From positions 1 to 42,259 of the forward strand of contig CAMBRG010000016.1 in assembly GCA_945869845.1 (NCBI GenBank): a DNA stretch of 42,259 nucleotides, read 5' to 3'. The notes beneath the pieces were generated by a model. That model had not been told where the DNA came from. It ran no database searches and was given only the letters and a program-made list of their open reading frames with translations. The DNA is from Opitutus sp. GAS368 (GTDB lineage: Bacteria > Verrucomicrobiota > Verrucomicrobiia > Opitutales > Opitutaceae). Positions 1 to 42,259 of the stretch are shown here, piece by piece. How positions within the stretch are numbered: the stretch's first letter is position 1; the number at the start of each line of letters is the position of its first letter. Position numbers and translations under genes: made by a program.

Positions 1-936
1 GACGATCAGTCCGGCATTGCGGGTACCGTATTCGTGCCGGGCCGCGCCATCGACGTAGCGGATCTCGCCCGGCAAAAACGGCAGTTCGCCGGAATGCGAG
101 CCGATGCCCGTGACCGCCACCGCATCGAGGCGCGCGTGGCGGATGAACACCGCGCCCGATTCATGGGGCCCGCCCAGCCATTTGTGTCCGCAAAAGGCGT
201 AAGAGTCGCAGCCGAGCGCACCAAGGTTGACCGGAACCATGCCGACCGCCTGCGCCCCATCGACATGAAACCAGATGCCGCGCGCAGCGGCGAATTCGGC
301 GATCGCCCGCACGGGCAACACGAGGCCGTCGGTGCAGGTGATGTGGCTGACTTGAATGACCTTCGTCCGCGGGGTCACGAGCGCCCGGATGCGCGCGAGA
401 TTCTCCTCGGCGGAAACGGGACTGGGTTCGAAGAGCTTCACCGTCACGCCGCGTTCCTTGGTTTGGTTGAACCACGGGAACGAACCGCCCGGATGCGCGT
501 GCGACTCAAAGATGACCTCGTCGCCGGCGCGCAAACGGAGACCGGCGGCGATGAGGGCGTTACCCTCGGTGGCGTTGCGCGTGAAACAGAGCTCGCGGGG
601 CTCGGCTCCGACAAACGGTGCGACGATCTCCCGCGCCGGCTGGATCAGGTTGTGACCGGTCTCAGAATGCTGCTGGAGAGCGAGCATCGTCGAAAACACC
701 GCGTCGAGCACGCGTTGTGAAGCCGGTCCGAGGCCGCCGCAGTTGAGGTAAACCGGATCGTCCTGCAGCGGAAAGTGCGCGCGCACGGCCCGCCAGAAGT
801 CGGCCGAGGTCGACGTGGAAAAAGCGGGCAACGTCGCCGGGCCGGCGGTCGCCGCCCGGGCGGTGGATCCGGCGATCAACGCGCCCGCCACACCGCCGCC
901 CATGCCTTGGAGAAATTGGCGGCGGTCGAGGTTCAT
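1..936 (-). CDS. Tat-exported class V aminotransferase (isopenicillin N epimerase-like), C-terminus cut by window edge
   Basis: PLP-dependent fold-type I enzyme of the aminotransferase class V / cysteine desulfurase superfamily. 312 codons are present and the frame is open to base 1. The N-terminus is a twin-arginine signal (DRRQFLQG at residues 4-11, a Gly/Ala-rich segment, then a likely cut after ARA near residue 28). Superfamily signatures are HVDGAQA (224-230, the Asp that contacts the PLP ring nitrogen) and GHKWLGGP (250-257, Lys252 as the Schiff-base lysine). The start ATG (936-934) overlaps the TGA of the upstream gene as ATGA, so translation is probably coupled. Exported relatives of this kind accompany glycoside hydrolases in Planctomycetes and Verrucomicrobia (recollection), with unknown substrate. 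The family call is firm; the reaction (epimerase, lyase or desulfurase) cannot be told. Confidence 0.9.
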   Translation of the reverse strand, partial: MNLDRRQFLQGMGGGVAGALIAGSTARAATAGPATLPAFSTSTSADFWRAVRAHFPLQDDPVYLNCGGLGPASQRVLDAVFSTMLALQQHSETGHNLIQPAREIVAPFVGAEPRELCFTRNATEGNALIAAGLRLRAGDEVIFESHAHPGGSFPWFNQTKERGVTVKLFEPSPVSAEENLARIRALVTPRTKVIQVSHITCTDGLVLPVRAIAEFAAARGIWFHVDGAQAVGMVPVNLGALGCDSYAFCGHKWLGGPHESGAVFIRHARLDAVAVTGIGSHSGELPFLPGEIRYVDGAARHEYGTRNAGLIV

Positions 937-1799
937 GCGAGCGATTGAAAAGTCAGGGTGTGATCGGCGAGCAGTTCGGCCCCGGGCGCGAGCACGAGAT
1001 CGGACTCGGCCTGCAACGGGAAGGCCGCCAACGGATAATTACGCCGCACAAACCACGTCAACGGACCCGCGTTGTTCTCGAAACGAATGCGCACGCGGCG
1101 CAAGCTGCCGTCGAGCTGGCCGTGCCATTCCATCCAGCGGGCCGAGGCCCCATGCACCGCCGTCACGCCTTCCAGCCCGCCCTCGGCGACCAGTTTGATC
1201 GTGGGATCAAGGTGATCGTCCAGCAGCTCGCGCGCCCCGCGAAACTGCAGCCCGTTATAGTGCGAGCCGACCATCCCGCCATGGGAGTGCGGGTTGCCGA
1301 GCGTGAGGGCGCGGCCGCTGACGTTGACCAAGTGACTGCGCCAACGCAGCGACCACGTCGCCGCGGCGGGATCGGCCGCGACGGCGATCTGCAACGCGCG
1401 CTCCTCGCGAAAAAGCGTTTCGCCGAGCCGTTTCCACTCCAGCGAATGACTGAGCGCCGCGGTCGCCCCGGTCGCCTCAAGCGCGGTCCAGGCGACGTGC
1501 TGCTGCGAGCCGTGATCGTCGCGCCATTTGTAACCCTCGTCGCGCCGGCAGGTCGGGCCGCCCCAAAAATTCGCACCCGAGACTTGGTTCAACGTGAAAC
1601 TCAGCGCGTGGTGCCACGGATGGTCGTTGGGCCGGAAATTGGTGAGGGTGTCGCCCGCCAACGTATTGACCGGATGCGCGTAGGGCCGCGGCGATTCGTT
1701 GGCCGGAGTCGTCGGCGCGTAAACGTAGCGGAGCAAAAGGGCCTCGCCCGCGAAAACGGTGACGGCGGAACCGGGGACATGTTCAAGGCGGAGCGTCAT
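933..1799 (-). CDS. DUF6807 (PmoA-like) family protein
   Basis: 288-residue protein matching the family once labelled 'methane oxygenase PmoA' and now DUF6807. The marks are RPYAHPVNTLAGDTLT (residues 38-53), then NDHPWHHALSF, then a central NPHSHGGMVGSHYNGLQF stretch and a C-terminal WFVRRNYPLAAFPLQ. Members are beta-sandwich proteins found beside sugar-degrading enzymes. The old methane-oxygenase name is misleading and nothing here suggests methane oxidation. The His-rich HPWHH motif could bind a metal or a sugar (inference). The gene overlaps the genes on both sides by 4 bases (ATGA at 1796-1799 and 933-936), so it is the middle cistron of a tightly coupled three-gene operon led by the GH78 rhamnosidase. 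No signal peptide is seen, so it is probably cytoplasmic. Confidence 0.85.
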   Translation of the reverse strand: MTLRLEHVPGSAVTVFAGEALLLRYVYAPTTPANESPRPYAHPVNTLAGDTLTNFRPNDHPWHHALSFTLNQVSGANFWGGPTCRRDEGYKWRDDHGSQQHVAWTALEATGATAALSHSLEWKRLGETLFREERALQIAVAADPAAATWSLRWRSHLVNVSGRALTLGNPHSHGGMVGSHYNGLQFRGARELLDDHLDPTIKLVAEGGLEGVTAVHGASARWMEWHGQLDGSLRRVRIRFENNAGPLTWFVRRNYPLAAFPLQAESDLVLAPGAELLADHTLTFQSLA

Positions 1800-4288
1800 G
1801 CGCGGTCGGGTAAGAGCGGGAACTTTTCGGCGAACGTGCCGCCCGGGAACCGACGCACCGTCGACGCGCCATCGGGTGCGACCACCGTGACGTCGAGCCC
1901 GACCGGAGCGGTGATCTCAAGCGCGAACGCGCCTTCGGCCACGCGCCACGCCACGTCGATCGGTCCCTGCGGCGTGCACACTCGGCCGGTCGCATGGGTG
2001 AGTCCGCAGCGATGCGGCGCGATGGTCACGCGGGCGAATCCGGGCACCGTCGGCACGACGCCGAGGATGCGTTGCAGAAACTCGAGCGCGGGATGCGCGG
2101 ACCAGGCGTGGCAGAGCGAGCGCCAGTAGGAGTTCTCCTCGACGAAAGTCGTGAGGCCGTAATCAAGCGACTCGTGCCAAGGGCCGAGATACGTCGGCAT
2201 CCGGTCGTAAAGCCCCGCGCGCACGAGCGCAGTGAAGATAAAATGCCAGCAGAAGAACGAGCCGGGCGCGAGTTTGGCATCGAGCGGGAAACGCTGAAAA
2301 ATGCGCGCCGTTTCACGGGGTCCGGCGACTCCGGCGATGATCGCCCACGCGTTGCCGCATTGGGAAACTTCGGGGCCACCGGGCCGATCAAAGTAAAGTC
2401 CTTCGCTCTCGCTCCACGTGAGCGCGTGCAACGCGATCCGCAGCCGCGCGGCCTCAGACTCGAGGGCGTCGATCTCGGCGGCGTGACGCGGGGCGTCGCC
2501 CAGTTGCCGGAGGAGTTCAGCGACGTCGGCGAGCCCTTGGATGTATTGCGCGCTGAGAATCGTGGTCGGACCGGAATCGGCACCGGGCACGACGCCGCGG
2601 GGCCACCACGGGCACCAATCGGTGATATTCCAGAACGGAAGTTTTGCGGGCAAGCCCGTGGCATCGGTATGCCGCCGATACCAATCTAGCACCGCCCGCA
2701 CTCCGGGCAGCAAATCGCGCACCGTGGCGGCGTCGCCGGAGCAAAGAAAATAATCGCGGATATTTGTTATCCAATGCAACGACCAGGTCGGAATGATCTG
2801 CACGAGCCGAGACGGATAGCGGCTTTGAGTGAGCCCGTCGGAGAGCCGTGACCAGTCGAAGTGATAGAGCGCCTGCCGGCTCAAACGATAGTCCGCGGTC
2901 GCGAGCATCGCGATCTTCGACGTAATCATCGTGTCGCCCGCATACTGCATCTGCTCGTAATGCGGGCAGTCCTCGAACGTCTCGTGCGAGCAGAGCCGCA
3001 TGGTCTCGATGCTCGCCGTCCACACGCGATCAAGGCGCGCATCGGAAGAAACGAAGGTGGCCGCGACGTTATAAGGATAGACCGTGAAACGCTGGGTGAC
3101 CCCGTGAATCACGAGGGGCACCGAGCCGACCTTGATCCGCAATCCGACGTAGCGGTAAGCCCGCCAATGCAGCGGTTCAAACCCCTCGGGCGCCGTTGCC
3201 GTTCCGTGGCCGGCGGGTTCCCACACGTCGCACCAACCGGTAATTTTCCCGCGTCGGTCGAAGGTCCAGCCGGTATTCTCATCGGCGAAATGCGACGCGA
3301 GATTGGCGAGCGACTGCTTGCGTCCCAGCAAAAGCGCACCGGGCGTCTCCCAAGGCAGGCGCAGCGCTTCGGCGTAGATCAACCGCACCGTCGCGCCCGC
3401 GCCACCCGCCACCGCCAGTTGGGGAAAGGCCGAAGTCAGTTTCGCATGATCGAGGATCACTTCCACTTCCGTGCCGGCCGCAAGCGTCACTGTGGAATCA
3501 CCTGCGATCACACCGGCCCAACCGGCGGGTGCATCTTGGCCCCCGGGCACAAAGACATCTGAAAACCGCTCGATTTTTTCCTCGGCCAGCAGCGGAATCA
3601 TCCGGGGGATGAGACCGTAGGGACTGGTGGGATCGCGGCGATTCTCGAGCAATTCGGCCTTGAACAACACATGGGCGGGCGCCCACGCCGAGTCGTCATG
3701 ATCAGGGAGATTCCAACCCGGCGGGATCAACGCCGATACCCGATGCTCAAAATAGCCGAGATATCCCTCGAAGGTCGTGTTCTCATTCTGAAACCGGTGC
3801 GCCGTGTCCACGGCCACCCGCCAATTCGCATCGGTGCGCAGATCCATCACTTCCGCTCCGGCCCGATTCCGCACCGCTCCTTCCAAAACGAAACCGCCGG
3901 TGTAAGTCATCACCGAGCATGGAGCCCCGAGCAAGGCCGGCCGATGCGCGACGTGCGACATGTCGAGCACGAGCGCAGCGAGCACGTTACGACCGGGACG
4001 AAGCTGGGGCGTGAGATCGAAGGTCTCGAAAAAATGGTGGTTCACGTCGCCCTTCGCCGGGCCGCGCCCGATCAGCACCCCATTACAGAAAAACAGATAG
4101 CGACTATCGCCCGAAACCGAGACGTCCAACGTCACCGCGGCAGGATCCGCGACCTCGAAACTGCGCCGAAACATCCGGACCTGGTAGTGCGACGGCGAGG
4201 AGGCATCACGCGCCGGCACTCCGTGAGAGCCCTCGGCGGACCAAATCCAAACGGCAGAATCGACAAAGGGTTTTTTTGGGGAATTCAA
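1796..4288 (-). CDS. Alpha-L-rhamnosidase, glycoside hydrolase family 78
   Basis: 830-residue GH78-type enzyme that releases terminal L-rhamnose from glycans or glycosides. The N-terminal beta domain begins near WIWSAEG and carries SGDSRYLFFCNGVLIGRGP (about 59-77), the usual accessory carbohydrate-binding fold. The (alpha/alpha)6 barrel starts near residue 410 and contains ETFEDCPHYEQMQYAGDT (about 436-453), equivalent to the GH78 'DCPxRxE' catalytic segment. Trp/Asp-rich segments such as FWNITDWCPWWPRG follow, then a C-terminal beta sandwich. No signal peptide is visible, so it is cytoplasmic or exported unconventionally. The start is TTG at 4288. The frame stays open upstream without an ATG or GTG, and the next Met (residue 39) would cut the conserved N-terminal strand, so TTG is preferred. 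First gene of the minus-strand operon and divergent from the sugar isomerase gene. The exact glycan is unknown. Confidence 0.92.
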   Translation of the reverse strand: MNSPKKPFVDSAVWIWSAEGSHGVPARDASSPSHYQVRMFRRSFEVADPAAVTLDVSVSGDSRYLFFCNGVLIGRGPAKGDVNHHFFETFDLTPQLRPGRNVLAALVLDMSHVAHRPALLGAPCSVMTYTGGFVLEGAVRNRAGAEVMDLRTDANWRVAVDTAHRFQNENTTFEGYLGYFEHRVSALIPPGWNLPDHDDSAWAPAHVLFKAELLENRRDPTSPYGLIPRMIPLLAEEKIERFSDVFVPGGQDAPAGWAGVIAGDSTVTLAAGTEVEVILDHAKLTSAFPQLAVAGGAGATVRLIYAEALRLPWETPGALLLGRKQSLANLASHFADENTGWTFDRRGKITGWCDVWEPAGHGTATAPEGFEPLHWRAYRYVGLRIKVGSVPLVIHGVTQRFTVYPYNVAATFVSSDARLDRVWTASIETMRLCSHETFEDCPHYEQMQYAGDTMITSKIAMLATADYRLSRQALYHFDWSRLSDGLTQSRYPSRLVQIIPTWSLHWITNIRDYFLCSGDAATVRDLLPGVRAVLDWYRRHTDATGLPAKLPFWNITDWCPWWPRGVVPGADSGPTTILSAQYIQGLADVAELLRQLGDAPRHAAEIDALESEAARLRIALHALTWSESEGLYFDRPGGPEVSQCGNAWAIIAGVAGPRETARIFQRFPLDAKLAPGSFFCWHFIFTALVRAGLYDRMPTYLGPWHESLDYGLTTFVEENSYWRSLCHAWSAHPALEFLQRILGVVPTVPGFARVTIAPHRCGLTHATGRVCTPQGPIDVAWRVAEGAFALEITAPVGLDVTVVAPDGASTVRRFPGGTFAEKFPLLPDRA

Positions 4289-4445
4289 TGGGTCAGTGGG
4301 TTGATCAAGAGCCGCCTCGGGCTCGGGTTGGCCTCTACCCCCGGAGAGGCGATAGATCCACGAGAGCAGTCGCAGCGGCGCTAGACCGAAATGAGAATCT
4401 TCTCGTCAATTTTCAGATTTCAATCAGTATTTTCTGTGAAATTTC
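4289..4445. promoter_or_regulatory. Divergent intergenic region with palindromic operator candidates
   Basis: This 157-bp region separates the GH78 operon (minus) from the isomerase gene (plus) and must hold both promoters. The isomerase-proximal part is AT-rich, unlike its surroundings. A perfect 10-bp palindrome TGAAATTTCA lies at 4437-4446, ending on the first base of the isomerase ATG. A TTCAGA hexamer lies at 4412-4417 and a TCTGTGAA at 4433-4440; TTCAGA and its complement TCTGAA form the arms of the palindrome in front of the LacI gene (5405-5419). A TTGACG on the minus strand (4409-4404) is a possible -35 for the operon, without a convincing -10. A role as LacI-type operator is inference. 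Confidence 0.45.
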
Positions 4446-5315
4446 ATGAATAAGTCTTCTGTTTCCCCGCCCCCTCCGCGTCTCGTTCAATGCGCCTCTC
4501 CGTGGTCGATGCACGATTGGCCCTTAAAGCGCAAGGAATGGGCCTTGGACCGAAAACTAGATGCGATCAAAGAGGCAGGCTTTGACGGGGTTTGCGCTTA
4601 CGTCTCCCCCGAACTCAAGGCCGGGGCCGAGCGCCGCGGGCTCGTGCTCATGAGCGGCTTTGATTGCAGCGATCTTGACGTTGCGCGGCCCCGACTCGAG
4701 GCCCAACGAGACCTCGGCGTTCACTTCATTAACATCCAGTTGCTCAACCATGATACGCCGCCCGCGAAAGCCGCGGCGATGGCCGTGAAGTTGATCAAGC
4801 TCTCCCGATCACTCGGCCTGGGCGTGCACATCGAAGTTCACCGCGATACCTCCACCGAAACGCCGGAGAAATTCACCGAGATCGCCCGGCTATACCGTCG
4901 GGCCACGCGCCAGATTATGCCCGTCACGTGGGATCACTCCCACTTCGCGGTCTCGAAACATGTCATGCCCAAGGACTACTCGGCGCGCCTGCTGGCTTGG
5001 CCGGAGTCGATTCAGCACTCCCAGATGTTCCACCTCCGGCCTTTTAACAGCCAACATTGTCAGGTCCCCGTGACCAACGGCCGGGGAAAGTTCACCCCGG
5101 AATTTGAGGACTACCTCAGGTTTGTCGAAGACCTCTTCGCCCTTTGGCTACGCGGCCCACGGCCCGGCAACACCCTTTGGACCTGCCCCGAATTGGGCTG
5201 CACCCACGGCTACCACGTGAGCACCAATCCGCACCCGTGGCCCGACGCCGTCGCGGCCCGCGGCGCTTTCACCAAAGCTTGGAGCCGCGCGCTGAAACGC
5301 ACGCCTTCTATATAA
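4446..5315 (+). CDS. Sugar phosphate isomerase/epimerase (xylose isomerase-like TIM barrel)
   Basis: 289 residues of the AP-endonuclease-2 / xylose-isomerase-like TIM barrel superfamily. Metal ligand candidates fall where this superfamily places them: Glu130 in HIEVHRD, Asp163/His164 in TWDHSH, His196 in QMFHLRPFN and a late Glu in CPELG. The early strand DAIKEAGFDGVCAYVS and the segment AERRGLVLMSGF also fit. Such enzymes interconvert keto-sugars or cleave sugar acids; the substrate is not readable, though the setting next to a rhamnosidase suggests a deoxy-sugar step. No Shine-Dalgarno is seen before the ATG, which sits on the end of a palindrome. It is transcribed divergently from the GH78 operon and toward the LacI gene 113 bp downstream. 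Confidence 0.85.
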   Translation: MNKSSVSPPPPRLVQCASPWSMHDWPLKRKEWALDRKLDAIKEAGFDGVCAYVSPELKAGAERRGLVLMSGFDCSDLDVARPRLEAQRDLGVHFINIQLLNHDTPPAKAAAMAVKLIKLSRSLGLGVHIEVHRDTSTETPEKFTEIARLYRRATRQIMPVTWDHSHFAVSKHVMPKDYSARLLAWPESIQHSQMFHLRPFNSQHCQVPVTNGRGKFTPEFEDYLRFVEDLFALWLRGPRPGNTLWTCPELGCTHGYHVSTNPHPWPDAVAARGAFTKAWSRALKRTPSI

Positions 5316-5404
5316 GGCCTCCGTCCCGGCTTTTGCGTCTTTGTGCGCCGTCACCGCTTCGTGACAAAACCCTTGACCCGCACTTGGCAATTCAGTCCAA
5401 TCAT

Positions 5405-5419
5405 TCTGAAATATTCAGA
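5405..5419. promoter_or_regulatory. Palindromic operator candidate upstream of lacI-type gene
   Basis: The 15-bp sequence TCTGAAATATTCAGA has 6-bp perfect arms around ATA and ends 9 bp before the regulator's ATG. A TTGGCA at 5384-5389 and TGAAAT at 5407-5412 (17-bp spacing) could be the -35/-10, so a bound repressor would cover the -10. LacI-family repressors commonly autoregulate through such sites. The role is inferred from position and symmetry. Confidence 0.5.
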
Positions 5420-5428
5420 TAATCTCGC

Positions 5429-6478
5429 ATGCCCCCTCTGCTCATTGCCGACATTGCACGGAAGGCGAAAGTGTCACCCGCCACTGTCTCCCGCGTCATC
5501 AATCAACCGCACCTCGTCGCGGCCGATCGGTTGGAACGCGTCCGCTCCGTCATGTCCGCCGCCGATTACGAGCCGACGCCGCTTCATCGCCGCCGCGGGC
5601 CTAAGTCCCGCCTAGCGACCCCGAAGAACATCGCGGTCTGGTTCGTGGGCGCGAAGAAAAACTCCAGTTTCAATTGGTTCCAAGACCAACTGCTCCAGAC
5701 CCAGCACTCCAACGACCGTCAACGGCTAGAGATCAGCGTGCTCTTCACCGATACACCGGACGATTTGCCCCGCGCGCTCGCTGAGCGCCAAGTCGACGGC
5801 GTGATCATCCAAGGGATGGAGCCGACCGCCGCCTGCATGGCCAAGCTCGGCGACCTCCCGCACGTCTGGTTCATGACCCGCCGCTCGTTGTCATTCCCCG
5901 GAGATTACGTCGAGCCGGACAACGACGCCAACGGTCGCATGGCCGCCAACTATCTTCACCAACACGCCCATAAATCCGTCGCCGTGATCGCAGCAGATCC
6001 CGGCTACAGCGCTGTCAGCCAACGGGTTACTGCATTCGTCGACCAAGCGAAGACTCTCGGCCTCACGGTGCATAGCATTTTGGGAAAATCCAAACCCGTG
6101 AATTTCCTCGAGATCGTGCCCGTGCACGACGAAAGCGACGCGCTGGCCAAGCGATTCTGTCAACTTTCACCGCGCCCGACGGGGGTTTACGTGCCCGTCG
6201 ATCACTTTTGCGGGTCGCTCTTCCGTTCGATGCGCCTCGCCGGCCTGAAATCTGACCGGGATTTTGAGGCGATTTTGGGCAACCTAAATCCCGTCATTTA
6301 CCACAATCTGGACCACCTGCCCCCGGCGCTCGACATCAATCTTACCACCTTGGTGCGTAAAGTTGTCGATCACTTGGTCTGGCGCATCGACAATCCAAAG
6401 ACCTTGGGCCGCATCGGAGTTTGCGTCGCCCCCACCCTCGTCCTCCCGGCCAGCCAGGCCAACCAGATGATTGCCTGA
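5429..6478 (+). CDS. LacI/GalR-family transcriptional regulator
   Basis: 349 residues. The N-terminal helix-turn-helix is classic: LLIADIARKAKVSPATVSRV (residues 4-23) followed by INQPHLV and a hinge region ending near residue 60. The rest is the periplasmic-binding-protein-like effector domain, with PKNIAVWFVG opening it, QVDGVIIQGM mid-way and KSVAVIAADPGYSAVSQR in the second lobe. It lies between the sugar isomerase gene and the TonB receptor, so it probably senses a sugar or sugar phosphate from this locus and controls the divergent GH78 operon, the isomerase and perhaps the receptor (inference from position). The palindrome at 5405-5419 suggests autoregulation. The C-terminal lobe is less standard than E. 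coli LacI and ligand residues cannot be assigned. Confidence 0.93.
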   Translation: MPPLLIADIARKAKVSPATVSRVINQPHLVAADRLERVRSVMSAADYEPTPLHRRRGPKSRLATPKNIAVWFVGAKKNSSFNWFQDQLLQTQHSNDRQRLEISVLFTDTPDDLPRALAERQVDGVIIQGMEPTAACMAKLGDLPHVWFMTRRSLSFPGDYVEPDNDANGRMAANYLHQHAHKSVAVIAADPGYSAVSQRVTAFVDQAKTLGLTVHSILGKSKPVNFLEIVPVHDESDALAKRFCQLSPRPTGVYVPVDHFCGSLFRSMRLAGLKSDRDFEAILGNLNPVIYHNLDHLPPALDINLTTLVRKVVDHLVWRIDNPKTLGRIGVCVAPTLVLPASQANQMIA

Positions 6479-6499
6479 ATCGATCATCCCCAATTTTTG

Positions 6500-6537
6500 C
6501 CGGTAGTCGGCGCGATTCAAACCGCGCCAACTACCGG
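6500..6537 (+). promoter_or_regulatory. Strong hairpin between regulator and TonB receptor genes
   Basis: CCGGTAGT (6500-6507) pairs with ACTACCGG (6530-6537), and GGCGCG (6509-6514) with CGCGCC (6523-6528), leaving one C/A mismatch and an 8-base loop. A T-run precedes and an A-run follows, extending the pairing slightly. There is no T-tail on either strand, so it is not a standard terminator. It sits 26 nt before the receptor ATG. It may stabilise the receptor mRNA, act as an attenuator, or be an operator. The structure is seen; the role is open. Confidence 0.55.
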
Positions 6538-6563
6538 AAAATAACCAACCCCCACATATAACG

Positions 6564-9500
6564 ATGAAACCAGATACCAGCACCGGATCGCCCAGGACCA
6601 AGAAATACTTGGTTTCCTGTTTAGCCGCGTTGATGGCCGTGTCCGCCCCTATGGGCTACGCCGCCGACAGCGACGCCTTGAAGAAACTGCAGGAAGAAAA
6701 CTCTGCCCTGCGCAAACGCCTTGCCGCCCTCGAGGGCGTGCCAGCAGCTCCCGCCGCCGCGCCATCGGCCGGCCCGGTCGCCCCAGCCGCCCGGACCCCG
6801 CTGAAAGCGGATGAAGGCGTGCAGACGCTCAGCGCGTTCGAGGTCAAGACCGACAAGGACTACGGCTACCTCAAGACCAATGCCGCGACCGCCACAAAGA
6901 TCGGCATGGAGATCCAAAAGATCCCATTGAACGTATCTGTGATCTCGCGCGAGTTCCTTAACGATACCAACGCCCAGTCCCTCACCGACTTGTTCCGCTA
7001 CACGGCGGCCGCGTCCGGTGATACCCGCTTTGCGATGCGTATTCCGGCCAACTCCGCGACCCCGCAAGGCACCTTCACGATGCGCGGTTTCGTGGTGAAC
7101 AGCCTCATGCGTAACGGCATCTTCCGCTACACCTCCTACAACCTCGACACCGTCGAGCGCGTTGAGGTCATCAAGGGACCGGCCGCCGTCTTCTTCGGCC
7201 AAGGTTACCCCGGCGGCGTCATCAACTACATCAGCAAGCTGCCGCAGTTCAATCGTACGCAGGGCTCCATCACGATGACACTCAATGACAACTCGGGTCA
7301 GAAAGTCGTGCTCGATCAAAACGTGGCCGCCAGCGACAAGCTCGCCCTGCGCGTGCTCGGCGTGTGGGAAGACACCCAAGGCGAACGTCGCTTTGAATTC
7401 CGCCGCAACTACAGCGTAAATCCCTCGATCTCCCTCGTCCCATTCGAGAGCGGCAAGGTCAAGATCACCGCTGAAGGTGAATTCACCCGCGAGCGCTTCA
7501 TGCTGAATGATTACGACTGGATCTGGAGCGATTTCGCCGGCTGGAACGAGGCCGCCCGCACCGGACGTTACAACTCTTCAACCGCGACCCTGTCCAACAC
7601 GATCGTGGCCAATGCAGGCAATCTTCTGGCGGCCAACGTCGTTCAGAACACCACGACCCCAATGCTCGCCTACGGCACCTACATCAACAACAAGCGTATC
7701 GCGACCAGCAATTGGAGCCTGCCGGCCTACACCAGCGTCGAGCGCGGTGCCTACATCACCGACAAGAACGGCAAACGTTATCATGACGAGGCGTTCAATT
7801 ACACCAGCCGCGGTGCTGTCTTCAACAACGCGATCGAGAACTTCTCGGTGACCGCCGACCTCAGCCCATTCAGCTGGCTCGATGTTCGCTACAACTTCTT
7901 CCAAGAGAAGTCTGAGAATTACACCGTCGGTCAAGGCGGCGCGCTCACCACGCCCTACGCCAACGGCACCAACTGGAATGTCGGCACCGGTAATCTTTCC
8001 GGCTATTATCGCTACGGTCAGACGCACAACGTCGACGCCGTCGTGAAATTCGATTTCTTGGGCGTGAAGAACAAGTTCCTGCTGGGCGTCCAAAAGATCA
8101 GCCCCTACCAACAGTTCCTCGGCGGACAAACGTTCACCGACGCGCAATGGGCCTTCCTCCCGGGCGCGCGCAACCCGACGGCCAACCCGGATTATGCCGG
8201 CACGAATAGCACGATCTACAACGCAGGTGCTGTTCCGGTTAACCAAGTCATCCGTCAACGCGACGGATCGATCAAACCCGTTCGCCAGATCTTCTCCAAC
8301 TTCGATCCTGGCGCGGAAATCTATCCCGACATCACCGCATATCACCAAGAGGACCGCAACGCCCTCGACGGTTACAAGTCCCAGCAGATGTCGGCCTACC
8401 TCAACTACCAAGCCACGATGTTTAAGGATCGGCTGACGTTGCTCGCCGGCTATCGCGAGGAAAAGCAATGGGCCCGCGGTCAATTCCAATCGAACAATTA
8501 TCCGTGGTTTGTTTACTTCCCGGACATGCACCTCCGCCCCGACCTCTATCCTGAGAACGTATGGGGTCATTCCATCAGCTACCAACGCGGCATTCCGCAG
8601 GACCAGAAGGGCGACTCGTGGATGGGCGGTCTGTCCTTCGCGCTCACTCCTGAGCTGAGCATCTACGCTTCGAACTCCAAGACCTTCAAGTTCAACTCCG
8701 GCCGCGTCGGCGGTCTGTTCGTGGGCGATGAAGTGCTTTGGTATGACCAAGCCCGCGCCTTCGGATCCGGCGGCACTCCCGGTGCCTCCTTCCGCTACCT
8801 CGGCCAAACGGTCACCTCGCTCGCTCAGTTCCAACAAATCCTCTCTGGACGCGGCGTCTACAACCTCGTCAAAAACGAGCAGGGCATGAACTGGGAATTC
8901 GGCGCCAAATACTCGCGGCAAGATGGCCGTATCGTCGGCACCGTCTCGTTCTTCCGTGGCGAACGCGAAAACCAGATGCTCGACGACGGCGCCAAACAGT
9001 CGAATATCGAAGAGCCGCTCAACTACAGCACGGAACTCTTTCCGGTGGGCTCGCCTTACCGCAACACCCGTCTGCTGCGTTGGCGCACGACCGATCTCAT
9101 GAATCAGGTCGAGGGCACCGAAGCCGAAGTCATCTGGACTCCGGTGCGCAACTACCAGGCCGTCATCAACGGCTCCTGGCTGTGGTCCGCCAAGACGGTG
9201 TATGACAAGACCCGCGCCGCACCCGGCACGGCGGCTTACAACGCCGGCACCCCGGCCGCCAAGGTTGCATCCGACATCTACTACAACGCCCGTCTCGAGA
9301 ACGTCCCCGAGTTCCGCTTCAACATCTTCAACAAATACACGTTTGTTGATGGCGTCGTGAACGGCATGGCCCGCGGTCTCAACGTCGGTCTCGGTATGCG
9401 CTACTCTTCCGAGACGGTGGTTTCCCGTTCGGTGGACTGGAATCCGTTCAACGGCGGCTATCAAGCCGGTGACTACCTGGTGTTCGATGCGACGATCGGC

Positions 9501-9638
9501 ATGCCTTGGGAACTGTTCGGCTATAAGTTCAACAGCACCCTCGGTATCTACAACCTGACGGACCGGAAATACTCCGAAGGCTCGTTCGCGCTCTCACCTG
9601 CGCGCAACTTCATCTTCCGGACGACCCTGTCGTTCTAA
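6564..9638 (+). CDS. TonB-dependent outer-membrane receptor
   Basis: 1024 residues. A signal peptide (KKYLVSCLAALMAVSAPMGYAAD, cut near residue 34) is followed by a short heptad coiled coil (DALKKLQEENSALRKRLAAL, about 37-56), a Pro/Ala linker and the TonB-box-like LSAFEV. The plug domain follows, with IPLNVSVISREFL, SLTDLFRYTAA, GTFTMRGF, NLDTVERVEVIKGPAAVFFG and PGGVINYISK. The remainder is an alternating-strand 22-stranded barrel ending in the aromatic IFRTTLSF. It should import a glycan fragment or other large ligand across the outer membrane using TonB energy. The N-terminal coiled coil is common in Verrucomicrobia receptors (recollection). Position after the LacI regulator and near GH78 suggests rhamnose-containing oligosaccharides. 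Codon use is more uniform than in neighbouring genes, as expected for high expression. Confidence 0.95.
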   Translation: MKPDTSTGSPRTKKYLVSCLAALMAVSAPMGYAADSDALKKLQEENSALRKRLAALEGVPAAPAAAPSAGPVAPAARTPLKADEGVQTLSAFEVKTDKDYGYLKTNAATATKIGMEIQKIPLNVSVISREFLNDTNAQSLTDLFRYTAAASGDTRFAMRIPANSATPQGTFTMRGFVVNSLMRNGIFRYTSYNLDTVERVEVIKGPAAVFFGQGYPGGVINYISKLPQFNRTQGSITMTLNDNSGQKVVLDQNVAASDKLALRVLGVWEDTQGERRFEFRRNYSVNPSISLVPFESGKVKITAEGEFTRERFMLNDYDWIWSDFAGWNEAARTGRYNSSTATLSNTIVANAGNLLAANVVQNTTTPMLAYGTYINNKRIATSNWSLPAYTSVERGAYITDKNGKRYHDEAFNYTSRGAVFNNAIENFSVTADLSPFSWLDVRYNFFQEKSENYTVGQGGALTTPYANGTNWNVGTGNLSGYYRYGQTHNVDAVVKFDFLGVKNKFLLGVQKISPYQQFLGGQTFTDAQWAFLPGARNPTANPDYAGTNSTIYNAGAVPVNQVIRQRDGSIKPVRQIFSNFDPGAEIYPDITAYHQEDRNALDGYKSQQMSAYLNYQATMFKDRLTLLAGYREEKQWARGQFQSNNYPWFVYFPDMHLRPDLYPENVWGHSISYQRGIPQDQKGDSWMGGLSFALTPELSIYASNSKTFKFNSGRVGGLFVGDEVLWYDQARAFGSGGTPGASFRYLGQTVTSLAQFQQILSGRGVYNLVKNEQGMNWEFGAKYSRQDGRIVGTVSFFRGERENQMLDDGAKQSNIEEPLNYSTELFPVGSPYRNTRLLRWRTTDLMNQVEGTEAEVIWTPVRNYQAVINGSWLWSAKTVYDKTRAAPGTAAYNAGTPAAKVASDIYYNARLENVPEFRFNIFNKYTFVDGVVNGMARGLNVGLGMRYSSETVVSRSVDWNPFNGGYQAGDYLVFDATIGMPWELFGYKFNSTLGIYNLTDRKYSEGSFALSPARNFIFRTTLSF

Positions 9639-9673
9639 GGTTTCGGACCCTTCAAGAGTCACTTCATCTATCG

Positions 9674-9703
9674 GCGGAGCCCTTCATCGGGCTCCGCTTT
9701 TTT
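9674..9703 (+). terminator. Rho-independent terminator after TonB receptor
   Basis: A perfect 9-bp stem GCGGAGCCC/GGGCTCCGC with a 6-base TTCATC loop is followed by six T residues. It lies 35 bp after the receptor stop and ends the locus. Confidence 0.93.
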
Positions 9704-9741
9704 GTGCCCGGTTACTTCAATCTAAAAACCGCAGAAGGAGG

Positions 9742-9883
9742 AACCGCTAACTTCCGCTAATCGACGCTAATGAAAGAGTTTTTGATAGAATCCAACTCGA
9801 TCACCTAATCGGTGAATCAAGAATTCAAGTCCGGACCAATTCTTCCTCATGGATTAGCGGGAATTAGCGAAGATTAGCGGTTA
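9742..9883. repeat. Inverted arrays of a CGCTAA hexamer with 10-bp period
   Basis: The left arm has CGCTAA three times, separated by CTTC and TCGA, giving an exact 10-bp period (9742-9772). The right arm has three ATTAGCG copies, again at 10-bp period (9851-9881). The arms are inverted relative to each other around about 75 bp of AT-richer sequence. The structure lies in the noncoding gap 9704-10154, in which I see no gene. It resembles a dispersed palindromic element; the one-turn spacing is what a protein binding one DNA face would need. Confidence 0.7.
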
Positions 9884-9942
9884 ACCCACTGCCGAATTTA
9901 GGTTCAATCGTTGCACCGATCGCGTGATCCTTTTGCATCTTT

Positions 9943-10014
9943 GTAGGGCTCGACCTTGGTCGATGCCTACGTCGCGGGCCAGCGAGCGCGGCGCGGACCA
10001 AGGTCCGGCCCTAC
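9943..10014. repeat. REP-like imperfect palindrome (GTAGGGC...CCAAGGTC)
   Basis: A 19-base left arm (9943-9961, starting GTAGGGCTCGACC) and a right arm (9996-10014, ending GGCCCTAC) match in inverse complement at 17 of 19 positions. The centre is very G+C-rich. This fits a dispersed extragenic palindrome that could fold as a long hairpin in RNA. No ORF or terminator T-tail is associated. Confidence 0.7.
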
Positions 10015-10154
10015 GGGGAAAAGCATCGGGCGATTGGTATTCCTCGGAAAGGACGAGCCATTGACGCGCGATTTATCGCACCCCTATTTTTTCTGCCTGT
10101 TCAGCGAAGTCCAATCATGAGTCCGCCTTCCCCCGCCTCTCTTCTCTCTCACCC

Positions 10155-12248
10155 ATGAGGACGAACGGGAAATGGTGCGTTGCTCCCGTGTCGGCCGCAT
10201 GGCACGCCGCCAGGGATTTTTCAGGTCTTGCGCCGGGTGCCAGCACCCTCTGGCCGCGCTGGGCGATGTTGCGGGCGGTGGGGATCGTTTTCGTCGTCAT
10301 TTTTTCCGGGATCATCGCGGAGAGCGGCGCGCTCATCGGGCCCAACGGTTTACTGCCTCTGCCCCGGCTACTGGAACAAGCCCGCGCCGACCATACCGGC
10401 GTGCTCGATACCCTGCTCCATCGACCCAGTCTGTTTTGGATCAATGCCGATCCGGCCATGATCGCAGCCGTCGAGTGGGGCGGATTGCTGGCCGCCGTGG
10501 CGCTCGTGCTGAATTTCTGTCCGCGACTCGCCCTTTTCATCTGTTGGCTGGCGCTGCTCTCATTCGCCCGCGTGTGGGTGATTTTTTCCGAGCCGCAGTT
10601 GGACTGGCTGATGCTCGAGGTCGCGTTGTTGTGCATTCCTTTTGCGCCCGCCGGTCTTCGCCCCGGCTTGGGTGGAGCCTCACCGCCGTCGCCCCTCGCC
10701 TTGTTCATGATGCGCTGGCTGTTGCTCAGGGTCATGTTCGGGCCCGGGCTCGCCAAACTCATCTACGGCGATCCGCACTGGCTGAACTTCACGGCCATGG
10801 ACGTGCTCTACGAATCGGCCCCAAGCCCCACCATCGTCGGCTATTTCAACCACCACCTGCCTCACGCGTGGCACGTCGTCGAATGGGTGCTTACGTTTGC
10901 CGCGGAAATCGTGGCACCGTTGCTCGCAGTCTTTGGCGGACGCCGGGGCCGCTGGATCGCGCTCGTGAGTTGGACCGCGCTTCAAGCCGGCATCCAACTC
11001 AACTGCAACTACGGCTGGCTCAACACCGCGGCGATCGGACTCGGCCTGCTGTTACTCGACGATCACATGCTGGCCCGGACCACCGGATTTCTTCGCCGGC
11101 GTCTTCCCGCTTGGTCACTACCCGGTCCAGCCGCACCCACCCCCGCCGCCACCGGTATCGGCTGGAAGAAAGTCGCGGTCGCCACCGGCCTTTGGGCGCA
11201 CTTCGCGCTCTCTATCGCGGTTTATTGGGACAAAGAAAGCGTCCCGCCCGTTCTTCTCACCCACGGCAGCAGCAATGCGTTCAAACTCTATGCCCACATC
11301 GATCCCGTGCATCGCGTGACGGAGTTTACCGGCTCCAACGACGGCGGGCGCACCTGGCGAGCCTACGAGTTTTTTCACTACCCCCAACAATTGGATCGGA
11401 TGAGCGGCTTTATCGCCCCGCACTTTCCCCGCTTTGAAGGCACGCTTCAAATCGTGCTCGCGACCCGCCCCGAGCCTCACTCGATCTACGCCATCGTAGC
11501 CGGCCACCTGCTGGCCCAGAACCCCGAGATCGTCCGGCTTTTCCGAGAGAATCCGTTTCCCGACCGGCCGCCGCAGATGATCCGCATGGCGACCTACCGG
11601 TATCGCTTCACCGATTTGGAAACTTATCGGACCACGGGAAATTTTTGGCGCAGAGAGTATGAAGGTGATTACCTCCCGATGATCTACCTGAACGAGCGCC
11701 AAGAAATCGTCCGGGCCGAGTCGGAAATCGCGGTCACTCGGATCAAGGCTCACTACCAGAACCCAGATGCCCAAAATCGCCTCGGCCTCCATCTCGTCAA
11801 CGGCGAGCTCGGCCTCAGCCGCGACCCGGTCCAAGCCGCCGGTTGGTTTCGTCGGGCGGCGGAACTGGGTCTCGCCGATGGGCAATTCAATCTCTCGCTG
11901 TTTTTGCTGAATGGCGACGGCGCCCGGCCCGATCTGCCGCAAGCCGCCCTCTGGTGCCAACGCGCCGCCAAACAGGGTCTGCCGAACGCCCAAGACTTGC
12001 TCGGCCTGATGTATGCCCGGGGCGACGGCGTGCCAAAAGACCCGGTCGAGGCGCTCGCTTGGTTCATGGTCGCGGCAAATCTCGGCCACCAGGAAGCGGC
12101 CGGTCGGGTCAATTCGCTCAGGTCATCGCTCCAGCCAACCGCCGTCGCCGAGGCCGAGAGCCGAGCTCGAGTCCTCCGCGCCGAAATCGAGGCCGGGAAA
12201 AAAATCGCTGAATCCACCAAAGCGCCGATTCATCCCAACGTCCCTTGA
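10155..12248 (+). CDS. Lipase maturation factor-like membrane protein fused to Sel1 repeats
   Basis: 697 residues. The first part (about 35-530) fits the lipase maturation factor family (LMF1, PF06762): repeated membrane segments, an SEPQLDWLMLEVALLCIPFAP segment, FMMRWLLLRVMFGPGLAKLI, GDPHWLNFTAMDVLYES, then the soluble part with NDGGRTWRAYEF, RENPFPDRPPQMIRMATYRY and FWRREYEGDYLPM. After residue about 535 come three Sel1-type alpha/alpha repeats (NRLGLHLVNGELGLSRDPVQ, NLSLFLLNGDGARPD, DLLGLMYARGDGVPKDP) ending in a charged tail. LMF1 matures lipases in the animal ER; the bacterial role is unknown. Sel1 repeats bind proteins, so this looks like a membrane chaperone with a docking arm (inference). 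ATG 10155 is also overlapped by the stop of a 13-codon leader ORF (10117-10158). Confidence 0.85.
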   Translation: MRTNGKWCVAPVSAAWHAARDFSGLAPGASTLWPRWAMLRAVGIVFVVIFSGIIAESGALIGPNGLLPLPRLLEQARADHTGVLDTLLHRPSLFWINADPAMIAAVEWGGLLAAVALVLNFCPRLALFICWLALLSFARVWVIFSEPQLDWLMLEVALLCIPFAPAGLRPGLGGASPPSPLALFMMRWLLLRVMFGPGLAKLIYGDPHWLNFTAMDVLYESAPSPTIVGYFNHHLPHAWHVVEWVLTFAAEIVAPLLAVFGGRRGRWIALVSWTALQAGIQLNCNYGWLNTAAIGLGLLLLDDHMLARTTGFLRRRLPAWSLPGPAAPTPAATGIGWKKVAVATGLWAHFALSIAVYWDKESVPPVLLTHGSSNAFKLYAHIDPVHRVTEFTGSNDGGRTWRAYEFFHYPQQLDRMSGFIAPHFPRFEGTLQIVLATRPEPHSIYAIVAGHLLAQNPEIVRLFRENPFPDRPPQMIRMATYRYRFTDLETYRTTGNFWRREYEGDYLPMIYLNERQEIVRAESEIAVTRIKAHYQNPDAQNRLGLHLVNGELGLSRDPVQAAGWFRRAAELGLADGQFNLSLFLLNGDGARPDLPQAALWCQRAAKQGLPNAQDLLGLMYARGDGVPKDPVEALAWFMVAANLGHQEAAGRVNSLRSSLQPTAVAEAESRARVLRAEIEAGKKIAESTKAPIHPNVP

Positions 12249-12259
12249 TCAAAAGACTG

Positions 12260-12330
12260 CCATTGCGCGAAGCTTAGCGCCGAAGCAATCCAGCTCGATT
12301 GCCCCGGCGCGCTTCGCGCACCTGCCAATG
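12260..12330. repeat. CATTGCG...CAATG palindromic repeat
   Basis: Starts CATTGCGCGAAG and ends CCTGCCAATG, with an AATCCAGCTCGATT centre and internal inverted segments. It resembles the inner part of the element at 24976-25098 (CATTGCGAGG ... AATCCAGCTGGAT ... CGCGATGAC), so the window holds two members of one repeat family. It sits just after the LMF1-Sel1 gene and may serve as a hairpin between that gene and the convergent membrane protein gene. Confidence 0.6.
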
Positions 12331-12446
12331 AACTCATCGGGTTTGTCGGTAGTGCCCGGAGAGTTCAGCAAAAAGGCGAAGCATGGTAGCTGCGACCATC
12401 TGCTGCGCCCGCTCGTTGATCCACGCTTGTCGACGTTCTGTTCCAC

Positions 12447-14210
12447 CTAAAATTTCGGGGGCAATGTCCCGACGAAAATCTGCCGGGCTGGGGCCGTCAG
12501 CGCCGAATGCATTTGGACCAAACCCAACTTTTCGAAACCTTCCCTGTTGTCCACCCGGTGATCCGTGTTGGTGAACACGCACCCCGCAGTCCAACGAGCC
12601 CGATATTCCAACGAAACCTTGAATTCTTTGGGCGGAATCTCCACCCGCCGCACCACAAAGACAAAGCCAGAGTCGATTGCGTCGGGTCGGCCATGAACCT
12701 CGGCCACATCCGGCCGGCGTTGCTTGCGACCCCGAAAAGCATACTCCCGGTCGGCAGTTTTCAAAACCAGATACGGCTCAAATGACCGACCCCATTTCTT
12801 CTCGGGCAACATAAAGCCCCTCACGTGCAGGCGGCGCACACCCAAAGCCAATTCCTCAATGTGATAGACCATCGATCGTTCCTTTGCCGGGCCACATTTT
12901 GTGATTGGGAGCGAAGTCCGGGCCTGCAACCGGAAAATGCCTTTCTCCAACGCCGCATTTAAAATTTGGTCCGCCTGCGCGTGGTCGGGGTAAATCAGAT
13001 GCGGAGCCCCGCCCAGCGTCAGCCACTTGTCGTAGTAGCTGATCGTCTCAAGTCGCCGGCGGAAAAAATCCTCGGCCACCGGCAGGTATCGGGTCGATGC
13101 AACCACATTGAAGACGCTCACCCCCAAGGTCACCGGCAACGCCCACTGCCAGAACCGGTGCTTCGGCACGGCCGACTCGACCAAGATTGTGAGCAACGTC
13201 GCCCAAAACAGCGCGCTTTGCACAAAATACCTCGGCGCGATCTGGGGCGCGGCGAGCGTGAACCGGCCATACGCCGTCAACAGCGTCGCACCCAAAACAA
13301 AGACCAAGAACGCACCCAAAACCGGCTCCCGGCGCCACCCTTCCCGGCTCGCCAAACCCGCCGCCAGCCCGAGCCCCACGACCCCCAGCAACGGTGAGAG
13401 AAAAGGGTGCTCCAGACCCGGCACGCTGCCGAGCAGGGTGAGCCAATATCTGACCACCGCCCACAGTCCCGCGGCGCTCCCCAAACTCTCTCCGCTGGGC
13501 GCGACGGGTTTCGCCAACCAGAAAAACAGGACCCCGGCAGCCACCGCCCACGCCGCCCAAACCGCCAGGCCTTTCCAGCGGCGCCCCAAGGCCAACAGCA
13601 ACACGCCCGCCGGAAACACCGCGAGACCGTGCGCGAGGGTAAACGTCCCCGCCGTCGCCGCCAACCCGGCCAACGCCAACCATGCCGCCCCGCGCCGCTG
13701 CAACGCCGCCAAGCTCACCGCGCCCCACAACACCACTTGGTAGTGGTCGATCGCCGCATAGGAGAGCAGTTGATTCTCAAAATGCTGCAGTTGGAAAATC
13801 AGCAGGCACAGCAGCGCCGCATACACCAACCGGAGATTCCAATCCCGAGGCTGCGCCGCCAACACAAGAATCGCCCCGAGGATCGCGAGATTTCCGATGG
13901 TCGCGAGCGCGATGAAGTTGATCTGGCCGGTCAAAAGGTAACTGCCCGCAAAAATCAGACGGCTCGTCACCATGCAGTGGTGCTGATCGGCCGCCAAAAA
14001 CAACCCCAGCGTCTCCCGCCACGAACTGGAATCCTGCAACCGCGTCAAAAACCCCAACGTCGTCCCAAACTCATCCCAAAAAGGCGCGTTCCGATAGGCC
14101 AAGAACGACACCCACGCGATGAACACCGTCGGCAACATCGCTGCGGTCACCAAAAACCAGCGGGCGGAAAAAACGACTCTCCAGTCGGGGTTAGAAACGG
14201 GGCGATTCAT
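12447..14210 (-). CDS. Large polytopic membrane protein, GT-C-like, function unknown
   Basis: 587 residues. About ten hydrophobic segments occupy residues 20-400, starting with FLVTAAMLPTVFIAWVSFLAY. The first extracytoplasmic loop carries an acidic pair (APFWDEFGTT, about 42-51), the position where GT-C glycosyltransferases keep their catalytic Asp/Glu. A second conserved-looking loop has AADQHHCMV and LLSYAAIDHYQVVLWG. The C-terminal 180 residues are soluble and beta-rich. This layout fits a GT-C-type glycosyltransferase or an O-antigen-type membrane enzyme using a lipid-linked sugar, but I do not recognise the family. It stands alone, convergent with the LMF1-Sel1 gene. A possible promoter lies at 14231-14258. 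Confidence 0.8.
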   Translation of the reverse strand: MNRPVSNPDWRVVFSARWFLVTAAMLPTVFIAWVSFLAYRNAPFWDEFGTTLGFLTRLQDSSSWRETLGLFLAADQHHCMVTSRLIFAGSYLLTGQINFIALATIGNLAILGAILVLAAQPRDWNLRLVYAALLCLLIFQLQHFENQLLSYAAIDHYQVVLWGAVSLAALQRRGAAWLALAGLAATAGTFTLAHGLAVFPAGVLLLALGRRWKGLAVWAAWAVAAGVLFFWLAKPVAPSGESLGSAAGLWAVVRYWLTLLGSVPGLEHPFLSPLLGVVGLGLAAGLASREGWRREPVLGAFLVFVLGATLLTAYGRFTLAAPQIAPRYFVQSALFWATLLTILVESAVPKHRFWQWALPVTLGVSVFNVVASTRYLPVAEDFFRRRLETISYYDKWLTLGGAPHLIYPDHAQADQILNAALEKGIFRLQARTSLPITKCGPAKERSMVYHIEELALGVRRLHVRGFMLPEKKWGRSFEPYLVLKTADREYAFRGRKQRRPDVAEVHGRPDAIDSGFVFVVRRVEIPPKEFKVSLEYRARWTAGCVFTNTDHRVDNREGFEKLGLVQMHSALTAPARQIFVGTLPPKF

Positions 14211-14230
14211 CGAGACAAAAACCTAAGAAA

Positions 14231-14258
14231 ACTTTACCAGTTTTGCCAAACTCGACAA
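14231..14258 (-). promoter_or_regulatory. Possible sigma-70 promoter for the membrane protein gene
   Basis: On the minus strand TTGTCG (14258-14253) and TAAAGT (14236-14231) are separated by 16 bp, each matching the consensus at 4 of 6 positions, about 20 bp before the ATG at 14210. This is weak evidence. Confidence 0.3.
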
Positions 14259-14367
14259 GCCCCCGCCTAAAAAAATTTTCAAGCGTGGGCGCGGCTCGTC
14301 TAACGACCGTCGCTTGCCACTCATATCGTCTGACGGATACCATTAGGTCGTCACAGGTGGCCGGCAA

Positions 14368-14421
14368 TGTGAGAGTGGGCGTCGCCGCAACCGGAGGCTA
14401 CATGCGCGAGCCACCCTCACA
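14368..14421. repeat. Short inverted repeat in noncoding gap 14211-14627
   Basis: TGTGAGAGTGG (14368-14378) and CCACCCTCACA (14411-14421) are inverse complements at 10 of 11 positions. The rest of this 417-bp gap holds low-complexity C-rich sequence and a short CTCGATT-type run near 14606-14625, with no convincing gene. Confidence 0.5.
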
Positions 14422-14627
14422 TCAAACCGCCCTGCAACTCCGTCCGTTCATTCATCGCCTGCTCAAACACCCCCGCGCCTCAACCCCGCGCCGCCTCACT
14501 CAAACCACTCGCCCAATAAAGGGCGGGGGCTTCGCCGCCCATCGGCCACCGCCTCTGGTGTATCCAACTCTCGTCCGTCAGTTCGGGGCCATCTCAGCTC
14601 GGGCTCTCGACTCTCGATTCTCGATTC

Positions 14628-14882
14628 TCAGCACGCTTGCCGGAGATCATGCGCTAATTGCTCGTCGGTGAGGTTGATAACCGACACGCCCAACTGGGAG
14701 AGAGCTTCCATAAAAGTCCATACCGGCAATCCCGCCATCTCGGCGGCCTGCCCCAAGGTCAACCGGCGCAATTCAAAAAGCTTTGCCGCAAGAATCAGTC
14801 GGAATTCATGTTGGGCTTCAGCCCGACTCAGGCCGGTGTTTGCCAGCCAGCGCTCATCTACGGGCACTTCGACGGTGGTCAT
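14628..14882 (-). CDS. UPF0175 family antitoxin-like protein (orphan)
   Basis: 84 residues from the ATG at 14882 (MTTVEVPVDERWL). The UPF0175 (PF03683) pattern is clear: LAAKLFELRRLTLGQAAEMA followed by GLPVWTFMEALSQLGVSVINLTDEQLAHDL. Members are small helical DNA-binding-like antitoxins usually followed by a DUF3368/PIN toxin. No PIN-domain gene is seen in the 417 bp downstream, so this copy is an orphan. An upstream in-frame extension to 14981 would add 33 residues with no family similarity, so the shorter start is preferred. Confidence 0.85.
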   Translation of the reverse strand: MTTVEVPVDERWLANTGLSRAEAQHEFRLILAAKLFELRRLTLGQAAEMAGLPVWTFMEALSQLGVSVINLTDEQLAHDLRQAC

Positions 14883-15030
14883 GAGCAATGGCCTAACGCG
14901 ACTTATCCCGGGCGCAAGGCAGGTAATGATTTCGGGCGCGGCACGTGAAAACTCCTCACCAAACCCGCCTATTCCAATCAAGATCCCAGCGAGGAAGAGG
15001 CGTCGAACGAACCAAGTCAGTCCAGTGCAC

Positions 15031-16395
15031 CTAGCGACGGGGCAGGGCTGGGTTGCCGAGTTTGGCTTTGATCTCCGGCGAGAGATTCGCCGTCGCCAAC
15101 CACGCGCGGGCGGCGGCGGGCGCGTTGTCCAGCCAGCGCGAATACGCCGCCATCACGGCGGCCTCGCGGGCGGCCGGCGCCACGAGCGTCTGCGCCCAAG
15201 CGATCGTCCCCACGGGATCGCGCTGGGCGAGTTGGGGCGCGACCGACGCGGCGGCGGCAGGTTGGCTCGACGCCGGCAGCTCGCTCACAAAATTCCGCAC
15301 GGCAGGCGCGTCGACCAGCAACCAGTAGGACAACGCGCCGCCGAGTGCGGTGGTCGTCGTCGGCCCCGGCGGTTGCGCGCCCGCCCAGCGCGATGCGGCC
15401 GGCGCGTCGGCCTGCGCCCAAGTCGAAGCGATCCTGATCAACGCTACATCGCGCGCACTCGCGGCGCCGAGCGAGTTCGCCCACGCCAACGCGTTCACGG
15501 GATCGATCGCGAGCAGCGCCGCGAGGTGCGCGGCGGCCGCGTCTTGCGCCGCACCGGCCGGAAGCCCGGCGACATACTGGGCGGCAGCGGCCGGCGCCGT
15601 GACCGCCCAGCTCGTAAGCGCATTGTTCAGAGCCAAGGTTTGAGCCGGCCCGACCGGGAGTTGCCCGACGAAGGCGAGAGCCGCGGCGGGATCTTTCACC
15701 GCGAGACCACGCGCCACGTCGAGGGCCGCGCGCGTCTGGGTTTCCCCGGGGGGCAGGAGCCGCACCAGCCCAGCGGCGGCCACCGGATCGGCGGCGGTGA
15801 TAAGTTGCAGCGCGTGAAAAAGCGTTCGCTCCAGCGCGGGACCCGGGAGCGACTGCGGCGCGAGCTCGATCACCTGCAATGGATCGCGCCGGGCGAGTTC
15901 GAACAATGCGCTTTCCATGGCCGGCGCCCGATCATCGGCGGAGAGATTCTGCGCCCACGCCAGCGCGGACGGAGCATCGGCCCGCAGCCAGACGGAGGCG
16001 AGCGCGCGCAGGGCGTTCTCTCTGCCGGGACCCGGCGGGACCGCCGCCAGCCGCGCCACCGCGAGGGTCGGATTCTCCCGCGCAAAGGTGTCAAAAAACA
16101 GACCGTAAATCGCCGCCTGTTCACGCGTGCCCACCCGATCGCGGGCCTGCGCCAGCGCGGCCTCGGGATCGCGCCGATGCAACGCATCGAGCATTACAAA
16201 CAGCGACGCATCGCGGTCCGGTCCGGGCGGGCGCTCACGCCACTCCTCCGCCGCAGGCACGGCCGCTCCGGCGACCGGCTGCACCGCCGCGGGTTCGTTC
16301 TCGCGCGGCGCTGCCTGCGGTCGCCGCAGCCACACCCCGAGACCGACGATCAGGGCGATGCCCAGAAACCCGGCGAGAACCCAGCGTGATTTCAC
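15031..16395 (-). CDS. Exported alpha-solenoid protein with 'DPxAALAWA' repeats
   Basis: 454 residues. An N-terminal membrane anchor (WVLAGFLGIALIVGLGVWL, about 5-23) is followed by a linker and then about ten degenerate repeats of 35-40 residues. Each has a core like [A/R]DPxAAxxWAxxLPxGxxR: RDPEAALAQA, ADAPSALAWAQNL, ADPVAAAGLVRLLPPG, KDPAAALAFVGQLPVG, IDPVNALAWANSL and RDPVGTIAWAQTL. The repeats predict paired helices and a superhelix for protein contact. Similar proteins are common in Verrucomicrobia (recollection) with no known role. The start ATG overlaps the stop of the nuclease gene (ATGA at 16392-16395), so the two are translated together and may act together outside the cytoplasm. 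Confidence 0.8.
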   Translation of the reverse strand: MKSRWVLAGFLGIALIVGLGVWLRRPQAAPRENEPAAVQPVAGAAVPAAEEWRERPPGPDRDASLFVMLDALHRRDPEAALAQARDRVGTREQAAIYGLFFDTFARENPTLAVARLAAVPPGPGRENALRALASVWLRADAPSALAWAQNLSADDRAPAMESALFELARRDPLQVIELAPQSLPGPALERTLFHALQLITAADPVAAAGLVRLLPPGETQTRAALDVARGLAVKDPAAALAFVGQLPVGPAQTLALNNALTSWAVTAPAAAAQYVAGLPAGAAQDAAAAHLAALLAIDPVNALAWANSLGAASARDVALIRIASTWAQADAPAASRWAGAQPPGPTTTTALGGALSYWLLVDAPAVRNFVSELPASSQPAAAASVAPQLAQRDPVGTIAWAQTLVAPAAREAAVMAAYSRWLDNAPAAARAWLATANLSPEIKAKLGNPALPRR

Positions 16396-19385
16396 GGCAA
16401 TTCGTAAACCTCAACCAGCGCGAGACCCGTGGTATCGCCTATACCCGAAACCTGCGCGGTGTAGGCACCGGGTGCGAGCGTCACGATCATCGCGGTGTCC
16501 GCGCTGCCGGGAGCAAAGGCAAACGCACCCGCCAGCGCGGCCGCCGCGGCCAACGCCGCCGCATCGGGCGACGTGCTCCAGCCCGTGTTTTGCAACACCG
16601 GCGTGAGCCTGGAAAACAGCGTGAGCTGCGGCCGCGCGAGCAGACCACCGAGGTTGAACTGCGCGAGCGCGGGACCGGCGCCGCGGATCAACACGCGCTT
16701 GGGCGCGGGACCGGCAATCGTCAGGCCCAAGATCAGCGCGTCCGCTCCCGGACCGGCAATCGCCCGGGTCGCGAGGCTCGGCAAATTCGCGCCGGGGGCT
16801 GGCGCCGCCAGATCGTAAACTTCCAAAAGCCCGACGCCGGCCGCGCCGGTGCCCGCGCTCATGAGCACCGTGTAACCGCCGGGGGCGAGCGTCGTGAGGA
16901 TGGCGGAATCCGCACTCCCGGCCGCAAACGCGAACGCTCCGGAACGGGCCGCGGCCGACGAAATCGCCGCTGCGTTGATCGCCGTACTCCACCCGGCATT
17001 GGTCCCGATTTCCGTGGAGCCACTATAAAGTTCGAGCCTGGGTGCGGCGAGCGCACCGTTCACGCCGAGCGCGCCCAACGTGGGACCGGCGGCGCGGATC
17101 AACACCGGCTTCGCGGCCGTGCCGGCGATCGAGAAACCGGCGATGGCGGTCTGGTCGCCGTTGGCCGTGCGCGTGCGCGAAGCGAGGCTGGCGAGGCGCG
17201 AGTCGGCCGAGTTCGGCACGGTGAGACCGACCCCCGTCGTGAGCGTGACCGCGAGATCATCGATGCGCCAATTGGCGGTGCTCGTCCCGGCGTTGCCCGC
17301 GCCGCCAAAGCCGTAGAGACGGAACGTCACCGGTGTGGCCACGGAGCTCACGACCGGAAACAGCGTGGGCGTGATCAGCGTCCATGCGCTGTTGTTGGCG
17401 AGCGGACCGGCGGCGACGAGCACCGGTGCCGCCGTGCCGTTGATCGCGAATACCGCGTAAGCCTGCGGGCCGGTGCCCGTGCTGCGGGCCCCGAAACTCA
17501 GCCCACTCACCGCGAGCTGACGGCCGGCGACGGGGGTCAGGATAAACTCAAAGAACGCCGAGCCGCCCTCGGCGAGATTGAGCGGGCCGACGCGCGCGGC
17601 CGCGCCGGCATTGGAGGTGCCGGTCGCGCCCGCATAGCCGCTCGAAACGGAAACCGTGGTGAGCGTGAGCGTGGTGCCGTTGTTGTTGCGTTGCACGACC
17701 GTGCCGCCGGTGACATCGGCCGGCAGCCCGCGGACAGGCTCCGCCGCCGAGAAATCCCACGCCACCACCGGCGGCGCGGCGACCGCAACGGTGAGCGCAA
17801 ACGGCGCGCTGGTGACGGCGCCGAGGGCGTTGGTGATAACCACATCGTAGCTGCCGGTGTCGGCCGTCGTCGCGGGCGGAAGAGCCAGCGTGGCCGTGGT
17901 CGCGCTCGCATTGCCGGTGATCGCGACGCCGCCCCGGCGCCATTGGTAAACGAAGGGCGCCGTGCCACTCGCGACGACGGTGAGCGTAGCCGTGGCGCCG
18001 GGCGCAACGGTCTGCGCGACGGGCGCGACCGCGATGGTGGGCGCCGCCGGCGTGACCGACAGCAGGGCGGCGGCGCTCGTGACCGAGCCCACGGAATTCG
18101 TGATCACGACATCGTAGAGCGCAGCATCGGCGGCCTGGGCGTTGGGAAGAACCAGTGAGGCGGTGGCTGCGCTCGGGTTGCCGGTGATCGCGAGCCCGGC
18201 CCGGCGCCATTGGTAAACGAGCGTCGGCGAACCGCTCGCGACGACGGCCAAGGTGGCGGTCGCGCCGGCCGCGACCGTGCGCGCAGGCGGGGCGGTCACG
18301 ACGACCGGCGGCAAGCCCGTGAGCACGAGCGGCGCGGCCGCGCTCGCGACGGAGCCGACCGGGTTGCGCACGACGACCGTGTAGGTGCCGAGGGCCGCCG
18401 CCGTGAGGTTGGAGAGGGTCAGGGTGGCGGCGGTGGCGCCCGGAATTTCGATTTCCTCGCGCGCCCATTGATACGTGAAGGTCGGATCGCCCGCGGCGAC
18501 GACGGCGAACGTAACGCTGCCGCCCACGGCTGCGGTCTGCACGACCGGCTGCGTCGTGATCGTGGGCGAACCAGCTGCCGGTGCCCCATCGGCCCTCGCC
18601 CGGAGCGCGGTGGCGACGTTCACCGGCAGTTCACTGAAAAACGTATAGCCGGTGTCGGCCTGGATCTGCGCCGCCGTGGTGATGTAGTTTTGCCACGGGT
18701 TACTGCGGACGCCGGCGATATTGGGAATCTTGATGGCGATCACGCGCGTGGTGGTGGTGATGCGGCTGAGGGCGGTGCCGGCACCGGCGGGAACGACCAC
18801 CGCAATCTTCCAGGTGAATCCGGCGACCGCGACGCCGCTGGCGATGGTGGCGCCGGAGAAACCGCTCGGTCCGGAAATGATGAGCACCTCGTTGCCGGCG
18901 GCGACGAGCGTGCGGCATTCGCTTTCAAAATTCGCCCACACGCCCTGATTGTTGTCGGGGGCCTGCGGAATCATGTTGGTCATGAAAAACGTGGCCTCGT
19001 TGTCGGCGACCGTGACGGTGCGATCGCCCGAGGGACACATGTGGCCGCGATCAAAGCCCGAGCCCGAGTAGTCGGTCGTGAGCACCTGGTAAAATCCGGC
19101 GGGCAGCGTGGTGTCTTGGAAAAAATTATCGGAGCGGCCGGACGATCCGACGTCGGCGGTGGTAAGGTTCCAACTGACCCAGTTGGGCTCGCGCGTGGTG
19201 TGGTTGTAAGAGAGCGAATACTGGGGCCGCGCGATGAGGTAGTTGGTGGTCGCGGTCGCGACGGTGGTGGCGCCGCTGGGATTGCCGAGCTGACTCTGGA
19301 GCGCGGCGCCGATCGTCGCGTGGGCGATCCCGGCGAACTGAAGCACAGCCAAGGCGAGCAGGAAAAAACGACGCGGAAAGTTCAT
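16392..19385 (-). CDS. Secreted DNA/RNA non-specific endonuclease with Ig-like domains and C-terminal repeats
   Basis: 997 residues from the ATG at 19385, chosen because MNFPRRFFLLALAVLQFAG starts a clean signal peptide cut after AHA; the 46 codons upstream look unrelated. The NUC domain (about 25-265) has the metal-finger nuclease motif DRGHMCPSGDR with catalytic His115, then FFMTNMIPQAPDNNQGVWANFE, which holds the metal Asn. Three Ig-like domains follow (each ending like YxVVITNxxGxVTS), then a jelly-roll-like domain, then two repeats of about 105 residues (KPVLIRAAGPTL ... GGYTVLMSAG and KRVLIRGAGPAL ... GAYTAQVSG). Those tail repeats are typical of Verrucomicrobia surface proteins (recollection). 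It probably degrades extracellular DNA or RNA. A 4-base overlap couples it to the helical-repeat gene downstream. Confidence 0.9.
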   Translation of the reverse strand: MNFPRRFFLLALAVLQFAGIAHATIGAALQSQLGNPSGATTVATATTNYLIARPQYSLSYNHTTREPNWVSWNLTTADVGSSGRSDNFFQDTTLPAGFYQVLTTDYSGSGFDRGHMCPSGDRTVTVADNEATFFMTNMIPQAPDNNQGVWANFESECRTLVAAGNEVLIISGPSGFSGATIASGVAVAGFTWKIAVVVPAGAGTALSRITTTTRVIAIKIPNIAGVRSNPWQNYITTAAQIQADTGYTFFSELPVNVATALRARADGAPAAGSPTITTQPVVQTAAVGGSVTFAVVAAGDPTFTYQWAREEIEIPGATAATLTLSNLTAAALGTYTVVVRNPVGSVASAAAPLVLTGLPPVVVTAPPARTVAAGATATLAVVASGSPTLVYQWRRAGLAITGNPSAATASLVLPNAQAADAALYDVVITNSVGSVTSAAALLSVTPAAPTIAVAPVAQTVAPGATATLTVVASGTAPFVYQWRRGGVAITGNASATTATLALPPATTADTGSYDVVITNALGAVTSAPFALTVAVAAPPVVAWDFSAAEPVRGLPADVTGGTVVQRNNNGTTLTLTTVSVSSGYAGATGTSNAGAAARVGPLNLAEGGSAFFEFILTPVAGRQLAVSGLSFGARSTGTGPQAYAVFAINGTAAPVLVAAGPLANNSAWTLITPTLFPVVSSVATPVTFRLYGFGGAGNAGTSTANWRIDDLAVTLTTGVGLTVPNSADSRLASLASRTRTANGDQTAIAGFSIAGTAAKPVLIRAAGPTLGALGVNGALAAPRLELYSGSTEIGTNAGWSTAINAAAISSAAARSGAFAFAAGSADSAILTTLAPGGYTVLMSAGTGAAGVGLLEVYDLAAPAPGANLPSLATRAIAGPGADALILGLTIAGPAPKRVLIRGAGPALAQFNLGGLLARPQLTLFSRLTPVLQNTGWSTSPDAAALAAAAALAGAFAFAPGSADTAMIVTLAPGAYTAQVSGIGDTTGLALVEVYELP

Positions 19386-19488
19386 CGATAAAGCGTGGCG
19401 CAGGCGGCGCGGGAAAAGCAACTGCGGCGGCGGGCGCGGAAGTTTGGTGGTCGGAGCGGGTGTCCGAAAAATCCGATGTAGGTCCGTC

Positions 19489-19543
19489 GTGGCATAGGCG
19501 TCTCGCCCATGTTTCGAAATCACGGGCGGGACGCCCGTGCCAC
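19489..19543. repeat. REP-like inverted repeat GGCACGGGCGTCCCGCCCGTG type
   Basis: The arms 19489-19511 and 19521-19543 are inverse complements at 19 of 23 positions, and all four differences are transitions. It lies between the nuclease gene and the LuxR gene in a 183-bp gap. It may also act as a terminator-like hairpin for the LuxR transcript, though there is no T-tail. Confidence 0.65.
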
Positions 19544-19568
19544 TTAGAGCCTCTCTGCGATCACGGCC

Positions 19569-20756
19569 TCAGCCCAACCGTGCGACGAGTTTCGCGCGGC
19601 TGTTGACGGCGAGTTTCACGAAGATCGACTGCAGCTGGTTTTTGATCGTGCCCACGCCTTTGTGCAGACGACCCGCAATCTCTTCGTTGCTCAGGCCTTC
19701 CCGCACCCGTAGCGCCACCTCGCGTTCGCGCGGGGTGAGCTGGGCCAACACCGTCAACTGTCGCTCCTGCGCCTCGGCGCTGGGGGCGCCCAACGCTGGG
19801 TGGTTGATCAACTGGGCGAACAGATACGGACGCGTGAGCAACGGGTCGTTCATCGCCACGAGATTGAGATCGGCGCGCAAGCCGGGTTGCTCCGGGTGCG
19901 CGAGCTTCCGCCTCAGCCCGCCCTGCGCTCCGCCCGGGGTGAGCGCCTGCGCGTCGTGCTCCGCGAGCAGTTCTTCGTAGGTCTCCAGAAAAATCGGCGG
20001 GATCGCAAAGACCGCGCGACTGTTCAGGCGGCGCGCAACGACCGGACCGAGGTTCCACCTCGCGCAGGTCTCGAAGGCCTCGGGGTTGGCAAAAACGAGT
20101 TCGCGCTTCGCGTTCACCAAAAGGACGCCTTGGGGCAAGAGATTGATAAACTGCTGGAGCGTGCTGCGGCAGACGCGCTCTTCTTCCTGCCGCTCAATTC
20201 GACGGAGATTGCGGTCGAAAATCGGGTGGAGATCGAGCAGCAGGTTCATCTCATCGCGGGTGAACTCGGCGTGGGCGAACGCCCGGCGCAGCACCAGAAT
20301 ACTTTTGCGCTCACCGCGTTCCCAAGTCGTCAGGCCGACGAGTTTGTCAAAACCTTCGGGGCGGGGCACATGGCGGTAAAAATCCGTGCGACGCCGGGCG
20401 CGCGGGTCGGCCGGCAGCATCTGCTCCAAGTTGTAGAGTTTGATCCCGGGATGATCGTTGAGGTAGGCGTGGGTGGGCGTGAGCTGGGCGCGGGCCCGCC
20501 ACCAGGCGACGGGCCGCAGCGAAGGCTGCGAGTGGAGCGTGAGTGCACCGGGAATTTTTTCCTGCGCATCGAGAAAGAGCGTCGCCGAGTGATGCTCGGG
20601 CAACGCCGTGCCGATGAAGCCGCGCAACGCCGTCCAAAATTCCGTGACGTTGGCGGCGGTCTCGAGACCGATCACCGAGCGTTGCAACGCCGGATCATCG
20701 ATCCGCAGGGCGCGGTCGCGAACCTCGATGGCGGCGGCTTTCTGGGTGACAGGCAA
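19569..20756 (-). CDS. LuxR-type (GerE HTH) transcriptional regulator
   Basis: 395 residues if started at TTG 20756. The C-terminal GerE helix-turn-helix is clear: LTPREREVALRVREGLSNEEIAGRLHKGVGTIKNQLQSIFVKL. The N-terminal 300 residues look like a sensor region without a receiver Asp, with a predicted helix DEMNLLLDLHPIFDRNLRRIERQEEE that may dimerise, then a PAS-like stretch (INLLPQGVLLVNAKRELVFAN). GTG codons at 20786 and 20795 are alternative starts. The frame stays open far upstream only because it runs through the 67-bp repeat array, so that part should not be called coding. The target is unknown. Confidence 0.85.
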   Translation of the reverse strand: MPVTQKAAAIEVRDRALRIDDPALQRSVIGLETAANVTEFWTALRGFIGTALPEHHSATLFLDAQEKIPGALTLHSQPSLRPVAWWRARAQLTPTHAYLNDHPGIKLYNLEQMLPADPRARRRTDFYRHVPRPEGFDKLVGLTTWERGERKSILVLRRAFAHAEFTRDEMNLLLDLHPIFDRNLRRIERQEEERVCRSTLQQFINLLPQGVLLVNAKRELVFANPEAFETCARWNLGPVVARRLNSRAVFAIPPIFLETYEELLAEHDAQALTPGGAQGGLRRKLAHPEQPGLRADLNLVAMNDPLLTRPYLFAQLINHPALGAPSAEAQERQLTVLAQLTPREREVALRVREGLSNEEIAGRLHKGVGTIKNQLQSIFVKLAVNSRAKLVARLG

Positions 20757-20863
20757 TGCACCCGGGAGCCAAACCCGTTTCCCCACCGGGCGCACGGAGA
20801 AAAACGACGGGCCGGAGCGACGCTCGGCGGGCCCGGTGCCGTCGCCACCCGGGCCGCGGCGCC

Positions 20864-21083
20864 TGTGGGAGCGAGCTCGCTCGCGACTTCGGCGTTCACC
20901 CGGGGTTTCGAGGCGCATATCGCGAGCAAGCTCGCTCCCACATTCGGACTCGCGACTTCGGCGTTTACTTGGGGCCGCGGCGCATATCGCGAGCAAGCTC
21001 GCTCCCACATTCGGGCTCGCGACTCCGGCGTTCACTTGGGGCCGCGGCGCATATCGCGAGCAAGCTCGCTCCCACATTCGGAC
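20864..21083. repeat. Three 67-bp tandem palindromic units plus one inverted copy
   Basis: CGCGAGCAAGCTCGCTCCCA starts at 20921, 20988 and 21055, an exact 67-bp period. Each unit also has a CTCGCGACTTCGGCGTTYAC-like segment (starts at 20880, 20949 and 21016). At the LuxR-proximal end the core appears in reverse orientation (TGTGGGAGCGAGCTCGCTCG, about 20864-20883). The core is itself a near-palindrome, so each unit can form a hairpin. The array fills most of the gap between the LuxR gene and the upstream five-domain gene. Unit 1 differs slightly in length (69 bp) and sequence. Confidence 0.85.
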
Positions 21084-21123
21084 CACGGTCGGACCGCGCT
21101 CGGTGGCCGAGGTCTGGCCCGGC

Positions 21124-24100
21124 TTAGCGCGAATCGCGCTTCTTCTGGTCTTCGACCGCTTTGGCCAAGATCGCGGCGTCCACCTTGATGCCCGCTTTGG
21201 CGAGGGCGGCGTCGAGCAGGACTTCGCCTGCCATATAACCGATGGTGATCGCGGCGATTTTGCCTTCACGGTCGATGATGAATTGGGTCGGAATACCGGA
21301 GACGCCGTAGAGCTTGCGGGAGGCGCGTTCGGGGGTGCGCTCGGCCGCATCATGGGAGAAGATAAAGTCGGGATATTTCTCCGCGTTGGCTTTCACCCAC
21401 TTCTCGAAATTCGCCCGGCTGTCGCTCGTACAGGAGCCGAGCACCACCACGCCTTGGTCCTTGTAAGTGGCGGCGACCTGTTGGGTGTGCGGCATCGAGG
21501 CGATGCACGGACCGCACCATGGGGCCCAGAAATCGAGGACCACGACCTTGCCCTTGAAATCGGAGATTTTGACCGGTTTGCCGGCGAGATCGGTGGTCGT
21601 GAAGTCCGGGGCAACCGCACCGACCTTCAGCATTTCGACCTTGGCCTCGGGCGGCGCGGCCTTCGTCTCGGCGGCGGTGAACACTTTCTTTGGCATATCC
21701 TCGGGGGCGAGTTTCACGCCGGCGCGGAGCAGGAGATTGCCGAGCGACTCGGCCGACTGGGTGCCGGAGCCGACGAAGAAGCCGAGAAAATTTCCCTTTG
21801 CATCGACGACATAGTTGTTGGGCACGGGTGCCATCACGCCGCCGGTGAACGCCATCGGAATCACCTTGGCGTAGTAGGCGCTCGAGGCGGCCTTGAGCGC
21901 GGCTTTCTCCTCGTCGCTCATTTGGTCGGACGCCTTGGCCGGCCGATCGAGAGCTCCGGCGGGATCAAACCACACCGGGAACGAAATCTTCGGCCCATTG
22001 ATGGCATACCATTTGTCAAAATCCTCGCGCTTGCCGTAGGCGCCGACGCCGACGAAGACCACGCCTTGCGCAGCGTATTTCTTGGCCCAAGCGTCGTTGA
22101 ACGCCTGCGCGGCCTCGGGCAGACCCATGCCGGCGGACCAAAAACTGAGGACGACGGTTTTGCCTTTGGTGAACTCCGAGAACTTGACCGGCGTGCCGTC
22201 GCTCCGCTGCGCGGTGAAATCGGGCACGGGCTCGCCGGCCTTGAGCTTGCCGTAAACCTCGCGGAACTGCGGCGCGGGATTTTTATCGGCCTCCTTCGTG
22301 GCGGCAGCGCGGGCGAGTTCGTCGGCGGCGGCTTTGGCGAGTTGCTTCTCACCTTCGGCAGCGATGGCGGGATCCACTTTGACCCCGAGCTTGTTCAGTG
22401 CGCCCTCGGAGCGGACATCGCCTTTGCTGTAACCGACGATGGTCGCGGCGATCTTGCCGTCACGGCCGATCACAAACTGCGTGGGGATGCCCACGACCCG
22501 GTAAAGTTTCGACGACGCGCGGTCGTCAAAAGTCGCGGAGCCGCGCTCGTTCGGGTCCCACGTGAAAACCATATCGGGATACTTCGACTGATTCGCGGGG
22601 ATCCATTCCTTGAATTTCGCGATCGTGTCGCTCGTGCCGGAAGCGAGCACAACGACGTCTTGGTCTTTATATTTCGCCGCGACCCCTTGCGTATGCGGAA
22701 ACGATTCGAGGCAAGGCCCACACCAAGTGGCCCAGAAGTCGAGGATGACAATCTTGCCCTTGTAATCGGAGAGGCGGACTTCTTTGCCCGCGACGTTGTT
22801 CATCACGAAATCGGGTGCGACCGCGCCGGCGGCGAGGGTCGGTAGCCGGGCCGCGGCGGGCATCATGCCGCCTCCGGCGGGAGCGCCGGGCATCGGCTGG
22901 AGGGTAGCAGCGGGGATCGCGGCCCGGGCGGAATCGGCGGCGAGCAGCGCGTCGAGCACGAGGGCGGCGTCGTCGGCGGTGAGTTTCACTTCCTTCGACT
23001 TCGCGAGCATCGCCTTGGCCAAGGTCACAGCGCGTGCCCCCATGCCGATGCTGCCGCTGACGAGCTTGCCGGTGGAATCGATCACCACCGAAATAGGAAA
23101 CATGCCGACGCCGAACGCCGTGTTGGTCACGCCCTCGGCCCAAGCCTTGCCGGCGGGGTCCCAGGCAACGGCGAAACCGGGCTCGGGATTCTTGGCGCGC
23201 CAAGCGTCGAAGGCTTCGCGCTCGGTGGCGGCGAAGATGTTGAGTACCGCCAGTCCCTGCGCGCGATAAGCGGCAGCGGTCTCGGCGAGCCACGGCTGCG
23301 GGCCGTTGCTGGTGCTGAAATGGAGCAACAGCGCCTTGCCGCGGAAACTGGAAAGCTTGAGCGACTTACCGTCGGCGCCAGTGACGGTGAAGTCGGTGAC
23401 CATTTGACCGGCGACCACACTGCCGAACTTTGCCGGCACGAAGCTCGGAGCGGGAGCACCTGCCGACGGGGCGGGCGCGCCCATGCCGATCATGGGCACC
23501 GTCGCACCGGGCGCTTTGGCGGCGGGCATCGCGGGAGTTTTGCCGACCATCGGGACGGACTTGGGCTCGGCGGGATTCGGTTTCGGCTCGGGCGGCATCG
23601 AGGCGAGATCGACCTTCACCCCGGCGCGGGCGAGGGCGTAATCGATGCGGAAGTCATCACCGGGCCCGCCGCCCGACTTGGTCTCGAGCAGCTTTCCGTC
23701 GCGGCCGATGATGAACATCGTGGGAAACCCGGTCACACCGTAGCCGAGATTGAAGACCGAGTTTTTCCAACCGTCTTTACCCGCCGGATCGAAGGTCATG
23801 GCAAACGCGTAACGCGCGGCGTTGCGCGTGATCCAACCATCGTAGTTCTCCCGTGTATCGCTCGACGTGACGCCGAGCAACACGACGCCTTGATCGGCGT
23901 ATTTGCGTGCGATGCGGTCGAGATTGGGCATGGCGGCCTGACACGGGCCGCACCACGTGGCCGAGACATCGAGGAGGACGATTTTGCCGCGGAAATCGGC
24001 GAGGCGCACGGTTTCGCCCTTGGCGTTGAGCACAGAAAATTCCGGTGCCATCGCACCGGGCACCGGGCCCTTGACGCCGGACGTGGACGCTCCGGCGACC

Positions 24101-24180
24101 ACCGGCACAGTTTCCTGCGCAGGCAAGGCGGTGACGACAAACGCAGTGGCAAGGAGGCTAAGGAGGCGGGCGAATTTCAT
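21124..24180 (-). CDS. Exported protein with five TlpA/thioredoxin domains, alternating active and cysteine-less
   Basis: 1018 residues with a signal peptide (about 1-21, cut after LPAQ). Five TlpA/ResA-like folds follow, with Pro/Ala-rich linkers at about 195-250 and 420-445. Domain 1 (40-192) has CGPC at 77-80. Domain 2 (255-400) has NGPQ at 292-295 in the same place. Domain 3 (450-605) has CGPC at 487-490. Domain 4 (650-828) has MGLP at 685-688. Domain 5 (852-1004) has CGPC at 889-892. The cis-proline loop is kept in all five (Pro153, Pro362, Pro566, Pro787, Pro964). Domains 3 and 5 are near duplicates (GKVVVLDFWAPWCGPC against GKIVILDFWATWCGPC). TlpA proteins reduce disulfides in the periplasm. 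The dead domains may bind substrate or space the active ones (inference). A VOC gene lies upstream on the same strand. Confidence 0.93.
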   Translation of the reverse strand: MKFARLLSLLATAFVVTALPAQETVPVVAGASTSGVKGPVPGAMAPEFSVLNAKGETVRLADFRGKIVLLDVSATWCGPCQAAMPNLDRIARKYADQGVVLLGVTSSDTRENYDGWITRNAARYAFAMTFDPAGKDGWKNSVFNLGYGVTGFPTMFIIGRDGKLLETKSGGGPGDDFRIDYALARAGVKVDLASMPPEPKPNPAEPKSVPMVGKTPAMPAAKAPGATVPMIGMGAPAPSAGAPAPSFVPAKFGSVVAGQMVTDFTVTGADGKSLKLSSFRGKALLLHFSTSNGPQPWLAETAAAYRAQGLAVLNIFAATEREAFDAWRAKNPEPGFAVAWDPAGKAWAEGVTNTAFGVGMFPISVVIDSTGKLVSGSIGMGARAVTLAKAMLAKSKEVKLTADDAALVLDALLAADSARAAIPAATLQPMPGAPAGGGMMPAAARLPTLAAGAVAPDFVMNNVAGKEVRLSDYKGKIVILDFWATWCGPCLESFPHTQGVAAKYKDQDVVVLASGTSDTIAKFKEWIPANQSKYPDMVFTWDPNERGSATFDDRASSKLYRVVGIPTQFVIGRDGKIAATIVGYSKGDVRSEGALNKLGVKVDPAIAAEGEKQLAKAAADELARAAATKEADKNPAPQFREVYGKLKAGEPVPDFTAQRSDGTPVKFSEFTKGKTVVLSFWSAGMGLPEAAQAFNDAWAKKYAAQGVVFVGVGAYGKREDFDKWYAINGPKISFPVWFDPAGALDRPAKASDQMSDEEKAALKAASSAYYAKVIPMAFTGGVMAPVPNNYVVDAKGNFLGFFVGSGTQSAESLGNLLLRAGVKLAPEDMPKKVFTAAETKAAPPEAKVEMLKVGAVAPDFTTTDLAGKPVKISDFKGKVVVLDFWAPWCGPCIASMPHTQQVAATYKDQGVVVLGSCTSDSRANFEKWVKANAEKYPDFIFSHDAAERTPERASRKLYGVSGIPTQFIIDREGKIAAITIGYMAGEVLLDAALAKAGIKVDAAILAKAVEDQKKRDSR

Positions 24181-24298
24181 AAAAATTGGATGAGATCAGA
24201 CAGAGGTTGACGGGAGAGAAGCGAACTGAAGGAAAACGCTAACATCGGGTTTCGGCGGTGACCATAGGCTTAAAGTAATAAGCCGGATCAGCCGACGA

Positions 24299-24730
24299 TC
24301 AAGATCCCGCGCGACTCCCGGCAGGCGGCGGGCGGAGTTGGAGCAAATCCCATTTGTTGCCATAGAGATCACGAAAAACCGCCACCGTTCCGTAGTTTTC
24401 GTCGCGGGGTTCCTCGAGAAACTCGACTCCTCGCCGAAGAAACGCGGCGTGATCTCGGGAAAAATCATCGGTGTGCAAAAACAAAAAAACCCGGCCACCG
24501 GCCTGATTGCCGACTGCGGCGAGTTCGGCGTCGTTCTTCGCCCGGGCCAGCACGAGGCAGCCGCCACCCGCTGCGGCGTCCGGGCCCAGCGGCGCCACGA
24601 GGACCCAACGCTTGCCCGGGGCGAGCGGAGTATCCTCAACCAAGCGAAAGCCCAGCACGCTTGTGTAGAAAGCGATGGCCTCGTCGTAATCGCGGACGAG
24701 TAGGGAAATATAGCCGAGGCGCTGTTGCAT
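24299..24730 (-). CDS. VOC-family protein (glyoxalase/bleomycin-resistance fold)
   Basis: 143 residues. Two beta-alpha-beta-beta-beta modules are visible. The first is LGYISLLVRDYDEAIAFYTSVLGF with KRWVLVAP. The second is RVFLFLHTDDFSRDHAAFLRRGVEFLEEPRDENYGTVAVFRDLYGNKWDLLQL, whose last part carries the common FxDPxGNxWxL-like signature (here FRDLYGNKWDL). The family includes glyoxalase I, dioxygenases and resistance proteins, so the substrate is unknown. It is 118 bp upstream of the five-domain thioredoxin gene on the same strand. Confidence 0.9.
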   Translation of the reverse strand: MQQRLGYISLLVRDYDEAIAFYTSVLGFRLVEDTPLAPGKRWVLVAPLGPDAAAGGGCLVLARAKNDAELAAVGNQAGGRVFLFLHTDDFSRDHAAFLRRGVEFLEEPRDENYGTVAVFRDLYGNKWDLLQLRPPPAGSRAGS

Positions 24731-24857
24731 GAGGGAAATGTGAGATGAATGCGGTCAGGCCGGCGAGATTTTGCGCGATGGGCGAAGGCCGGGGCGTTAT
24801 CCCGGACACGCTAAGTTGATACCGACGGTCCTGAATTTCGGCACCGAAGCGGCAGGT

Positions 24858-24975
24858 TATACCAGCGCTGTTTGGTTTTTAGACTTTCCGTCGTAAGCAG
24901 CCTGCTTGCAGGCGCTCGGTGCGTCCGCAAGCGGACGGCCTACAATAGTCCAAATCTGATGTGACGTTGGTATTA
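24858..24975. repeat. MITE-like element with TTATACCA/TGGTATTA ends and an inner 51-bp palindrome
   Basis: The ends TTATACCA (24858-24865) and TGGTATTA (24968-24975) are inverted with one mismatch. Inside, 24893-24943 is an imperfect palindrome made of GTAAGCAGCCTGCTTGCAGG and its counterpart ending GGACGGCCTAC. It contains no ORF and directly abuts the next element. From 24731 to 24857 I see no gene. Confidence 0.6.
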
Positions 24976-25098
24976 GGACACATCTTCAAAATGTCATTGC
25001 GAGGAATGGCGCCCCGCGGAACGGTCGAGAAATCCAGCTGGATCCCCACGGCCCGCTGCTGCAGGCCTCGCGATGACCAGGCTTTTACAGATGTGTCC
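24976..25098. repeat. MITE-like element: GGACACATCT terminal inverted repeats around a GTCATTGCGAGG palindrome
   Basis: The terminal arms GGACACATCTTCAAAA (24976-24991) and its counterpart (25083-25098, ending AGATGTGTCC) match at 14 of 16. Just inside them, GTCATTGCGAGG (24993-25004) pairs with CCTCGCGATGAC (25066-25077) at 11 of 12. The 123-bp element has no ORF. A related inner sequence is at 12260-12330. GTCATTGCGAGG-type palindromes are widespread bacterial repeats. It ends 45 bp from the truncated sigma-factor gene. Confidence 0.75.
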
Positions 25099-25142
25099 GA
25101 TGGATAACCCGCCTACCCTTGGTCGCCCTCACAAAGCAGGCG

Positions 25143-25352
25143 TCAGTAGGGCGCCCAAAGCGCTGTAGGACCTTCGGGCGAATCGACCGCGTTGGCCTCG
25201 CGGGCGCGCAGGACGCGCACAAGACATTCCTGCACGAGGTTGTCGACATCCGGCAGCGTCGGGTAACGCGCCAGCAAATAACTGCGCAGAGCCGGCGCGT
25301 GGGGCTGCACGTCGGCGGCGAACCAAACGGAATGATCGGGAGACGCGGGCAC
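25143..25352 (-). pseudogene. Truncated ECF sigma factor (region 2 only)
   Basis: The 69-codon frame starts at ATG 25352 and contains the sigma-70 region 2 core: HAPALRSYLLARYPTLPDVD followed by DLVQE-like NLVQECLVRVLRARE. Similarity ends at about VDSPEG, followed by eight unrelated codons and a stop. Regions 2.4, 3 and 4 are absent in all frames before the repeat element at 24976-25098. It is therefore a remnant of an ECF sigma gene cut by a deletion or rearrangement. No anti-sigma or FecR gene is nearby. Confidence 0.75.
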
Positions 25353-25478
25353 GGGCAGAACGAATTAGTTTTTTGCCGCGCGCCGCCCGAGCGCGAGGCG
25401 AAAGTGGCGTCGAAGCCCGGCTCGAAGGGAGGCTTGAAGCCGGTCATGACCTTGGCCCCGCGGCCGTTCGGATTGTAA

Positions 25479-25532
25479 AACCGACCGTCGGTCGGTTGTT
25501 AGCGGGGTGATAAGCCCGACCGCCGGTCGGGC
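25479..25532. repeat. Pair of hairpins with ACCGACCG and CCCGACCG stems
   Basis: The first (25479-25497) is AACCGACCGTCGGTCGGTT, an almost perfect palindrome. The second (25514-25532) has 8-bp arms GCCCGACC/GGTCGGGC around GCC. On the minus strand the first is followed by TTTTA, so it could terminate transcription from the pyruvyl-transferase gene. The two stems look like diverged copies of one REP unit. Confidence 0.65.
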
Positions 25533-25573
25533 CTACAGTTCGGGCATCTTCGGACTCAAAGTGTATGAAAGAC

Positions 25574-26941
25574 TCAGCCGGTTTTCACCACCGCACGCAC
25601 CGCGTCGACCATGCGCTTTTGGCGGGCCTCGACGGTGGCCATGATCGACTTCACTTTGGCGCGGGCGGCGGCGGGGTTTTTATGGATCACCTCGAGTCGC
25701 GACCAGAGTTGTGCGCCGCTGGTCTCGTCGATCTCGAAGAACCAATCGTCGGCGCCGATATCGCGATACATTTGGCCTTTGCAGGTATCGGTGGGTTGGC
25801 GGACGTAGAACGTGGGCGTGCCGTTGTGCAGCGCGATGAGCGGCGAATGACACTCGACGCTGATGACGGCCTGCGCCCGCGCGTAGATGGATGCGGCTTC
25901 GTCGGGGAGCCAGTAAGTGTCGCGCCAAACGACGTTCTTTTTCACGTCAGCGGGGAGCGGGTCGACGAGTTCGTCTTTCGCCATCTGCACTTGGTAGGTC
26001 ATCTCGGCGCAGGCCATGACCTTGTTCCCCGTGGCGCGCACGTAGGCGACGATCAGCTCGCGGAGTTTGTCGTGGTCCTGCTTCGTCGTGCGGTTGTTGA
26101 TCGCGTCTTTGATCGTGTCGTCCGCGGTGGGCTTCGTGTTGCGGATTTTGTAGTAAGGCGTGTAGCGGAGGCGCGGGATCACGCAGATGAATTTCCCTTC
26201 CTCGAGTCCGGCGGACTTCAGGTAAGCGAGCCCCTTGGCGTCGTCGCGCAGGTGCATGCCAAGTTGGGCGTCGGGCCCGAATTCTACGATGGGCGATTTC
26301 ACGCCCTGGGCTTTCAGGTAGTCGCGGGTAATCGTGTCGCGGCAGAAGAAGAACGCGGCGCGATCCATGATGAAGCGCAGATCGGCGCTGAGGTGCGTGG
26401 GCGGGAGGGCGAGCGCGCGTTCGCGAAGGCTCTTGAGCGTGCCGCCCTCGGGGTCGCGGGTCTTGCCCATGCCGGAGATGGGATCGTTGCTGACGCCGAA
26501 GACGCCGACGGGTTTGCCCGTGGCTTTCTGAAAGGCGACGGCGTGGTTGGCCGCAGGAAAGCCCGAACCGGAACCGCTGAGATAGAGGTCGGCCTCGGCC
26601 CAAGCCTGCGCGAGGGCGGGTGATTTGGGTTTGCCGTCAGCATCGAGGCTGCCCTCGACGATCTTGAGGCGCGGGTAGGCTTTGGTGAGCAGTTCACGCG
26701 AACCGTGGCCGAGCTCGCCGGGCCAGAGGGTGATCTCGCACTCGGGAAAATGTTTCCAGAGCAGCGAGAGCGCGCCGGGCGTATGGCCGATGTCGCCGAT
26801 ATTTACGCTTTGCCACGAGCTGCGGAGCAAGATGCGCGGTGGGCGTCCGGCTTTTTCGGCGGCGGCGAAGAGGGCGGAGCGGAGCGCGCCGAGCGTGAGC
26901 GCAGCGGTAGCGGAGGAAGCGAGGAAGCGGCGACGGTTCAT
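25574..26941 (-). CDS. Tat-exported polysaccharide pyruvyl transferase family protein
   Basis: 455 residues from the ATG at 26941 (MNRRRFLASSATAALTLGAL), chosen because it begins a twin-arginine signal. The body matches the pyruvyl transferase family (PF04230): ILLRSSWQSVNIGDIGHTPGAL near the start, AEADLYLSGSGSGFPAANHAVAF, FFFCRDTITRDYLKAQGV with the following FGPDAQLGM, and the late AQAVISVECHSPLIALHNGTPTFYV. Family members add a pyruvyl ketal to sugars in the cytoplasm using PEP. An exported copy would lack PEP, so it probably does something else, such as acting as an exopolysaccharide-binding or other sugar-modifying protein (inference). It stands alone on its strand. Confidence 0.85.
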   Translation of the reverse strand: MNRRRFLASSATAALTLGALRSALFAAAEKAGRPPRILLRSSWQSVNIGDIGHTPGALSLLWKHFPECEITLWPGELGHGSRELLTKAYPRLKIVEGSLDADGKPKSPALAQAWAEADLYLSGSGSGFPAANHAVAFQKATGKPVGVFGVSNDPISGMGKTRDPEGGTLKSLRERALALPPTHLSADLRFIMDRAAFFFCRDTITRDYLKAQGVKSPIVEFGPDAQLGMHLRDDAKGLAYLKSAGLEEGKFICVIPRLRYTPYYKIRNTKPTADDTIKDAINNRTTKQDHDKLRELIVAYVRATGNKVMACAEMTYQVQMAKDELVDPLPADVKKNVVWRDTYWLPDEAASIYARAQAVISVECHSPLIALHNGTPTFYVRQPTDTCKGQMYRDIGADDWFFEIDETSGAQLWSRLEVIHKNPAAARAKVKSIMATVEARQKRMVDAVRAVVKTG

Positions 26942-27052
26942 GGGGAATGGGGTGAGCGATTGTTCAGGGTTAAACGCAGCTCGTGAGACTGACGCCCGCA
27001 ACGATCGAATATCACCGCCGTAGCGGCATTTATCCCGCCCACAGACCGCCTT

Positions 27053-27679
27053 TCAGCGCGTCCCGCTCGCCCGGCGTTTCCAGAGCCAGGCGCCGGCGAC
27101 CAACAGCACCACGATCGCGACCGTAGCCCAGAGCGTGTAGGTGTGCGTGCGTGAGAGCGTGTGCTCCATGGCGGCAAAATCGTCGGCAAACTTCAGCCAT
27201 AGCCAATGCCCCAGCCACACGAACACCGGCACGCTGATGATCGCTGCCAAGCCGTCGTAAAACAGAAACTTCAGGTACGAAACGTTGAGCGAGCCCGCGC
27301 TGAAAAAAATCGGCGCCCGCAGGCCCGGCAGGAAACGGCCGATGAAAAGTCCCTTGGCCCCGTGCTTGGCGTAGAATTCCACTACCCGCACCTGTTTGGC
27401 CGCCGGGAGAAAACGTTGAAACCAAGCGGCCTTCAGCAGCCCCACCCCAAACCGGCGGCCCGCGTAGAATATCGCGCTGTCTCCCGCCAAAACCCCGAGA
27501 TACATGAACACGCTCACCTTGATCCACGAATGCCCGTCGATCACCCCCAACATGCCCGCCGTGATGAGCACGATGTCCTCCGGCAACGGCAGCCCGAGCC
27601 CGCACAGCAACAACAGAAAAAAGGGACCCCACAGCGAGAGCGGCGTGCCTTGGAAATGCTCGAGCAGCGTCTCAAGCAT
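27053..27679 (-). CDS. DedA-family membrane protein
   Basis: 208 residues. The DedA/SNARE-associated pattern (PF09335) is clear: FLLLLCGLGLPLPEDIVLITAGMLG (E and D of the membrane re-entrant loop), GDSAIFYAGRRFG, FYAKHGAKGLFIGRFLPGLRAPIFFSAG with the conserved GRFxPGxR arginine, and C-terminal membrane helices. DedA proteins act as lipid transporters or scramblases, probably for undecaprenyl phosphate or phosphatidylethanolamine, using a proton gradient. It is divergent from the EamA gene across 191 bp. Confidence 0.95.
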   Translation of the reverse strand: MLETLLEHFQGTPLSLWGPFFLLLLCGLGLPLPEDIVLITAGMLGVIDGHSWIKVSVFMYLGVLAGDSAIFYAGRRFGVGLLKAAWFQRFLPAAKQVRVVEFYAKHGAKGLFIGRFLPGLRAPIFFSAGSLNVSYLKFLFYDGLAAIISVPVFVWLGHWLWLKFADDFAAMEHTLSRTHTYTLWATVAIVVLLVAGAWLWKRRASGTR

Positions 27680-27870
27680 GGGGACAACTTGGCCGCCGAC
27701 TCCGGGCGTATCGCACCGGATCGGAACGTAGCGGAGGAACGACAGAGATGGTCAGGGAAGAGAGCACCTTCGCCAGACAACACGCGCCACGCAGCGTGCC
27801 AAGGGGATTGTCGCGCCCCGCTTTTTTCAACGTGCGCCCTCCCCTCCTCCCCTACACAACTGCCGCCCCG

Positions 27871-28725
27871 ATGAATTTACCCGACCACCGCCGCGCCGTC
27901 GGCCAGCTGATCGCCGCCGCGTTTTGCTGGAGCCTCGGCGGCCTGCTCATCAAGGCCATCGCGTGGCCGCCCCTCGCCGTCGCCGGCGGCCGCGGGCTGA
28001 TCGCCGCCTTGTTCCTCATCGCCCTTGGCCGCGGACTGAAGTTTCACTTTTCGCGTCCGCAGGTTTTGGGCGCGATCGCCTATGCGGCCTGCACGGTCAC
28101 GTTCTGCGTCGCGACCAAGCTCACGACCGCCGCCAACGCCATCCTCCTCCAATACACCGCACCGGTCTGGATCGCCCTCTTCGGCGCGTGGCTGCTCGGC
28201 GAGCGCGCCAACCGCGCCGACTGGTTTACGATCGTCGCCGTGCTCGGCGGGATGGGCCTGTTCTTCGCCGACAACCTCGCGCTCACCGGCCATCTGGGCA
28301 ACGCCCTCGCGATTCTCAGCGGGGTGTGTTTCGCCGGCATGACGATCGCTCTGCGCCGCCAAAAGGACGGTTCGCCGGTCGAGTCGATCATCTTGGGCAA
28401 CCTCCTCGCGTTCGTCATCGGCCTGCCGTGGATCATCGATGCACCCGCCTTGCCGCCCACCGGCTGGGGCGCACTGCTACTCCTCGGCTCCGTGCAACTC
28501 GGTTTCTCCTACTGGCTCTACGCGCGCGCCATCCGCCACGTGACCGCGCTCGAGGCCGTCTTGATCCCGGTCATCGAGCCGTTGCTCAACCCGTTTTGGG
28601 TCCTGCTCGCCCTCGGCGAACGCCCCAGTCTGCAAGCCCTGATCGGCGGCGCCATCGTGCTCACCGCGATCACCGTGCGCGGCGTTCTCGCCCTCCGCGC
28701 CCGCCGCATGGGCGCAACTTCCTGA
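27871..28725 (+). CDS. EamA-family (DMT superfamily) transporter
   Basis: 284 residues from the ATG at 27871 (MNLPDHRRAVGQLIAAAFCW), chosen over an upstream frame that adds 41 polar residues. Ten hydrophobic helices in two EamA halves: the first opens AAAFCWSLGGLLIKA and ends in the conserved LQYTAPVWIALFGAWLLGERA; the second ends EAVLIPVIEPLLNPFWVLLALGERPS. Such carriers export amino acids, nucleosides or other metabolites; the substrate is not readable. 22 bp separate it from the hydrolase downstream, so they may be co-transcribed. Confidence 0.93.
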   Translation: MNLPDHRRAVGQLIAAAFCWSLGGLLIKAIAWPPLAVAGGRGLIAALFLIALGRGLKFHFSRPQVLGAIAYAACTVTFCVATKLTTAANAILLQYTAPVWIALFGAWLLGERANRADWFTIVAVLGGMGLFFADNLALTGHLGNALAILSGVCFAGMTIALRRQKDGSPVESIILGNLLAFVIGLPWIIDAPALPPTGWGALLLLGSVQLGFSYWLYARAIRHVTALEAVLIPVIEPLLNPFWVLLALGERPSLQALIGGAIVLTAITVRGVLALRARRMGATS

Positions 28726-28747
28726 CGCCCCCGCGGTCTCGGCCTTG

Positions 28748-29470
28748 GTGCTTTTCCGTCTCTTCGCCTTCAATCTAGCCCTCATGTCCGCTTCCGCTTT
28801 CGCCGAAAAGGAAACCGTCGTCCTCCTGCACGGGATCGGCGTAAACGGCTGGACGATGGCGCGCCTCGGGTCCGCCCTCGCCCGCGACGGCTACCGCGTC
28901 GTCAACCTTTCCTACCCGTCGCGCACGGTCCCGCTCGAAACCCTCGCCGGCGACTGGTTGCCTACGCAGCTCGCCGCGCACCACACCGCCGCCGCGCCGC
29001 GCCTGCACTTCGTCACGCACTCAATGGGCGGCATCTTGGTGCGCACATGGCTCGCCGAACAGCGCCGCGCGGGCACGGCCTTTCCGGCCAATCTCGGCCG
29101 CGTCGTGATGCTGGCCCCACCCAACGCCGGCAGTGAAGCCGCCGACCGGCTCGGGCGCTCCCGGATTTTTTGCGCCGTGCTGGGCCCGAATCTGGCGCGA
29201 CTCGGCACCGCGCCGGACCACCTCCCGAAATCCCTCGGCCCGTGGCCCGCCGCCGCCGAACTCGGCATCATCACGGGGAACCGCTCGGTGAACCCGTTGG
29301 CTTCCGTCTGGGTGCCCAAGCCCAACGACGGCCCCGTCAGCGTCGCGGCGACGCACCTCGCCGGCGAGCGCGCCCATCGCGTCCTCCCCGTTTCCCACAC
29401 CGGCATTCTTTTCCGCGCCGCCACCGCCCGCGCCACCAGCACCTTTCTCCGCACCGGCCGATTCGATTGA
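28748..29470 (+). CDS. Exported lipase-like alpha/beta hydrolase
   Basis: About 240 residues. GTG 28748 (or TTG 28745) gives a short signal peptide FRLFAFNLALMSASAFA; ATG 28784 would destroy it, so the upstream start is chosen. The oxyanion loop is VVLLHGIG, the nucleophile elbow is THSMGG, the acid is probably the Asp in PKPNDGPVSV, and the His is in VSHTGIL. The layout matches bacterial class 2 lipase/PGAP1-like proteins that lack a lid domain. Probable periplasmic esterase or acyl-hydrolase. Confidence 0.88.
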   Translation: MLFRLFAFNLALMSASAFAEKETVVLLHGIGVNGWTMARLGSALARDGYRVVNLSYPSRTVPLETLAGDWLPTQLAAHHTAAAPRLHFVTHSMGGILVRTWLAEQRRAGTAFPANLGRVVMLAPPNAGSEAADRLGRSRIFCAVLGPNLARLGTAPDHLPKSLGPWPAAAELGIITGNRSVNPLASVWVPKPNDGPVSVAATHLAGERAHRVLPVSHTGILFRAATARATSTFLRTGRFD

Positions 29471-29538
29471 ACGGCGGGCCGCTCCGCTCGCGGCGCCGGT
29501 TGTTTCGAGCTACACCAGAAACGAAAGCGGCAGGTTGA

Positions 29539-29600
29539 GGTAGCACAAGGCTTCAACCCTCGTTCAGGGTTCAAGGCACGCGGGCTAAAGCACCGCTACC
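29539..29600. repeat. REP-like repeat bounded by GGTAGC/GCTACC
   Basis: The ends GGTAGC and GCTACC enclose GGCTTCAACCC and GGGTTCAAGGC, which are nearly inverse complements. It lies between the hydrolase gene and the VapB-type gene, with no ORF inside. Confidence 0.5.
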
Positions 29601-29645
29601 AAGAATTCGCGCTTGATCCAAACGTTCCACTTGCGACCTTTGGTT

Positions 29646-29945
29646 ATGCCTACTCTTCAAAGAAAGCTGCCGGCTTCCCGGCGCATTTCAGCGCAGACGA
29701 CCATTTCGCCCGCTTTTCAAACCACGCTCGCGGCCGAGGCGGTGCGCGCACTCAATCTGCGTCCCGGCATGATTCTGAGCCAGACGGTGGAGGGCAACCG
29801 CCTCATTCTCGAACCGCTGCACGATGTGGATTCGCTCGCAGGCTCGCTCGGCCCGGGTCGTCCGCCAGTCAGCATTGAAAAAATGAAACAAGGCGCCAAG
29901 GCCGCGATGGCGCAAGCGGCACGCCAGACTCTGCACACGGAGTGA
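29646..29945 (+). CDS. AbrB/MazE-like antitoxin (VapB-type)
   Basis: 99 residues. The pattern ISAQTTISPAFQTTLAAEAVRALNLRPGMILSQTVEGNRLILEPL is the swapped-hairpin AbrB fold: a strand ending in a LxLRPGM turn, then a strand with LxLEPL. The C-terminal helix (SIEKMKQGAKAAMAQAARQT) probably wraps the toxin. The toxin gene starts 4 bp after its stop, forming an operon. It probably binds its own promoter together with the toxin. Confidence 0.82.
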   Translation: MPTLQRKLPASRRISAQTTISPAFQTTLAAEAVRALNLRPGMILSQTVEGNRLILEPLHDVDSLAGSLGPGRPPVSIEKMKQGAKAAMAQAARQTLHTE

Positions 29946-29949
29946 TCGG

Positions 29950-30375
29950 ATGAAATCCGTCGCAATCGACGCCAACGTCATCGTCCGCTACCTGACGGGT
30001 GATGATCCCGTGCAGTCACCCGCCGCAACGGAGCTATTTCGCGCCGCCAGCGCCGGCCGATTAAATGTGATCCTTCCCACTTCTGTCCTCCAAGAGACGG
30101 TGTATGCGCTGGAGACATTCTATCGCGGCACGCCGGAGACCATCGCCCCAAAGCTCATGTCGCTTTTAAGCCTGAAGGGGATTACGTGCCCAGACGCTCG
30201 CTGGGTGATGGACGGCATTCAGTGGTATCGCACGAAGAACGCCGATTTTGGCGACGCTCTGCTCTGCGCTTACGCGCACCATCATGACTGCGACGTGAAC
30301 ACCTTCGACCAAGAGCTAATCAAGAAATTCACCGAAGTCGCCGCTGCCGAACCCACCAAAGCGAAGGCAAGGTAA
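29950..30375 (+). CDS. PIN-domain ribonuclease toxin (VapC-type)
   Basis: 141 residues. The PIN acidic set is visible: Asp7 in VAIDANVIVRYL, Glu49 in SVLQETVYAL, Asp99/Asp102 in NADFGDALLCA and Asp120 in VNTFDQEL. VapC toxins cut tRNA or rRNA. A GGAG at 29939-29942 gives a good ribosome site 7 bases before the ATG and overlaps the end of the antitoxin gene, coupling the two. Confidence 0.92.
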   Translation: MKSVAIDANVIVRYLTGDDPVQSPAATELFRAASAGRLNVILPTSVLQETVYALETFYRGTPETIAPKLMSLLSLKGITCPDARWVMDGIQWYRTKNADFGDALLCAYAHHHDCDVNTFDQELIKKFTEVAAAEPTKAKAR

Positions 30376-30398
30376 CCCACCGCGACAGCCTATTCCCC

Positions 30399-31373
30399 TC
30401 ACCCCTTCCCCGTCGGCTTCAACTGGATCAAAATGTTCGCCGCCGTGATCAACCCGCCGCCTACGAGCAGGGTCCACGTCGCCAGTTCGTTGGGATAGTT
30501 GATCAACGCCCACCCCGAAAAAACCGCGGGCAAAAACAACGCCGCCAACGAGCCGAAGATCGGCTCCACGCAGTAAATCAGCCCGGCCTCAGTCGCCGTG
30601 ATTTTTGGCTGCCACGCGTTCATCAGGCCAAACGCGCCGAGCGTGCACACCACCGTGAGCGTGACGGTAAAGCCCTGCCACACCGGCGAGGTCCACGGCA
30701 CCACCATCGCTGCCACGCTCGGCGCCGTCGCCCCCGCCAACACGGCAAACACGAGCGCCTCCGTCGCGAACATCACCAGCGTGAGCTCAAACGCGCGGTT
30801 CGCCGCAAATTCCTTTTTTTCCAGCCACAGAATTTGTCCCATGAAAAACACCGAGGCCAGCAACGTCTCCCATTCGCCCCGCCCGAGATGCAGTTGCCGC
30901 CAGTCAAAACGCCCGAGGATCGCCACGCCCGCGAGCACGAGTGCACAGCTCAGCCACACGCGCACGCCCGGATTCCGCCGCGCCCGCACCGCCACGTAAA
31001 CCGGAATCAAGATCGCATAAAACTGCGTGAGAAACGCCGAGGTCGACGCCGCCGTGAATTGCAGCGCGTCATTTTGCAGCAGCATCCCCGCAGAAGCGAA
31101 CAGCCCGATTACAAGCCCTTGCTTCAGCTCGCCGCGCGTCACCCCGCGCCACGCCCGAGGCTTCAGCGTCAGGAGCACAAGCAACGCCAAAAAAAAGCGC
31201 GGCGCCACCGTATAGATCGCCGAAAACCACGGGCCCGCCTCCGGGATGAGCCGCTCGTGCAGCAACAGGACCGATTTGATCAGGGGAAAACTGAGCCCCC
31301 AGCAAAGATTCGCGACGAGCAGCATGAGCAGGGCCTGCGTGCGTTGCGGGTGGGGAGCATTTGAGGACGACAT
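30399..31373 (-). CDS. EamA-family (DMT superfamily) transporter
   Basis: 324 residues from the ATG at 31373 (MSSSNAPHPQR); the 33 extra codons upstream are Arg-rich and out of keeping. Ten membrane helices: LLMLLVANLCWGLSFPLIKS opens the first half and TSAFLTQFYAILIPVYVAVRA closes it; the second half ends with EAGLIYCVEPIFGSLAALFLPAVF. It is a second, only distantly similar EamA gene in this window and is convergent with the VapBC pair. Substrate unknown. Confidence 0.92.
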   Translation of the reverse strand: MSSSNAPHPQRTQALLMLLVANLCWGLSFPLIKSVLLLHERLIPEAGPWFSAIYTVAPRFFLALLVLLTLKPRAWRGVTRGELKQGLVIGLFASAGMLLQNDALQFTAASTSAFLTQFYAILIPVYVAVRARRNPGVRVWLSCALVLAGVAILGRFDWRQLHLGRGEWETLLASVFFMGQILWLEKKEFAANRAFELTLVMFATEALVFAVLAGATAPSVAAMVVPWTSPVWQGFTVTLTVVCTLGAFGLMNAWQPKITATEAGLIYCVEPIFGSLAALFLPAVFSGWALINYPNELATWTLLVGGGLITAANILIQLKPTGKG

Positions 31374-31514
31374 GACGCAGGGAAAAGTCCGTGACCGTGC
31401 CCCACGCCCCGGACTCCGCCAAGCGAATTGGCGGGCACCACGAGCAACCCGCGATCGTCTTCCATTTTCCACTCACCCGCTGGAGACGCGACGCCCCCGG
31501 CGCGTGCCGCGCCT

Positions 31515-31561
31515 AACGAAGCTGGCCCGGCGGGCAATTGCCCGGCACGGGCGGCCTCGTT
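31515..31561. repeat. REP-like palindrome centred on CAATTG
   Basis: AACGAAGCTGGCCCG and its approximate inverse complement meet at GGGCAATTGCCC; one base of offset breaks the symmetry. It lies in the noncoding gap 31374-31741 between two divergent genes, where I see nothing else except the presumed promoters. Confidence 0.55.
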
Positions 31562-31741
31562 ACCTTGCCCACTTCGGGCGGGCCGCTCGGCAGCGGCACC
31601 GCATCACCCGATTAACTCCAGCCCACGTCAGAGCTTGATTCGGCGAAAGCCTCCTCGGCGCGTCGTGATCGCCACGGCGTCACGCTTCACCGCTTTACTC
31701 TCCATTTCTCTCCGCCAGCTTTCCACCAACCCCTGTTGTCC

Positions 31742-33028
31742 ATGAAGCTCCCCGTCGCCCTCCTCGTCGCGTCCCTCGCGGTCAACGCCGCCGTCCTCAC
31801 GCTCTACTTCAAACCATCCGCCGGCGCCCCGTCGGCCGGCTCCCCCGCAGCCGCCGCGCTCGCGGAAAAATCCGCCGGTCCGACGGCCTCCGGGGCGCCC
31901 GTCCCGGCCGCCGCCTCGGACGCCGCCGCCCAAAACGCTCAGCTTGCGAAATCGTGGGCCGAGCTCCAGGGCGGCGATCTCAATACGCTCGTCGCCCGCC
32001 TCAAGGCCGCCGGGTTCTCCACCTCGATGATCCGCGCCATCGTCTTCGCGCAGGTCAACGAACAGTTCGCCGCCCGTCGCAAGGAACTCGTCGGCAACCA
32101 GACCGAACAACCGTTTTGGAAAAACCAACGCTCCGGCATGATGGATCCCAAGATCATGACCGCCCTCCGCGACCTCGGCAAAGAGCAGATGGCGCTCATG
32201 AAATCCCTCCTCGGACCCGAGGGTATGCCCGGTAATGACGAAATGAACGCCTGGCAGCGCCGCCAGTTCGGCAACCTCGCCCCAGAGAAGCTGACCCAGC
32301 TGCAAAGCATCAATACCGACTACAGCGAACTCCAGCAGGAGATCATGCAAAAGGCCAACGGCGTCATGCTCCCCGAAGACCGCGAGAAACTTGCCTACCT
32401 CGAAAAGGAAAAACTCGCGGATATCGCGAAGACCCTCACGCCGCAGGAATTCGAGGAATTCCAGCTCCGCTCCAGCAACACCGCCAACCAGCTTCGCGGC
32501 CAGCTCGGTAGCTTCAACACCACCGAAGCCGAATTCCGCGCGCTCTACAAAGCGGCGGCCGCCATCGAGGAAAAATACCGCACCGCCGGCACCCGCAATC
32601 CCAGCGATTATCAAAGCCGGCAGGCCGACATGCTCGCGCAAGCCAAGGCCGCCCTCACGCCCGAGCGCTTCGCCGCCTACAACCTCGCCACTGATCCGCA
32701 GTCCCGGCAGGTCAGCAGTCTTGTCGCGCGCCTCGAACTGCCGCCCGCCACGACCCAGCAGGTCGTGTCGTTGCAGCAGGATTTCCAAAATCGGCAACGC
32801 GCCCTTATGACCAACCGTGAGCTCACCCCCGCCAACCGCACCGCCCAACAAGCCGCGCTCCTGCAGGAAGCCACCGCCAAGCTCAGCACCACCCTCACCC
32901 CTCGCGGCTTCGAAGCCTACAAACAAAACGGCGGCCAATGGCTCGACGGCCTTAAGCCCCGCCCCGCGCCCACCGCCCCCAGCGGCGCCGGCACGTTAGC
33001 TCCCGCCGTCCGCCTGCCCGGCGGCTGA
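31742..33028 (+). CDS. Exported or anchored protein with 'LTPxxFxxY' motifs, function unknown
   Basis: 428 residues from the ATG at 31742. The N-terminus is an anchor or signal (LPVALLVASLAVNAAVLTLYF), followed by an Ala/Pro linker and a long helical body. Three similar motifs recur: LTPQEFEEFQLRSS, LTPERFAAYNLA and LTPRGFEAYKQNGGQWLDGL. These recall the LTxxQ motifs of CpxP/Spy-type periplasmic proteins, although the fold is longer here. Charged coiled-coil stretches (ELQQEIMQKANG, REKLAYLEKEKL) lie between. I do not recognise a characterised family. Confidence 0.8.
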   Translation: MKLPVALLVASLAVNAAVLTLYFKPSAGAPSAGSPAAAALAEKSAGPTASGAPVPAAASDAAAQNAQLAKSWAELQGGDLNTLVARLKAAGFSTSMIRAIVFAQVNEQFAARRKELVGNQTEQPFWKNQRSGMMDPKIMTALRDLGKEQMALMKSLLGPEGMPGNDEMNAWQRRQFGNLAPEKLTQLQSINTDYSELQQEIMQKANGVMLPEDREKLAYLEKEKLADIAKTLTPQEFEEFQLRSSNTANQLRGQLGSFNTTEAEFRALYKAAAAIEEKYRTAGTRNPSDYQSRQADMLAQAKAALTPERFAAYNLATDPQSRQVSSLVARLELPPATTQQVVSLQQDFQNRQRALMTNRELTPANRTAQQAALLQEATAKLSTTLTPRGFEAYKQNGGQWLDGLKPRPAPTAPSGAGTLAPAVRLPGG

Positions 33029-33153
33029 TTCGGGAGCATGGCCGCCCCGGGAACCGAGGCGTCACCCCGTTTCGTTACAATTCCGCGCAGGATTTGCGAG
33101 CGCCGCGCCGACAGCTCGACAACACCCGCGCCCACCGCCACTTCTTTCCGCGC

Positions 33154-34641
33154 ATGGCCAAAGCGAACCCCGAACCGCGCCTCACGAAAAAAGCCTACGA
33201 CGCTCGCGTCGCCGATGTGCGCGCCGACCTCGTCCACATGCAGGTGCAGTTGAAGAATGCGCCGTTCCCCGTCCTCGTGGTCGTTGCCGGCGTCGGCGCC
33301 GCCGGCAAGGGCGATGTCGTCAACGTCCTCAACGCTTGGCTCGACCCGCGCGGCGTCGAGACCTTCGCCTTTCAAGAGCCCACCGACGAAGAACGCGAAC
33401 GCCCCGCCATGTGGCGTTTCTGGCGCTGCCTTCCACCCCACGGCCGCATCGCCATCTACGCCGGTGGCTGGCACACCGAAGCCCTCCGCGAAGATCCCCG
33501 CAGCCCGCGCGACCTCACCGAATTCGACACCGCCCTGCGCCGCATCGCGCGCTTCGAGGACCAACTCACCGCCGACGGCGTTCTCATCGTCAAAATCTGG
33601 CTTCAGCTCACCAAGGACGACCAACGCGCCCGCCTCCACGAACTCGAGGCCGACGAGCGCACCGCCTGGCGCATCACCGCTGAGGATTGGAAGAGCCACC
33701 GCGACTACGACCGCCTTTCCCGCCTCGCCGACACCATGCGCCGCGCCACCCAGCGCCCCGGCGCACCTTGGCACGTCATCAACGCCGCCGATCCCCGCGC
33801 GCGCAATCTGGAGGTCGCCGACAAAATCCTCACCCGTTTCCGCGCGCACTACCGCACGCATAAAACCGTCGCGCCCATCGCCAAGCCCCGTCGCACCGCC
33901 CCGCTGCGCGCCGCCGGTCTGCGCCGCTTGTTGGCCCTCCCGCTCGACCAGCACGTCGGCTCCGGCGGCTACGAAGAGAAACGCGATAAATGGCTCGGCA
34001 AACTCAACCGCATTGTCCGCACCGCCAACCAGGCCCGCCGCTCGATCGTTTGGGTCTTCGAGGGCTGGGACGCCGCCGGTAAGGGCGGGGCCATCCGGCG
34101 CCTCACCGACGCCATCGACGCCCGCGACTCCCGCGTCATCCCGATTTCCAAACCCACCGACGAGGAGAAAGCCCACCACTACCTCTGGCGTTTCTGGCGG
34201 CACGTCCCCCGCGCCGGGATGGCCACGATCTACGACCGTTCCTGGTATGGCCGGGTGCTCGTGGAACGCCTCGAAGGCTTCGCCCGGGAGGTCGAATGGC
34301 GACGCGCGTTTTCCGAGATGAACGAATTCGAGCGCGAGCTCGTCGAGCACGGCGTGATCGTGATCAAATTCTGGCTCCACATCAGCAAAGAGGAGCAGCT
34401 GCGCCGCTTCCGGAATCGCGAAGATACCGATTACAAGCGGCACAAAATCAACGACGAGGACTGGCGTAACCGCCGCAAGTGGGCCGCCTACGAAACCGCC
34501 GTGGGCGACATGATCGCCCTCACGCAAACCCGCTTCGCCCCCTGGCACCTGATCCCGGCCAACAACAAACGCCACGCCCGCCTCGAGATCATCAAGACGT
34601 CCTGCCAAATGATCGAGGCCGCCCTCGCGGCGAAGAAGTAG
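33154..34641 (+). CDS. Two-domain PPK2 polyphosphate kinase (polyphosphate:AMP phosphotransferase type)
   Basis: 495 residues from the ATG at 33154. Two PPK2 domains are joined. The C-terminal one is complete: EGWDAAGKGGAIRRL (303-317, Walker A), DRSWYGR (361-367) and the lid YKRHKINDEDWRNRRKW. The N-terminal one keeps Walker A (GVGAAGKGD, 46-54) and WRFWRCLPPHGRIAIY but has AGGWHTE (103-109) where DRSWYGR is expected, so it is probably catalytically weak and structural. Two-domain PPK2 (class II) proteins transfer phosphate from polyphosphate to AMP. The gene converges on the purine cluster and its stop abuts the truncated allC remnant. Confidence 0.93.
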   Translation: MAKANPEPRLTKKAYDARVADVRADLVHMQVQLKNAPFPVLVVVAGVGAAGKGDVVNVLNAWLDPRGVETFAFQEPTDEERERPAMWRFWRCLPPHGRIAIYAGGWHTEALREDPRSPRDLTEFDTALRRIARFEDQLTADGVLIVKIWLQLTKDDQRARLHELEADERTAWRITAEDWKSHRDYDRLSRLADTMRRATQRPGAPWHVINAADPRARNLEVADKILTRFRAHYRTHKTVAPIAKPRRTAPLRAAGLRRLLALPLDQHVGSGGYEEKRDKWLGKLNRIVRTANQARRSIVWVFEGWDAAGKGGAIRRLTDAIDARDSRVIPISKPTDEEKAHHYLWRFWRHVPRAGMATIYDRSWYGRVLVERLEGFAREVEWRRAFSEMNEFERELVEHGVIVIKFWLHISKEEQLRRFRNREDTDYKRHKINDEDWRNRRKWAAYETAVGDMIALTQTRFAPWHLIPANNKRHARLEIIKTSCQMIEAALAAKK

Positions 34642-34644
34642 CGC

Positions 34645-34862
34645 CCCGGCTCCTCCCACAGCGTCAGGCCTGCCTCACGCGCCGAGCGGCGCACGTAATC
34701 GCGGCCGCGTTGGTCCGCCTCGGAGAATAGCACGCGCGTCAGCCCGGGCGCGGGTGCCTCAGCGACGAGCGCGCATGCCTCCAACCGCCGCGCCCATGCG
34801 ACGGCATCAACGGCATCGACGGCATCAACGGCGATTTTAGCCGCCGGTGCGGCGTGGCTCAG
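34645..34862 (-). pseudogene. allC: Allantoate amidohydrolase N-terminal remnant
   Basis: The frame WARRLEACALVAEAPAPGLT plus RVLFSEADQRGRDYVRRSAREAGLTLWEE is the N-terminal start of M20-family allantoate/ureido amidohydrolases. It begins at a CTG whose CTGA overlaps the allE stop, as if an ATGA start had mutated. Similarity stops at about EEPG, where the PPK2 stop codon is reached, so more than 300 residues of the catalytic domain are missing. A 9-base GATGCCGTY unit is repeated near its start. The matching C-terminal scrap lies at 37066-37176. Confidence 0.72.
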
Positions 34863-35608
34863 AGCGCCGGGCGGTTGACATCTTTGTAATAGAGATAGCG
34901 CGCGGGCGTTTTGCCCATCGCGACGAACCACTGCGGGCAATACGAGCCCACCCAGATCACGTCACCCGCCTGCACCGGATACCACGAATCCTCGAGGCGA
35001 TAGACGCCGGCTCCTTCGAGCATCAGCAGGCCGTGCTCCATGATGTGCGCCTCAACCAACGGCAGATGCCCGCCGGGTTGATACGCGAAAATATTCACCG
35101 CCAGATCGTAGCCGGGTTCATCGGGGAGCAGCACTTGGAGGTTCGCCGCCGGATCACCGAGGAACGGCACCCCTTTGACTTTCGCGGACTCGCTGATGAT
35201 CACCCGCGGCGCCGCCGCCCCGGCCAGCGGTTGGAATTTCTTCTGAAACAACGTGAGTTGCGTGCCGGGCTTCGGCGCGGTGAGCGTCCAAGGTTGGCCC
35301 GCCGGCGCGAAGAAAAACCCGCCTTCCTCACAACGCTGCCGGTGCGTGCCGACTCCGAGCGTGCCGCCACCGCTCATGAAATAGCCGAAGGTCTCGATGT
35401 CGTTGGCCGGCACGTTGGCCGCGCCGCCTTTTTGAAACGTGATCTGCGTCTGGGCGAACCGCGCGCCCAGCGCGGGACTGATCAGCACGACGGCCGTCGC
35501 ATCGGTGAAACCGGAGAGGGAACTGGCGACGTGGTTGTTGGGCGTGAGCAAAGCGTGCCGGGCGGCGACGCGAGCGCGAGTGTGGCCAAAGAGTTCGGAC
35601 ATGGCCAT
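34859..35608 (-). CDS. allE: (S)-ureidoglycine aminohydrolase
   Basis: 249 residues from the ATG at 35608 (35602 is an alternative). Bicupin fold of the AllE/YlbA family: NIFAYQPGGHLPLVEAHIMEHG carries the Mn-binding Glu/His set, then LLMLEGAGVYRLEDSWYPV, AGDVIWVGSYCPQWFVAMG and KYLIYKDWNR-like RYLYYKDVNR at the end. It converts (S)-ureidoglycine to (S)-ureidoglycolate plus ammonia. It follows allantoinase by about 50 bp, but its substrate source, allantoate amidohydrolase, is broken here, so the enzyme needs a supplier elsewhere in the genome. Confidence 0.92.
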   Translation of the reverse strand: MAMSELFGHTRARVAARHALLTPNNHVASSLSGFTDATAVVLISPALGARFAQTQITFQKGGAANVPANDIETFGYFMSGGGTLGVGTHRQRCEEGGFFFAPAGQPWTLTAPKPGTQLTLFQKKFQPLAGAAAPRVIISESAKVKGVPFLGDPAANLQVLLPDEPGYDLAVNIFAYQPGGHLPLVEAHIMEHGLLMLEGAGVYRLEDSWYPVQAGDVIWVGSYCPQWFVAMGKTPARYLYYKDVNRPAL

Positions 35609-35656
35609 AAACTGGGGCGGGAAACGCCGGGACAGGCAAGCGGGTTGGCGCAATTC

Positions 35657-37069
35657 TCAGAGTGGGCCGACGGGCCGCAGGAACTCCGCGCGCGGCGAGG
35701 GCAAGGCCAAGCGCTGATCTCGCCACGCCGCCTGCCCGCGGACGAAGGTGTGCGACACGTGGGTGCGGTTCGGTCGGCCCACATAGGCGCTGGAGCGGTG
35801 CCGCGTCCAGAGATCCTCGGCCGCGATCTTGTGGGCCGCGCCCATCGTAATGATCGAGAAATCGGCATCGCGCCCGAGCGCGAGCGAGCCCTTGCGATCC
35901 TCGATCCGGAAACGGCGGGCGACATTGCGGCAGAGCACCGCGGCGAGCAAGGGTAGGTCGGCCTCCAGCGTCTCCGCACACGCGTTAAATAGCAGCTGCG
36001 CCCCGTGCTGCACGCCGCCGATTCCGCCCCAGATTTCGAAAAAGTTTTTCGAGGTCTTCAGCTCGGGCGGCGCCGGCGAATGGTCGGAGCCGACCGTGTG
36101 GATCCGACCGGCGCGCAGCTCGCTCCACAGCGCGAGGCGGCGCTTCTCGTCGCGGATCGGCGGTGCACATTTGCCGGCGGCGCCGAGTTTCGCGACGTCT
36201 TTGTCGTTGAGCAAAAGATAATGCGGGCAGGTCTCGGCGGTCACATCGACCCGCTGCGACCGGGCCTCGGTGATGAGCGCGATCCCCTCCGGACTACTCA
36301 CGTGCACGACGTGCAACGAGCACCCGGTCTCCCCGGCAAACTCGATCGCCAGCCGAATCGCCGCGAGCTCGACCTCGACCGGGCGCGACGCGAGCCACGC
36401 CTTGGCGTCGGTGCGGCCTTGGGCTTTTTCGATGGCGGTAAATTTGGCCGCGAGGTCGTTGTCCTCGGCGTGGACCGCGACGAGCAGCCCCAGCTTCGCC
36501 GCGCGTTTCATGCCCTCGCGGAGGACCTTGGCGTCGCTCGCGCCAAAGCTATCGATGCCGCTGTTGCACATGAACGCCTTCAGCCCGATCGCGCCGGCAT
36601 CACGCAGCCCGGCGAGCTTGTCCATGTTACCGGGGACCAGTCCGCCCCAGAGCGCAAAATCAACGCACGACTGCTGCTCAGCGAGCGCGCGTTTCGCCCG
36701 CAAGCTGGCGGCGTCAAGCACGGGCGGTTCCGAATTGAGCGGCATGTCAAAAAAGCAGGTACCGCCCCCGGCTGCGAGCGCGGCCGAACCCGAGCCCAAC
36801 CCTTCCCATTCGGCGCGGCCCGGCTCGTTAAAGTGGACGTGTGAATCGATTATGCCGGGGAAAACATAGGCTCCGTCCGCCTCGATCGTCTCGTGCGTCA
36901 GGTCTTTGATCTCGGGCGCAATCTGGACGATTTTGCCCAAACGCACGCCCAGGTCGGCCCACTTCACGCCTTCCGGCGTGACGAGTTTCCCGCCGCGCAC
37001 GATGAGATCGAGGCGCTCAGGCTCGGGGGCGATCTTGGAATTCTTGGCGACGAGCGTGGTGCGTTTCAT
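35657..37069 (-). CDS. allB: Allantoinase
   Basis: 470-residue amidohydrolase that opens the allantoin ring to allantoate. All metal-site residues are present: His77/His79 (HVHFNEPGR), carbamylated Lys164 (IGLKAFMCNSG), His200 (VAVHAED), His256 (HVVHVSS) and Asp329 (GSDHSP). Its ATG overlaps the TGA of the allC C-terminal remnant (ATGA at 37066-37069), showing that an amidohydrolase gene once preceded it in the operon. allE follows downstream. Confidence 0.95.
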   Translation of the reverse strand: MKRTTLVAKNSKIAPEPERLDLIVRGGKLVTPEGVKWADLGVRLGKIVQIAPEIKDLTHETIEADGAYVFPGIIDSHVHFNEPGRAEWEGLGSGSAALAAGGGTCFFDMPLNSEPPVLDAASLRAKRALAEQQSCVDFALWGGLVPGNMDKLAGLRDAGAIGLKAFMCNSGIDSFGASDAKVLREGMKRAAKLGLLVAVHAEDNDLAAKFTAIEKAQGRTDAKAWLASRPVEVELAAIRLAIEFAGETGCSLHVVHVSSPEGIALITEARSQRVDVTAETCPHYLLLNDKDVAKLGAAGKCAPPIRDEKRRLALWSELRAGRIHTVGSDHSPAPPELKTSKNFFEIWGGIGGVQHGAQLLFNACAETLEADLPLLAAVLCRNVARRFRIEDRKGSLALGRDADFSIITMGAAHKIAAEDLWTRHRSSAYVGRPNRTHVSHTFVRGQAAWRDQRLALPSPRAEFLRPVGPL

Positions 37070-37176
37070 GAGGGGTGAGTCCGGGCGAGGCGGGTGAGAA
37101 AGTCGATCAACGCGTGAAGGGCGACCGCGATATCCGCCGGCGAGCTGGATTCGTCCGGATGGTGGCTCCGGCCCGC
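37066..37176 (-). pseudogene. allC: Allantoate amidohydrolase C-terminal remnant
   Basis: The frame ending at 37066 reads SHHPDESSSPADIAVALHAL then IDFLTRLARTHPS, the usual M20 amidohydrolase C-terminus (GISHHPDEs...DvavAlevL). The family metal His is in SHHPDE. Upstream of Ser the similarity fades within a few codons. Overlap with the allB start (ATGA) shows the reading frame was once functional. From 37177 to 37345 I see no gene. Confidence 0.72.
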
Positions 37177-37345
37177 CGGTCTAGGGCGTTGAGCGAGGCA
37201 AGGGAGCGCATCAGAAAGAGGAGCGCGAAGATGAGTTCCAGACTGTTTCGCGTTAGCCCCTTTTTGAGCGTGGTCGCCCGATGAAGCCCAACCGGACCCA
37301 GCAAACCATCTCCGGCGCTCTCCTGGCGCGAGCAACGCCACCGCC

Positions 37346-37798
37346 ATGCGCGAGGCCGTGCCACTCGCCGAACAAGGCATGCGCTCGGGGCGCGGCGGTC
37401 CGTTAGGCTGCGTGGTCGTGCGCCGGGGAAAAATCGTCGGGCGCCGCCGCAACCGCGTTACTTCGGCCAACGATCCCACCGCCCACGCCGAGGTGGTCGC
37501 GATCCGCAACGCAGGCACGGCCTTGCAGACGTTTTAGCTTACGGACGGCGAACTCTACACCCGTTGCGAGCCCTGCCCGCTGTGCCTGTCGGCGATTTAT
37601 TGGGCGCGGATTCCCCAAGTTTACTCCGGCAATACCCGCGCCGACGCCGCCGCGATCGGCTTCGACGACGATTTTATCTACCAACAAGTGCCGCTCGCCC
37701 CCGAGGCGCGCACCGTAAAGCTGAAGCGGTTGCTGCGCGACAAGGCCCAGATCGCCTTTCAGGAATGGGGCAATTTGACCGATAAAGTCCGCCACTGA
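37346..37798 (+). pseudogene. guaD: Guanine deaminase interrupted by in-frame amber codon
   Basis: The frame carries the zinc deaminase sites: NRVTSANDPTAHAEVVAI (HAE, catalytic Glu and zinc His) and TRCEPCPLC (PCxxC zinc ligands). It runs to TGA at 37798 with the family ending FQEWGNLTDKVRH. One TAG at 37535-37537, in the stretch ALQTF*LTDGELYT, interrupts it. There is no frameshift. A sense codon there would restore a 149-residue protein, close to the family length. It converts guanine to xanthine, the step before allantoin production. Confidence 0.88.
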
Positions 37799-37866
37799 AG
37801 CCCTCCAGCGCCTAAGACCGCACCGGCTCTTGCCAAAACCAACCTCGTTCTCACTTTCAAACCCAT

Positions 37867-38523
37867 ATGCATTTCTCGCACCTGCAGCCAAACCTCGCCG
37901 AACCCATGCCCCGCCTCGACGACGATGAGGACGAAGACGACGCCAAAGAAGAAGCCGCGGCCAAAAAGAACGCGGCCCCCGTCGCCATGTTGATCCAGAA
38001 AAAATTCCTCGAGCAGCGGAAGATTTTCCTCTGGGGCGCCGTGACTGACGAATCGGCCAAAGACATCACCGAACGCCTCCTTTACCTCGAAGCCGTCGCC
38101 CCCGGCAAAGACATCACTTTTTACATCAATACGCCCGGCGGCTCCATCACTGCCGGCATGGCCGTTTACGACACCATGAAGCTGATCACTTCGCCCATCA
38201 CGATCGTGGTGACCGGCATGGCCGCGTCGATGGGCTCGATCTTGCTCTCCGGCGTGCCCAAAGGCCGTCGCCTGCTCTACCCGCACGCTCGCGTGCTCAT
38301 CCACCAGCCGCTCATCTCCGGCCGCATGGTTGGCCCGGCGACTGACATCAATATTCAGGCAAAAGAGATGGAAAAAATCCGCGTCGAGCTGAACCAGATT
38401 TTGGCCGACGCCTCCGGTCAGCCCATCGCGACGATCAACCGCGATACCGACCGCGATTTCTACCTGAACGCTCAAGAGGCCATCGCCTACGGCCTCGCCG
38501 ACCGCATCGTGGACAAGCTGTAG
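37867..38523 (+). CDS. clpP: ATP-dependent Clp protease proteolytic subunit ClpP
   Basis: 218 residues. Catalytic triad: Ser121 (GMAASMGSIL), His146 (VLIHQPL) and the Asp in the RDTDRD motif (about 192-197); Ser-to-His spacing matches E. coli ClpP. The N-terminus has an extra Asp/Glu-rich segment (DDDEDEDDAKEE, 18-29) before the usual LIQKKFLEQRKIFLWG start. The N-terminal loops of ClpP gate the pore and contact ClpX/ClpA, so the acidic tail could change partner choice (inference). No Clp ATPase gene is in the window. Confidence 0.95.
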   Translation: MHFSHLQPNLAEPMPRLDDDEDEDDAKEEAAAKKNAAPVAMLIQKKFLEQRKIFLWGAVTDESAKDITERLLYLEAVAPGKDITFYINTPGGSITAGMAVYDTMKLITSPITIVVTGMAASMGSILLSGVPKGRRLLYPHARVLIHQPLISGRMVGPATDINIQAKEMEKIRVELNQILADASGQPIATINRDTDRDFYLNAQEAIAYGLADRIVDKL

Positions 38524-38558
38524 CCGGCGGCCGGCCCGGCCATTCAACCGCGGGTCGA

Positions 38559-38577
38559 TCGGGCGAAAAACGCCCGA
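38559..38577 (+). terminator. Hairpin after clpP (terminator-like)
   Basis: Stem TCGGGCG/CGCCCGA with a five-A loop, 36 bp after the clpP stop, followed by a short CCCCGTTT. The stem is good but the T-tail is weak. Confidence 0.5.
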
Positions 38578-38583
38578 CCCCGT

Positions 38584-38604
38584 TTGTCATCTAATAGATG
38601 ACAA
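38584..38604. promoter_or_regulatory. Perfect 21-bp palindrome
   Basis: TTGTCATCTA and its exact inverse complement flank a single A. It lies between the convergent clpP and MATE genes, so a promoter role is unlikely. It could be a binding site or a second terminator stem. Confidence 0.6.
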
Positions 38605-38647
38605 GTTCCTCAACGGAGACCGCTTCAAACTCCGCCCGTGCCGGGTT

Positions 38648-38666
38648 GGCCGGGAGGCGCCCGGCC
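38648..38666. terminator. GGCCGGG/CCCGGCC hairpin near the MATE gene end
   Basis: A 7-bp G+C stem with a 5-base loop (AGGCG), 20 bp after the MATE stop on the minus strand. No T-run follows, so terminator activity is uncertain. Confidence 0.35.
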
Positions 38667-38685
38667 TTCCAGTCGTGCTTTGATG

Positions 38686-40029
38686 TCAGCCGTGCCGCAC
38701 CCGGATCAGCCGCGCGAATCGCCAGGCCAAAAATACCGCGGCGAGCCCCAAGCCCACCGCCAACGCCGCCCAGATTCCCACGGCGCCATACGTCCCGCGC
38801 ACGCCGAACACATACCCGCCCGGAATCGCCACCAGCCAATACGCCACAAACGTGATCACCGCGGGCAGCTTCACATCCGTGAGCCCACGCAGCAGCGCCG
38901 CACCGATCACCTGCGCCCCGTCCGCCACTTGGAACAGCGCCGCCACCACGAGCAATTGCGCAGCCAGCGTCACCACCGCCACGTCGTCCACGAACCAACC
39001 CGCGACCAGCCGCCCCGTGGCGAGATAGACCATCATGAAGAACACCGACATCACCACGCCCAGCCCGAGCGCACTGTAACCGATCGGCCGCAACCGCGCC
39101 GTCTCCCCCGCGCCCACCGCCGCACTCACCCGCATACCCGCGGCCATCGAAAGCCCGAGCGACACCATAAACGTCGTGCCCGCGCACGAGAGCGCGATCT
39201 GGTGCGCCGCCAGCGGCACCGCTCCCAGCCAACCCATCATGATCGCCGCCGCCGTGAACGCCCCGCTCTCAAACAACAAGATCCCCGAGGTGGGCAGGCC
39301 GAGCGTGAGCATTTCCTTGATCCGCGCCCCCGACAACGGCGCCCACCAGCGCTTCGGCCATGCCACCCGCATGCAGGGATCGCGCCGCAGCCACTCAAAA
39401 ATCACCCACGCACCGATCGCCCTCGAGATCAACGTCGAGACGCCCGCTCCCGCCAGACCCATCGCCGGCGCGCCGAGTTTTCCCCAGATAAAAACCCAGT
39501 TCAAAAACACGTTCAGCCCCACGCCCGCGAGCATGATGAACATCGGTGCCCACGGCCGCCCCATCGCCTCGGCAAATTGCCGCAACGCGAGGTAGATCAG
39601 CACCGGCGTGATCGACAGCCCGATCAGCAGGAAAAACGGATTCACCGCCCCCAACACTTCCGGCGGCTGTTGAAACCAATGCAGCTGCGTCGCCAGCCCC
39701 ACCATCAAGGCCGTCTCGATCACGCCAAACGCCAACGCCAACACCAGCCCGTGACGCAGATACTCGCCGCACTCCTGCGGCCGACCCGCCCCCCGCGCGC
39801 GCGCCACAAAGACCGCCACCGGCAACATCAGCCCGATGCCCACGATATAAAATACCCCAAACACGTTGCCGCCAAACGACGACGCCGCCAGCGGCACTGT
39901 GCCCGTCTGTCCGATCATCACGCTGTCCGTGATCCCCATCAGCATCTGGCTCACCTGCCCGACGATGATCGGCACGGCCAACGTCAACGTGGGCCGGACT
40001 TCGTCGAAAATGGATTTGAACCGGATCAT
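38686..40029 (-). CDS. MATE-family multidrug exporter
   Basis: 447 residues from the ATG at 40029 (MIRFKSIFDEVRPT). Twelve membrane helices are visible. MATE marks are the opening LAVPIIVGQVSQMLMGITDSVMIGQ, the LALRQFAEAMGRPWAPM cytoplasmic loop, GLPTSGILLFESGAF and a late GALLRGLTDVKLPAV. They use Na+ or H+ gradients to expel cationic drugs and metabolites. An upstream in-frame ATG at 40119 would add 30 polar residues. It is divergent from the endopeptidase gene. Confidence 0.94.
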   Translation of the reverse strand: MIRFKSIFDEVRPTLTLAVPIIVGQVSQMLMGITDSVMIGQTGTVPLAASSFGGNVFGVFYIVGIGLMLPVAVFVARARGAGRPQECGEYLRHGLVLALAFGVIETALMVGLATQLHWFQQPPEVLGAVNPFFLLIGLSITPVLIYLALRQFAEAMGRPWAPMFIMLAGVGLNVFLNWVFIWGKLGAPAMGLAGAGVSTLISRAIGAWVIFEWLRRDPCMRVAWPKRWWAPLSGARIKEMLTLGLPTSGILLFESGAFTAAAIMMGWLGAVPLAAHQIALSCAGTTFMVSLGLSMAAGMRVSAAVGAGETARLRPIGYSALGLGVVMSVFFMMVYLATGRLVAGWFVDDVAVVTLAAQLLVVAALFQVADGAQVIGAALLRGLTDVKLPAVITFVAYWLVAIPGGYVFGVRGTYGAVGIWAALAVGLGLAAVFLAWRFARLIRVRHG

Positions 40030-40122
40030 GGCAAAGGTCGCGGACTGTTTCGTCCCACCCGACCCCGCGCAACCCGCATCTCGCCTGTTGTCTCCGGCGG
40101 GCGCTCTGCTCTTGCTCAACCC

Positions 40123-42259
40123 ATGCGCCGCTCCTTCCTCCCGACCCTCCCCACCCTCCTACTCACCGCCACCCTCGTCCCCGTTTTGCCCGCGCAAACC
40201 GAATCCGGCTTCAAACTCCCCACCGCCGCCCTCGCCGCCCTCGTCGATGCTCCGCTCACACCCACCGTGAGCCTCAGTCCCGACAAATCCACGCTCCTCC
40301 TCCTCGAGCGCTCCGCCCTCCCGCCCCTCACCGAGCTCGCCCAACCCGAGCTCCGCCTCGCCGGCCTCCGCCTCAACCCCGCCACCAACGGCCCCAGCCG
40401 CGAGCCCTACACCATCGGCCTCGTCCTCAACTCCCTCGCCGGCGGCGCCGAACGCCGCATCACCGGCCTCCCCGCCGGCGCCCGCCTCAACCACGTGAGC
40501 TGGTCCCGCGACAACCGCCACCTCGCCTTCACCGTTACCCTCGAAACGTCCATCGAGCTCTGGGCCGCTGACACCGCGACCGCCACCGCCCGCCGCCTCA
40601 CCGCCCGCCCGCTCAACCTCACCACCGAAACACCCGGCTGGCTCGACGACGCCACGCTCATCGTGCCTTTCATCCCCGCCGACCGCGGCGCGCCCCCGCC
40701 CGAGCCCCGCGTCCCCGCCGGCCCCGTCATCCAGGAAAATCTCGGCGAGAAACGCCCGTCACGCACCTACCAAGACCTGCTCGCCAACGCCCACGACGAA
40801 GCCCTCTTCGATCACTACACCACCTCCGAGCTCGCCCTTGTCACCCTCGACGGCACGGTCACGCCGCTTAACCAGCGCGGCAGCTTCGCCCTCGTCGCTC
40901 CTTCGCCCGACGGCCGCTACGTCCTCCTCCACACCCTCCACCGGCCCTATTCTTATCTCGTTCCTGCCGGCCGTTTTCCCACCGCGATCACCGTCGTCGA
41001 TCGCTCGGGAAAAACCGTTCACACCCTCGCCGATCTCCCGCTCGCCGAGAGCATCCCGATTCCCACCGGTTCCGTCCGCACCGGCCCGCGCAGCGTCACG
41101 TGGCGCGCCGATGCCCCCGCCACGCTGAGTTGGCTCGAAGCCCTCGACGGCGGCGACGCCGGCAAACCCGCCGAGCTGCGCGACGCCTGGTTCACCCTCG
41201 CCGCGCCCTTCACCCAAAAGCCCGTCACCCAACACCGCTTCGCTCTCCGCGTCGCCGGCCCAGTCACCTGGGGCGACGACCAACACGCCATCATCAACGA
41301 ATCCTGGTGGAAGACCCGCACGGTCCGCACTTGGCTCGTCGCCCCCGGCACGCCCGGTTCCGCGCCCACCCTCCTCTTTGAGCGCTCCTCCGAAGACCGC
41401 TACAAAAACCCCGGCTCCCCCGTCCTCGCGCGCAACCAATTCGGCCGCCTGACGCTCCTCCTCAGCCCCGACCGCACCAAAATCTACCTCGACGGCGAGG
41501 GCGCGTCGCCCGAGGGCAACCAACCGTTCCTCGACGAGTTCACGCTCGCGACCAAGACCACGCGCCGCCTCTGGCGCTCCGCTGCGCCCGCCTTCGAGAG
41601 CTTCATCACCTTCTCCGATGCCACCCTCAAACGCGCGCTCACCTCACGCGAATCCGTCACCGACGCGCCCAACTATTTCATCCGCGATCTCACCACCGGC
41701 CACCTCACGCCCGTCACCTCGTTCCCGAATCCCTATCCCGCCTTCGCGTCCGTCCGCAAAGACCTCATCCAATACAAACGCCCCGACGGCATCGCCCTCT
41801 CCGGCACCCTGTATCTGCCCCCCGGCTACAAATCCACCGACGGCCCGCTGCCCACGCTGCTCTGGGCCTACCCGCAGGAATTCAAAAGCGCCGATGCCGC
41901 GGGCCAGATCAAGGACTCGCCCTACCGCTTCATCCGCGTGAGCCCGCTCGGGCCGCTGCCGTTCCTCCTCGCCGGCTACGCCGTGCTCGACGATCCGACC
42001 ATGCCGATCATCGGCGAAGGCAAGACCGAGCCCAACGACACCTACGTCCCGCAACTGGTCGCCAGCGCCAAGGCCGCCATCGACGAACTCGTACGCCGCG
42101 GCGTCACCGACCGCAATCGCGTCGCCGTCGGCGGCCACAGCTACGGCGCTTTCATGACCGCCAATCTCCTCGCGCACTCCGATCTCTTCCGCGCCGGGCT
42201 CGCCCGCAGCGGCGCCTACAACCGCACGCTCACGCCCTTCGGCTTCCAATCCGAAGAGC
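40123..42259 (+). CDS. S9-family glutamyl endopeptidase, C-terminus cut by window edge
   Basis: 712 codons are present from the ATG at 40123, with a signal peptide (RRSFLPTLPTLLLTATLVPVLPAQ). The N-terminal two-thirds form a beta-propeller rich in LSPD-type blades (LSPDKSTLLLLERSALPP, PSPDGRYVLLH). The peptidase domain has WAYPQEFKSADAAGQIKDSP, PIIGEGKTEPNDTYVPQLV, the nucleophile GGHSYGAFMTANLLAH (Ser673) and ARSGAYNRTLTPFGFQ. This sequence closely resembles the S9D glutamyl endopeptidases known from plants (CGEP) and bacteria. The catalytic Asp and His lie beyond the window. It probably degrades peptides in the periplasm. Confidence 0.93.
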   Translation, partial: MRRSFLPTLPTLLLTATLVPVLPAQTESGFKLPTAALAALVDAPLTPTVSLSPDKSTLLLLERSALPPLTELAQPELRLAGLRLNPATNGPSREPYTIGLVLNSLAGGAERRITGLPAGARLNHVSWSRDNRHLAFTVTLETSIELWAADTATATARRLTARPLNLTTETPGWLDDATLIVPFIPADRGAPPPEPRVPAGPVIQENLGEKRPSRTYQDLLANAHDEALFDHYTTSELALVTLDGTVTPLNQRGSFALVAPSPDGRYVLLHTLHRPYSYLVPAGRFPTAITVVDRSGKTVHTLADLPLAESIPIPTGSVRTGPRSVTWRADAPATLSWLEALDGGDAGKPAELRDAWFTLAAPFTQKPVTQHRFALRVAGPVTWGDDQHAIINESWWKTRTVRTWLVAPGTPGSAPTLLFERSSEDRYKNPGSPVLARNQFGRLTLLLSPDRTKIYLDGEGASPEGNQPFLDEFTLATKTTRRLWRSAAPAFESFITFSDATLKRALTSRESVTDAPNYFIRDLTTGHLTPVTSFPNPYPAFASVRKDLIQYKRPDGIALSGTLYLPPGYKSTDGPLPTLLWAYPQEFKSADAAGQIKDSPYRFIRVSPLGPLPFLLAGYAVLDDPTMPIIGEGKTEPNDTYVPQLVASAKAAIDELVRRGVTDRNRVAVGGHSYGAFMTANLLAHSDLFRAGLARSGAYNRTLTPFGFQSEE

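Follow-up and report, generated by a model that had tools for sequence, protein, structure and literature searches.

The 42,259-nucleotide stretch of DNA analysed here (the window) encodes a protein in which three catalytic thioredoxin-like domains alternate with two that lack the active-site cysteines, and relatives retain this order. Judging from its sequence and from the genes that surround its relatives, we propose at roughly even odds (about 0.5) that it is a TlpA/ResA-type disulfide reductase with several domains, secreted into the periplasm, supplied by DsbD and acting on receptor-imported cargo. The best-known chains that mix catalytic and non-catalytic thioredoxin domains belong to the eukaryotic PDI family.

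Domain architecture

An initial annotation had described five thioredoxin-like domains in the order active-dead-active-dead-active, and the three CGPC sites and the NGPQ and MGLP replacements it named are all present (Table 1; gene starts are ORF-based). Pfam AhpC-TSA and Redoxin were the top families; both passed their cut-offs, and each matched in five stretches. CxxC is found, as WCGPC, in domains 1, 3 and 5 and is absent from domains 2 and 4. The three catalytic domains matched the TlpA/ResA thiol-disulfide oxidoreductases in sequence and fold over the whole domain, and their closest solved relatives include ResA, DsbE-like and TlpA proteins. Domain 4, modelled and compared alone, likewise gave a TlpA/ResA-type match over its whole length, in support of the thioredoxin fold proposed for it; for domain 2 the same assignment is based on a profile match and secondary structure. 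The first helix of domain 2 is about four residues shorter, and the equivalence claimed for the NGPQ position holds only up to this deletion. Structure prediction of the whole chain was run with AF2; at a pTM of 0.34 the domain arrangement, whether a chain or a compact body, is not reliable. The protein contains only seven cysteines (77, 80, 487, 490, 889, 892 and 917) and is likely to carry a signal peptide. A scan of positions 20700-24900 for sigma-70 promoters found none, with 0.8 expected in shuffles.

Table 1. Positions in the window of the five-domain protein, its sequence features and the neighbouring regulator
Feature	Residues	Position	Strand	Basis or remark
Five-domain thioredoxin-like protein	1018 aa	21124..24180	minus	ORF; stop codon 21124-21126
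Putative signal peptide (ALPA/QE)	1-21	24118..24180	minus	sequence, read by eye
Domain 1, type P1, catalytic	41-190	23611..24060	minus	
CGPC, domain 1	77-80	23941..23952	minus	
Domain 2, type P2, without CxxC	256-395	22996..23415	minus	shortened first helix
NGPQ replacing CxxC, domain 2	292-295	23296..23307	minus	
Domain 3, type P3, catalytic	449-602	22375..22836	minus	
CGPC, domain 3	487-490	22711..22722	minus	
Domain 4, type P4, without CxxC	646-824	21709..22245	minus	inserted helix at about residues 756-779
MGLP replacing CxxC, domain 4	685-688	22117..22128	minus	
Domain 5, type P5, catalytic	851-1000	21181..21630	minus	
CGPC, domain 5	889-892	21505..21516	minus	
Third cysteine of domain 5 (GSCTSD)	917	21430..21432	minus	Cys in 74/78 type-5 domains
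LuxR-type (GerE) regulator, downstream of the five-domain gene		19569..20813	minus	start uncertain; conservation in L176 stops at 20813

Conservation of the non-catalytic domains

The family was found in 71 of 252 Opitutaceae genomes (E 1e-60). It comprises six domain types, combined in forms with two to seven domains. A search for homologues with the same order found all five domains kept in 33 ORFs, one from each of 33 genomes, among them the window's own. These ORFs were selected by domain order itself and matched to genomes by hand, so the independent test is the domain typing, in which the active-site columns were cut out before types were assigned to the relatives' domains. In the typing counts, which include the 83 training domains and leave 10 unsure domains uncounted, CxxC occurred in 0/54 type-2 and 0/69 type-4 domains, as against 57/57 of type 1, 75/76 of type 3, 78/78 of type 5 and 19/20 of type x. 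The exceptions are a type-3 domain with WSAPC (L151) and a type-x domain that has lost the motif (L155), in whose ORF a genome search saw a stop. As the initial annotation had argued, the alternation is not random decay. Every fully typed multi-domain ORF (84/84, with 20 of 104 ORFs skipped) was an ordered subset of 1-2-3-x-3-4-5.

The cis-proline loops noted earlier in all five domains also proved to be a stable feature. The proline was present in 33/33 ORFs at each of the five domain positions, and the loop around it is conserved in both dead types. Values of dN/dS lay between 0.03 and 0.26 for all domains in five comparisons. Taken at the level of sequence, these comparisons show domains 2 and 4 to be fixed as non-catalytic, with the cis-proline loop kept and purifying selection acting.

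The dead domains could nevertheless bind nothing and serve as passive spacers, fixing how far apart the three catalytic heads lie, a reading we regard as possible but rather doubtful. It would fit the low conservation of domains 2 and 4 (pairwise identities averaging 0.50 and 0.47; 0.64-0.75 in the others), the dN/dS of domain 4, which was the highest of the five domains in each of the five comparisons, and the existence among relatives of AA and other forms without any dead domain. The invariant cis-proline with its conserved loop and the purifying selection on the dead domains argue against spacers. So does the existence of 11 ORFs of type 45, separate proteins made of types 4 and 5 only, in which there are not several catalytic heads to keep apart. 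By analogy, and given the retained cis-proline loop, we consider substrate binding probable. The cis-proline face of domains 2 and 4 would then act as a non-catalytic binding module, as the b domains of PDI do, and hold the substrate near the catalytic sites.

Gene neighbourhood

We surveyed 65 loci with a multi-domain gene, with L159, L153 and L157 removed as repeats of L184, L037 and L035. Some genomes give two loci (the window and L005, for example), flank lengths vary, related genomes are not independent, and the neighbourhood seeds were taken from the same loci as were counted. A TonB-dependent receptor was encoded in the same-strand upstream chain at 36 of 59 loci and directly upstream at 32 of them; about 1.8 loci would be expected by chance, as estimated from 99 Plug matches in the window's own assembly. 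Of the five-domain loci whose upstream flank reaches 600 bases or more (n = 26), 16 had such a receptor upstream and 15 a DsbD or CysK-like gene; 25 had at least one of the three, the window copy being the sole exception. The loci of at least 9 kb (n = 45) held FecR in 23 cases, DsbD in 16, a CysK-like gene in 14, a LuxR-type (GerE) gene in nine and M16 in eight, and no single partner gene is universal (DsbD 16/45, M16 8/45). DsbD was counted only in ORFs longer than 1300 bases because short antisense ORFs gave doubtful matches; its background is a single DsbD_TM match in the own assembly. Both DsbD and one particular receptor clade accompany the relatives far more often than background would predict.

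That clade accounts for 43 of the 50 receptors at the loci, and 38 of those lie upstream of a multi-domain thioredoxin gene when gaps of up to 1.8 kb are allowed. An STN signalling domain was found in seven of nine receptors scanned, and in many loci an ECF sigma factor, FecR and an STN-domain receptor stand upstream of the thioredoxin gene. The receptor itself is unlikely to be the reductase's substrate, since the upstream receptors are almost free of cysteine (median 0, maximum 1 in 34 ORFs, fragments included). One M16 protease matched PqqL (6OFS) over its full length (E 1.7e-54). A 38%-identical receptor occurs in G031, a genome without the thioredoxin family at E 1e-30.

The LuxR-type regulator is the only neighbour of note of the window copy, which has no upstream receptor and no DsbD, CysK-like or M16 gene beside it. 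In the same genome, contig C27 carries receptor, dAdA, AA and CysK-like genes consecutively on one strand, together with the assembly's only DsbD_TM match. In the 97%-identical relative G005, a search at E 1e-120 found no member of the main receptor clade; the receptor upstream there falls outside that clade.

Proposed role and alternatives

Because relatives usually lie beside outer-membrane importer genes, the protein probably acts on imported material, reducing its disulfide bonds. With cytosolic electrons handed on by DsbD, the three catalytic domains would reduce the cargo of the receptor, which could be small disulfides or peptides and proteins that contain disulfide bonds. The reduced products may in some species be cut by the PqqL/FusC-like M16 protease, and the CysK-like enzyme could use the freed cysteine or thiol. 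The window copy would do the same job for the system encoded elsewhere in its genome, on contig C27. The isolated setting of the window copy, the missing match in G005, the variable partner genes and the receptor in G031 count against this proposal. More tentatively still, we suggest a 'reductase-associated import system' in Opitutaceae, in which cargo would induce a TonB-dependent importer and a modular PDI-like reductase of the 1-2-3-x-3-4-5 series would be its constant partner in the periplasm. The dead domains would serve there as substrate clamps, and disulfide-bonded peptides or proteins would be taken apart for nutrition. The tie to a dedicated receptor in the outer membrane points to a coupling between import and disulfide reduction. 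If true, this would add a redox step to the known cargo handling by TonB-dependent systems.

A PDI-like foldase appears unlikely. Such an enzyme would be a general periplasmic isomerase or chaperone serving proteins that the cell itself secretes; the dead domains would be chaperone modules and the importer neighbours incidental. The location of the window copy away from importer genes would suit it, as would the resemblance of its catalytic and non-catalytic mix to the PDI-family layouts tabulated in PMC7563561. Against it stand the strong receptor and DsbD association of the relatives and the own assembly, in which VKOR was not found and DsbA gave one weak match. Judged by VKOR and DsbA, there is hardly any hint of a pathway for oxidative folding, although absences from an assembly that is 83% complete are weak evidence.

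A maturation factor of the CcmG/ResA/TlpA type, delivering reducing power to apocytochromes c or oxidase copper sites, is less probable again. The catalytic domains do have ResA, DsbE-like and TlpA proteins among their best solved matches, but no cytochrome or oxidase gene turned up in a scan of 30 neighbour ORFs, a small fraction of all neighbours, such a job needs no five domains, and the family is confined to fewer than a third of the Opitutaceae genomes. An antioxidant, peroxiredoxin-like role is very improbable: the top Pfam families would allow it, AhpC-TSA being the wider family, but the CGPC active sites are dithiols, and none of the listed NCBIfam models for peroxiredoxins or thiol peroxidases reached its cut-off.

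Comparison with known systems

The listed solved relatives of the ResA/TlpA/CcmG kind match single domains, whereas chains of the present family run to as many as seven domains in a set order, and two of the domain types lack the active-site cysteines. Closer in layout is the PDI family, with several catalytic and non-catalytic thioredoxin-type domains per chain; according to the table in PMC7563561, domains 1 and 4 of PDI are active and 2 and 3 inactive, domains 1, 2 and 5 of ERp72 are active and 3 and 4 inactive, and ERdj5 has four active domains. The five-domain protein differs in its TlpA/ResA-type domains, strict alternation, bacterial periplasmic setting and importer neighbours. The NCBIfam model ER_PDI_fam, whose cut-off is 344.25, gives it 69.7 bits; it would work like PDI, but by sequence it is not a member of that family. 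Plant NRX1, with three thioredoxin-type domains of which two carry WCXPC sites, also mixes domains with and without that motif; it differs as a plant protein with a C1-like domain and three domains only (PMC12688404). A bacterial family that follows the PDI principle with TlpA/ResA domains, in forms of two to seven, would offer a natural series on the function of dead redox domains.

Many of the loci, though not that of the window copy, resemble the FusA/FusC and YddB/PqqL import systems in that a receptor gene adjoins a gene for a periplasmic cargo-processing enzyme (36/59), and a few in their M16 gene (8/45), the one checked being PqqL/FusC-like. They differ in that the constant partner is a disulfide reductase. 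Some protease-less import clusters contain redox enzymes of the cytochrome c peroxidase family (PMC6793856); the words 'thioredoxin' and 'disulfide' are absent from the main text of that paper. The ECF sigma factor, FecR and STN-domain receptor recall FecI-FecR-FecA and FpvA, with the differences that the present operon encodes a reductase and that iron as cargo is without support. Our literature search, in which subscription journals were thinly covered, recognised no publication on this multi-domain family or its gene neighbourhood.

Origin of the repeat

Expansion by pairs, with an active-dead pair as the unit, had been suggested at the outset. The domain tree supports an odd-even pair, but its even class takes in an active type: dead type 4 clusters with x, which is active, and the active-dead pair was rejected as the original unit. 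An alternative tree with the two dead types together was not rejected (AU p 0.29). In one homologue (L125), the domain at position 4 combines CGPC with the type-4 insert. Given this homologue and the active type within the even class, we amended the model to an active-active pair that probably expanded, with cysteines lost afterwards. The otherwise type-4-like domain of L125, with its cysteines kept, may represent a living intermediate of that loss and opens it to study.

Results and Discussion

Architecture of the five-domain protein

The thioredoxin gene encodes an N-terminal signal peptide, read by eye, with cleavage at MKFARLLSLLATAFVVTALPA/QE. The positions of the active-site motifs (CGPC at residues 77, 487 and 889; NGPQ at 292; MGLP at 685) and five separate stretches matching Pfam AhpC-TSA bear out the initial annotation of five domains in active-dead-active-dead-active order, which had omitted the strand. 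Only seven cysteines are present in the whole protein, six within the CGPC sites and the third cysteine of domain 5 ('GSCTSD').

Features of the window discussed in the text
Feature	Position (nt)	Strand	Basis
Five-domain thioredoxin ORF, 1018 aa	24180 down to 21124	minus	sequence
Cys917, after the third strand of domain 5	21430-21432	minus	sequence
TonB Plug, ~14 kb from the thioredoxin gene	6912-7220	plus	Plug search; not matched by receptor seeds
DNA/RNA non-specific endonuclease with three Ig-like domains	16392-19523	minus	domain matches

The order of domains was compared across 104 non-redundant ORFs carrying such domains. The active-dead-active-dead-active arrangement was present in 33 ORFs from 33 genomes. 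Other architectures (A, with CxxC; d, dead) were AdAAAdA (3), AdAAdA (3), dAdA, AdA, dA, AA and single domains; at L144-L147, AdAA and AdA adjoin as two genes. Domain trees built without the active-site columns (126 rows, and 100 rows including 12 outside TlpA-like rows) resolved six types, namely positions 1 to 5 and an additional active type x. Type profiles, likewise without active-site columns, were then applied to domains longer than ~100 residues. With the 83 training domains counted in and 10 further domains unsure, CxxC was found in 57/57 type 1, 0/54 type 2, 75/76 type 3, 19/20 type x, 0/69 type 4 and 78/78 type 5 domains. All 84 fully typed multi-domain ORFs are ordered subsets of 1-2-3-x-3-4-5, the other 20 of the 104 being single-domain or incompletely typed. 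The dead positions thus do not carry CGPC at random, the outcome that the initial annotation had named as refuting its view, and the view that the alternation is unlikely to be random decay stands. A third cysteine was seen in 74/78 type 5, 20/20 type x, 30/57 type 1 and 4/76 type 3 domains, and cysteine is absent from the commonest letters at this position in types 2 and 4.

The sole type 3 domain without CxxC, at L151 (4507-6384, plus strand), carries WSAPC. Further long ORFs at L150, L169 and L170 have thioredoxin-like domains in an A-d-...-A arrangement outside the six types.

Probable expansion by pairs and loss of cysteines

Types 3 and 5 cluster together with a few kindred rows (support 99 in the 126-row tree; 88/94 in the 100-row tree). 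Types {2,4,x} split from {1,3,5} plus outgroup with support of 99/94, or 100/92 without the outgroup. This is the pattern expected from expansion of an odd-even pair.

The initial annotation had suggested an active-dead pair as the unit of expansion. The odd-even split supports the pair, but dead type 4 groups with active type x (100/96; 99/98 without outgroup). Profile-comparison scores agree (4-x, 313; 2-4, 219; 2-x, 191), and the stretch before the cis-proline is long in both: it spans 26 residues in 17/20 type x domains and 43-46 residues in type 4 domains, compared with 16-20 in the majority of other domains. For these reasons the expanded unit was more probably an active-active pair, with cysteines lost later in types 2 and 4. 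Counter to this, a tree joining both dead types was not rejected (AU p 0.29); nor was monophyly of {1,3,5} (AU p 0.46).

Domain 4 (residues 644-818) of one relative (L125, genome G201, ORF 1381-4401) has an intact WCGPCQQ and a third cysteine. Profile typing assigned it to x, yet its alignment shows an insert otherwise of type 4 (EEKAEYKAQSKKYFSEV beside EEKKEFGAKQRDHFAKV and similar), and in both trees it branches basally, or nearly so, in the x+4 group. With its type 4 shape and retained cysteines, it resembles an intermediate that precedes cysteine loss.

Domain 4 also showed deviant dS between two pairs of loci, at 0.73 versus 0.20-0.29 in other domains for L132/L133 and 0.04 versus 0.11-0.30 for L001/L007, as if by domain-sized recombination.

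Distribution and gene neighbourhood

Searches with the five-domain protein, own genome counted in each, gave matches at E 1e-60 or better in 71/252 genomes of Opitutaceae (Verrucomicrobiota), the family to which the host is assigned, at 1e-45 in 11/384 drawn from the class and at 1e-40 in 6/288 drawn from the phylum. All matching genomes in the latter two sets belong to the window's own family, and under the model used no ORF with more than two such domains was found in the loci sampled from other groups.

Neighbourhoods were compared at 62 loci with a multi-domain gene after removal of repeats. Of these, 59 extend 600 bases or more upstream of the gene; a TonB-dependent receptor lay upstream in a same-strand chain at 36 and was the immediate neighbour at 32. 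TonB Plug matches number 99 in the 3.6-Mb own assembly, so ~1.8 immediate neighbours would be expected among the 59 loci. The binomial probability of 4e-33 exaggerates the strength of the association because the genomes are related; if the loci are reduced to ten lineages, of which five have the receptor, it is 5e-6. The 45 loci spanning 9 kb or more contained FecR (23), DsbD (16), a CysK-like PLP enzyme (14), a LuxR regulator (9), an M16 protease (8) and tyrosine phenol-lyase (3); 40 had at least one of an upstream receptor, DsbD or the CysK-like enzyme. The same upstream length was available at 26 five-domain loci, of which 16 had a receptor in the chain and 15 had DsbD or the CysK-like enzyme; every locus except the window copy had at least one of these.

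At L160 (genome G088), an AdAd form ending after domain 4 (4349-6877, minus strand) lies ~7 kb from a dA form, with CysK-like, DsbD and M16 genes in between.

The window gene lies between a downstream LuxR regulator and an upstream glyoxalase; no seeded receptor, DsbD or CysK-like gene was found within the 42-kb window. Contig C27 of the same genome (L005) carries receptor, dAdA, AA and CysK-like genes in one row on a single strand, with DsbD ~6.7 kb from the CysK-like gene; this assembly has a single DsbD_TM match. A match to the C27 receptor was found in 4 of 13 genomes searched, comprising three owners of the thioredoxin family (G000, the window's assembly; G007; G001) and G031 (38% identity). 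Receptor and thioredoxin family co-occur in most, not all, cases, since the sister genome G005 has a five-domain gene 97% identical to that of the window and no match to the C27 receptor at E 1e-120, and G031 has the receptor and no thioredoxin-family match at E 1e-30. The endonuclease gene downstream of the LuxR gene is kept in G005.

Partner proteins and proposed function

Receptors fell largely into one group (43/50), and 38 of the 43 precede a multi-domain thioredoxin gene when intervals of up to 1.8 kb are allowed; that near the G005 thioredoxin gene (L176) is outside the main clade. An STN signalling domain was present in 7/9 receptors scanned, and the N-terminus of one receptor matches FpvA and FemA. 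Receptors upstream of thioredoxin genes contain almost no cysteine (34 ORFs). The CysK-like enzyme is 71-73% identical between genomes; a second, distinct paralogue occurred in 4/4 genomes searched, these second copies being 37-43% identical to the enzyme. One M16 protease, with a signal peptide read by eye, gives a full-length match to PqqL (E 1.7e-54) and also matches FusC.

This gene set is compatible with a reducing pathway. DsbD would supply electrons, the WCGPC sites would carry out reduction, cargo would arrive through the signalling receptor, which would switch on its own operon, and the M16 and CysK-like enzymes would consume the products. In the own assembly (83% complete), VKOR was not found and DsbA gave one weak match only. 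The kept cis-proline loop and analogy with PDI suggest that the dead domains may act as clamps. The domains might also form an internal relay. Overall, the observation in the initial annotation was confirmed, and its interpretation was supported in part.

By sequence the domains are of the TlpA/ResA type. The protein would work like a PDI-type chain but is not a PDI-family member by sequence. Our literature search recognised no paper on this protein among those listed. The sources on known relatives include those on NRX1 (PMC12688404) and protease-associated import (PMC6793856), and PMC13095759; PMC10434189 was uninformative for this comparison. Active and inactive domains of PDI, ERp72 and ERdj5 are listed in PMC7563561, and PMC2757866 describes PDI-like proteins whose thioredoxin domains number from one to four.
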